From assembly GCF_033568475.1 (NCBI RefSeq), contig NW_027331831.1, forward strand, positions 13,020,001 to 13,084,000: a stretch of DNA of 64,000 nucleotides, given 5' to 3'. The translations under genes and the position numbers were made by a program. The stretch comes from Henckelia pumila. Lineage: Eukaryota; Streptophyta; Magnoliopsida; Lamiales; Gesneriaceae. The notes under the pieces were generated by a model, which saw only the letters and a program-made list of their open reading frames with translations, had not been told where the DNA came from and searched no databases. Positions 1 to 64,000 of this stretch are shown piece by piece; position 1 is the first letter of the stretch; every line of letters begins with the position of its first letter.

Positions 1-381
1 GAAAGGATTCGCCGTGGTGGTGACCCCTCCGATCATGGAAGCACCCATGAAACAGAAGGCGAACTCGGCGCAATTCTGCAACATCACCATGATGACATCC
101 CCTTTCTTCAACCCGAGCTTAGAAAAGCCGGCGGCGATTCTCCGGCAGATGAGATGAACCTCTGCATAAGTATAACTTTTTCCGGTGTTACCCACTAAAA
201 GACAAGTCCTGTCGGCTTTCTGAGACAGATTCTGGAAACAGAAAGTGTGGAGAGGAATGTGATTGGGAATGGAGATGGGAGGAAGCTTGGAAACGAAAAT
301 ATGCTCCGCTGGATCCGATGCCGATGGTGATGGTTTCTGAACAGAATGAAGCTCTGGATTCTGGGTTTTCACAGACGCCAT
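1..381 (-). CDS. 4CL: 4-coumarate:CoA ligase-like protein, N-terminal part (runs off the window)
   Basis: The reverse strand from the ATG at 379-381 is open for 127 codons to the window edge, so this is the 5' part of exon 1. The reading resembles the 4CL N-terminus: a Ser/Pro-rich leader, then PISIPNHIPLHTFCFQNL, a Y-T-Y-A-E segment, KKGDVIMVLLQNCAEF and GASMIGGVTTTANPF, which in the family opens the adenylate-forming domain. 4CL activates 4-coumarate and related cinnamic acids to CoA thioesters through an acyl-AMP intermediate, in the cytosol, feeding lignin and flavonoid synthesis. The AMP-binding and catalytic motifs lie outside the window, so substrate and activity cannot be judged. Other acyl-activating enzymes share this fold, but the N-terminal wording is closest to true 4CL. 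Upstream AC-type motifs fit a phenylpropanoid gene. Confidence 0.88.
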   Translation of the reverse strand, partial: MASVKTQNPELHSVQKPSPSASDPAEHIFVSKLPPISIPNHIPLHTFCFQNLSQKADRTCLLVGNTGKSYTYAEVHLICRRIAAGFSKLGLKKGDVIMVMLQNCAEFAFCFMGASMIGGVTTTANPF

Positions 382-429
382 GGATGAATAATAATAATAA
401 TAATAATACAGAAGAAAATAGAGGGATCG

Positions 430-570
430 GAATAGGTTGGTGTGACAATATATATATATATATATATATATAGATATAGATATATAAGAATGGAGAGGGT
501 GAGCAGTAGTGTGTATGTGAGTTAGGTGGGAGGAGTGGAGGAGGAAACGACTACCAGGGGAGTAGGTTTG
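430..570 (-). promoter_or_regulatory. Core promoter and leader of the 4CL-like gene with AC elements
   Basis: Read on the minus strand, the 200 bases before the 4CL ATG contain ACCAACC (AC-II type, 435-441), ACCTAAC (AC-III type, 521-527) and ACCTACT (one base from AC-I, 561-567). AC elements are bound by R2R3-MYB regulators of phenylpropanoid genes. A TA-rich run (448-487) between them could supply the TATA box, which would put the ACCAACC copy in the transcribed leader. A further ACCTAAC lies in the other orientation at 670-676. The transcription start is inferred. Confidence 0.5.
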
Positions 571-1413
571 ACCAGTGGAGGCCATTAATAATTTATTAAC
601 ATCAACTCTTTCTTTTTTATTTTTTTATTTAATTTAATTATGAGACCATTTTGTCCCTCACCTACACTCACCTAACTGTCTTTCCTTATTTTTTTTTAAT
701 TATTATTTTATGTAATATATCTATACCGATGTAGCCAAAAAATGCTTGTACCCAACATTTGTTTCTGCAAAATTCGGAGTATCATCAGTTCCTTGTACTT
801 TCTTAATCGAGATCTTCAATGAGTTGTTCCTATGTTACAAAACAAATTCAGATGAGTCGGGAGAGTTTCCGGCGAAGACACTCCAACGCTCAAGTCAATG
901 ATTACTCAAAGAATAATAATCAAGGGCAGAGCGTTATATTGCTAAGAAAAGTGTGTATCTTAATAATGAGGTAACTTGAGCTATTTATAGATATTTGGAG
1001 AGTTTCACGGGCTTAAGACTTTTCTGGGCTTTTATAGAATTCAGAGTCTGTTTAAATTAAATATAAATAATACTTGAATAAGTTTGATTCTCAAAAATAT
1101 TTGAATTGAACCTTCATGATTGGGCCTGGGCCCAGTGAAATTTTTAGATGTAACTCATCATATACACATATATTAAGTAAGAAAATTTTACAAAAACTGC
1201 TTGGTCTCTTGGTACGACCACACCAAATTAATAATAATTTCTATTTATTTTCAAATTTCAAATTATTTGAAAAACTAATGGAGCGGGAGTATATAATAGA
1301 AGCAATGATGCTTTAACTATTTCTTGTGGTTATCATTCTTAACCCAAAAAAAAAATTATTTTTTCTACTATAAATTTATTAGATTTTTTTGTTGAAATTA
1401 AATATAAAAAAAC
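571..1413. other. Intergenic sequence, no gene recognised
   Basis: AT-rich sequence with no credible ORF. The stretch 840-1060 is less AT-rich and looks like decayed transposon or LTR sequence, but I could not assign it. Confidence 0.4.
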
Positions 1414-1500
1414 AATTTCTCGTCACACACATCATGTGTGTGCAAATATGTTAAGTATATATATACTAGCAGTAGGGACACATGCATTGCGTGTGTAACG
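1414..1500 (-). repeat. Hairpin pair and CTAG end, Helitron-like 3' terminus
   Basis: On the minus strand a hairpin (arms ACACACGC and GCATGTGT, 1478-1496, one mismatch) is followed after 8 bases by CTAG (1466-1469) and then T. That is the layout of a Helitron 3' end (hairpin, about 10 bases, CTRR, insertion between A and T). A second perfect hairpin (CACACACA/TGTGTGTG, 1424-1442) lies just left. The 20 bases at 1414-1433 recur at 34397-34416. No 5' end or Rep/helicase gene was found. Confidence 0.4.
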
Positions 1501-1908
1501 AACAAACATCATGTTTTTTTTCTCAAAAGTGGAAGATGTGGGAGGTGAAAAAGTTGAAATGTCATAAAAATCAGCATAATGGATTTTAAGTCAAAATTTT
1601 GGTAGAAATTCTGATGGGAGAAAGTAGTTGAAAGCGAATGTGGGTGTAAAAAGTATTTTTGGGCATTTGAAAAACAGATCAAGACATCAATAAACAGTTT
1701 CTATAAAGTGCTCAGACTTAATTAATAGTAATATATATATATATATATATAGTTTTATTATGATGCTCATCTATCATGCCCAACTCCGTACCCACCATGT
1801 ATAAGTCAACTCATATATTGTACTGATCAACTAACCTATTGTACATAATGGACACAAAATTGGGCATGGTTGGTGGGCAGCATAACAAATATATATATAT
1901 ATACACAC

Positions 1909-2585
1909 GTATGGCTTAACATAATTCAGACCACGTTCATTCATTGGGTTAGTTCCATGGCACCGCTACCGCCTCCTCGCTCGTGTAATTGAAAATGTTT
2001 ATTTAATATATTGAAATACAAATTTGATTTTGATTATAACTTGATATTGAAAAAAAGAAAGATGGGTAATTGATGGATATTTTATATATCCATCATCGTG
2101 TCAAGCCGTGTCGTAATTAGCTAGTAATATATGACGATTGACGAGTTGACTTGGGGTTCATGCATTGGAAAACGTGAAAAAAGAGATTTATTACATCCAA
2201 AATTTTAGAACAAATCCGTTCATACATTGATAGAATGAGACAAATAAGATGTTTACATGCATATATATGTATGTATATAGAAGAATGTATGTGATAATAC
2301 AAATAGGTGGGGTTAATAAATTTAACTTAATTAATGTTTGGTAGGTGTATTAGCGTGATGGAACCAACGAGGTGAGTGCAAGAATGGATAAAGAGACACA
2401 CGAGGAATTGGGAGCTTCTATGCTCCATCGGATGTGCTTCGCCCGGTGGATCTTGGCCTTTCATATTTTTGTGAGCTCCATGCCTCATAAAGGACAGATG
2501 CTACACCGGGTGAAGAACATCCGGTGTAGCTTAGAAGCTGCCCGTGAAATTTGACATATAAGTTGTAACACGAGACACAAACATA
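1909..2585. repeat. Segmental duplicate, copy 1 (partner at 35142-35660)
   Basis: This non-coding segment (starting at ATGGCTTAACATAATTC) recurs at about 35142-35660 with scattered substitutions. Both copies have a (TA)n run on the left. Copy 1 carries a 133-bp MITE (2410-2542) that copy 2 lacks and is followed by a second insertion (2586-3142), also absent from copy 2. Confidence 0.85.
2410..2542. mobile_element. Mutator-like MITE, 133 bp, with 9-bp target duplication
   Basis: The ends are imperfect inverted repeats of about 39 bases: left begins GGGAGCTTCTATGCTCC, and the right end read in reverse begins GGCAGCTTCTAAGCTAC. The flanks are CGAGGAATT (2401-2409) and CGTGAAATT (2543-2551). The paralogous unoccupied site at 35627-35635 reads CGAGAAATT, one mismatch from each flank. 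A 9-bp duplication with long TIRs fits a non-autonomous Mutator-superfamily element. It has no coding capacity. Confidence 0.75.
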
Positions 2586-3142
2586 GGGGTGTTCATCGGT
2601 CGGTTCGGTTCGATTTTCGGTTTTTTATTTCGGTTTTTTCGGTTTAAAAATATATAATTCGATATTCGAACCATTTTAATTCGGTTTGGTTCGGTTTTCT
2701 ACTAAATCGGTTCGGTTATTTCAGTCGGTTTAATTCAATTTTGATATAATTATTTTAATTAATATTATAAATATATTTTAAAATATAATATATTATCTTT
2801 TAAATGATTTCTTTATAAAAATTTTAAATTCAAAGTCTAAATGACTTAAATAAAAAACAATCAACTAAAAATTATTAAAAATGATTCTTTATCCAGTAGA
2901 TATCATCTCATAAAATATATATTATAAATAAATATATAAATAAAATTATTAATTTAATAAAATTTTGGTTTTTTTCGGTCGGTTTGGTTTTGAGATATAT
3001 AATCCAAAATTAAACCAAATAAATTTCGATTTTAACATTTAGATCCGAATTTCAAATTTCGGTTTTCGGTTCGGTTCGATTTTTGGATTTTTCGGTTTGA
3101 ATTTTCGGTTTTTTCGGTTTTATCCAAAGTTTGAACACCCAT
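2586..3142. mobile_element. Short element with GGGTGTTCA inverted ends and CGGTTCGG-type arrays
   Basis: It begins GGGGTGTTCA and ends TGAACACCCAT, so the termini are inverted. Both ends are filled with degenerate CGGTTCGGTTTTCGG-type repeats, and the middle is AT-rich. The flanks ACACAAACATA (2575-2585) and ACACAAATATA (3143-3153) match at 10 of 11 positions, a likely target duplication. The paralog near 35645-35665 lacks the element. The TSD length would suit a Mutator-type MITE or a retroposon; I cannot separate these. Confidence 0.65.
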
Positions 3143-3153
3143 ACACAAATATA

Positions 3154-3856
3154 AATCACAAGAAACATGGCATTAATTTATTATCTACTCTCTATTTCTA
3201 TTTCTATTTATTTATTTATTATTATTATTTTTGAAGTGTATTTATTTATAATTATTATATTACTACTATAAATACGTGAGTTTCAACAATTGTAAATTTT
3301 CTAATTTTTTCGTCTCTATCTTACATAATTATTATTATTTTTTTTATGGATTGTTTTTCACATTTCACATGTTTAGTTAATGCATTGAGTTTTGTTTAAT
3401 AATAATTTATCTTAATACTAATTAATATTCGATCTCTTATTATTAATTAATTAATTCTAATAATAAATTGAATTTTTTTTATAAAAAAATATGCATCGTT
3501 ATTGATTCAATTTTCTTTTTTTTTTTTTAAAGAAAATTTTGTTTAGATTTATTTGGTGTTTTCTTTGTAATAAACTCCAATTTATATATATAATGTACTT
3601 AACTTAATCAAATTTATAATTAGTTAGATTCATAATATAAAATATTATGAGTTGTTTATGAATTATGATCGATCCAATTAGGTTCTTCTAATTATTTAAT
3701 TTATTATAAAAAAACATGGGATATAAATAAACAAAAAAGTATATGCTAATGAAATGTCAAATCTTTATTTGGAAATAGATTGAAAATTGCAATGAATTTT
3801 TTTAATATTCTATAGATTTATTGATTTATTTTTTGTTTTCTTTGTAATAAACTTCA

Positions 3857-3899
<43 letters not shown>

Positions 3900-5068
3900 G
3901 TACTTAACTCAATAAAATTAATTAATTAACTTCATAATATAAACATCATCGTGAGATCAACATTGTTCTATGAATTATGATGCAAGGTTTTTCTGATTAT
4001 TTTAATTTAGTAAAAAAACAAAAGGTGGACTATAAATGGGGAAAAAATATATGCTACTGACATCTCTTTATTTGGAAATGCAAGGAAAATTTTAATAAAA
4101 TTATTAGTAATATAATTGTTGGGATTTAATTGGAGAATAGCGAATAATATACAAGTTGTTATTTAATTTGATAGTAGTAGTAGTTTTATATCAAGTACAT
4201 ATAATAATTTAAATAGTGTTTCGGGATGAATTTAATCAAATTGACTTTGAGATTAGAGCAATGTGAGAAAACCTATTCGGATGTTAGTGACAAGACTGAC
4301 TTGCTTCTTTGTGCTTTTTAATTTACTTTTAAGGTTCAGGTTAGATTAGGATTCTAGATTTTAAATTATCTAATATCTTTATTCCACTTCTTTCAATTAT
4401 CCATAATTATGTGTTTAAATAAAATTTATATGCCTTTTTTTTAAGAGCTTATCACTTTCTAATTGGTTTATTCTATTTGTAGTCATGAATAAAAAATTAT
4501 ATGTTCAAATTATATATTTTAAACAAAATTAAATATCAACTATATCATGTGGCTTGATTTCTGATATATAATTTTTTATTTATTTTTTTTTATTTTTTAT
4601 GGTTTTTATTTTAAAACTACTTAAATAATATATGATAAAAAATTTAATGTGATATACTTTTTTATGTTTAAAATTTTCAACAATTCCACTCCGAAAATTT
4701 TATTGGGTGGATCTATAGATAGCGGGTAGTCTAGATCTCTGGCCAGAAGTAGGATTCTTCTCTTTTTTTCTTTATTTAATACCGAAAAAAAAGGATAAAC
4801 CACCAAAGCGACTTTTCAATCACTTTACTTGTTATCCTACCTGAATCCACTACTAATGACTTGACATATAAGCAAGTGTCCAACGTCCATAAAATAACCG
4901 GTGCAAATTTGTCTCAAAATAACGACATTAAAGCAGAGCTTGACACGTGTCTTTGTATTCTTTCCATACATAGTGCAATGTCACTGATGCTATTTGGACT
5001 TTAGTAAATACGAAAATCAACGGCTCTTTTAATCTTTTTGTCTTTACTGAGAATATTTTTGAATAATA
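3154..5068. other. AT-rich intergenic DNA, no gene seen
   Basis: Very AT-rich with no supported ORF. It contains a (TA)n microsatellite at 3860-3897. The sequences around 3540-3610 and 3830-3905 (ending in a TA run, then AATGTACTTAACT) resemble each other, suggesting an old local duplication of about 300 bp. Confidence 0.5.
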
Positions 5069-5073
5069 TTTGA

Positions 5074-5424
5074 TGTTGGGGTGCAATAATTGTCCCTGTT
5101 GGGTAGAGCGATTGAACCATGACGCTTGGACTACTGTGCAATTTAAAAGATTTGAGTTCCACCATTACCATCAGTTATAGCTTTTGGTAAAATGGCAAAC
5201 GCTCGGTTCTACAATTGATATCAGAGCCAAGGTCATGAGTTCAATTTTCATTGATTGCAAGGAGTGCAATTATTAGAGGGAGATTGTTGAGGTGTAATAA
5301 TTGTCCCTGCTGGGTAGAAAGATTGAACCATGACTCTTGGACTGCTGTGCGATTTAAAAGATTTGATTTGCAACATTACTACCAGCTATATCTTTTATTA
5401 AAGCAACAAGCGTTCGATCCTACA
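5074..5424 (+). mobile_element. Complete TRIM (miniature LTR retrotransposon), 351 bp
   Basis: Two direct repeats of 140 bp (5074-5213 and 5285-5424) both begin TGTTG and end CTACA. Right after the left LTR is TTGATATCAGAGCC (5215-5228), close to the initiator-tRNA-Met primer site TGGTATCAGAGCC. Just before the right LTR is a purine tract AGAGGGAGA (5275-5283). The 71-bp interior encodes nothing. The element is flanked by a perfect 5-bp duplication, TTTGA (5069-5073 and 5425-5429). LTR, PBS, PPT, LTR with no coding region is the definition of a TRIM. The LTRs differ at a fair number of positions, so the insertion is not recent. Confidence 0.92.
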
Positions 5425-5449
5425 TTTGAGTACATTGCCGAATTTTAGA

Positions 5450-6117
5450 CGGAATTTTTTTTTCTTTTCAGACTGGTTTTCTTGTGCAGCAAGACTTTGT
5501 AGAAACTTGTGAGTCTTTATAAAATGATGATGATTAAAGTAAATAACTTTCTTGTACTTCGCTCATTTATTAAAACATTTCATCCGTTCCTGGATTTGGT
5601 TTTCAACATCTTGAAGTTCGGGTTGGTTGAAGTTTGGGTACTGGAAGGAGCCACAATTGCAGTTTTCTTTCCTTTGGTTTTGAGCTGCTCCAATCCAGAA
5701 TCCGTTTTGACCACATTCTTCCTCGTGATCACGATTTCATATCGTATCTTGGAGATTGAAATAGCTAGAATAGGAGCGAGCTGAGTTGGTGAAGTGATCA
5801 CATGCTTGATCAGCTTGGATATTTCTTTTTCTTTGGGTGATGAGTCTTGGGAGGTCTAGTCTGCTTCTTCTAAGCTAGTTCCTTAGCCAAGCCCTACGCT
5901 GGTGATATATTCTTGGCCCAATAAGCTGTATTAGATCTCTCATTCAAAATCTTGTGCACGTAATGAGTTGAAGCAGCACCCATTTGAATGTCAAAATTCT
6001 TCAAAATACAACTGATATGGACCATGAACCCTTGAGATTGAATACTAGGGATGATGATCATAAAAATGAGATTTTTGAACAAAACATCGGACAACTTGAT
6101 CTTGATCCTAGCAGTGA
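5450..6117 (-). pseudogene. Decayed coding remnant, unassigned
   Basis: On the minus strand 5894-6117 reads as protein-like sequence (KIKLSDVLFKNL, then QSQGFMVHISCIL and HYVHKILNERSN). It continues with stops towards 5580. The wording resembles gag-like proteins abundant in some plant genomes, but no domain can be named. There is no intact start or end. It is probably a dead transposon fragment. Confidence 0.3.
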
Positions 6118-6420
6118 TAGCAGCAATTAGAGCTGTTAGATGGGCCAACCCATGGCGGGACGGGCCGGCCCACCAAAAATTCCCTTTTTGGTGGGTCAAG
6201 GGCAGGCTGGCCCACCATCCTGGTGGGCTGAAAATCCTCAACCCAACTCAATCCAAGGTGGGTTGCGGGTTAGGCGGATCGACCCGCGAGTTGGCTCACT
6301 ACAAATAAAGATAAATAAAAATCATTATAATTAATTATAAATTTTATTTCATAAATAAATAAATATTAATATAAAAATATTAATAAAAATATTAATTATT
6401 GATTTCATACATATTCCCAA
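6118..6420 (+). repeat. GGGCC-rich short repeat with an AT-rich tail
   Basis: A GC-rich body with many GGGCC, GGCCC and GGTGGG words (about 6130-6298) is followed by an AT-only tail with AAATA-type repeats. This is the shape of a small retroposon or MITE, but no target duplication was recognised. Confidence 0.35.
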
Positions 6421-6958
6421 GTTGTGCGCGGGCGCTCAATAAGAAAGGGGCGGGAGCACATGTAGTACGTATTTGCTTCAGCAATGGAAAGGCACGCGCA
6501 CCAAAACTGCGCGGGCGCGCATGGGCCTCGAATTTTTGTCTGAAATTAGGGATTGAAACAGCGCGGGCGCGCATATGAGATCGAGCGGGCGCCCATGCAC
6601 TTCGTATTTTAAGATTCCAAGGCCTGAAAATTTTCAAAAATTGGAGAAAATTTGGATTTAAAAAGTCACAAAATTGTACCTTGAAATAATTAATGAAAAA
6701 AAAGTAAATAAAAATGAAAAAAAAATTAAATAATAAAAAACAAAAATTTGGGTTGCCTCCCAAAAAGAGCTTGGTTTAGAGTCGTCAGCCCGACTTTCAC
6801 CAATCTTAGGCGGTTGTCACTTTGGTTGCGGTCTTCCCTTTTTCTTTACCCTCCAAACATACTCCACAAACCACCTTTTAAATTTCGCTTGCTTTTTTCT
6901 TCCTTGGCACTCTCAGCACTTTTTCCTTTGGAAAATCTTCTTCACCGACAGCTTTGTG
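6421..6958 (-). pseudogene. Athila-type element, decayed region beyond the protease
   Basis: This continues the minus-strand Athila-like fragment of array unit 1 past the protease. Short stretches with stops can still be read (around 6750-6958), followed by a spacer rich in GCGCGGGCGCGC words (6425-6600). These words recur within the spacer. It is absent from units 2 and 3 because the tandem junction lies at 6959-6962. Confidence 0.45.
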
Positions 6959-6984
6959 ATGGCAATCCAGCTTCTTGACTCGCT

Positions 6985-7487
6985 CAATCATGCACAATTT
7001 CTCGATGGATAAATTAATTGTCTTCTTGAATATTTTAAAATGACTTTTTCACCTTCCACACCCATCGACAACTCACCTTTCTTCACATCTATCTTGACAT
7101 CAGCAGTAGCCAAGAATGGTCTCCCAAAAATCAATGGAGCACCATGTTTCTCTTCCATGTATAAGATCACAAAATAAGCTGGAAAGATGAATTTATCCAT
7201 CTTGACGAGCAATCTTCAACAATACCGTGTGGATATGTGATGCTTCTATCCGCCAAGTGCAATGTGATCGTTGTCGGTTTCATCTCTCCAAGCTCCAAGA
7301 CCCTGTAAATAGACAATGATATTAAGTTAATGCTGACCCATAAATCACATAAAACATTAGTAATATGAGATCTTCCAATAGAACAAAGAATAGTAAAAAT
7401 ATCTGGCTCCTTCAGCTTCTGTGACATCTTCTTTTGGAGCACGACACTACACTCTTCAGCCAAATTCACAACCTCATTCTCTTGCAA
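6985..7487 (-). pseudogene. Athila-type aspartic protease region, frameshifted (unit 1)
   Basis: Two overlapping reading frames (7167-7487 and 6988-7212) read in order as a Ty3/gypsy Athila-lineage protease region: VLQKKMSQKLKEPDIFTI, DLWVSINLISLSIYRVLELG, LADRSITYPHGIVED, then KMDKFIFPAYFV and GAPLIFGRPFLATADVKIDV. A one-base loss between GIVED and the KMDKF segment splits it. The site normally reading D-L-G-A-S-I-N is changed to D-L-W-V-S-I-N, so the catalytic loop is also damaged. The protease normally cuts the Gag-Pol polyprotein. Upstream on the same strand it is interrupted by a MITE (7502-8109) and then continues as gag. Confidence 0.8.
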
Positions 7488-7501
7488 CCTTCTCTTCTTG
7501 T

Positions 7502-8109
7502 CAAGGTTCTAAAAAGCGTGAAGCGTGACGAAACGTCATGGTCAAGCTTCAAGCTTTAGAAGTTTAAGCGAGTTTAGAACAAGCTTAAGCGTGAAAAAGC
7601 GTTATTTATTTTTTTTATAATTTTAATTCTATTAAATTAATTAATATAATAAATAACATATAAACTTAAAGATTTTAAGAATAAATAAACAAATTTTCAA
7701 GTTATAAAAAATGAAAGTCTCAAAATAACAAATTATCTATAGTAAAATGTTTGCGTTAAATCATATTTCATCTCTTAGTCGCAAAAAAATTGGAAATATA
7801 CGAAACAAATTTAATTTTGATGTTTTTAAATATTTTTTTAAAAAATATATATTATTAAATATTTATCATTTCAAATAAAATTCAAAATTTAAAAATATTG
7901 AATTAAAATTAAAATTTTAATTAAATATTTTTTAAAAAAATTATATTTTTTCACGTTTTTTCGAGCTTTTTCACGCTTTTTTGCGCTTAATGTGGTCAAC
8001 CAAGAGGTTGACCGCTTTTTCCACGCTTTTGTCCAAAGCGAAGCTTTTTGCTCACGCTTCACGCTTAATCGCGCTTAATCGGCGCTTATTCGCGCTTTTT
8101 AGAACACTG
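7502..8109. mobile_element. hAT-like MITE, 608 bp, with 8-bp TSD (unit 1)
   Basis: The ends are CAAGGTTCTAAAAAGCG and, in reverse, CAGTGTTCTAAAAAGCG, with subterminal AAGCG/CGCTT repeats. The flanks are a perfect CTTCTTGT duplication (7494-7501 and 8110-8117). An 8-bp TSD with CA...TG ends points to a non-autonomous hAT element. It sits inside Athila gag-pro coding sequence, which reads through when the insert is ignored, so it arrived after that element. The interior is AT-rich and non-coding. Confidence 0.88.
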
Positions 8110-8987
8110 CTTCTTGTACATCACATCTTTGATAAACTTGGCATAGTTTGGCATTAGTTCCAAGACATCAGCAAAGGGGATGTTGATGTATATCTTCTTG
8201 AAAATCTCCAAAAATTTGGTGAACTGCTCATCCAATGCCTTTTTCTTGAACCTCTGTGGGTATGGAAGCTATGGTTTATACATTAGTTTCGGTTCAGGTT
8301 CACTCTTTTTCTCCTCGACAACTATTTCTTCAACCTCAGAATTTTCAGCTTCCTTCTGGTTTTCACTTTCTTCTTTTCTTCCTTTGGCCTCTATTTTTTT
8401 TCCACTCCTCAAGGTAATAGCATCGCATTGTTACTTCGGATTTACCTCTATATTGCTTTGAAATTGGCCTCTGTTATTATCTTTCAATTCATTTGCCAAC
8501 TGCCCGATCTGAGTTTCCATAGATTTCATCATGGAGCTCATGTTGATCACATGTGTCTCTAAACTATCAAGACTATTTTCAGTTCTTGTCATCCTCTTAC
8601 TCGATTCAGTAACAAATGTGCTCACCACATCTTCCAAAGACAACTTTCCCTCACCCTTGTTTGTATTGAACCCTCGAGGAGGATTCAACACATTTTTATT
8701 ATTGGCATAAGAGAAGTTATCATGATTTCGCAATCTTGGGTGATAAGTATTGGGAACAGGATTACCTCGATAGCCTCCATAACCTCTTTGATTGATGTAC
8801 AGATCTTGTTCAGGATGCTGCAAATCTTCACTAGGCTGTTTGAGAGAATGGGAGTCCAGAAAGCTGTAGGAGTTTATGCAGTTGATCCTATCACTTCTAT
8901 ATCTGTTCAATTGTCTGCCTTAACTACACAATTGGCTGCATATTGAACAAAGTGAGTGTGGCAGATTCAGGATCCTGAACAAAGTGC
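8110..8987 (-). pseudogene. Athila-type gag, C-terminal part, with stops (unit 1)
   Basis: On the minus strand 8431-8910 is open (159 codons) and contains SMMKSMETQIGQLANELKD. After a stop at 8431 the same frame continues with QCDAITLRSGK, a hallmark phrase of Athila Gag, then an acidic stretch, another stop near 8270, and PYPQRFKKKALDEQFTKFLE ... NIPFADVLELMPNYAKF. Gag forms the virus-like particle of the retrotransposon. The upstream end is cut where the gypsy LTR begins (8988). Confidence 0.8.
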
Positions 8988-9149
8988 TGTAGTGACCCGT
9001 ATCCAAAACTAATAATTAATGAGTAATTAATCATGTGATCATGTTTAGACTAAGTAAAACATGATTAAAAAGATTTCAAATGGATTAACGGAGTCCGAAA
9101 ATGGATCCGAAACACTTGAAAATAGTCGGGAAGGTTTCGAGACTTAGGC

Positions 9150-9535
9150 AAGATCGGAGGCTCCGAACCTAGGATCGGATGGTCCGAAGTGGCTGAGTCG
9201 GAAGGCCTGTTGTAGTTCGGATGGGCGGAGTGCGAGCGCTCCGAACTAGGATCGGACGGTCCGATCTCCCTTATATAAGATAAGATAAGATAAGGAAATT
9301 ATTTGATTTGCTGGAAGTTGAGTTCGGATGATCCGAAGTCCAGGATCGGACGGTCCGAACAATGGTCCGGCCAGGTGTTCGAAGGAGTGATGTCATGGAT
9401 GTTGTAATATCGGGATCGGATGATCCGAGGTCCCGATCGGATGGTCCAAAGTTCTTTCAGGTGACACTTGTCATGCATGCAGAGTTCGAACGGTCCGAAG
9501 GCAGGTTCGGACGGTCCGAACCCTCGTCTATAAAA
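9150..9535 (+). promoter_or_regulatory. Palindrome cluster and TATA box in the gypsy LTR (unit 1)
   Basis: About nine or ten imperfect copies of the palindrome TTCGGAYGRTCCGAA lie between 9150 and 9520. The last is just before CTATAAAATGAGG (TATAAAA at 9529-9535). The position fits a U3 region with its core promoter. Clustered dyad motifs upstream of a TATA box suggest protein-binding enhancer repeats or a foldable structure. No binding factor can be named. Confidence 0.6.
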
Positions 9536-12500
9536 TGAGGCCAAGGAGCTCATTTCACAATCGCACCAATTTCCTCTCCTTTTCCCACGTGAATCTATTT
9601 TAGGGCTTTGGGTACTCTTATTTTAGAGTTGGAGTTGGAAATATGTTTAGTATAGTCAGACAGTGTCTGACATAGTAGCGGGATAGTGCTCGTGTAGTGG
9701 AGCCATGTTCGAGGCTGTGGAGCTGCAGCAGGGGTGTGTAGTAAGGACTGCTAGGACTGCCTGTAGTAAGGTACGTAAGTATTAATTGAGATTGCCAGCG
9801 GGTATGCATGCTTATATGTTGCATTTATGCATTTGCATGTGATTGCATGTACCTATCATATTGTGTATGTACATCTTTTGAGATGAGCCAGTTAGGATTG
9901 CTCAGCCCTGTTTGGACGTTTTGATATTGAGTACCCTTAGGTACTGGTATCTAGAGGATTCCATGGTCCGCGACCAAGATTCGGGAGTGAGTGGTCGCGC
10001 ACAGTGGTTAGCGACCCCGATGTGACGAGCTCATGTCCCAGGCGCCAGTATGAGCAGTTTGTATACAGTTATCCTTGATATGGATACCCCGTCATTTGCA
10101 TGTATCATATTTGTATGTTTATCCATGATTTCGTAATGAGCTTAGAGCTCACGTCCAGTCTTTTCTGTGTATCTGGACACCCCATTCGACGGGGCAGGTG
10201 TAGATGCATGGTTGAGAACCAGGAGCTTGGAGTAGCCAGTAACCAGTGAAGACCGCAGGATTAGCTGTAGGTTTTATTTAAGTTAATTCGATTGAGTTGT
10301 ATATTGGTTTAATTAACCGGTTGTATTCTGCCGGTTTGTTTTTATTTAAGTCTTTCGCAGCGATTTATTTAATGCATTCTTAATCATGCTCTTAACTCTG
10401 ATTAGGTAGTGGATTCGGATAGGATCGCTACATTTATTGGTATCAAAGCTGCATGCAAGAGACTTGGGAATAAAGTACTGAGACTTTGGATTATCCTCTT
10501 AGGATTGGTAAAACCTAGCGAAGGATGATTTGGTTCTTCATTGCCAAGGTTTTCGGCAGAAGTCTTTTCTATAAGGAATGCAGCAGTGATGAGAACACTA
10601 GCATATCGATAGATAGACTGACTGCTGTGGACGGTTCATCATTCAATGCATTGGGAATACTGATCGAAGAACATATGGATTCCAGCCGGAGAAGCCTGAA
10701 AAAGAAGAACAAGTACATTGCGTCAGATACCTCTGAGGACTTTTTGGAACGAATGGTGTGTAACAACCCATGTGGTTCCAGTTCAAAGAAATTCTCCACT
10801 CGTAGTTGGAGAGATTGTCATAAAGACCTTCACAGGGAATGCCTCAAGTGGCTAAGGCATGACTGGTTGTGAACGTAAGGTCATTAAAGTCATGCAAAAC
10901 ATGGTTTTGCCGGTATGCTTGTATCGATGTTTTTGGTAGGCACACGAGAAACTTCATGTTCAAAATCATGAATAAGTTACAAGAAGAACGCTGACGGTAG
11001 ATCGTGAGCAGAAGAGGTCGACTGTCAGGCACTGATGCAGAGCATAGCTGGTTAGCAAGCACGGATCATTTCTTCGGATGTCTTTCCAGGAGGACGGGTA
11101 GAGAGATTTAGTCAGGAGTATACTTACATTGATGTGTGTGTCTATTAGAAGCTTAATGCTCAAGGAACGAAGACGAGTACGATGATTTTAAATATTGTAT
11201 TGTTGTAGCTGTAAAAAATATTTCAGTTGTAATGAATCATCAAAATCCGGTGGTATCATTCAAGTTATTAGTTGTACATTTTGTTGTATTTTTGGAATAC
11301 TGTAATTGTATTACATGATATTGTAATAAAAGAAATTGTACATAACTTGTAGCAAAGATACATGTATTACTTATCCAGTAATTCGTGAATGACTGCGGTG
11401 ATCTTGCTAAGTTTGGCTTGTTATTAGTTGATTAGTGTTCAACTATTGTAACTCATAGGTTTTGAGTAAGCTAGCTGTAACTCTTTGACTTGTGGTTAGT
11501 CTAGGCTTTTCCTAGGATTGACCTAGTTATTCAGTGGACTAAGTTAGTGCCAACGATGAGTTGATTCATCAGTGGGCATGAGTTTTGTTCTAGGTTGTTT
11601 CCTTAGAATAGTAGTCTGATGACCTTCGTAGGTTGAGATTTTGTGATGATGGGATTTAATCGGGATGTCAGGTCCAGTATATGCCGGGAGTTGTGGACTA
11701 TGACCATGACTTGACATAATGGGGCGCGACTCTATGCCAGTGTTACTATGGGAGTCTTTGTACTTCAGAAGTTGCCTGGAAGCCTTCGTGCTTTAGGATT
11801 GGCGGTGGGAAGACTACTCATTCTAGAGTCTTGGTAACAGTCACGACGGAGTATGACTTTGGATTAGATGTCTAGTTTGGTATCATGATTTAGATATCGT
11901 CTGGCTTTTATCAGGGATATTGGTTTGGGTTTCTACCGTGAGGACCAGTCTTGGAGGGATTTCTTTGACGAGCGTGTACTTTGAGCAGATAGTTTTAGTC
12001 TATGGGATACTGCTAGACTAGTGGATATAGTCGGTGATTGGATTCTCTTGTGATAGGGTTTATCCAGGAGATGAGTTTGTAAACTGTCTGGGACATTGAC
12101 TCGGAGGAGAGTATTTTCCAGCGATGAGAGTTTTTCTCAATAGTGAATTATATCAGATGCTAAGGATTGCACAGGACTATTTGAGGCATAAGGGAAGCGT
12201 GACTTATGTAAGTGTCCACTTGGTGGTGATTTTAGGTGGGACATCATGGTAGGTTACCTCACTCTTGATTTGTTGTCGTCTTAGCGAGAGATATAATTAT
12301 CAGGAGCATGTTCAGCGATACTTGGAATCTTGCGGAGTTGTATTGTGTCTTGGGTTTGGCAAGTCCTAATGATCATCAAAATATATTGTAGGACCTTGGG
12401 TTGCTAATCTCAATCTTAGGACAATTAAAGAATAAGCATCCTTAATTAAAAAGAAAAGAAATCAAATTTTTATTTTGACAAATATTCATAAATTCTAGAT

Positions 12501-12638
12501 TTATATAAAAAATTTGAGACATTATAAGACTCAAATATAAAATAATTCAACTTAATGATTCAAATATCTTTAACATATATACGCTGAAATTCTAAATAAA
12601 TTCAAGAAAAATTTATTATATGATGATGAGTGTGTGTC

Positions 12639-12639
<1 letters not shown>

Positions 12640-12737
<98 letters not shown>

Positions 12738-12941
12738 TTTTCGGGGATATCGGGGCGGGTTCGGGGATGGGGATAGCATCCCCATACCCGCCCCACTACA
12801 CTTCGGGGATTTTAAAAAAATCTCCGAACCCGAACCCGAACCCGAACCCAAACCCAAACCCGAAACTCTCCCCTGAACCTGCCCCCGTTTTGGGTTTTCC
12901 CCGTGGGGACCCGAACCCGCGGGGAAAATTGTCATCCCTAG
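12640..12941 (-). repeat. Microsatellite-tailed retroposon-like insert (unit 1)
   Basis: On the minus strand it begins TAGGGATGACAATTTTC, has a GC-rich body full of CGGGTTCGGG words, and ends in (AAAT)n followed by (TAA)n (12640-12740). A body with a 3' simple-sequence tail is typical of SINE- or LINE-derived inserts. No clear target duplication was found. The TTA run has about 22 units here against about 30 and 31 in the other units. Tyr-only or Leu-only reading frames over it are microsatellite artefacts. Confidence 0.55.
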
Positions 12942-13921
12942 GTACGTACTATGATGCCAGGAATTGTCAGGATTTGGTTGTTATCCGTGGCAGGATGACT
13001 AGTGTGATCGAGTAGATTCTATCTACGATAGCGAGATTCGGATCAAGGTTGATCGCAATCGGTATGAGGATTTTAGATGGTTAGAGTGGTGTGCAGCGAT
13101 GCGATTGCTTTGCGAGCTGGTGGCTGGTAGTTGGCATTTTTCTTCGCATAAGGTATTATTTTGGGAATAAATATTTTATCCTTGGTGATAAGGAGTAACT
13201 CGGACGAGTTCTTGGAAAGAGATCTCTAGGATTTGACCAAGAGTTGAATCTAGATCGATTGTTTAGCGCTTTGCGATAAAATCGAGGGATGCGATGTTAG
13301 CATTAGACCAGTGAGATACAATGAGTTGTATCTTGTTTTTCTCGTTGGGCAGCAATGGAGTTCTTGCGTGTCTAGAGATAGCTGATGACTAGTTACAATC
13401 TTAGCAGGAGTTTCATCGTTAAGAATTGTAGTCAGTGTGGCTGATACAGTCAGCAATTTGGATTGAATGTGCCGTGTCATTTGTGGATAACGATGGATAA
13501 ATGACGGTAGTCAATAGTGTTACGCAATTCTAGCAGGATTGCGGATAAAAAGGCAGTGATTTCAAGAGTGATCGTTAAAGGTGTGCGAGTTGAGAATCAG
13601 CGCGGATTCTAAATATAGTATATGTTCTGACGTGGTTCAGTGATTAAACAGACCCTTCAGGTTTAGCAAGGTTTGGAGTTGTCGAAGGTTATTCGACCAG
13701 AAGTTTCGAACCGAAACTATTGGTGGATTGGAAAAGTGGTCTATGTTACGTTATCGAGGTTTTCCCTAGATTTCGAGGACGGATTCTTTTAAGGGGGGGA
13801 TAATGTAGTGACCCGTATCTAGAACTAATGATAAATGATTAATTAATCATGTGATCATGTTTATACTAAGTAAAACATGATTAAGGAGATTCCAAATGGC
13901 AATCCAGCTTCTTGACTCGCT

Positions 13922-14424
13922 CAATCATGCACAATTTCTCGATGGATAAATTAATTGTCTTCTTGAATATTTTAAAATGACTTTTTCACCTTCCACACCC
14001 ATCGACAACTCACCTTTCTTCACATCTATCTTGACATCAGCAGTAGCCAAGAATGGTCTCCCAAAAATCAATGGAGCACCATGTTTCTCTTCCATGTATA
14101 AGATCACAAAATAAGCTGGAAAGATGAATTTATCCATCTTGACGAGCAATCTTCAACAATACCGTGTGGATATGTGATGCTTCTATCCGCCAAGTGCAAT
14201 GTGATCGTTGTCGGTTTCATCTCTCCAAGCTCCAAGACCCTGTAAATAGACAATGATATTAAGTTAATGCTGACCCATAAATCACATAAAACATTAGTAA
14301 TATGAGATCTTCCAATAGAACAAAGAATAGTAAAAATATCTGGCTCCTTCAGCTTCTGTGACATCTTCTTTTGGAGCACGACACTACACTCTTCAGCCAA
14401 ATTCACAACCTCATTCTCTTGCAA
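13922..14424 (-). pseudogene. Athila-type protease region, frameshifted (unit 2)
   Basis: Copy of the 6985-7487 fragment with the same frameshift and the same damaged D-L-W-V-S-I-N site, so the damage predates the tandem duplication. Confidence 0.8.
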
Positions 14425-14438
14425 CCTTCTCTTCTTGT

Positions 14439-15044
14439 CAAGGTTCTAAAAAGCGTGAAGCGTGACGAAACGTCATGGTCAAGCTTCAAGCTTTAGAAGT
14501 TTAAGCGAGTTTAGAACAAGCTTAAGCGTGAAAAAGCGTTATTTATTTTTTTTATAATTTTAATTCTATTAAATTAATTAATATAATAAATAACATATAA
14601 ACTTAAAGATTTTAAGAATAAATAAACAAATTTTCAAGTTATAAAAAATGAAAGTCTCAAAATAACAAATTATCTATAGTAAAATGTTTGCGTTAAATCA
14701 TATTTCATCTCTTAGTCGCAAAAAAATTGGAAATATACGAAACAAATTTAATTTTGATGTTTTTAAATATTTTTTAAAAAATATATATTATTAAATATTT
14801 ATCATTTCAAATAAAATTCAAAATTTAAAAATATTGAATTAAAATTAAAATTTTAATTAAATATTTTTTAAAAAATTATATTTTTTCACGTTTTTTCGAG
14901 CTTTTTCACGCTTTTTTGCGCTTAATGTGGTCAACCAAGAGGTTGACCGCTTTTTCCACGCTTTTGTCCAAAGCGAAGCTTTTTGCTCACGCTTCACGCT
15001 TAATCGCGCTTAATCGGCGCTTATTCGCGCTTTTTAGAACACTG
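14439..15044. mobile_element. hAT-like MITE (unit 2)
   Basis: Copy of the 7502-8109 element with the same ends and CTTCTTGT flanks. It is 606 bp, differing mainly in homopolymer runs. Confidence 0.88.
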
Positions 15045-15922
15045 CTTCTTGTACATCTCATCTTTGATAAACTTGGCATAGTTTGGCATTAGTTCCAAGA
15101 CATCAGCAAAGGGGATGTTGATGTATATCTTCTTGAAAATCTCCAAAAATTTGGTGAACTGCTCATCCAATGCCTTTTTCTTGAACCTCTGTGGGTATGG
15201 AAGCTATGGTTTATACATTAGTTTCGGTTCAGGTTCACTCTTTTTCTCCTCGACAACTATTTCTTCAACCTCAGAATTTTCAGCTTCCTTCTGGTTTTCA
15301 CTTTCTTCTTTTCTTCCTTTGGCCTCTATTTTTTTTCCACTCCTCAAGGTAATAGCATCGCATTGTTACTTCGGATTTACCTCTATATTGCTTTGAAATT
15401 GGCCTCTGTTATTATCTTTCAATTCATTTGCCAACTGCCCGATCTGAGTTTCCATAGATTTCATCATGGAGCTCATGTTGATCACATGTGTCTCTAAACT
15501 ATCAAGACTATTTTCAGTTCTTGTCATCCTCTTACTCGATTCAGTAACAAATGTGCTCACCACATCTTCCAAAGACAACTTTCCCTCACCCTTGTTTGTA
15601 TTGAACCCTCGAGGAGGATTCAACACATTTTTATTATTGGCATAAGAGAAGTTATCATGATTTCGCAATCTTGGGTGATAAGTATTGGGAACAGGATTAC
15701 CTCGATAGCCTCCATAACCTCTTTGATTGATGTACAGATCTTGTTCAGGATGCTGCAAATCTTCACTAGGCTGTTTGAGAGAATGGGAGTCCAGAAAGCT
15801 GTAGGAGTTTATGCAGTTGATCCTATCACTTCTATATATGTTCAATTGTCTGCCTTAACTACACAATTGGCTGCATATTGAACAAAGTGAGTGTGGCAGA
15901 TTCAGGATCCTGAACAAAGTGC
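15045..15922 (-). pseudogene. Athila-type gag, C-terminal part (unit 2)
   Basis: Copy of the 8110-8987 fragment with the same internal stops. One substitution (Arg to Ile near the left end of the open stretch) is shared with unit 3. Confidence 0.8.
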
Positions 15923-16084
15923 TGTAGTGACCCGTATCCAAAACTAATAATTAATGAGTAATTAATCATGTGATCATGTTTAGACTAAGTAAAACATGAT
16001 TAAAAAGATTTCAAATGGATTAACGGAGTCCGAAAATGGATCCGAAACACTTGAAAATAGTCGGGAAGGTTTCGAGACTTAGGC

Positions 16085-16470
16085 AAGATCGGAGGCTCCG
16101 AACCTAGGATCGGATGGTCCGAAGTGGCTGAGTCGGAAGGCCTGTTGTAGTTCGGATGGGCGGAGTGCGAGCGCTCCGAACTAGGATCGGACGGTCCGAT
16201 CTCCCTTATATAAGATAAGATAAGATAAGGAAATTATTTGATTTGCTGGAAGTTGAGTTCGGATGATCCGAAGTCCAGGATCGGACGGTCCGAACAATGG
16301 TCCGGCCAGGTGTTCGAAGGAGTGATGTCATGGATGTTGTAATATCGGGATCGGATGATCCGAGGTCCCGATCGGATGGTCCAAAGTTCTTTCAGGTGAC
16401 ACTTGTCATGCATGCAGAGTTCGAACGGTCCGAAGGCAGGTTCGGACGGTCCGAACCCTCGTCTATAAAA
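16085..16470 (+). promoter_or_regulatory. Palindrome cluster and TATA box in the gypsy LTR (unit 2)
   Basis: Same TTCGGAYGRTCCGAA cluster as unit 1, with TATAAAA at 16464-16470. Confidence 0.55.
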
Positions 16471-19400
16471 TGAGGCCAAGGAGCTCATTTCACAATCGCA
16501 CCAATTTCCTCTCCTTTTCCCACGTGAATCTATTTTAGGGCTTTGGGTACTCTTATTTTAGAGTTGGAGTTGGAAATATGTTTAGTATAGTCAGACAGTG
16601 TCTGACATAGTAGCGGGATAGTGCTCGTGTAGTGGAGCCATGTTCGAGGCTGTGGAGCTGCAGCAGGGGTGTGTAGTAAGGACTGCTAGGACTGCCTATA
16701 GTAAGGTACGTAAGTATTAATTGAGATTGCCAGCGGGTATGCATGCTTATATGTTGCATTTATGCATTTGCATGTGATTGCATGTACCTATCATATTGTG
16801 TATGTACATCTTTTGAGATGAGCCAGTTAGGATTGCTCAGCCCTGTTTGGACGTTTTGATATTGAGTACCCTTAGGTACTGGTATCTAGAGGATTCCATG
16901 GTCCGCGACCAAGATTCGGGAGTGAGTGGTCGCGCACAGTGGTTAGCGACCCCGATGTGACGAGCTCATGTCCCAGGCGCCAGTATGAGCAGTTTGTATA
17001 CAGTTATCCTTGATATGGATACCCCGTCATTTGCATGTATCATATTTGTATGTTTATCCATGATTTCGTATTGAGCTTAGAGCTCACGTCCAGTCTTTTC
17101 TGTGTATCTGGACACCCCATTCGACGGGGCAGGTGTAGGTGCATGGTTGAGAACCAGGAGCTTGGAGTAGCCAGTAACCAGTGAAGACCGCAGGATTAGC
17201 TGTAGGTTTTATTTAAGTTAATTCGATTGAGTTGTATATTGGTTTAATTAACCGGTTGTATTCTGCCGGTTTGTTTTTATTTAAGTCTTTCGCAGCGATT
17301 TATTTAATGCATTCTTAATCATGCTCTTAACTCTGATTAGGTAGTGGATTCGGATAGGATCGCTACATTTATTGGTATCAAAGCTGCATGCAAGAGACTT
17401 GGGAATAAAGTACTGAGACTTTGGATAATCCTCTTAGGATTGGTAAAACCTAGCGAAGGATGATTTGGTTCTTCATTGCCAAGGTTTTCGGCAGAAGTCT
17501 TTTCTATAAGGAATGCAGCAGTGATGAGAACACTAGCATATCGATAGATAGACTGACTGCTGTGGACGGTTCATCATTCAATGCATTGGGAATACTGATC
17601 GAAGAACATATGGATTCCAGCCGGAGAAGCCTGAAAAAGAAGAACAAGTACATTGCGTCAGATACCTCTGAGGACTTTTTGGAACGAATGGTGTGTAACA
17701 ACCCATGTGGTTCCAGTTCAAAGAAATTCTCCACTCATAGTTGGAGAGATTGTCATAAAGACCTTCACAGGGAATGCCTCAAGTGGCTAAGGCATGACTG
17801 GTTGTGAACGTAAGGTCATTAAAGTCATGCAAAACATGGTTTTGCCGGTATGCTTGTATCGATGTTTTTGGTAGGCACACGAGAAACTTCATGTTCAAAA
17901 TCATGAATAAGTTACAAGAAGAACGCTGACGGTAGATCGTGAGCAGAAGAGGTCGACTGTCAGGCACTGATGCAGAGCATAGCTGGTTAGCAAGCACGGA
18001 TCATTTCTTCGGATGTCTTTACAGGAGGACGGGTAGAGAGATTTAGTCAGGAGTATACTTACATTGATGCGTGTGTCTATTAGAAGCTTAATGCTCAAGG
18101 AACGAAGACGAGTACGATGATTTTAAATATTGTATTGTTGTAGCTGTAAAAAATATTTCAGTTGTAATGAATCATCAAAATCCGGTGGTATCATTCAAGT
18201 TATTAGTTGTACATTTTGTTGTATTTTTGGAATACTGTAATTGTATTACATGATATTGTAATAAAAGAAATTGTACATAACTTGTAGCAAAGATACATGT
18301 ATTACTTATCCAGTAATTCGTGAATGACTGCGGTGATCTTGCTAAGTTTGGCTTGTTATTAGTTGATTAGTGTTCAACTATTGTAACTCATAGGTTTTGA
18401 GTAAGCTAGCTGTAACTCTTTGACTTGTGGTTAGTCTAGGCTTTTCCTAGGATTGACCTAGTTATTCAGTGGACTAAGTTAGTGCCAACGATGAGTTGAT
18501 TCATCAGTGGGCATGAGTTTTGTTCTAGGTTGTTTCCTTAGAATAGTAGTCTGATGACCTTCGTAGGTTGAGATTTTGTGATGATGGGATTTAATCGGGA
18601 TGTCAGGTCCAGTATATGCCGGGAGTTGTGGACTATGACCATGACTTGACATAATGGGGCGCGACTCTATGCCAGTGTTACTATGGGAGTCTTTGTACTT
18701 CAGAAGTTGCCTGGAAGCCTTCGTGCTTTAGGATTGGCGGTGGGAAGACTACTCATTCTAGAGTCTTGGTAACAGTCACGACGGAGTATGACTTTGGATT
18801 AGATGTCTAGTTTGGTATCATGATTTAGATATCGTCTGGCTTTTATCAGGGATATTGGTTTGGGTTTCTACCGTGAGGACCAGTCTTGGAGGGATTTCTT
18901 TGACGAGCGTGTACTTTGAGCAGATAGTTTTAGTCTATGGGATACTGCTAGACTAGTGGATATAGTCGGTGATTGGATTCTCTTTTGATAGGGTTTATCC
19001 AGGAGATGAGTTTGTAAACTGTCTGGGACATTGACTCGGAGGAGAGTATTTTCCAGCGATGAGAGTTTTTCTCAATAGTGAATTATATCAGATGCTAAGG
19101 ATTGCACAGGACTATTTGAGGCATAAGGGAAGCGTGACTTATGTAAGTGTCCACTTGGTGGTGATTTTAGGTGGGACATCATGGTAGGTTACCTCACTCT
19201 TGATTTGTTGTCGTCTTAGCGAGAGATATAATTATCAGGAGCATGTTCAGCGATACTTGGAATCTTGCGGAGTTGTATTGTGTCTTGGGTTTGGCAAGTC
19301 CTAATGATCATCAAAATATAGTGTAGGACCTTGGGTTGCTAATCTCAATCTTAGGACAATTAAAGAATAAGCATCCTTAATTAAAAAGAAAAGAAATCAA

Positions 19401-19573
19401 ATTTTTATTTTGACAAATATTCATAAATTCTAGATTTATATAAAAAATTTGAGACATTATAAGACTCAAATATAAAATAATTCAACTTAATGATTCAAAT
19501 ATCTTTAACATATATACGCTGAAATTCTAAATAAATTCAAGAAAAATTTATTATATGATGATGAGTGTGTGTC

Positions 19574-19900
<327 letters not shown>

Positions 19901-20880
19901 GTACGTACTATGATGCCAGGAATTGTCAGGATTTGGTTGTTATCCGTGGCAGGATGACTAGTGTGATCGAGTAGATTCTATCTACGATAGCGAGATTCGG
20001 ATCAAGGTTGATCGCAATCGGTATGAGGATTTTAGATGGTTAGAGTGGTGTGCAGCGATGCGATTGCTTTGCGAGCTGGTGGCTGGTAGTTGGCATTTTT
20101 CTTCGCATAAGGTATTATTTTGGGAATAAATATTTTATCCTTGGTGATAAGGAGTAACTCGGACGAGTTCTTGGAAAGAGATCTCTAGGATTTGACCAAG
20201 AGTTGAATCTAGATCGATTGTTTAGCGCTTTGCGATAAAATCGAGGGATGCGATGTTAGCATTAGACCAGTGAGATACAATGAGTTGTATCTTGTTTTTC
20301 TCGTTGGGCAGCAATGGAGTTCTTGCGTGTCTAGAGATAGCTGATGACTAGTTACAATCTTAGCAGGAGTTTCATCGTTAAGAATTGTAGTCAGTGTGGC
20401 TGATACAGTCAGCAATTTGGATTGAATGTGCCGTGTCATTTGTGGATAACGATGGATAAATGACGGTAGTCAATAGTGTTACGCAATTCTAGCAGGATTG
20501 CGGATAAAAAGGCAGTGATTTCAAGAGTGATCGTTAAAGGTGTGCGAGTTGAGAATCAGCGCGGATTCTAAATATAGTATATGTTCTGACGTGGTTCAGT
20601 GATTAAACAGACCCTTCAGGTTTAGCAAGGTTTGGAGTTGTCGAAGGTTATTCGACCAGAAGTTTCGAACCGAAACTATTGGTGGATTGGAAAAGTGGTC
20701 TATGTTACGTTATCGAGGTTTTCCCTAGATTTCGAGGACGGATTCTTTTAAGGGGGGGATAATGTAGTGACCCGTATCTAGAACTAATGATAAATGATTA
20801 ATTAATCATGTGATCATGTTTATACTAAGTAAAACATGATTAAGGAGATTCCAAATGGCAATCCAGCTTCTTGACTCGCT

Positions 20881-21383
20881 CAATCATGCACAATTTCTCG
20901 ATGGATAAATTAATTGTCTTCTTGAATATTTTAAAATGACTTTTTCACCTTCCACACCCATCGACAACTCACCTTTCTTCACATCTATCTTGACATCAGC
21001 AGTAGCCAAGAATGGTCTCCCAAAAATCAATGGAGCACCATGTTTCTCTTCCATGTATAAGATCACAAAATAAGCTGGAAAGATGAATTTATCCATCTTG
21101 ACGAGCAATCTTCAACAATACCGTGTGGATATGTGATGCTTCTATCCGCCAAGTGCAATGTGATCGTTGTCGGTTTCATCTCTCCAAGCTCCAAGACCCT
21201 GTAAATAGACAATGATATTAAGTTAATGCTGACCCATAAATCACATAAAACATTAGTAATATGAGATCTTCCAATAGAACAAAGAATAGTAAAAATATCT
21301 GGCTCCTTCAGCTTCTGTGACATCTTCTTTTGGAGCACGACACTACACTCTTCAGCCAAATTCACAACCTCATTCTCTTGCAA
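20881..21383 (-). pseudogene. Athila-type protease region, frameshifted (unit 3)
   Basis: Copy of the 6985-7487 fragment with the same frameshift and altered active-site loop. Confidence 0.8.
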
Positions 21384-21397
21384 CCTTCTCTTCTTGT

Positions 21398-22004
21398 CAA
21401 GGTTCTAAAAAGCGTGAAGCGTGACGAAACGTCATGGTCAAGCTTCAAGCTTTAGAAGTTTAAGCGAGTTTAGAACAAGCTTAAGCGTGAAAAAGCGTTA
21501 TTTATTTTTTTTATAATTTTAATTCTATTAAATTAATTAATATAATAAATAACATATAAACTTAAAGATTTTAAGAATAAATAAACAAATTTTCAAGTTA
21601 TAAAAAATGAAAGTCTCAAAATAACAAATTATCTATAGTAAAATGTTTGCGTTAAATCATATTTCATCTCTTAGTCGCAAAAAAATTGGAAATATACGAA
21701 ACAAATTTAATTTTGATGTTTTTAAATATTTTTTTAAAAAATATATATTATTAAATATTTATCATTTCAAATAAAATTCAAAATTTAAAAATATTGAATT
21801 AAAATTAAAATTTTAATTAAATATTTTTTAAAAAATTATATTTTTTCACGTTTTTTCGAGCTTTTTCACGCTTTTTTGCGCTTAATGTGGTCAACCAAGA
21901 GGTTGACCGCTTTTTCCACGCTTTTGTCCAAAGCGAAGCTTTTTGCTCACGCTTCACGCTTAATCGCGCTTAATCGGCGCTTATTCGCGCTTTTTAGAAC
22001 ACTG
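21398..22004. mobile_element. hAT-like MITE (unit 3)
   Basis: Copy of the 7502-8109 element, 607 bp, with the same CTTCTTGT flanks. Confidence 0.88.
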
Positions 22005-22882
22005 CTTCTTGTACATCTCATCTTTGATAAACTTGGCATAGTTTGGCATTAGTTCCAAGACATCAGCAAAGGGGATGTTGATGTATATCTTCTTGAAAAT
22101 CTCCAAAAATTTGGTGAACTGCTCATCCAATGCCTTTTTCTTGAACCTCTGTGGGTATGGAAGCTATGGTTTATACATTAGTTTCGGTTCAGGTTCACTC
22201 TTTTTCTCCTCGACAACTATTTCTTCAACCTCAGAATTTTCAGCTTCCTTCTGGTTTTCACTTTCTTCTTTTCTTCCTTTGGCCTCTATTTTTTTTCCAC
22301 TCCTCAAGGTAATAGCATCGCATTGTTACTTCGGATTTACCTCTATATTGCTTTGAAATTGGCCTCTGTTATTATCTTTCAATTCATTTGCCAACTGCCC
22401 GATCTGAGTTTCCATAGATTTCATCATGGAGCTCATGTTGATCACATGTGTCTCTAAACTATCAAGACTATTTTCAGTTCTTGTCATCCTCTTACTCGAT
22501 TCAGTAACAAATGTGCTCACCACATCTTCCAAAGACAACTTTCCCTCACCCTTGTTTGTATTGAACCCTCGAGGAGGATTCAACACATTTTTATTATTGG
22601 CATAAGAGAAGTTATCATGATTTCGCAATCTTGGGTGATAAGTATTGGGAACAGGATTACCTCGATAGCCTCCATAACCTCTTTGATTGATGTACAGATC
22701 TTGTTCAGGATGCTGCAAATCTTCACTAGGCTGTTTGAGAGAATGGGAGTCCAGAAAGCTGTAGGAGTTTATGCAGTTGATCCTATCACTTCTATATATG
22801 TTCAATTGTCTGCCTTAACTACACAATTGGCTGCATATTGAACAAAGTGAGTGTGGCAGATTCAGGATCCTGAACAAAGTGC
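22005..22882 (-). pseudogene. Athila-type gag, C-terminal part (unit 3)
   Basis: Copy of the 8110-8987 fragment with the same stops. In its open stretch it is identical to unit 2. Confidence 0.8.
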
Positions 22883-23044
22883 TGTAGTGACCCGTATCCA
22901 AAACTAATAATTAATGAGTAATTAATCATGTGATCATGTTTAGACTAAGTAAAACATGATTAAAAAGATTTCAAATGGATTAACGGAGTCCGAAAATGGA
23001 TCCGAAACACTTGAAAATAGTCGGGAAGGTTTCGAGACTTAGGC

Positions 23045-23430
23045 AAGATCGGAGGCTCCGAACCTAGGATCGGATGGTCCGAAGTGGCTGAGTCGGAAGG
23101 CCTGTTGTAGTTCGGATGGGCGGAGTGCGAGCGCTCCGAACTAGGATCGGACGGTCCGATCTCCCTTATATAAGATAAGATAAGATAAGGAAATTATTTG
23201 ATTTGCTGGAAGTTGAGTTCGGATGATCCGAAGTCCAGGATCGGACGGTCCGAACAATGGTCCGGCCAGGTGTTCGAAGGAGTGATGTCATGGATGTTGT
23301 AATATCGGGATCGGATGATCCGAGGTCCCGATCGGATGGTCCAAAGTTCTTTCAGGTGACACTTGTCATGCATGCAGAGTTCGAACGGTCCGAAGGCAGG
23401 TTCGGACGGTCCGAACCCTCGTCTATAAAA
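23045..23430 (+). promoter_or_regulatory. Palindrome cluster and TATA box in the gypsy LTR (unit 3)
   Basis: Same TTCGGAYGRTCCGAA cluster as unit 1, with TATAAAA at 23424-23430. Confidence 0.55.
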
Positions 23431-26400
23431 TGAGGCCAAGGAGCTCATTTCACAATCGCACCAATTTCCTCTCCTTTTCCCACGTGAATCTATTTTAGGG
23501 CTTTGGGTACTCTTATTTTAGAGTTGGAGTTGGAAATATGTTTAGTATAGTCAGACAGTGTCTGACATAGTAGCGGGATAGTGCTCGTGTAGTGGAGCCA
23601 TGTTCGAGGCTGTGGAGCTGCAGCAGGGGTGTGTAGTAAGGACTGCTAGGACTGCCTGTAGTAAGGTACGTAAGTATTAATTGAGATTGCCATCGGGTAT
23701 GCATGCTTATATGTTGCATTTATGCATTTGCATGTGATTGCATGTACCTATCATATTGTGTATGTACATCTTTTGAGATGAGCCAGTTAGGATTGCTCAG
23801 CCCTGTTTGGACGTTTTGATATTGAGTACCCTTAGGTACTGGTATCTAGAGGATTCCATGGTCCGCGACCAAGATTCGGGAGTGAGTGGTCGCGCACAGT
23901 GGTTAGCGACCCCGATGTGACGAGCTCATGTCCCAGGCGCCAGTATGAGCAGTTTGTATACAGTTATCCTTGATATGGATACCCCGTCATTTGCATGTAT
24001 CATATTTGTATGTTTATCCATGATTTCGTATTGAGCTTAGAGCTCACGTCCAGTCTTTTCTGTGTATCTGGACACCCCATTCGACGGGGCAGGTGTAGGT
24101 GCATGGTTGAGAACCAGGAGCTTGGAGTAGCCAGTAACCAGTGAAGACCGCAGGATTAGCTGTAGGTTTTATTTAAGTTAATTCGATTGAGTTGTATATT
24201 GGTTTAATTAACCGGTTGTATTCTGCCGGTTTGTTTTTATTTAAGTCTTTCGCAGCGATTTATTTAATGCATTCTTAATCATGCTCTTAACTCTGATTAG
24301 GTAGTGGATTCGGATAGGATCGCTACATTTATTGGTATCAAAGCTGCATGCAAGAGACTTGGGAATAAAGTACTGAGACTTTGGATTATCCTCTTAGGAT
24401 TGGTAAAACCTAGCGAAGGATGATTTGGTTCTTCATTGCCAAGGTTTTCGGCAGAAGTCTTTTCTATAAGGAATGCAGCAGTGATGAGAACACTAGCATA
24501 TCGATAGATAGACTGACTGCTGTGGACGGTTCATCATTCAATGCATTGGGAATACTGATCGAAGAACATATGGATTCCAGCCGGAGAAGCCTGGAAAAGA
24601 AGAACAAGTACATTGCGTCAGATACCTCTGAGGACTTTTTGGAACGAATGGTGTGTAACAACCCATGTGGTTCCAGTTCAAAGAAATTCTCCACTCGTAG
24701 TTGGAGAGATTGTCATAAAGACCTTCACAGGGAATGCCTCAAGTGGCTAAGGCATGACTGGTTGTGAACGTAAGGTCATTAAAGTCATGCAAAACATGGT
24801 TTTGCCGGTATGCTTGTATCGATGTTTTTGGTAGGCACACGAGAAACTTCATGTTCAAAATCATGAATAAGTTACAAGAAGAACGCTGACGGTAGATCGT
24901 GAGCAGAAGAGGTCGACTGTCAGGCACTGATGCAGAGCATAGCTGGTTAGCAAGCACGGATCATTTCTTCGGATGTCTTTGCAGGAGGACGGGTAGAGAG
25001 ATTTAGTCAGGAGTATACTTACATTGATGCGTGTGTCTATTAGAAGCTTAATGCTCAAGGAACGAAGACGAGTACGATGATTTTAAATATTGTATTGTTG
25101 TAGCTGTAAAAAATATTTCAGTTGTAATGAATCATCAAAATCCGGTGGTATCATTCAAGTTATTAGTTGTACATTTTGTTGTATTTTTGGAATACTGTAA
25201 TTGTATTACATGATATTGTAATAAAAGAAATTTTACATAACTTGTAGCAAAGATACATGTATTACTTATCCAGTAATTCGTGAATGACTGCGGTGATCTT
25301 GCTAAGTTTGGCTTGTTATTAGTTGATTAGTGTTCAACTATTGTAACTCATAGGTTTTGAGTAAGCTAGCTGTAACTCTTTGACTTGTGGTTAGTCTAGG
25401 CTTTTCCTAGGATTGACCTAGTTATTCAGTGGACTAAGTTAGTGCCAACGATGAGTTGATTCATCAGTGGGCATGAGTTTTGTTCTAGGTTGTTTCCTTA
25501 GAATAGTAGTCTGATGACCTTCGTAGGTTGAGATTTTGTGATTATGGGATTTAATCGGGATGTCAGGTCCAGTATATGCCGGGAGTTGTGGACTATGACC
25601 ATGACTTGACATAATGGGGCGCGACTCTATGCCAGTGTTACTATGGGAGTCTTTGTACTTCAGAAGTTGCCTGGAAGCCTTCGTGCTTTAGGATTGGTGG
25701 TGGGAAGACTACTCATTCTAGAGTCTTGGTAACAGTCACGACGGAGTATGACTTTGGATTAGATGTCTAGTTTGGTATCATGATTTAGATATCGTCTGGC
25801 TTTTATCAGGGATATTGGTTTGGGTTTCTACCGTGAGGACCAGTCTTGGAGGGATTTCTTTGACGAGCGTGTACTTTGAGCAGATAGTTTTAGTCTATGG
25901 GATACTGCTAGACTAGTGGATATAGTCGGTGATTGGATTCTCTTGTGATAGGGTTTATCCAGGAGATGAGTTTGTAAACTGTCTGGGACATTGACTCGGA
26001 GGAGAGTATTTTCCAGCGATGAGAGTTTTTCTCAATAGTGAATTATATCAGATGCTAAGGATTGCACAGGACTATTTGAGGCATAAGGGAAGCGTGACTT
26101 ATGTAAGTGTCCACTTGGTGGTGATTTTAGGTGGGACATCATGGTAGGTTACCTCACTCTTGATTTGTTGTCGTCTTAGCGAGAGATATAATTATCAGGA
26201 GCATGTTCAGCGATACTTGGAATCTTGCGGAGTTGTATTGTGTCTTGGGTTTGGCAAGTCCTAATGATCATCAAAATATAGTGTAGGACCTTGGGTTGCT
26301 AATCTCAATCTTAGGACAATTAAAGAATAAGCATCCTTAATTAAAAAGAAAAGAAATCAAATTTTTATTTTGACAAATATTCATAAATTCTAGATTTATA

Positions 26401-26533
26401 TAAAAAATTTGAGACATTATAAGACTCAAATATAAAATAATTCAACTTAATGATTCAAATATCTTTAACATATATACGCTGAAATTCTAAATAAATTCAA
26501 GAAAAATTTATTATATGATGATGAGTGTGTGTC

Positions 26534-26863
<330 letters not shown>

Positions 26864-27713
26864 GTACGTACTATGATGCCAGGAATTGTCAGGATTTGGT
26901 TGTTATCCGTGGCAGGATGACTAGTGTGATCGAGTAGATTCTATCTACGATAGCGAGATTCGGATCAAGGTTGATCGCAATCGGTATGAGGATTTTAGAT
27001 GGTTAGAGTGGTGTGCAGCGATGCGATTGCTTTGCGAGCTGGTGGCTGGTAGTTGGCATTTTTCTTCGCATAAGGTATTATTTTGGGAATAAATATTTTA
27101 TCCTTGGTGATAAGGAGTAACTCGGACGAGTTCTTGGAAAGAGATCTCTAGGATTTGACCAAGAGTTGAATCTAGATCGATTGTTTAGCGCTTTGCGATA
27201 AAATCGAGGGATGCGATGTTAGCATTAGACCAGTGAGATACAATGAGTTGTATCTTGTTTTTCTCGTTGGGCAGCAATGGAGTTCTTGCGTCTCTAGAGA
27301 TAGCTGATGACTAGTTACAATCTTAGCAGGAGTTTCATCGTTAAGAATTGTAGTCAGTGTGGCTGATACAGTCAGCAATTTGGATTGAATGTGCCGTGTC
27401 ATTTGTGGATAACGATGGATAACTGACGGTAGTCAATAGTGTTACGCAATTCTAGCAGGATTGCGGATAAAAAGGCAGTGATTTCAAGAGTGATCGTTAA
27501 AGGTGTGCGAGTTGAGAATCAGCGCGGATTCTAAATATAGTATATGTTCTGACGTGGTTCAGTGATTAAACAGACCCTTCAGGTTTAGCAAGGTTTGGAG
27601 TTGTCGAAGGTTATTCGACCAGAAGTTTCGAACCGAAACTATTGGTGGATTGGACAAGTGGTCTATGTTACGTTATCGAGGTTTTCCCTAGATTTCGAGG
27701 ACGGATTCTTTTA

Positions 27714-28835
27714 AGGGTCCAGGCACAACTTTAGGACCAGGCTTGGCTCAAGCCAAGACCCTGCCTGAACCCACCGAAGCCCCCCAACTCAAAATCAAGC
27801 CGCTGCGGGAAATTCGCCGAACCGAAGAAGAGTTCTCACGCCCAACCCTGGTTCCAGCCTTCTCCATGAACAAACCACCCCACTATACCGACCCTAGGGA
27901 TTCTAGTTAGGACCCCGAACCCAGGTGCAGCAGACCCGAACATATCATGGACAAAAACATGCAGAAATCGGGACATGCATAAAACGTGAAAACAAGCATG
28001 AGCCATGAAGAATGTCATTCAAATTAATCTGAAACACATGCGCATAATCTCATCATTCATATTTTAAAAAAAAATAGTTTAATATAATCTAAATGGTGTT
28101 CAAGAATGGAAATCAAACATGCCTTGTGAAGTTTTAAATCCCAAAAACCCGATGTCGATGCGTAGGAGGATCACGTGGATGAACGACCTTCAAAAGCTTG
28201 TTTAAATCTTCGGAAAACCTTTTGAGATGTGTGTGTCGTGATGAGGGAAAAGCATAATTATTTGATGGCGGCTAGGAGAGTAAAAACGTGAGGGAAGGTG
28301 GGTTTTTAGGTTAGAATAAATTAAATTACACTAATTAAACTAAGTAGATAATATAACATAAATATAAGATTTTTAACTTTTTAAAAAATATCTACTAATC
28401 TGATATATAATAGTAAATCACGAAATATAGAATTAAAGGATTTTTAAAGATCAATAAAAGTCATTAAAATGACTTATTTTGGCTAAAAATAAATCACTAA
28501 ATAAATATATTATTAAATACTAAAATTTTCTTGACAAAATACCTTAAAATAATATTTTAAAGCTCCTAAAAATTCATAAAAGAATTTGGGTGAAAATAAC
28601 ATCTCGTTCGTCCACGGCCCCGCCTACGCGATCATAAAATAAACTTTCTCAAATAAATTCATAAATCACATCATATCGATTTAAATGCCGAACCAATATT
28701 TAAAACATGCCAATAAATCACATAATTCACATAATAACATATAAAATTAATTTAACACATTTTCACATTATTTTAAAATTATTAAATCCCCTAGTTATGC
28801 ATGCGGATTTACGTGCCGAATTTCTGGGCGTTACA
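27714..28835 (-). mobile_element. Truncated 3' LTR of a gag-only gypsy element
   Basis: On the minus strand it begins TGTAACGCCCAG (at 28835) right after a purine tract (AAGGGGGAGAGAA, about 28837-28850) preceded by TTTCGAGGACGAAATTCC. It matches 32262-33382 with roughly a dozen differences by eye. It stops at 27714-27717, so about 2.05 kb of the LTR is missing compared with the right-hand copy. Confidence 0.88.
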
Positions 28836-28950
28836 ATTCTCTCCCCCTTAAATGGAATTTCGTCCTCGAAATTGAAACGAACTCTAGGCAAGAACAAGTT
28901 TCCTCGTATAGTTCCCAATAGAGCAATCCAAATATGACAAATTTAATGCA

Positions 28951-29967
28951 TTAAATTAAATTACCCGTGACGTGCAAAGTATCCAGTGCTGCTTCCTCTG
29001 CCTGCATCACAAAGACTCGTCCAACAGCATTCTTCTTGGGACAATGCAGCATAATGTGTCCCGGTTCCTTGCAATGGTAGCACATGCCTGATCCCCTCAT
29101 ACACGGTCCTGGATGGGGCTTCTGGCATTTCTGGCAGAGAGGTAGTGCTTCTGCACGAGGAACGATAGCTCCTTGCTGTCTCAGTGGACTTGGGCCTTTC
29201 GACGGCCCAGTAGACTGCTTCTTTTCATCCCGCTGTGGATACGACTCATGGTACGATGTTTGTAGCTGCCTCTTCCTCTGTTGCTCCCTCAAGATATCCT
29301 TCCTACCCTCCTCGGATCGTAGTGCCCTACTCACCGCTGCCTCATAAGTGGTGACGTCCAACATGCGTACATCATGCTTGATGTCCGCCCTAAGCCCATC
29401 AACAAACTGTCTCAATTTCTCCGGTGCACTGTCAGCAATAAGGGGTACGAAGCGACACCCCCTCTCGAACTGTGTAATGTACTCCACCACAGACTTGTCC
29501 CCCTGACGGAGACTCATGAACTCCCGGATCATGCGGCTGCGCACATCCTCAGTGAAATACTTGGCAAAGAACATACGTCTGAACTCTATCCAAGTCAAAG
29601 TAGGTAGGTTCACGCCTCTAACAGCGCCTTCCCACCACGAGGCTGCATCCCCTCTCATCATATAAACTGCACACTTGACTCTGTCCACATCTGTAATCCC
29701 CATGTAGTCAAAGATAGACTCTAGTGATCGGATCCATCCCTCGGCAATGAGCGGATCAGTGGTGCCTGTAAACTCCTTGGGTCCCTTCTTCTGGAACCGT
29801 TCAGCCACATCCTCATCGTGTGAAAGCCTCGGACGTGCCGCCTGCTGCTCCAACAGAGCAGTAATCCCAGTCATCATATTGGCATTGGCCTGCTCCAATG
29901 CTGAAAGAGGATTCTGTGGAGGTGGAGGTGGAGGTCCCCCACGTCTGTTCACTGGTCTCGGAGGCAT
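28951..29967 (-). CDS. gag: Ty3/gypsy Gag polyprotein, intact ORF
   Basis: An open frame of 338 codons from the MPPRP start; a start five codons earlier (29982) is also possible. A Pro-rich N-terminus and a Gln/Ala-rich helix precede a retrotransposon-Gag domain (about residues 60-210), with phrases such as AEGWIRSLESIFDYM, RGDAASWWEG, FRRMFFAKYF and SVVEYITQFERGCRFVPLI. A basic linker follows, then a CX2CX4HX4C zinc knuckle (CYHCKEPGHIMLHC) near residue 305. Gag packages element RNA into particles. The frame ends about 25 residues after the knuckle, where the protease should start; no protease, RT, RNase H or integrase follows before the 3' purine tract. An element like this could move only with enzymes from a relative. 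Confidence 0.88.
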   Translation of the reverse strand: MPPRPVNRRGGPPPPPPQNPLSALEQANANMMTGITALLEQQAARPRLSHDEDVAERFQKKGPKEFTGTTDPLIAEGWIRSLESIFDYMGITDVDRVKCAVYMMRGDAASWWEGAVRGVNLPTLTWIEFRRMFFAKYFTEDVRSRMIREFMSLRQGDKSVVEYITQFERGCRFVPLIADSAPEKLRQFVDGLRADIKHDVRMLDVTTYEAAVSRALRSEEGRKDILREQQRKRQLQTSYHESYPQRDEKKQSTGPSKGPSPLRQQGAIVPRAEALPLCQKCQKPHPGPCMRGSGMCYHCKEPGHIMLHCPKKNAVGRVFVMQAEEAALDTLHVTGNLI

Positions 29968-30185
29968 TCTGTACCACCACATATTTCTTTACGTAAATCG
30001 CCATGCATAACTAATATTTTTGACTTTAAGACTGTCGTAACTTTAAATTCTCATTTTCATAAAAAAAAAAAAAAAAAACATAACTCATGTGTCCCATGCA
30101 TAAATCATAATTTAAAACACTTAAAACTTACAGACTGGCAGTGCGGCTTCTGAGCTCCGTGTAGCAGGCTAGTAACCCTCCAAGG

Positions 30186-30203
30186 AACCTGGCTCTGATA
30201 CCA
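30186..30203 (-). promoter_or_regulatory. tRNA-Met primer binding site of the gag-only gypsy element
   Basis: The minus strand reads TGGTATCAGAGCCAGGTT, which from memory is fully complementary to the 3' end of plant initiator tRNA-Met. It lies two bases after the end of the 5' LTR and fixes the element's orientation and LTR boundary. Confidence 0.88.
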
Positions 30204-30205
30204 AA

Positions 30206-33200
30206 TGAAACATCCTAGAACTTCTAGTGAATTTTTTTTTTTATTTTTAAAATAACTCTCTAACTATAAAATAATAAATATATATATATGCACATACATA
30301 TATATATCGTACTAAAAAAAAATATACTTTACTTAATTTAAAATACATATACATAATAAATACAATAAAAGTACTAGCATGCAATTAAATACTTAAAAAT
30401 AACTTTTCTTAATTTAATATATATCTACACATTAAACATAAATAATAACAAAAGTACATGCATGAAAATAAATACCTAACATTAAATACTAAATAATATT
30501 TTATAAGAATTCCATAATAAAACTCCTAAATAATATTTCTTTCACAAAAATTCATGAAAACTTAGAAAATAAATACTTAAATCAAAAATCCATGCATATA
30601 CTAAATATATATAATAATAAAACTTATGCGGAAATAAATGTTCTAGTCTCAACATAAAATTCATAATTGAGCGATGGTCACGGGTACTAGCCGCCTGGAT
30701 ACTCATACGCCCTCGCCGCCAGTCGGGAACACATTAACTTCATTAATAATCTGCTCACCTGCACCATTTAAATCTAGTGAGCCTAGAGGCTCAGCACGTT
30801 CTATCCTTATATAACAAAATGAAACCACACACAAGCACACATCATATAAAATACGTGAATATAATTATATGTGCATGATCTTAAAAATATATGCATATAG
30901 ACATGAATAAATAATTATAATGCTTCATCATCATGCTAAACATAAACATCATATTTAATAAATCTCATTAAATACTTTTCATCATTTCTTAGTTCTCAAC
31001 AGGTCGTATCCATGTCGGTGGCATCATACTAAGCGATTGATCAATCTATAAACCAACGTACGCGGCGGTGGGATTTTCACCTCTGTGCTGCTACTTCACC
31101 AGCCCTCTCAGCTGGATCCATAAGCTCATCATACTTATACATCATTAGGAAGGTCACCGGGCCCAAGTATCCCGGCCTCCAACCACATCACTTTTCACCT
31201 TCACTTCAACTTCCATAAAAATATATTTTTCTTAACATGCAATTAAACTTATCATAAAAAATTCTTAATGATGCATGAACATAAAAATTCTCATATATTT
31301 CTTTATTTTCATGAAAATTCGCCCGTAAATATATATTTAATTTATTTTCTTAAAAATAATACTTATATATCTAATAAAAATGCATGCATGAATTAAATAT
31401 ATATTTACGGACATTTATTTTTCCAAGGACTTGTTCGAGCTGCTGACCACTAGACTTAACTCAAAATTTCCTAGACTGGCTCAAAAACCCAAAAGCCCAA
31501 CCTGACCTGGCCCATTAAGCTTCATGGGCCCCAGGCCCATGAGAAACTAATGGGCTCAGTAACAACATAATTTAGGCCCCTTAACTAATTAACTTAAAAT
31601 TAAATTAATAAAATTATTAACTAACCATTAACTTATAAATTAAACGATAAAATTACTAAACCCGACACAACCTGGCCCAATAGTTCTCATGGATCACACG
31701 GCCCATGACAAATTAGTGGGCTCACTTCATTAATTATTTAATCCCGTTAAACTAGTCCAATTAATTAATTAATCAAGCCCAAACCCATTAATTGTTAATT
31801 AATCTCTTATTTAATTAAAATAAAAAACACCCGAGCCTAAATAATAAAAATCTAGACCCGGACTAAAATTATTTGACCCATCATTTTAGACCCGAACCGG
31901 ACCCGGATCCAAGGACCCAAGCCCGGCCCAAGAACAACCCAAACCCACGGCCCACTTATAATTCCCAACAGTACGTACGACATGCACACACCATCACCCA
32001 TCTTCATTAACCCTCGGCCGTGAGCAGTTCTTGCTGCATGCCTTCGGCCGTCCAGCTCCGGCCACCCTTGGCCGGAGCTCCAACCCCTGAACCTCCCCAG
32101 AACCCAGACACGACCTTAGGACTAGGCCAGACTCAAGCCAAAACTCAGCATGAACTGCCCGATCCTCTCATTCCTTGCTTCGATGCGCAGGTCACAACCC
32201 TTCCCTTTTTTTGACCGGCTCCGGCCAGCACCGGCCGGAGCTCCGACACCTGGACCACCCCAGGGTCCAGGCGCAACTTTAGGACCAGGCTTGGCTCAAG
32301 CCAAGACCCTGCTTGAACCCACCGAAGCCCCCCAACTCAAAATCAAGCCGCTGCGGGAAATTCGCCGAACCGAAGAAGAGTTCTCACGCCCAACCCTGGT
32401 TCCAGCCTTCTCCATGAACAAACCACCCCACTATACCGACCCTAGGGACTCTAGTTAGGACCCCGAACCCAGGTGCAGCAGACCCGAACATATCATGGAC
32501 AAAAACATGCAGAAATCGGGACATGCATAAAACGTGAAAACAAGCATGAGCCATGAAGAATGTCATTCAAATTAATCTGAAACACATGCGCATAATCTCA
32601 TCATTCATCTTTTAAAAAAAATAGTTTAATATAATCTAAATGGTGTTCAAGAATGGAAATCAAACATGCCTTGTGAAGTTTTAAATCCCAAAAACCCGAT
32701 GTCGATGCGTAGGAGGATCACGTGGATGAACGACCTTCAAAAGCTTGTTTAAATCTTCGGAAAACCTTCTGAGATGTGTGTGTCGTGATGAGGGAAAAGC
32801 ATAATTATTTGATGGCGGCTAGGAGAGTAAAAACGTGAGGGAAGGTGGGTTTTTAGGTTAGAATAAATTAAATTACACTAATTAAACTAAGTAGATAATA
32901 TAACATAAATATAAGATTTTTAACTTTTTAAAAAATATCTACTAATCTGATATATAATAGTAAATCACGAAATATAGAATTAAAGGATTTTTAAAGATCA
33001 ATAAAAGTCATTAAAATGACTTATTTTGGCTAAAAATAAATTCTTAAATAAATATATTATTAAATACTAAAATTTTCTTGACAAAATACCTTAAAATAAT
33101 ATTTTAAAGCTCCTAAAAATTCATAAAAGAATTTGGGTGAAAATAACATCTCGTCCGTCCACGGCCCCGCCTACGCGATCATAAAATAAACTTTCTCAAA

Positions 33201-33382
33201 TAAATTCATAAATCACATCATACCGATTTCAATGCCGAACCAATATTTAAAACATGCCAATAAATCACATAATTCACATAATAACATATAAAATTAATTT
33301 AACACATTTTCACATTATTTTAAAATTATTAAATCCCCTAGTTATGCATGCGGATTTACGTGCCGAATTTCTGGGCGTTACA
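30206..33382 (-). mobile_element. 5' LTR (3177 bp) of the gag-only gypsy element
   Basis: It starts TGTAACGCCCAG at 33382 and ends GTTTCA at 30206, next to the primer site. At 3.2 kb it is longer than the 1.37-kb interior (28836-30205). It contains no gene; the small plus-strand ORFs in its CCGGCC-rich part (32020-32460) are composition artefacts. With its partner at 27714-28835 it defines one non-autonomous element. Confidence 0.82.
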
Positions 33383-33930
33383 ATCTTCATCCCCGAATCC
33401 GTCGGATGATCGGATATCCATACCCTACCCATATACCCATTTATTGTATATACTCCATAAAAATAATTTTTTTAAAATTTTAATTATTTGATAAAACTAT
33501 AATTATTTACTAGATTTTTATATCAAAATTTTTAAGATAATAAAAAAATAAAACACCGAAGAAAATTTACAACCAAAGACTTATATAAAAAATAAAACTT
33601 CTAAAAAATAGCATTAGTTTTATATTAATAATTTTCATTATTTCATCCAACTAACATAATTCAACAAAAAAAAATTAAATTAGCATTTATTTAATATAAA
33701 TTAATATGTGTATGTATGTATATATATATATATATATATATATAATCGGATATCGGGTCGGGTATGGGTAGGATACCACTACATCCTCCTCCATCCCCAT
33801 TTACGAGATTCCCATACCCATTTACCCATTTATTTAATCGGGTCCAAAAAATGCCTTCATACCCTCCTCCGTTCGGGTCGGATATCGGGTTCCCCATCGG
33901 GTTCGGAGGAAATTGTCATCCCTATGTACC
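33383..33930 (-). repeat. Retroposon-like insert of the TAGGGATGACAA family with a TA tail
   Basis: On the minus strand it begins TAGGGATGACAATTTCC (33926), has a GGGTATGGGTA/CCCGATAT body, and runs into (TA)n at 33718-33743. The same start occurs in the inserts of the tandem array. The part at 33385-33430 carries related CCGGATATCC words and may be a second piece of the same family. Confidence 0.45.
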
Positions 33931-34345
33931 GCCCTAGGACTTTTTGGCTCTGGGTGTCACACCATTCATGCAGCTACGTGTTGAAACGTCAATGACATGT
34001 CACAAATGCGCATGGTCTAACTCCGATCGAAAGCTCCGATCACGTTCGAACTTTCAAACTCGTCGTAGCCTCCTAACTCCTTCGCCCCTTCCGATCTCTT
34101 CGAACCATCCGATCTCTACAAGACTTGGGTTCGGACCTTTCGAACCACCCGAGCCCAAATAAGCCCTTATATCACTTTTGAACATTCTGAATCTGATTTC
34201 TTGGTACGTTTGATATAATCAAAATCCCTTGATCATGTTTTATCCATTTTTATCATAAATAGATCACTTAACCTTGTAAAATAGAATCGAGCTATTAAAT
34301 TCTTTCCCACTTAAGAGATTTCGTCTTCGAAATCAATCTTAAGTA
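33931..34345 (-). mobile_element. Remnant of a gypsy 3' end related to the array LTR
   Basis: On the minus strand GATTTCGAAGACGAAATC (34343-34326) and a degenerate purine tract lead into LTR-like sequence. This sequence carries decayed TTCGAACGGTCCGA-type palindromes (34020-34150), as in the array LTR at 9150-9520. It is short and heavily mutated. Confidence 0.45.
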
Positions 34346-34392
34346 TACAAACACAGAATAAAATGTTCTTCTCATAACTGAACATTTTACAA

Positions 34393-34425
34393 GAATAATT
34401 TCTCGTCACACACATCGTGTGTGTA
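34393..34425. repeat. CACACACATCGTGTGTGT hairpin
   Basis: A near-perfect hairpin embedded in 20 bases (34397-34416) that also occur at 1414-1433. It is probably a terminal piece of the same Helitron-like family. Confidence 0.35.
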
Positions 34426-34517
34426 CAAATAAACGAATGGTATAGAAGGGAAAATAAGAAAACTAAGGAATATTATAAATTAAACGAAGGTTAATAGTAA
34501 TTTAAGCTTGAGTAGCA

Positions 34518-34675
34518 CTCCTATGAGACGGTCTCATCCGTGAGACGGATCAATCCTACCCATATTTATAATAATAAGTAATACTTTTAGCATAAATTGT
34601 AATACTTTTTAATGGATAACCCATATAAAAAAGACCCGTCTCATAAAAATGACCATTGAAACCGTCTCATAGGAG
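34518..34675. mobile_element. MITE with CTCCTATGAGACGGT ends, copy 1
   Basis: Perfect 15-bp inverted ends (CTCCTATGAGACGGT ... ACCGTCTCATAGGAG), 158 bp. The superfamily is not clear from the flanks. Copies occur at 36088-36243, 36795-36950 and 57729-57882. Confidence 0.7.
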
Positions 34676-34838
34676 TTTTGCCTTTAAGCTTACCACTCAT
34701 ATGTGGGTATTAAAGACAAGGTACTTATAGGAATCATTGATAAACTAAATTTTAAATTGTCCAGAGAATTTTTCCAGATTTATTAACTTCTTAATTACAA
34801 TGAACATAATGTGATTCATTTAAAAGGGTATTTATTAA

Positions 34839-35077
34839 GGCATTGTTTGGTTTGATGTATTATTATCTGTGTATAACTTATCCTAATCAATTTCGTCTTA
34901 TTTTTGTCATATTATTTATCTATTTATTAATTAATAATTTTACATCAATTAAATCAAATAAATTATAATCTATCCATCAAATCAAATAATGTATTAACTA
35001 TTTTTTTTCTTATTTATTTTTACTTTACATTATATTAATTATCTATGGATTACTTATCCTATCACTCAAACCAAACG

Positions 35078-35082
<5 letters not shown>
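34839..35082. mobile_element. Tourist-like (PIF/Harbinger) MITE, copy 1
   Basis: 244 bp with ends GGCATTGTTTGGTTTGA and TCAAACCAAACGATGCC. It follows TTAA. Copy 3 at 37115-37358 is flanked by TTA on both sides, the usual 3-bp target duplication of this superfamily. Confidence 0.75.
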
Positions 35083-35136
<54 letters not shown>

Positions 35137-35141
35137 AAACA

Positions 35142-35660
35142 TATGGCTTAACATAATTCAGACCACGTTCATTCATTGGGTTAGTTCCATGGTACCGGTG
35201 CCACTACCGCCTCGCTCGTGTAATGGAAAATGTTCATTTAATATATTGAAATACAATTGTGTTTAGAACTTGATCTTGGAAAAAAGAAAGATGGGTAATT
35301 GATCGATATTTAATATATCTCATACATCATGTCAAGCTGTGTCGTAATTAGCTAAATAATATATGACGATTGACGAGTTAACTTGGGGTTAATGTATTGG
35401 AAAAGGTGAAAAATGGGATTTATTACATCCAAAATTTTAGAACAAATCCGTTCATACATTGATAGAATGAGACAAATAAGATGTATATGTATGTATATAG
35501 AAGAATGTATGTGATAATACAAATAGGTGGGGTTAATAAATTTAACTTAATAATAATTGTTTGGTAGGTGTATTAGCGTGATGGAGCCAACGAGGTGAGT
35601 GCAAGTATGGATATAGAGACGACACACGAGAAATTTGACCTGTAACACGAGACACAAATT
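35142..35660. repeat. Segmental duplicate, copy 2 (partner at 1909-2585)
   Basis: Matches 1909-2585 but without the MITE. The empty site is CGAGAAATT at 35627-35635. A poly-TA run lies on its left, as in copy 1. Confidence 0.85.
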
Positions 35661-36087
35661 AAACATAGATGGCAAGAAATATGGTATTAATTCTCATATA
35701 AATGTGACATTTAACAAGAAAATAATTGTTCTTTTGTACACCGTCAGCTATGATTTAAGAGTGAAACAAAGGGAATTTTACTCTATACCAATTAAACACA
35801 TTAGGTTCAAAGTGGTTCTCAACTATTTTGGGGTCAAGTTCATCGTAATATATTTCGGCTGTCTCAAAGACGGATCTATGATAGAAATTAAAACTCCTGA
35901 TGCAGCATAGCTTAGCATCGGGGATCCGATATGACATGAATATATCCGACTAGTAAACAAGGATTAATTATCAATTAGCGATAGTTTGAAAGACATGCAT
36001 AAACGAATGGTATAGAAGGGAAAATAAGAGAACTAAGGAATATTATAAATTAAACGAAGGTTAATAGTAATTTAAGCTTGAGTAGCA

Positions 36088-36243
36088 CTCCTATGAGACG
36101 GTCTCATCCGTGAGACGGATCAATCCTACCCATATTTATAATAATAAGTAATACTTTTAGCATAAATTGTAATATTTTTTAATGGATAACACATATAAAA
36201 GACCCGTCTCATAAAAATGACCATTGAGACCATCTCATAGGAG
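36088..36243. mobile_element. MITE with CTCCTATGAGACGGT ends, copy 2
   Basis: Copy of the 34518-34675 element in the first tandem module, 156 bp, with one or two changes in the right end. Confidence 0.65.
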
Positions 36244-36794
36244 TTTTTGCCTTTAAGCTTACCACTCATATGTGGGTATTAAAGACAAGGTACTTATAGG
36301 AATCATTGATAAACTAAATTTTAAATTGTCCAGAGAATTTTTTCAAATTTATTAACTTTTTAATTACAATGAACATAATGTGATTCATTTAAAAGGGTAT
36401 TTATTAAGGCATTGTTTGGTTTGATGTATTATTAATCTGTGTATAACTTATTCCAATCAATTTCGCCTTATTTTCGTCATATTATTTACTCTATACCAAT
36501 TAAACACATTAGGTTCAAAGTGGTTCTCAACTATTTTGGGGTCAAGTTCATCGTAATATATTTCGGCTGTCTCAAAGACGAATCTATGATAGAAATTAAA
36601 ACTCCTGATGCAGCATAGCTTAGCATCGAGGATCCGATATGACATGAATATATCCGACTAGTAAACAAGGATTAATTATCAATTAGCGATAGTTTGAAAG
36701 ACATGCATAACGAATGGTATAGAAGGGAAAATAAGAGAACTAAGGAATATTATAAATTAAACGAAGGTTAATAGTAATTTAAGCTTGAGTAGCA

Positions 36795-36950
36795 CTCCTA
36801 TGAGACGGTCTCATCCGTGAGACGGATCAATCCTACCCATATTTATAATAATAAGTAATACTTTTAGCATAAATTGCAATACTTTTTAATGGATAACCCA
36901 TATAAAAGACTCGTCTCATAAAAATGACCATTAAAATCGTCTCATAGAAG
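36795..36950. mobile_element. MITE with CTCCTATGAGACGGT ends, copy 3
   Basis: Copy of the 34518-34675 element in the second tandem module. Its right end has changed to CTCATAGAAG. Confidence 0.65.
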
Positions 36951-37114
36951 TTTTTGCCTTTAAGCTTACCACTCATATGTGGGTATTAAAGACAAGGTAC
37001 TTATAGGAATCATTGATAAACTAAATTTTAAATTGTCCAGAGAATTTTTTCAGATTTATTAACTTCTTAATTACAATGAACATAATGTGATTCATTTAAA
37101 AGGGTATTTATTAA

Positions 37115-37358
37115 GACATTGTTTGGTTTGATGTATTATTAATCTGTGTATAACTTATCCCAATCAATTTCGCCTAATTTTCGTCATATTATTTATCTAT
37201 TTATTAATTAATAATTTTACATCAATTAAATCAAATAAATTATAATCTATCCATCAAATCAAATAATGTATTAACTATTTTTTTTTTATTTATTTTTAAT
37301 TTACATTATATTAATTATCTATGAATTACTTATCCTATCACTCAAACCAAACGGTGCC
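37115..37358. mobile_element. Tourist-like MITE, copy with TTA flanks
   Basis: 244 bp, ends GACATTGTTTGGTTTGA and TCAAACCAAACGGTGCC. TTA occurs immediately or one base outside on both sides, fitting a PIF/Harbinger MITE. Confidence 0.72.
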
Positions 37359-37630
37359 TTAAATTGTTAAAAGTAGAACAAACATAACGAACTGTAAATA
37401 AAACAAACGTACCAAACCGTATTTTTTTTTTTACTGAACATAACCGTAAATTTTGATAGTATTTGCTTCGGTTTAAATGGTTTCTTTTCTCGACTCATGT
37501 TATAGTTAATAGTTTTGCTGATTTCCATTTTTCATATTGATTTTCCCTTTCTAGATAGGAAAATTGTGAAAGCCAAGCAGAGTATTTTACATATATAGTA
37601 TATGCTAAAATAGCTAACAGCGGAACTTAA

Positions 37631-37980
37631 AGGTGCAAGCGAGTCAAATTATCCATGAGCGGACTCGATTGGAGCTTGGTTTGACCAATTTCAGGTCGAG
37701 TTCGAGTAACTCGATCCTTCACTCAAGTCCAGTAAGCTACTCAAGTAATTATATATTTTTATTTTTAAAAATAATACATAATAATATATATAATTTAAAA
37801 CATAAAATTATGTACTAACACTTTTGAGCTTTTCAAACTCGAATTTGTGTAACTCGATATTTTGTGTTGTATTTGAGCTTGAAATTTAATACTCAATCGA
37901 GTTTGAACTTACAAAATTAATATCGAGTCGAGCTTGAGTAGTATTATATTCAAGCTCGACTCTGACTCGAGTGCACACCA
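37631..37980. repeat. GTGCA..CGAGTCA inverted-end repeat with CTCGAG-rich arms
   Basis: Left end GGTGCAAGCGAGTCA and right end (in reverse) GGTGTGCACTCGAGTCA are inverted. Both arms carry GAGCTTGAG/CTCGAGTT words around an AT core. It resembles the 2586-3142 element in design, with a GGTG start and degenerate repeats inside both ends. Confidence 0.5.
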
Positions 37981-38853
37981 AAGATAACTAACCCTCCTCT
38001 ATTTTACGACGATAAAACTCGTTATCGCTCGATTTTTGTCTATCGATCCATTTCAAGTGATTTGCTAACACTTGGCTACATAAATTTTGTGTACATCAGA
38101 AGTTGCATCTGTCGAAATTTGTTTTTTTTCAAGTTGAAGCCCATCAAAAATAATATCCGATAAACTATGTTAGTAAGAAAGAATAAACGTGTGACGACGT
38201 TATCGATAAAATAAAATAAAAAAAAAAGTAGTTGAGAACCTGACCATACAAACTTAATCCATATTTTTACTTTCAAAATTGTTAGGCCAACAATATTCAA
38301 ATGACTATGTTTTGATTTAAAACATAAAATTCATATGTTGTTTGGAACTTTGGATAGACTGTCATATTGTTTTGGATGATATATTTTGCCTATCTTTTAT
38401 TTTATTCTAGAATTCTGACACTTATATTTTTCGAAATGTTAAACTTTAAAGACACTATTTTTTTGTGTTCATGTCAGACCTAAAAAATCTCAGAAGGAAC
38501 TTGTCATCCTCTACTCTTTGATAACGAGGCTATTTCCATGCAATCACATAGATAAGCGATATCTTAATTTTGTTTTGTCCTTGTGTTCCAAGTGGATTTG
38601 TCCGAATCCCATGTAGACGTCATCGCGAAACAAGCTTATTTAAGATAGGAACGAACCGAGACAAATTTAATTTTGAGGTAAAGAATTCTTTGGAGTTTCA
38701 CTTTTGTTGCACTCACCTAATTCAATTGGGGAATCAAGAGTTGATGATATACAATTGCAATTAAAATTAGGATCATAATAGTCATTTTGTTAATTGCGCA
38801 ATTAATTGTTAATTGCCATTAATAATTGTGCAATTATTAATATCCTATGCTAA
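37981..38853. other. Intergenic, no gene seen
   Basis: AT-rich, no supported coding region. It is the 3' flank of the FAS1-domain gene. Confidence 0.5.
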
Positions 38854-39561
38854 TTAAACTCTACAAACCAGCAATGTTCCCACCATCAACATGAGCAATG
38901 TCATTAACAAATCAAACGAATTTCCAACATTGCATGCCTTGGAAGAACTAGATGTAGGAGCAGACGGTGGTTGTGCGTCTACCACCACGACTGGAAATGG
39001 CGGTGGAGGGGCCGACACTGACACCACCGGATGGCCCGTGCTATTCGGGCAAGAGAGTAACGGCTGCGTATTCGACGGAGGGGGTAGCGAAGTAGGTTGC
39101 GCCACTCCATCTACACCATGGCATCTTATTGAAGACCCTTTGGTGCATACGTTAGGACTAATGATTCTCACATTGTTGAGATAAAACCTCTCCCTCCCGT
39201 CGTTGTTAACCTTGAAAACAAAACCGGGCCTCGACGTTGGGATCATGGATCCCGTTGGGAAATGCTCGAGGTGCTCAAAAAGCAGAGGCGACGGGATGGA
39301 TTGACGGAGCAACAGATCAACAAGGGATGTTTCAGGTATATTGGTTCTGGACAAGATCCGATCGTTAGGCACGAAGAAAGTAATATTGGACTGAAATAGG
39401 TCAGAAGGGGCCATGTTCATGAGGGTGACAAACGTGAAGTAGTTGGCTTTCTGCATCTCTTCCATTGCTACAACAATATCTTGGTTTCTTGAAGGAAAAT
39501 CTGTTGCAGCTGCTGATATAGACGAGATTGATAACAGTATAACTTGAACAAGCAGCATCAT
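38854..39561 (-). CDS. Fasciclin (FAS1)-domain, arabinogalactan-like surface protein
   Basis: A single uninterrupted frame of 235 codons. Residues 1-19 form a hydrophobic signal peptide. About 25-140 form one FAS1 domain, with NYFTFVTLMNM, NITFFVPNDRIL and the helix around LLLRQSIPSPLLFEHLEHFPTG. A Pro/Ser-rich, AGP-like stretch (about 150-210) follows, and a hydrophobic tail (213-233) could be a GPI-anchor signal. Proteins of this type sit at the outer plasma membrane or wall and are linked to adhesion and wall assembly. It is shorter than classical fasciclin-like AGPs and has one FAS1 domain. It lies beside a GT47 and a TOL gene on the same strand, which matches my memory of the Arabidopsis At5g16920 neighbourhood. 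The start is the first ATG before the signal peptide. Confidence 0.82.
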   Translation of the reverse strand: MMLLVQVILLSISSISAAATDFPSRNQDIVVAMEEMQKANYFTFVTLMNMAPSDLFQSNITFFVPNDRILSRTNIPETSLVDLLLRQSIPSPLLFEHLEHFPTGSMIPTSRPGFVFKVNNDGRERFYLNNVRIISPNVCTKGSSIRCHGVDGVAQPTSLPPPSNTQPLLSCPNSTGHPVVSVSAPPPPFPVVVVDAQPPSAPTSSSSKACNVGNSFDLLMTLLMLMVGTLLVCRV

Positions 39562-40666
39562 AGCCAGAGTCGCCGATTCCGCTAAGAAACAGAGCGTTTC
39601 TATTTTCTTGGGATTGATAGATTATTGTTAGAGATTGGAGATTTGGTACATTTGGCTTTATTATAGATGATGATAATTATATTAAGAGATCACTAAAATT
39701 AGCTTGAACATGCATTGTTGCTGCCGTAACAACTTACTTGCAATGCTCATACCTCTTGCATGAACACAATACACAATAGGAGTTTCTGTTGGGAACCACC
39801 AAACCCAAAAGCCCTTTGTACACACACAACCACCAAACCTAAAGTCCCATTGCACACAACCAACACAACACATATAATTAAACTCACCTTCCTTCACATG
39901 TGGTGACAATGTGAAGTCTGCCAAACTGTCTAGGTAGCATTTATTAACCACGTTTTTCATGTTAGTTTAGATTGTTGTCGTTTTCCCAAGTTCAGAGAGG
40001 TCTGTCACCGTTTGAACCTTTAGCTGTCGCAATATAAACTAAATTTCTCCCTATTGCCAAGTTTTGTCGTAAAAATAAAAGGCCCTCAACTTACAAGGTG
40101 TACACCAAGGTCCAAGGCTCAAGATTCGTAGAGGCTCTGCCTTTGCATCTCGACACAAGGTAAGGCATAGTCTTTGAATGAAGCTCGGGCATTAACCATA
40201 AAGCCCAAGTCTCGGTGTGCTTTACGGTTCAAGGCCACTTTTAAACGCGTCTTGAATGTTAAAATAGGAAGTCAGCAACGAAATGTAAGATAATGAACAT
40301 CTAGTTTAGCCTATATGATAATGAAATTTATTTTAATGTTCTTTAATAATTCGCATAGTACATATAGCATATGTGATACCATTATTTACAGCACTTCAAT
40401 AAAGAGTGCAACCAGATTGCATCTATCTTGTGCTTGAGCGGTACAATGCTTACGAGCCTAGAGCACCTTGCACTTCTAATAAATGAAAGCGTTCTTTCAA
40501 ATCTGTCCAAAAAGAATGAGGTCTAATATCCTAATTCAAAAGTAACAAGTGAAAATGACACAAGGGTGACAAACAATAACACAAAACAAGAAGCTAGTAT
40601 CAGGGATAAGCAAAAGGCGAAAAGGAAAAAAGAATTAGAGATTTCAGGAAGTATCTGTAATGGCAA
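39562..40666. other. Intergenic between the FAS1 and GT47 genes
   Basis: Upstream region of the FAS1 gene and 3' flank of the GT47 gene. No ORF is supported. 40080-40260 reads like decayed repeat sequence. Confidence 0.45.
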
Positions 40667-43600
40667 CTAGGAGAAAGGGATCGTGCTGCTAGTAATATTG
40701 GGATGCCTGCAGTCACAAGTACATAGGCTTCTAGATCCTTTCACTACACGCTGGGATCTTCGCACGTGAAGCTTGATGTTTAGCAACTTACCGGCAATCT
40801 GTAGAAAAGGATAATATCTTAGACGAACGATACACTTCAAGTGAGTGAGCCTAAAAACTGCTACAAATTCACTCAATGTGGACACATTTTCAGAAAAGAT
40901 GATTAAACATTTGGAGTCACTGTTCTTTTTTGTTCAACATTTGCACAGCTTCAGCAGCAAGACCATGTTTTTCTATTTCATTATCCTAATTTTTTCAACA
41001 GGTACTGAAATTGCACAGATCAAAAACAACATATACGCAAACTGGTGATATATTTATGGAAATCAATGACAGAGTGACAAACCATTCTCCAAACCAAGTC
41101 TTCCGGACCCATTGGCAGTGCCGGATGGGCGTATAAAAAATGCTTCGAGTACTGAAACAAGTGAAAAATAATCAGTGTCATCATTTTTGAAACCAACGAA
41201 ATCTAAAAATTTTCAGCGAAAAATAATCAGTGTCATCATTTTTTAAACCAACGAAATCTAAAAATCTAATCTCTAGAAAAATATTTGTACAATTATTAAG
41301 GTTGATTCTTTATATAAAGGGCAATCAGGTTGAGATTACACAAAGTCGAAATAAGAATCACAGACAGCATGCGATCATGAAATGCACATGCACATACCTT
41401 GGCTAGATTTATTTGCATCTCTGTAATTTGTGTTGAAGGAATGCTTCTTAAAAATGATAAGAGCCATCCAGGCTGCATCACATCGCTAGAATCGACGAAT
41501 ACGGCTATCTGTCACAGAAACATCAACTTCACTAATCAAGCAAAAACTAATAACTGTATTTTATCACTGATCAGAATATCACATGGTTCATACGGTTTAT
41601 CCCCATGGAATTAACTTTACATCTTACAAAACTCCCCATAAACAACTTTGTCAAATTACCTAGTGAGTGCATAAAATGTGTTGAAAACGAATGCCAACTC
41701 AGGTCTATACATTGATACCAAGACGTATACGTGAGAGAGTAGATAACTTGTACAGTCAGACCTCCATAAAAAAGGTATATACCTTGCGATAGTCAAGAAT
41801 TCCTTCAAAGGGAAGCTCCAGTTCATCACTAACAATAACAGGGATGCACCCACTGACAATTGCATCAAACAACCTAGCAGATGAAGGAGTGTCACCTGCT
41901 GGATTAAGGCAAAAGGTAGACCTGGTCGATAGAAAGAAATGCATACATCAGATGATTCAGTTTTGCAGGCTTAATGACTAAGCAAATGTATCACTGCAAC
42001 TGAATTATACTTCTGCATGCCAATCTGAGCTGCAGCTTTTCCTCCCTCTCCTGCAGTACCCTCCTCTATGATCACGTCATTAGCGCCAGTGAGTTCTGTT
42101 ACAAGTTTAGCGCGAATTTTCCCACCCTGGAATCAAAATAAGAAACAACACATTAATTCAACGCAATATTCCTTGCTAAACCCCTCATGTCGGTCTCCAG
42201 TCTCCCCATCAAAAATGCCTATATACTTTGCCGAACGGCTTCCAACATGAAGACCCAGACAACTCAAAAAAGTCACTAGTGTGGATGTAAAGCAGAGCTC
42301 ACAGCATTTCTTTTCAGCCTCCCACGGAAAAACAGAAGTGTTGTTCTCTTTGCATCTGACAAACATTTTGAATCACACACATCAACATTGGGAACATATG
42401 GAAGTATCACGTCTTTCTCAAGGTAAACTTGTCCTGGTTTATACCTGCAATGCCAGAAACAGTCACACAAACGCACCCACAAATCTACATAACATATTTG
42501 GGACAATGCTAAGCTTCAGGCAGATTATCACCAATTTCCTGTTGAATCCATGTCAGGAAGGAGCCAGATTGCATTCTTCATAAACTTTCGAACAGATTTA
42601 AATGACCAGGGATGATGAACTGGAAGGATGTGATCTCTACCCTCAGATCTCTTCCAAGCTGGTTGTTCTGTTACCCACTTCAGAGCTTCCTACATGGACA
42701 GATAGACTATTTAAATTTCTAGACGATATCACAACTGCTATACGTTCATAAATTATTCTGATAATGTTCTTGATCTGTAACCTGAGAGCTAAAACATGAA
42801 GTGCATGGAAAAGGAAAAAATTGTTCCTTAGACCCCTTAACCCATTTCACATCCACGTTATTACAAAGACATTTCCAACTGTTAGATTCAAGATACATAC
42901 AATAAAAAGCATTGTAGTTAAGAAAAAGTTCTGGCACTTGGTGAACAAACTTTTTGTCATTATCGCATGCAACAACTGCTGAAAATTTTGGTCATCCAGA
43001 ATGTCATAACTTTCTTCCACAGAGCTTAAGGCATATGGTGGCCTCAACTTAAGAAGCCAGAGCAAGCAGCATTATTGACATCACCCATTCGCAGGGGAGT
43101 TAACAAAAAACAAACGTATCACAACACGATGACACAAATGAGCTCCTCAGTTTCATCCTAGAGATGAATCTCACTATAGAAAGCTTTTTTTATAGTTCAT
43201 GATCAATGACAGGTATGAACCAATGAAAACACATGAAATAACGAAACATCAAAAGAGCTCTAGCATGATCCATGTCCATGCAAATCTAACAAAAATGTAA
43301 AGAACGAGACATTTGGAAACTTGTTGCGTGATTTTCGCCAAAATTTGCACTTATCAGAAACACACTCACACCCTGTAAAGTGCTTTGCACTGTTGCTTCT
43401 CAAGCAAGAAAAAGCTAATCGTCGTGAAAAACGGAATGTAGAACAAGTCAGCCTCCTCCTGTTTATGAACTCTCACGACATTCTTCAATAACCTTTCCGA
43501 CTCCGGTGCTATCAAATCCGCCCACAGCCAGTAATCAACAGAATGCTACGATGACAAAAAAATAAAAATCAAATAAAAAAAACACACTCACACAGCATAC

Positions 43601-44260
43601 AGCAAACCAGAGAGAACCAAAAATACTCATCGCACGTTTGGAGCTATAGATCGGAAATTAAACTAATAAAGATCTAATTTTATTTAACCGTTAATGTTTC
43701 TTACACACATTCCAAGCTTTTCGCAGCTATATAAAATGACGTGCACTCACTTGCTCGATCAATCGATGGACGGGGCTTCCATTAGAAGTGAGCGTAGTAG
43801 TGTCTTTGTAAGTACTTTGAAACAAGCGGAGTAAATCGTAGGTGAATTTCGAGGGCATATCGTAGACGTAAACCTTGAGAGGTGGAGACAACGGATAGAA
43901 CCGATTTTCACCTCCATATAGCCTTTTTTCCTCGTTAAGCGCAACCAAATCATCAAAAATCTTGAGTTGCTGTTCTGTGACATTGCCACTGACAGTGTCA
44001 TCGGGAGGCGTAGAGGATTTCGAGTTATCCAGGAACTTTTGAAGTGAGGAAACGAATGAATAGTCGGCGATAGGGTTTGGAGCGACGTAGAGTGTATCGT
44101 GTGAGACAGTGGATGATGGGGAGGACAAGGAGGTGAAGATGTAGAAGAGGAGGGAGAGAAGAAGCAGAGAGATCGAGAAGTAGAGAAATGGAGATCGACG
44201 GGATTTGACTCCGCCGGAGGAAGAGGCGGAGGTGGAGGCGGAGTGGTGTCTGCCGGCCAT
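40667..44260 (-). CDS. GT47 exostosin-family glycosyltransferase, nine exons, 516 aa
   Basis: Exons by GT-AG sites and phase: 43751-44260, 43372-43545, 42532-42689, 42303-42444, 42011-42126, 41783-41921, 41398-41508, 41083-41151 and 40667-40798. Together they make 1551 bases with no stop until TAG at 40667. A short cytosolic tail and one membrane anchor (about residues 25-45) give a type II Golgi protein. The exostosin domain starts near residue 125 ([18 protein letters not shown]) and holds [44 protein letters not shown] and [19 protein letters not shown]. The last is the conserved acidic substrate-site region of the family. GT47 enzymes add sugars to wall polysaccharides; the exact donor and acceptor are unknown here. 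The closest relative I recall is Arabidopsis At5g16890, next to TOL1, as in this window. Confidence 0.92.
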
Positions 44261-46212
44261 TTCCCGGTGGCTGAATCAATGGGACACCGCCGTTTCGAAC
44301 ATTATGATTATATTATGATTGGCTTTTTTCAACTTTCCCGTAGTAAAATAAAATTGAGGTTACTGTTATTGATCATTTTATGATTATTATTGAAAACTGG
44401 ATTACTTTAAAGTTTTTTTTTTTTTAGTAAAACTTGTAATATCTTACTGTACATTATTATTATATTATATTATTAAAATAGAGACCCTAAACTTTCAATT
44501 AATCGATGAAACTTGATTTGAAATTATTATTATCTCATAACTTAATTTTTAATAAATCCAAAATTATTGGGCAACAGAATAATCATTTATTCGGTTTTTT
44601 TTAGCCATTAAAAGCTCATTTTATGCCTTTTGATATTATTTTATTTTAAAAAATGACACTCAATTTATAAGATATATATATTTTTTTGTGAATATTTGTT
44701 TAGAAAAACGTTATATTTTTATTATTTTTTAATTTTACAATTTATGATTTATTTTCTTCGTTAAAAAAACGAAATATACGAGCATGCAATGCAGGTAACG
44801 AAATACTAGTTATTAAAGAAGCATAAGACCTTGTGTTAGAAGCTTCACTAACCAATTAGGAAAATCCTATAATTTCCACAAAAAACAAAAAGAAAAAAGA
44901 ATTATTCGCATGTCTCTCGTTATAAATTTAACTATATTTTGTTCGAGTAAAATGGAATTGCAATTGAAATTAGAGTAAGTTGTGACAAGGCGTCACAACC
45001 AGAGACGATTCAGTTGGGTCGATAATGCATAGGTGATTGCATTTGTATACGGTTCTAAATGTTTCATATATGTTCTCCATTTGATCTATGTCGTTAGATA
45101 CACATTAAAAAAAAAAAAACCAAAAACCAACATCTTCATCTCGTCAAATTATAACCGAACCCAAATTGAAAATTTTCTTCTTCAAGTTTGTCCCAAATCC
45201 AAACCCTACTATACAGAAAAACAAAATTGAAGAGCACAAAATCAGTAGGATAGCAACTTGAAAAACATCAACCTCTTTGGAATGAGTTGATATATAATGT
45301 TTGCAGATCGTAACAGACCTCGGTTTTTGTTCTTGGCTGGTGGCTTTTGAGATTTTTCCTTCTACACGGATCAGTGATTTACAAACGACGCTCTCTTCGT
45401 CCGATAAAAAATTATTTTCACCTCCCTTAATTGAATTTTTTGGCTCCGTCCCTACACAACAGGTCGACTCAGCTCATACTCAAAGTAAAAATCAATATTT
45501 TTGACAAAGAAATAATATTTTTTTATGGATCGAGTCGATTAAGAGATTTGTTTTACAAAACAATGTCATACGAATTTTTTTGTTAAAATTATTATTTAAA
45601 CTAACCCCAAGATATTATATGCATTATACAAATAATAAATATTCTAACGTAATATTATAAACTCTCGTAATAAAATATAAATAGGATGTATCAACATTCT
45701 ACTTGTGATCTAAAAATTTAGTACTATTATTCATTTTATAACTTTTCACAAGGATATAAATACATGTTGCCCTTACATTTCATCAAGTTTTTGAATTAAA
45801 TTTTTTTGCAATTTGGTAGAAAAAAATTAAATTACTGATCTTTGATACTGTAGTTGTTTCAATTCTTGTATATTATAAAATTTTTAAGTTATGTATGTGC
45901 CTTGATTAAACAAACCTTTCATAAAAAAACTCAATTTCATTTGTTTTGAATCAAGTGAGATTTTAAATTTGTAAATCCCCGCCATTTGTAAATTGTAATG
46001 AATTCAACAGTATGAGAATAATCTTAACCCAAAGGCCGCGAACACTCCACTACGAAATCCAATTCCAAACTTGATTCATTCACAAATGTAAAAATTGAAT
46101 CCAAATTTCATAAAATTAAAAAATCATATTCTGTTGTTTCCCTTCGCTATGTTCCAAGAATCGAAACGAAAGAAGGGAGCACTTCTAAATATCAACCATG
46201 TACTCGTTGCAA
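44261..46212. other. Intergenic, includes a weak Helitron-like end
   Basis: Shared promoter and terminator space between the GT47 and TOL genes, AT-rich with no supported ORF. At 44775-44810 the sequence GCATGCAATGC, then 14 bases, then CTAG and T, resembles the Helitron-like ends at 1466 and 57473 but with a weak hairpin. Confidence 0.4.
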
Positions 46213-48358
46213 TCAAAAAGAAATGAGATCATCTTCGGATGGATGCTGTTTCTTCCTGTCCTGTGTTTGTACCGATGTACCACCATTTTTCTTACCAAAA
46301 ATCATCTCATCAAGATCGTCCAGCATCTCGTCATTGTTCCGTTCTTGATGGTTTCCACGTGGAGTACCAGATGGTTTCCTGATAAGAGTTTCTTTCCCTC
46401 CAAGTGGAGAGTCATCAGGCTCGACAGCGACTGGAATCATAGCAGGCTCGGGTTCCTGTGCCACCGCTAATGGTTTTTTCATGTCTTCGTACTTGGATAG
46501 AACCTTTTGAATCTCATCATTCACGTTCAGTGCTTCAAACAGCAAGGCCTCATTCTCTCCAGCTGTCTCGATGATTCTTTGAACAGTGTACTGGGATTCA
46601 TGACATTGTTGTAATAGCATGATGGTCAGGTCATCCTGCAATCCAAGTTGAATGTAAAATCAAACTAAGAAAAAGAAGACAACAGTAGCTGATTCAGTTC
46701 CTCTCCTATCGACCATAAAATTGCTACCAAATAACCAATCTAGAATACACAAACCAAGCTTTACCTTTAAAGCAATAACAAATGAACATGTTCTTACCCC
46801 ATTGTCACAAATCAACAGTATGTATACAAAAGAAAGCAATAATGGAGTATAAAGAGTTTCTTACACGGCTAAATTTAAAAGTTTGATGTCAGTCATAACT
46901 CAGTAACAGTACCTGCAGAGCATCTTGCTGTGGAGAAGAAGACAATACAGTGCCGAGAAGCTCTAAACTGTTTCGAGCCACATCAAATGCCTCCTTAGTT
47001 TGTTCTGCTGAAAAGCTTTGAGCTGGAATATTCTGATGGAGATGTTGTGCAAGACTAACATTTGACTCTGAGGTTGTCACGGATCTTGGAGGAGTAAATA
47101 TAGGAGCCAGACTCTCATCATCACGGCCAGGAAATCGTATCCCTCTAGATTTCAAACTCTGAGTTGGAAGGAAGATTAGTCTTAGACAAAATAGAAGTAC
47201 ACACCACACAGTCTCTTCTCTTATGCACAAGTGATGCCGAGACAAAGCATGTTATGGCTTGCTTTCACATGAATTTGTAAGTTCACTACACAAATGGCTA
47301 AAGAAAGTGTCCAACAACTATATTGGTCCAAAACACAACTTCGTCGACCATCCTTCCAAGAATTGTTCCAGTTGCCTATAGTTCTATAAGAAATCAGTGT
47401 ACTACTATCTATTACTACTCCATCAATTACAATTCAAAAGAATTTTATCATAGCGACCATCCATTGATACGCGATTAACAACTCAAAAACCTTATATATA
47501 GCAAAATGAACAGGTAAAAGAATTCATATAACAACAATCCGGATAGTAATGGGACAGTAAGGAAAAATTACTTGAGGAAAATGAATATCTAGTTAAGTTG
47601 CAAATATTCATCCCACAAGAATCTCAAATCATGGACATGAAATATCAAGCTTGAGATGTAGTTCTATTTTAATAAATTTTAGGTAGAAAGTGATTATAAA
47701 AACAAAAGTAACCAACAATATATTTTTTAAGAGAACATTTTCTTAAAAAAACCATTAGTTTACTAAGTTGGCTTCTCCAACTCAACGCACTCTTGAACTG
47801 CAAATGTACCTTGTAGGTCTCTTCATAAACAGGCAAATAACGCAACTCGTTTGAAGATTCGCCCCATGATTCTATCAGCAGAAGAGCCTTATTCCTGTTG
47901 TTGACCACAGTTTGGGGGTCATCAACCAGCTTCACCATCTCATCCAGCACCCTCTCGGAGGCAACCTCTGAGAATGCCTTTTCACAATTCTTCACAACAG
48001 TTTCAAGCAACACCAGAGCTAAAAACTGAACCCTAGGGCTATTAAACAAGATTCTTTTCTTTATTCCCCTTATCAATTCAGTGCTACTGATCCTCTCGTG
48101 GTTTATCATGTCACAGAGCTCAAGATTGGTGGCCCAATCAGGCCCGTCCAAAGTTTCAGCCGTGGCTTCCTCAACAAGCTTGTCTGCTTGGTTTGGTCCT
48201 TGGAATAACTCCTTCATCTTGAAACTCATCGAGCTCATACCGGCACTAATCTTCTGTCCCATCTCGTTTCCTCCAATCTTCAAGCGCTCGCCCAAGGCGC
48301 TGACTTTATCCATCAAATTGTCACTCATGCTTTCAACACACTCTCCAAAAATCCCCAA
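46213..48358 (-). CDS. TOL1: TOL (TOM1-like) VHS-GAT ubiquitin-cargo adaptor, three exons, 405 aa
   Basis: Exons 47810-48358, 46913-47158 and 46213-46635 join at GT-AG sites in phase 0 to 1218 bases. The VHS domain occupies about residues 55-180 (ATAETLDGPDWATNLELCDM, LALVLLETVVKNCEKAF, LIESWG). The GAT helices lie at about 215-320 (EQTKEAFDVARNSLELLG, LQQCHESQYTVQRIIE, LNVNDEIQKVLSKYEDM). An acidic, disordered tail ends DDLISF. TOL proteins bind ubiquitinated plasma-membrane proteins and hand them to the ESCRT machinery for vacuolar degradation, a role like ESCRT-0. The length is close to that of Arabidopsis TOL1 (At5g16880), and the GT47 neighbour matches too. AGAGAG/GTAGGT near 48843 suggests a non-coding first exon and 5' UTR intron. 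Confidence 0.92.
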
Positions 48359-48930
48359 CCAATCCCGAGTTCTTCAAGTGCTAATGATAAAAACAATACA
48401 GTCAAAGCCCAAAAACCCTGCTACGAATATGAACTGTTCCATTGATCTTATCAGCCGATCAAATTTGAATTCTACACTCATAATGACACACGAGAACAAA
48501 CGCATGACTCGTGCAGCCAGTTCGATTCAAATACCAACAAAATTATAGAAAAACTGCAACATAACTCGCAAAAGCGAACGAATTCAATTCACATAACATG
48601 CATTTCAATTCAAGCAATCAAATGGATATCTCAAATAAAAAAACACCAACAATATAAACGTAAACAAACGCACTGCAACCAATTGAAAAGGTCAATCCTA
48701 CCTGAACGAGTAATGGATCGATAACTTGGGAAAAAAGCAATTTATAACGAAATTAATATCACACCACAGACAATGAAATCCTGGAAATCATAATAATCGA
48801 CAAAGATAAAAGATTAAACAGCTTAAAACATGATTACCTACCTCTCTGCCTTAGAAGTGAAGTGATGAAGACAATTGCTGGAGAAGAAGACTCTTATTCC
48901 AAATGCGCGTCGTTTGGGGAGACTTTTGTA

Positions 48931-48986
<56 letters not shown>

Positions 48987-49709
48987 TATTTATTTATTTA
49001 TATAAAAAAATATTCGGGAGGGACTTCCAATGTTTGGTGCTGCTGACCAGACCCGGCCAAAGTTTATTTCTTTCGGTGGATTATGGATAGTGCGTGACCA
49101 AGTATGTAAACGAGTCCATTCGAAAATTATTTGATTTATGTTCGGATTTATCAAGTTTGAATTAAACTCGAACACATTCGAATATTTTTTCAAGCTGAAC
49201 TTGAGCTCAAATGATATTGTTCGATAAATATTTTTAATATAACGAGTATTTGTTTTCGATCAATAATTTGAAATTTAAATATTTCGAGCTGCTGAACTTA
49301 AACCCGAGCTCTAATTCGAATTGAACACAAACAAAAAAAAAAATCAGCTTTGAATCAAGCTGAATATATTTTAAGTAGAATTCAAGCATTAAATTTGTCA
49401 TCGTATTCAACTTGATTGGGGTTGTCTACATTCTACTATGATGTGACTATTTGATTATTTCTATAATTTATCAAAGTCCATTGATTTGAGTTGAATAAAA
49501 ATTAATTACTCCACAAATTAGGTACTTTGCAATAGGATGACCGGTAAATTATAAATTCATACCCAAACCTATTTTCATTTTACATTTTAATACTTAATTC
49601 ATTAAAACTTATTTTATACTCCTTAGAGAGAGAAAATTTTATTTAAAAATATCAATTCTACCCTTATCTATTAAAAATCCTAATAAATCACTAAAAAAAA
49701 AGTGAGATA
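48359..49709. other. TOL 5' region, (TA)n microsatellite and flank of the viral insert
   Basis: It holds the probable 5' UTR intron and promoter of the TOL gene (to about 48930), then a (TA)n run at 48936-48979 followed by (TTTA)n. 49080-49400 is a decayed CGAGT/TTCGAA-type repeat. The last 250 bases before the viral ORF are AT-rich host-like sequence. No gene seen. Confidence 0.5.
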
Positions 49710-51754
49710 ATGGATACTAAAAACAAAACAAATCCAAATAGTATTTATATAAAAATTCAAATTAAAATCAAAAAACATAAATCATATCATATACATGCTT
49801 ATGTTGATACAGGAGCAAGTATGTGTCTAGCAAGTAAACACATACTCCCAACTCATTATTGAAAGAAATACGACAAAGGATTAAAAGTTCGAATAAGAGA
49901 TGGATCAATAATCATGCTTAATACAGTAGCAAAAAAATTAAAAATAGAAATAGAAGAAACAAAATTTGTAATACCCATTATATATCAAATAGAATCAGGA
50001 ATGGACATTATAATAGGAAATAACTTTTTAAGAGAATATCTTTCCTTTACACAATTTGAAAATTACATAACTTTAAACAAAGGATCATCAATGATTTATA
50101 TTCCTAAAATACGAACAGCATTTCGTGTAGGAAATGAAGGATTTACAAAGAATTTTCATAAACGAAATACAAATCCAATAGAATTAAAAATAGAAAATAT
50201 TTTAACAATTAATCATAAAAAAGAAATCATGGAGAAATTTCATGATATTTTTTCTGAAAATCCTCATGACAAAATTAAGAAAAGAAAACAATTCATTGCT
50301 TCAATAAAACTTAAAGACTCTAATATCACAATCCGTGAAGCACCAAGAAGATGCAACATAGATGATGTAAAAATATTCGAAAAAGAGGTTCAAGAATTAC
50401 TAAAACTTAAGATAATCATCCCAAGCAAGAGTCCACACTCTTCATCAGCCTTTTATGTCATTAAGAAAGACACTGATAAGAAAAGAATGGTAATTGATTG
50501 TCAAAAAATGAATAATGCAACAATTATGGATTGATATTACTTCCCAAACAAGAATGATTTACTATCTTATATAGGAGGAATGAAATATTTCTCCAGTTTA
50601 GATTGTAAATCAGGATTCTGGAAAATTCAGCTAGAACCACAAACACAATTACTTACATCATTCCGTTGTTCAAAAGGACAGTATCAATGGACTGTATTAC
50701 CTTTCGGACTTAAACAAGCACTAGGTATCTTTCAAAGATATATGGATGAATCTTTTAAATCATATGTAGATTTTTGTTGTGTTTATATAGATGACATATT
50801 AATTTATTCAAAAACACTAGATCAAAATTATAAAGACCTCATGACAGTATTAGATATTTTTCATAAAGATGGAATTATACTTTTTAAAAAAAAAGCACAA
50901 TTGTTTAAAACAAAAATAAATTATTTAGGATTACAAATAGAAGATGGAAAACATTGTTTACAACAGCATATACTTAAGAAAATTCACGATTTTCCTAGTG
51001 AAATCAAGGATAAAGATCAATTAAGAAGATTTTTAGGATTATTAACTTATTCTGGAAATTACATTAAGAAACTTGCAGAAATCAAAAAACCTCTTCAGGT
51101 AAAACTTAAACAAGACTACAAGTGGAAATGGTCTAAAGAAGATACTAATTACAAAGATACTATTAAAAATAAAATAATTAGTAATCTTCCTCAGTTATAT
51201 TTTCCTTCCAATAAAGATATAATAATAATTGAAACAGACGCTTCAGATGAATACTGGGGAGCATGTTTAAAAGCTTATACAGGAGAAAAAAATTTAGAAG
51301 AACTTACTAAAACAGCTACTAGAAATAATGAAGAATTATGCAATTATACATCAGGAACTTTTCAAGGTGCACAATTAAATTATCATTCAAATGAAAAAGA
51401 ATTATTAGCTTTAATATTCACAATTAGGACTTATGAAATTTATCTTATTCCTAAACCATTTTTAGTAAGAACAGATAATATGAATTTAACATATTTCAAG
51501 AGAAGGAAAATATCAAGAAATGCAGGGAAAAATGCAGCAAGGCTAATTAGATGGCATTGGAATTGAATCATTATCAGTTCGAGATCCAACATGTCAAAGG
51601 AACGAATAATTCATTACCCGACGCATTAACCAGAGAACTTCATCCAAATTATACTATCCGTAGTAACGGAATAACAAAAAAGATCCTAAGTGATCCAGAA
51701 AATGACCACGGGTCATCCGAACATGCCTTAGAAATCATGGGGAACATAAATTGA
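49710..51754 (+). pseudogene. Caulimovirid protease-reverse transcriptase-RNase H ORF, broken
   Basis: About 680 codons long, like the family's ORF V. In order: a retropepsin motif D-T-G-A-S (near codon 33), an IIGNNFLREY segment ending the protease, an RT domain with YIDDIL as catalytic motif (around 50796-50813), and an RNase H domain with E-T-D-A-S-D (around 51231-51248). It replicates the genome by reverse transcription. Breaks: in-frame TGA at 49860-49862 and 50532-50534, and a one-base frameshift close to 51551, after which another frame carries the C-terminus to 51754. It is the first gene of the insert; in an unintegrated genome it would follow the coat protein ORF, whose end lies at 57151. 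Confidence 0.9.
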
Positions 51755-51893
51755 TGAAATGAGATTTATATTCAGAGACATGAATTATTTTATGACTTTC
51801 AGTCATCCGAACATGCCTCAGAAAGCATGGGAAATATAAATTGATGAAAATGAGATTTATATTCAGAAACATGAATTACTCTATGAGTAAAGA
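51713..51893 (+). repeat. Imperfect 90-bp direct repeat over the end of the polymerase ORF
   Basis: Two copies (51713-51802 and 51803-51893), both starting TCATCCGAACATGCC, with about ten differences. The end of the polymerase ORF (51754) is in the first copy. Confidence 0.75.
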
Positions 51894-52012
51894 CAATCAA
51901 TCTCATTTATGAAGATTGATTCAATTCTTGCAAAAGAATTTCATAAATGCAATGATACGCATATTAAAACTATCCGAGTTACTCACGAAAAAGAGTTAAA
52001 TTTCTAACCATT

Positions 52013-52037
52013 TATATATATATATATATATATATAT
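52013..52037. repeat. (TA)n microsatellite inside the viral insert
   Basis: About 12 TA units between the polymerase and transactivator ORFs, just before the latter's start. It probably expanded after integration. Confidence 0.8.
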
Positions 52038-52043
52038 GTTTTA

Positions 52044-53226
52044 TTGTGCATGATGGAGCAATTAAATCAATTAGAAGAACAATTGATTGACATGGATGAA
52101 GAAATTCAGATTCTTCAACAAAGAAAAAAGAATATAAAAGGAAAAATTCAGAGGATTAAAGAAAAGATGACAACATCATCATCATCATCCTCACCAAAAA
52201 CTCCAATCAAGTTAGCAACTTCATTTATCAAAATAATGGAGATGAATGAAAAACAGTCAGTGGTCACAGCCAACACTGATAACCAAGAAAAAGAAAAGAA
52301 GAAAGAACCGGTGGTCACAGCCAACACCGAGAAAAATGAAAAAAAAGAAAGGACGTTTAAAAGTGCCCTTGAAGCAAGAGAAAGAAAGATGGTCAATCTG
52401 CGACCACAAAAACCAATTTTTGAAAAAACAAATTTTTCAGAAAAACTCAAGACTGAATTTTTTGAAACACTAAACCATTTAAGAATAGCCAAACCATCTG
52501 CAGAATCTTGGCTACAAACTTGTGACACACAGAGCATATCAAGAGCAAGAACACTGCAAGGTGCTCCATCGCATGAAGTCGCAAGATTCTTTTCAAATAG
52601 ATTATTAAGTGGATTGGAAGTCAGTCCCAACAATCAAGAAATAGAACTATTTCCATATCAGTTGAGAAATAGTATCATCCAGTTCAAGAAAGCAGTCTTT
52701 AAGGACGATTCAGTATTAACATTGAGTATTCACTCAACCCTTCTAGATTGGGATGATAACAAATTCTATCAACCAATGGTAATATTCAATGTCGAAAACA
52801 AAAGGACAAGTTCTTATTCGAAGGATCAAATGAAGAGAAACCAGTAATGGATATCTCAACACTTCCTGAGATAAGAATAAAGACATTGATTGACATGATC
52901 TCAAAGACAGGAAAGATTGATGAAAACTCAAAGGTTAAAATAAATTTTGCAACCAGTAAAATTTTATTAACTACTGGACACAAGGAGACAACCAAAAGAA
53001 AGAACAAGACATGTTAGCTCAATTCGAAGCTCCAATCTATGAAGCAAGAGTTGACATGACCCGAAAAACCTAACAAATGCTATGTCAAAGACTAATAACA
53101 ATGATTTTTACTCATAAATGTGGACATTTCCAACCCATTCAGATAGAAGAAGCAGCTGTCAAAGAAGACAAACCAATAAAAAAATGGTCCGAATGTACCA
53201 GTGATTCAGAAAGTGACACAATGTAA
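52044..53226 (+). pseudogene. Caulimovirid translational transactivator (inclusion-body protein) ORF, broken
   Basis: The N-terminus is a coiled coil (LEEQLIDMDEEIQILQQRKK), followed by a Lys/Glu/Thr-rich linker. The core (about codons 100-250) contains LQTCDTQSISRARTLQGAP and a Leu-rich stretch, and resembles the CaMV P6 core. This protein lets ribosomes reinitiate on polycistronic viral RNA and forms inclusion bodies. The first frame ends at 52847. Similar sequence continues in a second frame from about 52800 to 53010, then in a third to 53226 with a TAA at 53071-53073. There are thus at least two frameshifts and one stop. The final part has a Cys/His cluster and an acidic end. Assignment rests on position and partial wording. 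Confidence 0.78.
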
Positions 53227-54006
53227 AAATAAATGAAATCGTGGACCATACCACATGTTAAAGGCATCCACTCAGATGTAAAATGAGCTTTTTTCCATTA
53301 TGTAGTGTCGGGTGGTCCCCCTCTTTTCTTTTATTATGTATGCGTTTCTCCACGCCTATAAAAGGAGATGTTTTGTACTGTAAATGGATAAGTAAAGTTT
53401 GAGTATCTCTCTCTTCTTAAGTTTCTTACAATTTGGTTCATACAAGACGTATGAAAACTACCAGAAACTAAGAAACATAAAATCAGAAACAAAAATAAGT
53501 CTTATGGCTAATAACTAAACAAGCAGGGCGTAAGGAGGATAAGGTTGGAAACCAACCATTGAAGATTCATGGTTAGAGTAAACCTGGAGATCCATAGAGC
53601 AAGTACCAGTTGATCAAGTGATCGTTAAGAGAAAGCAAGGATTTGGCCTCTGCTCAAAACCAAGATTCATTCAAACAAGGTAACCTTTCTAAATCTCCTG
53701 CAGCCCTTAATTCAAAGAAATATTCAAAATACGTTAATCATGTCATCATCCTTCATAAGAAATGGAAAATTGATAATAAAAAAACTGGTTTGAAATAGAA
53801 GATGATCATGAATATGATACATTTCATGAATATTGTTTAAATACTTCTGATTTAACCATATTCGAATCAATTTATCAACTAAAATTTGTAATTATAACCT
53901 ATGAATGAAACCAAACTAATCTGAAAACATTTATCTGTTATAAATGAATCAGATCTGTAAAGCCATGAATGAGAAAATTCATAAGAATTTGAAGAATTCC
54001 GCAACC
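53227..54006 (+). promoter_or_regulatory. Viral large intergenic region: pregenomic promoter and leader
   Basis: TATAAAAG at 53357-53364 (within CCTATAAAAGGAG) lies after the transactivator ORF, the place of the 35S-type promoter. The leader that follows holds short ATG-headed frames. From about 53760 one frame reads like protein except for several stop codons, mostly TGA, and continues past the primer site to about 54328. That suggests a decayed ORF that once spanned the primer site. Confidence 0.65.
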
Positions 54007-54018
54007 TGGTATCAGAGC
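54007..54018 (+). promoter_or_regulatory. tRNA-Met primer binding site of the viral genome
   Basis: TGGTATCAGAGC, complementary to the 3' end of initiator tRNA-Met. By convention it marks position 1 of a caulimovirid genome. There is no LTR beside it. Confidence 0.9.
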
Positions 54019-54335
54019 AGTTAAATAAAGCAGATTATTAATATCTGGATTAACTTTAGATATTGAGATTAAAAATTTATTTGATAAAATAATCTTACTA
54101 AAAGATTTACGTCAAATAGATCAATTATGGAATAAAATAAAAGATCTCCAAACCTTTTATTTCAAAAATCATAAAAAAGAACATTTTTCAAGCAACTGAA
54201 AAATGATAATTTAAATTTTTGAAAATGATGAAATTGAAGACATAACAATATGTTATGAATAAAAACAAACTTTGTTATAGAAATCCAATCAACAAAAACA
54301 AAATAATAAAAGTAACAATTTTTACTAAATAAAAA

Positions 54336-54548
54336 ATGTTTGAAAATACGAAAATGAATATCTTTAATTTATATTCTCAAAATATAAATTTTGATATAGA
54401 AAATTGTGAAAACAATTTGAAACATCTTAAAAATTGTCAATCTTCAATTGATAGTTTCGAAGATTTTCAGAATTTATTAGAACAGATAGATTCAACAAAA
54501 AGGCTTTTAATAGCCTTAAGAAAATTAAGAAGTTCTATCATCTGTTAA
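54336..54548 (+). CDS. Small viral ORF of 70 codons before the movement protein
   Basis: Short, Asn/Leu-rich and probably helical (ENNLKHLKNCQSSIDSFEDF). It ends one base before the movement protein ATG, so it fits a polycistronic viral RNA. Its place matches the small ORF that precedes the movement protein in caulimoviruses. I recognise no domain. It is one of two ORFs in the insert without a visible break. Confidence 0.5.
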   Translation: MFENTKMNIFNLYSQNINFDIENCENNLKHLKNCQSSIDSFEDFQNLLEQIDSTKRLLIALRKLRSSIIC

Positions 54549-54549
54549 A

Positions 54550-55480
54550 ATGACAGAAGTAACAATTCCAAATCAAAATAGTCAGATTGATGAATTTGAA
54601 GAGAACCAAGAGTATAATTTGAATATTATATTTAATCAGAATAAGTTTGCTGAGATACAAAAAACAGGGTTTTATAATTCAAAAACAAATCTAATAGACC
54701 AACCAGGAATATTAAGCAAGATTTCAAATTTTATTAATCCTAGAAAAAATTTAATTTATTATTCGATTCGTACAAAAGAACGATCTTGTAAAATAAATAA
54801 GGAATCAAGGTCTAATACTCTGAAGTTATTAACAACTCAAGATATTGATACCATCATGGCAAAAGCCAGTGAAAAAGAATGATCTGAACTAAAATATGTT
54901 CACATTGGAGGAATCGAAATAATAGTATCAGCTCACTACCGAGAAGGAATAGATACACCAATTGAAATCACAGTTCGTGACAAAAGGATACGTAATTTTG
55001 AGGATTCTATCCTTGGAAAAATTGAAGGAAACTTATGTTACAAAAAGATGAAATTTTGTATTTATCCACAATACAATATATCTCTTTTTGATAAAAACAT
55101 AAATGACGTTTTAACATTAGATTATTACTTTTATAGAAATAATCATATGTTAACAGGAAACCATCCGATCAATATAAACTATGTTGTCGGTTTAGCAGTA
55201 AGTAATAATTCTCAAACAGGAATAATTTCAACAAAACCAATTATTTCTGTTGAAAGAATGTTTGAAAATATTACAAGAATTGAACACCCTCAAAAAGCAT
55301 TTATTGAAGAAATAAATCCCTATAAAAGATGGAGGTCAAATCACAAAACAGTCTGTACCAAGAAGATCATTATCATTTGCTAGAAATGATTAAGATATTC
55401 TTGAAAAAATTGGAACCATGAATCAAAATATTCTTAAAATTAAACAAGCTATTGTTAATGAATCAACCTCATCGCAATGA
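54550..55480 (+). pseudogene. Caulimovirid movement protein ORF, broken
   Basis: This matches the 30K-superfamily movement protein of caulimoviruses by position and by phrases such as YVHIGGIEIIVSAHYREG and SILGKIEGNLCYKKMKF. It would widen plasmodesmata and pass virus from cell to cell. Breaks: TGA at 54880-54882 in the same frame as the rest. Near 55350 the C-terminal sequence (SLSFARND) moves to another frame, where a TAA interrupts it around 55389. That frame ends with TGA at 55478-55480, overlapping the ATG of the next ORF as ATGA. The frame open to 55383 gives a shorter end. Confidence 0.82.
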
Positions 55481-55770
55481 CGTCCTTAATAAAATTAGAA
55501 AAAGATCTAGGAGATTTAGAAAATAATATCAATAAGATCAATCTATCAATACAAGAGTTAGAGAAGAATTTCAAAGAATATATTGATTTAGCAACGACTA
55601 GATTAATAATTGAACAAGAAAGACGTAGTAATGAAATATTAAACTATCTTAAGGAAGTTCTTCCAATAGATAAAGGAAAAAGAAAAATGAAAGAAGAACC
55701 ACCATTCAAAATTGAATCATGGTATAGAAATCCCCTTAGTTATGACAAACATAAGTATGGAGATGTTTAG
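55477..55770 (+). CDS. Small coiled-coil viral protein, virion-associated-protein-like
   Basis: 97 codons and intact. The N-terminal two thirds show leucine/isoleucine heptads (DLENNINKINLSIQELEKNF). The C-terminus is basic and Pro-containing (KGKRKMKEEPP). A coiled coil followed by a basic tail just before the coat protein is what the caulimovirus ORF III product (virion-associated, DNA-binding) looks like. It overlaps the movement protein stop by ATGA and the coat protein start by 14 bases. No aphid-transmission-factor ORF lies between it and the movement protein. Confidence 0.65.
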   Translation: MTSLIKLEKDLGDLENNINKINLSIQELEKNFKEYIDLATTRLIIEQERRSNEILNYLKEVLPIDKGKRKMKEEPPFKIESWYRNPLSYDKHKYGDV

Positions 55771-57151
55771 TGAAATAGACTCATCTGAATCTGAACAAAT
55801 AGGAGTAAATGCAGAAGAATTATATCATTCACATCAAGAATCAGAACAATACAGAGATATGGATATTTCAGAATCAGAGTCTGAAGATGATTCTAGACCA
55901 CAATTAAATCTACGAACAAATGTAGAAGGTAGTGATGGAAGAGATGATGAAGAATTTAAATACAACAGAGACCAATACTCTGGATCTTATAAAGATGTTA
56001 GAGACATTCTTAGAGAATCAAAAATATCAGAATTTGTGAAACAAAATATTTTAGATTTAGGTTGTTCAACAACTAAAGAAATAAAATCAAAGATAGATCA
56101 TTGGGCAAATGAACTATCAGTACAAATTCAATTAACACCATTATTAGACAAAAGTGAGAATATTCAAGTTTTAACTTATGAGATGATAAAAATGACATTA
56201 GTAGGAGAAGTAAGAACTTGGGCTAAAAACCTAGTAATTACTAATCTACCACAAGGAATGACAGGACATTGATATTTCGAACTATTTGTTGATGTCTTGT
56301 ACCAAGAATTTTTAGGAGTTTCTAATAATGATGCTAATCTGGTAGCTAATAACATAGAACAAAAAAAGCAATTTTTATTCTAGATAATATTAAACTATGC
56401 AATTTATGTTATCTAGAAGAATTTATATGTGATTATGAAATAAACTATTATCAGTTAATAGATGCTGATAAAAAAAACATTATAAATTAAGTATTTTTAA
56501 TAAAATACCTAATATACCAATAAATAGTAAAGATGAATTCTTAACTAGCGCTTATGCCAAAACACTAGGAGGAGCTATTAAATTCATTAAAGATGTTATA
56601 ACAAAGAAATGTCATGAATTAACATTAAATAAAAGAATATCCAGATCTTACAAACAAAACAATAAACTTTATTGTGACAAAATGAAATTCACAGTAAAGG
56701 AATACGGTTGCAAAACAAACATATTACACAAACATTTAAAACAACAGAAACATAATAAATTTAATAAACCTTATAAATCTTTTAATAAAAAATTTATTCT
56801 CTATAAGAAAAAGAAATTTAAAAGAAATTTCTTCAGAAAACCTTATAAAAGAAAATTTTATAAAAAATTTGATAACAAAAAACCACCTTGCCCAAAGGGT
56901 AAAGGAAAGAATTGCACATGTTGGTTGTGCAACGAAGAAGGACATTATGTGAATGCATGTCCAAAACGAAACAAAAAGAAAAGAAAAATAAAGTTAAACT
57001 TCTTGAAGAAATATATACTATTAGATTCTATCCAGTAGAAACAATTGAATTTTCATCCGACGATGAAAATATTTATTATCTTGATGAATCAAGTGAATCA
57101 GATTTTGAATCTAATTCCACATTTGATAATTTAATAAATAAAAATGATTAA
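55757..57151 (+). pseudogene. Caulimovirid coat protein ORF, broken
   Basis: The start at 55757 overlaps the previous ORF. The N-terminus is acidic (SSESEQ, SESESEDDS). A capsid-core-like middle includes YEMIKMTLVGEVRTWAKN. A Lys/Phe/Tyr-rich basic region and a CX2CX4HX4C zinc knuckle (CWLCNEEGHYVNAC, 56919-56960) follow, and the tail is acidic (SSDDENIYYLDESSESD). This layout is diagnostic of caulimovirid coat proteins. Breaks: TGA at 56270-56272, TAG at 56381-56383 or a frameshift near it, a frameshift around 56475 in an A run, and another near 56985 in a Lys-coding purine run. The last frame ends at 57151. Confidence 0.85.
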
Positions 57152-57728
57152 AATAACGACAAGGGCATTTTTGAAAAATGCAACTCTAAGTACTAAACTC
57201 AAACTTTTGTTTGGCTTGGATACCTATTTCCAAGTTGCCCTAGGATGACTCTATTTTAATATATATTTCTGTTTTTTCTTTTTTGTTTGAATTTTTAGGT
57301 CAAAATTCTTTATCGCTGGTTATTTTTCAACTTTTCAATGATGTTGATATTTTGCCTGAATGGCGTACAATTTTACATTCTGTAATTCAGTATATCCTAA
57401 GAAGAGCTATGATATTTTTTTTCATATATATTTTTAATAATAATTAATTATCTACCCTCTAGTTTATATATACTAGTGACCGAGATACACACAATGCGTG
57501 TGTAACGATGTATTTAACAATAATGAAATACACACGACGATAAAAACTCATCAAATTAAAAATGAATAAACTACACACGACACGACGACAACTAGTATTG
57601 TTGACTTCTATGTGACATTACTCCACTGAAAAAAATAAGAAGAAGAAACAATTCTCCATCGCAAAATAAGACCGGAAACATCTAAAAACTTATTTTTGTA
57701 CTAAAACTCTAAAACTTAAAGATAAAAA
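57152..57728 (-). repeat. Right flank of the viral insert, with a Helitron-like 3' end
   Basis: No gene. On the minus strand a perfect 6-bp hairpin ACACAC/GTGTGT (57487-57503) is followed after 10 bases by CTAG (57473-57476) and T. This is the best of three Helitron-like 3' ends in the window; any element would extend to the right. Confidence 0.45.
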
Positions 57729-57882
57729 CTCTTATGAGACAGTCTCAATGGTCATTTTTTGAAACGAGTCTCTTATATGAGTTATCCATTAAAAATATTA
57801 TATTTTATGTCAAAAATATTATTTATTATTTTAAATATAAATAAAGTTGACTCGTCTCACGGATGAGACCGTCTCACAAGAG
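57729..57882. mobile_element. MITE with CTCTTATGAGAC ends, copy 4
   Basis: Same family as 34518-34675 but in reverse orientation: CTCTTATGAGACAGTCTC at the left, and GAGACCGTCTCACAAGAG at the right. 154 bp. Confidence 0.65.
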
Positions 57883-57979
57883 TGTTACTCAAATTTAAAT
57901 TAGCATTGCGTATAAAAGGCAAAAACATATTTTTTGCAAATCTCATCGTGTCAAATAATAAGTTTAAGAGTATGTACAA

Positions 57980-58021
57980 GGGCCAATGAAGTTGGGCGAT
58001 CAAGTCCAACTTCATTGGCCC
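57980..58021. repeat. Perfect 16-bp inverted repeat
   Basis: GGGCCAATGAAGTTGG (57980-57995) and its exact complement (58006-58021) are separated by 10 bases, followed by a second, smaller inverted pair around 58030-58052. It is probably part of a small non-autonomous element; the ends were not found. Confidence 0.6.
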
Positions 58022-58052
58022 ATATCATCATTGCCCCCTCCAAGGAGCAATG

Positions 58053-59085
58053 ATACTGCACGCAGAAGTTTTCGCATGCAGTCAAGATGGTGGGGCCCCC
58101 GTGGACACTCTTCGCGCGGTCAAGCCTCACCAATCTTGTTTTTCTTTTTTTAATTATTTTTTTATGCGAGGCCCACAAATCTTTTGTTTTTCTTATTTTT
58201 TTTAATAAAAAAACAGGATCTCAACTATTATTTTAATTTATAAAAATGATTTTAATTAAAAATAAATTAAATAAATTATTAAAAAATCAAAAAAATTAAG
58301 AATAATTAATAAAAATATTTAAAAAGGTCAATGATTATATTTTTCAAAATCAATGAAATTTTATTTTTATTTATTTGTGTCAAATTTAATTCATGTGTCT
58401 TTTTTTCATGTTTGTTTTTTATTTTGGAATGTTATGTATGCTTTTAAAATTATTTTTTTATGTTTTAAAAAATATTATTTTTTATTTCTTATATTTATGT
58501 TCATTTTTTACTTTAGTTTTTAATTTAATTATGTTTATTTTTAATTTGTATTTATGTGTATTTTTATTATGTTTTAAAAGCATTATTTAATTGATTAAAA
58601 ATTTATTATTTCAACATCACCAGCATCAACACACTATTGTAGGAACACACAATGAAGTTATTAACGCTGACATCATCACGAGATCACGTTATCAACTTGA
58701 TCACACCAACTTCCTTACATCCTTGTACATGTTCTAATGCACAATCAATAATATTTCCATAGAATATATATTGTTAGAAATCTTTTTTTGTTGTCTGATC
58801 AAAGATATTAATGGTTTTTTTTTTATTACAAACACCTATTCATGATTTCATTTGTATAAAAATCATCTTCCCAATTTTTTTTTATTTTAAAAAAACTTAA
58901 TGCTTTAAACAAAATGTTCAATTATTTTGTACTAAAAAATAATTACTAACTCAAAAACTAGAGCAGGGGTCACATGCATCATTATACAACTCCAAATCCC
59001 TGCAAGGCTATACCAAATGAATCAAGCAATATAAGAATCATACCACCCAATATTCATGTAAATGTCCATGATGGGTGTCCAAAAT

Positions 59086-59086
<1 letters not shown>
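58053..59086. other. AT-rich intergenic DNA, no gene seen
   Basis: Long T-rich and A-rich runs. The only long ORF (58393-58590) is Phe/Leu/Tyr-biased and reflects composition. Confidence 0.5.
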
Positions 59087-59126
<40 letters not shown>

Positions 59127-59129
<3 letters not shown>

Positions 59130-59291
59130 TTTTCAGCTGCCCAACAAATTTTTTCTCACTTCATCCCCAACCACTAAAATTCGGTGGTGGTTTTAGTGGT
59201 GAAAAAAATCAAAAACAAAAACAACTAAAACCCACCATCGAATTTTAGTTGTCGGGCATGAAGTAGAGAGAAATTGTTGGGCAGCTGAAAA

Positions 59292-59294
<3 letters not shown>
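59127..59294. mobile_element. Foldback element inserted in a (TA)n tract
   Basis: The 168-bp element has long inverted arms: AAGTTTTCAGCTGCCCAACA at the left and its exact complement at the right. Complementarity continues inwards through CTAAAATTCG/CGAATTTTAG. It is flanked by TA runs on both sides (59089-59126, 59295-59329), so it lies within a TA microsatellite. A transcript would form one long hairpin. Confidence 0.75.
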
Positions 59295-59330
<36 letters not shown>

Positions 59331-59371
59331 CATGATTAAATGTCTATGTTGTTCGGACGTGGGTGTAAATA

Positions 59372-60055
59372 TAGTAAAACCTCTATAAATTAATAATGTT
59401 AGGACTATAAAATTTTATTACTTTATATAGATATATTAATAATAGATAAATTAATAATTTATTAATATAAAGAGTGTATTTTCGCTCTAACTAATATATA
59501 GCAATTAAATTGATGTGACATTATAAATTTTTATATTATTTATTAAAAAATATTTATCCAGGTGAAAATAGATGTGTTCATAAGTGCAAAGTTTAGAAAA
59601 AATTACAACTAGCTAGCACAATTGAAAATCTCATTGATGATGAAATTGAGGATAATACAATACTTTTTTGACCATGTACGCGGAATCAAAAAATTAATAG
59701 AGAAAACTCATCACAATTTTTTGGCACCATTCGAGAACGCAACATCAGAGCTTTGGATGCAATGAGAAAAATTAAAGATGAAATTCAATTAGAATCAACT
59801 TCCAATTGATTTGAATTTTGAGAAAAAAAAATAACACTATAATCACAATTTTCTACCGTGTTCTAGTTATATTTTGTAATTTTAGAGGATTATTAATTTA
59901 TAATCTTGACTCACCATATATTTAATTATAAGGGTATTTCAAAAATCTATTATCTTATTAATTTATCGAAATTATTGATTTAATAAACTAGCTCATGTCG
60001 AGATTGAAAAAAACTATTTTATAGATGTTATTAATTTATGAGTATTAATTTACTG
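59372..60055 (+). mobile_element. Emigrant/pogo-like DNA transposon remnant
   Basis: The left end AGTAAAACCTCTATAAATTA resembles the Emigrant (pogo/mariner group) terminal repeat as I recall it. The right end read in reverse starts CAGTAAATTAATACTCATAA. Around 59580-59810 a decayed coding stretch is visible (SQFFGTIRERNIRALDAMRK, with a stop nearby), perhaps the transposase C-terminus. The 684-bp length and stops indicate an internally deleted copy. A TA duplication could not be confirmed. Confidence 0.55.
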
Positions 60056-60938
60056 TCTGTGAATTTTCAATTATTTTGTTTTCAAACTTTTTTATAAAAA
60101 AATTTCATCCAGAAAATTATTTAAAGTTTTTTCACTTGTAAAACACTAAAAATGCTTTTAAATTTATTTGTTTAAACGTAATCTAAATAACTATGATTTT
60201 TGTTTTTGGACAGTTAAATTTATTTATTTATTTTAACATAGACAGTTAGATTTATAACCTGACTTTCTGTTTTATTTTGAACATTAGCATTCTCTCGTAT
60301 ATCCTTACAATTTTATGATATGTGAATTAAAACTGTTTTTTTTTTTTTTGAAATAGAATTAAAACTGAATTTGGTAATTTACGTAGGTATCCAAATTGGG
60401 TACTAGTTATTCTTCGAAAAAGTAATAGCTCACTCAAAATATTGTTCTCCATATATAGGCGGTAGGCCATCAACTTCTATATTAAATCTTCACATTTTAT
60501 TATCGATCGACAAAGCAAATATATCGTAACACACAAACTATCGTGACATTGTCTCTGGATCAATTTTATGAGAAGTTTCAATTAAACCCGACTCATAAAA
60601 AAATATTATTTTTATGATAAAAGTATTATTTTCAACTATATAAATCCAATCGACTTATCTCACAAAATATTTTTTTCCCCGAAGTCTATAAAATTTTGTG
60701 AAATAACATGTTTATAATGTGTTCCATGCACTAGGTTCAATAAATGAAAGACCTAATTTAAAAATATATATACATAAAATTATAATAAATAAAAACATAT
60801 ACATAAATATTAAACATCATAAACATATTTTGTTTGGACAAATACTTATAAACCGTTCTCATAAAAAAAAATTCACAAAATTTTTATAAAATGCCCCTAA
60901 GTTGTTTCAAGAATAAATACGTGTTTGGACAACTATTT
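60056..60938. other. AT-rich intergenic DNA, no gene seen
   Basis: No supported ORF. 60540-60700 has CGTGACATTGTCTC/ACTCATAAAA wording like a degenerate member of the GAGACGGTCTC MITE family. Confidence 0.4.
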
Positions 60939-61385
60939 TGTTAAGTAATTTAGTTTTGGTGATGACAACCAATAGTAGTAAATATATTCAGTAGACAAAC
61001 ACATCAGTCGAAATAGAAAGCATACGAAAATCAAGAATCAGTAGGCTAAGTCCGTGAATCTAGAAAAATCAGAAACCAATAGACTTAGTCCGAAAACTGA
61101 TTTAAATCAGAAGATAGAATCAGTAGGCTTAAATCAAGAGAACTAAGTAGACTACTTTCAGTAGTAACCTTATTTATTAGTTGTTCTGCCTTCATAGTAC
61201 ATTTCATTTAATGTCGCGGACTAGCATTAATGGCGCATTTATTGCACATCATTTTTTAGTATGAAAGATGTGACGTACTAAGAAAAAGACATTCTTTGAT
61301 TATAGGTACAATAAGTGAAGGAGTTAATAGAGTTGTTTCTTAACGTTGGATCAGTAGCTATAAAAAGATCATTGGATCGTTCGAT
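60939..61385 (+). repeat. Probable LTR fragment facing the copia element
   Basis: Begins TGTTAAGTAATTTAG and contains repeated AATCAGTAGGCT(A/T)A words. It meets the end of the copia pol frame near 61385, in the opposite sense. It may be a truncated LTR of another element. No matching partner in the window. Confidence 0.3.
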
Positions 61386-64000
61386 AGAGATACACCTGCT
61401 CACAACTCCCACTGCATGTGCTATGTCTGGTCTGATGCACGCCATTGCATACATGAGGCTTCCGACAGCAGAGGCATAGGAAACCTTATTCATATAAGCA
61501 TGCTCCTGCTCCGTCGATGGTGATTGAGCTTTGGTTAGTTTGAAATGACTAGCCAAAGGAGTACTCACAGGTTTAGCTTCATCCATGTTGAATCTGCTAA
61601 GCACATTTTTCACGTACTCTGCCTGAGATAACTTCAAGACTCTGTTCACCCGATCTCTCAAGATCCTCATACCAAGAATTTGCTTCGCAGCTCCCAAATC
61701 CTTCATTGCAAATTCTTTTGATAACTCTCTCTTGAGCTTATCAATTTCCTCCAGACACGCTCATGCTATCAACATATCATCCACATATAGCTGTAGAATG
61801 ATATAAGAATCATCAATCTTCTTCACATAACAACAGTGATCTGCCTAGCACCTCAGAAAACCATTGTTATACATGAATCCATCAAACTTCTTGTACCACT
61901 GTCTTGGAGCTTGTTTGAGACCGTACAAGCTCTTGTGAAGTTTGCACACCATTTCCTCTGACCCACGTACTTCAAATCCCTGTGGCTGCTTCATATAAAT
62001 TTCTTCACCCAAGTCACCATGGAGAAATGCCGTCTTTACATCTAACTGCTCTAGATGTAAGTTTTCATTCGCCACTAATCCAAGTACAGTTCTGATAGTT
62101 GTCAGCTTCACCACTGGAGAGAAAATCTCGGTGTAATCAATGCCTTCTCTTTGTTGAAAGCCTTTTACAACAAGTCTTGTCTTGTACCGTTTGCTGCCAT
62201 CAAATTCTTCTTTGATCCGGTACACCCACTTGTTGTGTAATACCTTCTTGCCTTTCGGAATTTTCGTCAACTTCCAAGTCTGATTTGATGATAGTGAATC
62301 CATCTCGTCTTTCATGGCTAACTCTCACTTGATTGAATCATCATTTTGCATCGCTTCTTCGAAGGTCTCCGGTTCACCTTTATCTGTCAGCAAAATATAG
62401 TGAAGTGCAGGGGAGTATTTTTGAGGTGGTCTGATTGTTCTAGAAGATCTCCTGAGTTCAATTTCCGGATTTTGTGGGTCATCATCTTGTGCAACAGTTT
62501 TTTTATCTTTCAGGTTACTGCTTTCTGACTCATTCACAGGAATATCCATCAATGGTACTTCATCCGCCTTCTTGACTTCAGGACATTCATCACCAGCTCC
62601 ATCGCTTGACCTGTCCTTATACATCACATACTCATTGAAGATTACATCTCTGCTCCGAATGATCTTCCGATTTTGGTCATCCCAGAACCGATAACCAAAC
62701 TCATTATCTCCATAACCAATAAAGAGACACTTCTTGGATTTAGGATCAAGTTTTGTTCTACGAGTTGAATCAATGTGAACATATGATAGACATCCAAACA
62801 CTTTCAAGAAAGAAAGGTTTACTTCTTTTCCGCTCCAGACTTCTTCAGGTATTTTGTAACCAAGCGGTACCGAAGGTCCTCTGTTGATCAGATATGCTGC
62901 AGTGTTAACTGCATCAGCCCAGAATGATTTCGACAGCCCAGCGTGCAATCTCATGCTCCTGGCTCACTCATTCAGGGTCCTGTTCATCCTCTCAGCTACA
63001 CCATTCTGTTGAGGAGTACCGGGAATGGTTTTCTCCATCTTGATCCCGTTCAGTGCACAATATTTCTTAAACTCATCATTTTCATATTCTCCTCCGTTGT
63101 CAGACCGTAAGCACTTCACCTTCAAGTTGGTCTCATTCTCCACCATGACTTTCCACCTCTTAAAGGTTTCGTAAACATCAGATTTATTCTTCAAAAAATA
63201 AACCCAAACCTTCTTGCTCGAATCATCGATAAATGTGACATAGTATCGTGAGCTTCCAAGGGATGTCACAGGAGATGGCCCCCACACGTCTGTATGAACC
63301 AGCTCCAACTTTGATGCTTTTGGTTCCCTACCGCCTTTCGAAAAGCTCACCTTTTTCTGCTTTCCAAGGATACAACTTTCACACAGTTTGTGTTCGACAG
63401 TTTTTAACTCCGGTAGCTTTCCTTTTGATATCATCATCTTCATTCCCTTCTCACTCATATGTCCAAGTCTACAGTGCCATAGACTTGAGTTAGCTCCGGC
63501 ATCCATAGCTGCTAACATGTCTCTGCAACTGGAAGTCATATAGAGGGTTCCAGTTTTTGTTCCTCGAGCAATAATCATGTCTCCTTTGCTCACTTTCCAG
63601 GAACCATCACCGAAGGTTACATTATGGCCTTCGTCATCGAGCTGTCCTATTGAGATCAGATTTCGCGTTAGTCTTGGTACATGTCTGACTTTATTGATTT
63701 TTTAGACAGATCCATTTGACATTTTCAACCGGACATCTCCCATACCAACAATCTCCAAAGGTTTTCCATCAGCTAGAAAAACTTTTCCGTAATCGCCTGA
63801 AATGTAATTATCGAATATATCGCGATTACCCGTGGTATGAAACGAGGCTCCCGAATCCATAACCCAAGAATCAATCGGGCTTTCCATGGATAACACTAAA
63901 GCATCGTGTACATCCTCAGTCACAACATTTGCGTTGTTTGTTGATTTGCAGTTTCTTTTAAGATGGCCAATCTCACCGCAACTCCAACACTTCAAATTCT
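61278..64000 (-). pseudogene. Ty1/copia Gag-Pol, truncated, five in-frame stops
   Basis: One frame on the minus strand runs from the window end with no frameshift. In order: a Gag zinc knuckle (CWSCGEIGHLKRNC), protease D-S-G-A-S-F (near 63850), a GAG-pre-integrase region (WHCRLGHMSEKGM), the integrase core (LVHTDVWGP, FIDDSS, LRSDNGGEY, TPQQNGVAERMNRT) and RT (WVYRIKEEFDGS, QLDVKTAFLHGDL, YVDDMLIA). Stops lie at 63702, 62964, 62325, 61845 and 61761 (lowest coordinate of each codon). The copia reading ends after SRCIS (about 61390), so RNase H and the 3' LTR are missing; the last 35 codons to 61278 are unrelated. Lineage looks Tnt1/Tork-like. The 5' part lies beyond the window. Confidence 0.9.

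What the first reader, a model, noticed from the sequence alone, without database searches (positions are those of the whole stretch)
49710..57151. Nearly complete endogenous pararetrovirus genome, circularly permuted at the coat protein/polymerase boundary
One uninterrupted 7.44-kb block holds every core caulimovirid gene plus the promoter and tRNA-Met primer site, each once, in an order that is one rotation of the circular viral map. Most plant endogenous pararetroviruses are fragmented, so a single-turn copy is a rare archive. The opening point falls almost exactly between two ORFs. No LTR or integrase is present.
Basis: partly seen in the sequence, partly recalled or inferred. Interest (0 to 1): 0.9.

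Follow-up and report, generated by a model that had tools for sequence, protein, structure and literature searches.

The report
Plant virus genome travelling as transposon
The block is a worn copy of a plant pararetrovirus genome that sits between transposon ends and belongs to a family with hundreds of copies in its host genome, apparently spread as a jumping gene, which is not how such viruses are thought to enter or spread in plant DNA.

Summary
The viral block is real. It encodes PR-RT-RNase H, a transactivator-like ORF, promoter, Met-tRNA primer site, movement protein and coat protein, each once, all decayed. The unit is 49542-57240 (7,699 bp), with imperfect terminal inverted repeats (19 of 30) and an exact 9-bp target-site duplication, TAGGATGAC (49533-49541, 57241-57249).

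The host assembly (884.7 Mb) holds 297 sites matching the family's 26-nt 3' end (control 0). In three samples (60 copies), 35 had both ends: 25 have an exact 9-bp duplication, 7 one mismatch, 1 two, 2 none; flanks paired between different copies gave 0 exact of 386. A related empty site for one copy lies in this window.

Best explanation: a complete caulimovirid genome, near genus Caulimovirus, carried by a non-autonomous Mutator-like DNA transposon moved in trans. The MULE assignment is inference; no transposase with these ends was found. Pol dN/dS is below 1 in each contrast (0.19-0.61; window 0.27), so the lineage probably also had a replicating viral phase. I found no report of this in the library searched.

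The parts
49533..49541 (.). left copy of the 9-bp target-site duplication TAGGATGAC
   Evidence: exact repeat of 57241-57249 (seen by eye, coordinates); 9-bp duplications with at most two mismatches in 33 of 35 sister copies with both ends
49542..49571 (+). left terminal inverted repeat (first 30 nt)
   Evidence: 19 of 30 matches to the reverse complement of 57211-57240; 26 sister copies 17-22 of 30, shifted registers mean 9.1, max 16
49542..49709 (+). 5' non-coding end of the element
   Evidence: alignable to sister copies from about 49543 on, 74-85% alike over the aligned stretches; apart from (TA)n no match further left; shared 5' start among copies
49710..51650 (+). pol: protease, reverse transcriptase, RNase H; in-frame stops ending at 49862 and 50534 and a frameshift near 51551-51566
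   Evidence: Pfam; alignment ends
51712..51891 (+). tandem duplication of about 90 bp between pol and the transactivator-like ORF
52050..52847 (+). transactivator/viroplasmin-like ORF, continued out of frame in 52760-53017
   Evidence: position after RNase H; weak BLAST to parts of P0209, P0185, P0168; Cauli_VI domain not detected
53356..53365 (+). TATA box of the presumed pregenomic promoter
   Evidence: exact CTATAAAAGG; about 640 nt upstream of the primer site
53388..54006 (+). presumed RNA leader with short ORFs; fold somewhat more stable than shuffles (z -2.65; 1 of 20 shuffles folds as well)
54007..54018 (+). tRNA-Met primer-binding site
   Evidence: 12 of 12; the 12-mer is kept in 14 of 20 sister copies
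54333..55383 (+). movement protein, in pieces 54333-54548, 54529-54882, 54883-55383
   Evidence: PF01107 2.6e-31 in the last piece, the other two by position; 150 scored matches of the last piece in the host genome, itself included
55462..55770 (+). small coiled-coil-like ORF at the place of the virion-associated protein
   Evidence: position and weak coiled-coil-type hits only; PF03310 not detected here or in the one sister copy scanned
55691..57151 (+). coat protein in at least four out-of-frame pieces, CCHC knuckle near 56913-56966, acidic tail to 57151
   Evidence: coat domain weakly in three sister copies
57152..57240 (+). 3' non-coding end of the element
   Evidence: shared with sister copies (72-76% alike), which then diverge into unrelated DNA
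57211..57240 (-). right terminal inverted repeat (last 30 nt)
57241..57249 (.). right copy of the 9-bp target-site duplication TAGGATGAC
59366..59550 (+). related empty site for another copy (L001/L021): a host repeat uninterrupted where that copy carries the element
   Evidence: 79% over 185 nt, contiguous across the joint of that copy's flanks

Best explanation
A complete pararetrovirus genome became the cargo of a DNA transposon. Terminal inverted repeats lie between the coat-protein and polymerase genes of the former circle. A cut-and-paste transposase that duplicates 9 bp of target, most likely of the Mutator (MULE) superfamily and acting in trans, spread the roughly 7.7-kb unit to hundreds of places. 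The window copy is an old, inactive member. Shown: fixed ends, terminal inverted repeats, 9-bp duplications, one related empty site, copy number of the 3' end, viral gene content. Inferred: that the enzyme is a MULE transposase, and that between rounds of transposition the lineage also replicated as a virus (purifying selection on pol and MP).
For: 17 of 20 sample-A copies share the 3' end after the coat-protein stop. Of 40 downstream stretches 36 contain the coat-protein end and 0 of 40 contain pol; of 40 upstream stretches 31 contain pol and 0 of 40 contain CP or MP. Both ends in 26 of 40 copies of samples A+B, lengths 7,266-7,997, median 7,729; inverted repeats 17-22 of 30. 9-bp duplication exact in 25 of 35, one mismatch in 7, two in 1 (exact with a 1-nt shift), none in 2; cross pairs 0 of 386 exact, 12 of 386 with one mismatch. 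A second end type (L009/L029) also has an exact 9-bp duplication and 18 of 30 inverted-repeat matches. 297 3'-end sites, control 0; 676 end-like sites, control 1; 20 of 20 3'-end sites tested are preceded by the coat-protein tail. Related empty site in the window. Target bias towards TT.....AA in 28 duplications. An 858-bp deletion derivative keeps both ends, with a one-mismatch duplication. 150 MULE transposase matches over the cut-off among 1,188 candidates (only 150 scored), more than 25 in open frames of 700 aa or more. dN/dS of pol: window-main 0.27, L029-main 0.19, L028-main 0.26, L040-main 0.41, L022-main 0.61, main-main 0.49.
Against: No transposase domain in the element and no transposase gene with these ends found: none in 8 MULE loci, which at 3.3 kb are too short to hold whole elements. 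The inverted repeats are short and imperfect, unlike the long repeats of maize Mu. 14 of 40 and 11 of 20 sampled copies lacked a recognised end, 2 of 35 had no duplication, and several duplications are T-runs of low complexity. No exact abutting-ends junction in the assembly, so no direct sign of a circular phase. Some pol contrasts show only mild constraint (0.41-0.61), and window-L002 in MP gives 1.91. The ends diverge more than the body, which is unexplained.
Confidence: 0.85

Rival explanations
1. Ordinary endogenous caulimovirid: the viral circle was opened by chance at the coat-protein/polymerase border and joined into the chromosome by end-joining.
For: Gene content and order fit one turn of the viral circle; no integrase; this is a widely held route (PMC10377300 section 3.1, read).
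Against: The same two end points recur in 35 sampled copies, 33 with a 9-bp duplication of at most two mismatches; end-joining gives neither fixed ends nor fixed-length duplications.
Confidence: 0.03
2. One integrated copy was spread by segmental duplication or as a passenger in another repeat.
For: Copies are similar and some flanks are repeats.
Against: In the copies printed, flanks differ right from the element ends, duplications differ from copy to copy, and there is a related empty site.
Confidence: 0.02
3. Passive Pack-MULE: the viral genome was captured as dead cargo and only the transposase has moved it since; the selection signal dates from the free virus before one or more captures.
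For: Divergence among 11 copies is near neutral by codon position in pol (3.7/2.4/2.9%); main-main dN/dS 0.49 and L022-main 0.61; an 858-bp deletion derivative persists without most viral sequence.
Against: Window-type, main-type and L009-type copies all carry ends and duplications, yet pol differs between them under constraint (0.27 and 0.19), which is easier if the lineage carrying the ends still replicated as a virus.
Confidence: 0.35
4. The unit is moved by another enzyme with 9-bp target duplication, or by an unrecognised function of the viral proteins.
For: No partner transposon with these ends identified.
Against: 9-bp duplications with inverted repeats are a Mutator hallmark (start of the abstract of PMC2774946, seen in the listing), and MULE genes are abundant here.
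Confidence: 0.2

Closest known systems
Endogenous caulimovirids (EPRVs), e.g. florendoviruses, cotton eCPRVE
   Same: Complete or near-complete caulimovirid gene set in a plant genome, decayed, high copy number in some hosts (PMC10377300, PMC10458927, PMC4241990: passages; PMC10377300 also section 3.1)
   Different: Described there as chance insertions, often near (TA)n, fragmented, tandem or rearranged (inverted arrangements of whole ECVs are mentioned); the passages seen do not mention terminal inverted repeats with target duplications
Teratorn (piggyBac-herpesvirus fusion of fish)
   Same: Whole virus genome inside a cut-and-paste DNA transposon (PMC10175614, passages)
   Different: Teratorn is about 180 kb, a herpesvirus with its own piggyBac transposase; here a 7.7-kb reverse-transcribing plant virus, no transposase, probably a different superfamily. 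That review calls Teratorn the first fusion of a cut-and-paste transposon and a DNA virus, and says how endogenous pararetroviruses integrate and propagate is unknown
Mutator-like elements and Pack-MULEs
   Same: 9-bp target duplication, terminal inverted repeats, non-autonomous copies with foreign cargo (Pack-MULE behaviour partly recalled; abstract starts seen)
   Different: Cargo is a complete virus genome; inverted repeats short and imperfect; transposase partner not identified
Genus Caulimovirus (RT tree)
   Same: RT falls in a supported set of 30 rows with the named caulimoviruses; nearest row is P0179, from an 8,029-nt metagenome contig (61% identity)
   Different: Window plus P0179 branch outside the 27-row group that holds the named caulimoviruses (the joining fork is 94/72, not starred); VAP and Cauli_VI domains not recognised

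Membership tests
Caulimoviridae | PR-RT-RNase H of caulimovirid type, RT inside the family in a tree | tested here: met
   Peptidase_A3, RVT_1, RNase H; tree of 62 rows rooted on 3 Ty3-type rows
Caulimoviridae | 30K movement protein and coat protein with CCHC knuckle | tested here: met
   PF01107 2.6e-31; CCHC 1.9e-4, below cut-off; coat domain PF22909 2.7e-5 to 1e-3, below cut-off, in three sister copies
Caulimoviridae | tRNA-Met primer site downstream of the promoter | tested here: met
   12 of 12 at 54007, TATA at 53356
Caulimoviridae | circular encapsidated DNA genome | not testable with these tools
   sequence of integrated copies only
Genus Caulimovirus | RT inside the genus; VAP (PF03310) and transactivator with Cauli_VI domain (features recalled) | tested here: not met
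   RT with P0179 is outside the group of named caulimoviruses; PF03310 and PF01693 not detected in window pieces or in the one VAP-position and one transactivator-position sister ORF scanned
Mutator-like DNA transposon | 9-bp target-site duplication (8-11 recalled for the superfamily) | tested here: met
   25 of 35 exact, 7 one mismatch, 1 two, 2 none; 0 of 386 cross pairs exact
Mutator-like DNA transposon | terminal inverted repeats | tested here: met
   17-22 of 30 in 26 copies, shifted registers max 16; short compared with about 215 bp in maize Mu (abstract start of PMC2774946)
Mutator-like DNA transposon (autonomous) | MULE transposase gene inside the element | tested here: not met
   no such domain in the 14 plus-strand and 8 minus-strand ORF pieces of 60 aa or more of the element
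Mutator-like DNA transposon (non-autonomous) | partner with the same ends that encodes transposase | tested here: inconclusive
   MULE genes abundant; 0 of 8 fetched 3.3-kb loci show these ends; only 100 of 676 end sites were listed
LTR retrotransposon | long terminal direct repeats and integrase | tested here: not met

The most novel reading that the evidence does not exclude
A two-phase mobile element: a pararetrovirus whose genome carries transposon ends between coat protein and polymerase, so that it can live as a circular virus and be pasted into chromosomes by a host-supplied MULE transposase. The ends would have been part of the viral genome while the subfamilies diverged, and DNA transposition would be an answer to how at least some endogenous pararetroviruses integrate and multiply.
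Probability: 0.37. Interest if true: 0.95.

Novelty: new variant of a known kind. Interest (0 to 1): 0.9.

Why it matters
How caulimovirid DNA enters and multiplies in plant genomes is called speculative or unknown in the reviews seen here (PMC10377300 section 3.1; PMC10175614 passage). This family gives a concrete, testable answer for one lineage: DNA transposition with inverted repeats and 9-bp duplications. It would be a second case, in another kingdom and another virus class, of a whole virus joined to a cut-and-paste transposon. It also warns that a survey which looks for transposase domains in caulimovirid sequence (PMC9719215 reports none in one run, passage) would miss non-autonomous fusions.

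Tried and rejected
Chance opening of the viral circle plus end-joining: rejected on shared ends and duplications. (TA)n-flanked insertion: the nearest (TA)22 is about 560 bp from the left end, not at it. Tandem arrays: no pol in 40 downstream stretches; exact junction of abutting ends absent. Relatives in IMG/VR: four scans confirmed none. Transactivator homologues by database search: none. Solved structures gave no useful relative for three pieces. NCBIfam gave nothing. MULE loci L153-L160 show neither these ends nor, by the criteria, another GG-starting inverted repeat with exact 9-bp duplication, but they are only 3.3 kb long. The host plant was not identified. The dN/dS values for MP are biased because samples A and B were ranked by MP protein similarity; pol was not used for ranking but comes from the same copies.
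Full report
Observation. Stop-to-stop ORFs and Pfam confirm a caulimovirid gene set on the + strand: protease, RT and RNase H at 49863-51566, movement protein at 54883-55383, and a coat-protein CCHC knuckle in 56472-57038 (below its gathering cut-off). An ORF at 52050-52847 holds the transactivator position. Its weak BLAST matches, within a set of 219 proteins, are to parts of Populus, Taraxacum and Tanacetum proteins downstream of RNase H, and a database search with it found nothing. The primer site at 54007 matches 12 of 12. Pol is complete at both ends by alignment but has two in-frame stops and a frameshift. MP and CP are in several frames. The window copy is not functional.

Affinity. In a tree of 62 RT rows rooted on three Ty3-type rows, the window RT pairs with P0179 (100/99), an unnamed protein from an 8,029-nt metagenome contig, 61% identical. 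The pair lies in a supported set of 30 rows with the named caulimoviruses (97/81), outside the 27-row group that holds them (100/98); the fork that joins pair and group is 94/72. Named references came from the third protein search.

The joint. In the Abeliophyllum protein P0016 the coat-protein tail continues directly into the polymerase start. The window's right end matches it up to residue 118 and its left end from residue 114. Relative to P0016, which is itself a host gene model, nothing is missing at the protein level: the block is one full turn.

Other copies. The genome search answered for the first time: the window is G000:C77:13020001-13084000 of an 884.7-Mb assembly, and the movement-protein piece has 150 scored matches (2,423 first-look candidates), the other 149 being 90-95% alike. 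Sample A was 20 of the 28 best-ranked copies after the window, picked by hand. Downstream of the coat-protein stop, 17 of 20 share about 81-97 nt ending near ...GTTGCCC, followed by unrelated DNA. Of the other three, two (L003, L018) showed no coat-protein tail in the stretch and one (L009) has a different end. Upstream of pol, 15 of 20 have the shared start GGGTTAATTG... about 150-190 nt before the ATG; four of the rest had no pol in the stretch and one (L029, the same copy as L009) has a different start. Over samples A and B, 36 of 40 downstream stretches contain the coat-protein gene and 0 of 40 contain pol; 31 of 40 upstream stretches contain pol and 0 of 40 contain CP or MP.

Ends. The last 30 nt are an imperfect inverted repeat of the first 30 (17-22 matches in 26 copies; shifted registers mean 9.1, maximum 16). 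Most copies have their own 9-bp direct repeat at the two ends. Sample A: 9 exact, 4 with one mismatch, 1 with two (exact with a 1-nt shift) of 14. Sample B (20 other copies spread through the list): 10 exact, 1 with one mismatch, 1 none of 12. Sample C (20 copies chosen by the exact 3' end): 6 exact, 2 with one mismatch, 1 none of 9. Repeats between different copies: 0 exact of 182 + 132 + 72, and 8 + 2 + 2 with one mismatch. Some duplications are low-complexity T-runs. Not counted for lack of a recognised end: 6 of 20 in A, 8 of 20 in B, 11 of 20 in C. In A+B, 30 of 40 have the 5' end and 32 of 40 the 3' end; 26 have both, 7,266-7,997 bp long, median 7,729; in C, 8 full-length copies are 7,623-7,753 bp. 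The window copy fits: element 49542-57240, duplication TAGGATGAC. I first saw this by eye; one search gave the coordinates.

Empty site. The host flanks of copy L001/L021, joined at one duplication copy, align without break to window 59366-59550 (79% over 185 nt; local score 222 against at most 58 at up to 60 random window places). It is a related copy of the target repeat, not the orthologous site.

Numbers. The 26-nt 3' end occurs 297 times at up to 3 mismatches, control 0. A degenerate pattern covering both ends occurs 676 times, control 1. Of 20 exact 3' ends tested, 20 are preceded by the coat-protein tail, so in this sample the end is private to the viral unit. One of these 20 is an 858-bp internal-deletion derivative with both ends. 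Targets favour TT.....AA (28 duplications, T at position 1 in 23, T at 2 in 22, A at 8 in 22, A at 9 in 19). Exact abutting ends (junction of circles or tandems): 0.

Transposase. No transposase domain was found in the 14 plus-strand and 8 minus-strand ORF pieces of 60 aa or more. The genome has 150 scored MULE transposase matches, all over the cut-off, of 1,188 candidates; more than 25 rows have open frames of 700 aa or more. Eight fetched MULE loci of 3.3 kb do not show these ends. The assignment to MULE rests on the 9-bp duplication, the inverted repeats and the supply of MULE genes; it is inference.

Selection and age. In pol, which was not used to rank copies, the window against 15 pooled copies (one of 16, L022, left out for gaps) differs by 6.8/3.6/9.5% at codon positions 1/2/3; 11 copies among themselves differ by 3.7/2.4/2.9%. 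Nei-Gojobori dN/dS in pol: main-main 0.49 (dS 0.048), window-main 0.27 (dS 0.16), L029-main 0.19 (dS 0.24), L028-main 0.26, L040-main 0.41, L022-main 0.61 (L028, L040 and L022 have main-type ends but were set apart by their sequence). In MP, main-main pooled 0.33 and L009 against others 0.11; the window against single copies mostly 0.18-0.70, but 1.91 against L002; MP was the ranking criterion. So pol was under some constraint while lineages diverged, whereas recent spread looks closer to neutral. End branches in the pol tree are about 0.01 (median) and 0.043 for the window copy. With recalled plant rates of 7e-9 to 1.3e-8 per site and year these are roughly 1 and 3-6 million years.

Unexplained. 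The window's ends are 72-76% (3') and 74-85% (5', aligned stretches) like the main family's, while coat protein, pol and leader are mostly 91-96% alike. L009/L029 has nearly unalignable ends yet an exact duplication and 18 of 30 inverted-repeat matches. In the pol tree the window sits among main-ended copies rather than outside them. Either ends are exchanged between transposons, or bodies recombine.

Literature. Searches cover open-licence PMC papers only. The search for Caulimoviridae + transposase + terminal inverted repeats + endogenous gave one paper, a transposon-annotation guide (PMC10741241) seen only in the listing. PMC10377300 (section 3.1 and passages) calls the integration mechanism speculative. 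PMC10175614 (passages) calls the integration and propagation mechanism of endogenous pararetroviruses unknown and Teratorn the first fusion of a cut-and-paste transposon and a DNA virus. PMC9719215 (passage) reports no transposase-caulimovirid chimeras in one run. PMC9794742 (passages) lists retroelement-like transposition, rolling circle, unequal crossing-over and ectopic recombination as proposals. PMC4241990 (passages) describes florendovirus insertions near (TA)n. PMC13308828 was seen as abstract and passages; PMC11556137 as whole text.

Verdict.

Noticed in passing
8062-26786: Three head-to-tail copies of a roughly 6.94-kb unit (markers repeat at +6935 and +6960), each with a near-match (1 mismatch) to the tRNA-Met primer site at 10438, 17373 and 24333: perhaps a tandem retroelement or gene array.
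   Followed up: no
51712-51891: About 90-bp tandem duplication between pol and the transactivator-like ORF of the element.
   Followed up: partly
59092-59329: Inverted repeat arms of 65 nt, 95% complementary, 108 nt apart and containing (TA)n; looks like a small foldback element.
   Followed up: no
59366-59938: Host repeat that also flanks copy L001 on contig C3.
   Followed up: partly
28951-30203: Ty3-type gag ORF on the - strand with an exact tRNA-Met primer site nearby: probably a separate LTR retrotransposon.
   Followed up: partly
62325-63701: Fragments of a retrotransposon pol with integrase on the - strand (copia-like by domain set, recalled); the tRNA-Gln call at 62390 lies inside one and may be false.
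   Followed up: no
47669-48373: VHS-domain coding stretch on the - strand, about 1.2 kb left of the element.
   Followed up: no
L119 (with L139): 858-bp internal-deletion derivative: pol start joined to coat-protein tail, both ends kept, one-mismatch 9-bp duplication.
   Followed up: partly
L009, L029, L048: Subfamily with different termini (...TTTGCAAATGACCC 3' end in L009 and L048) on a related viral body; L009/L029 has an exact 9-bp duplication.
   Followed up: partly
P0179: Nearest RT relative, a 672-aa protein on an 8,029-nt metagenome contig, about the size of an episomal caulimovirid genome.
   Followed up: partly
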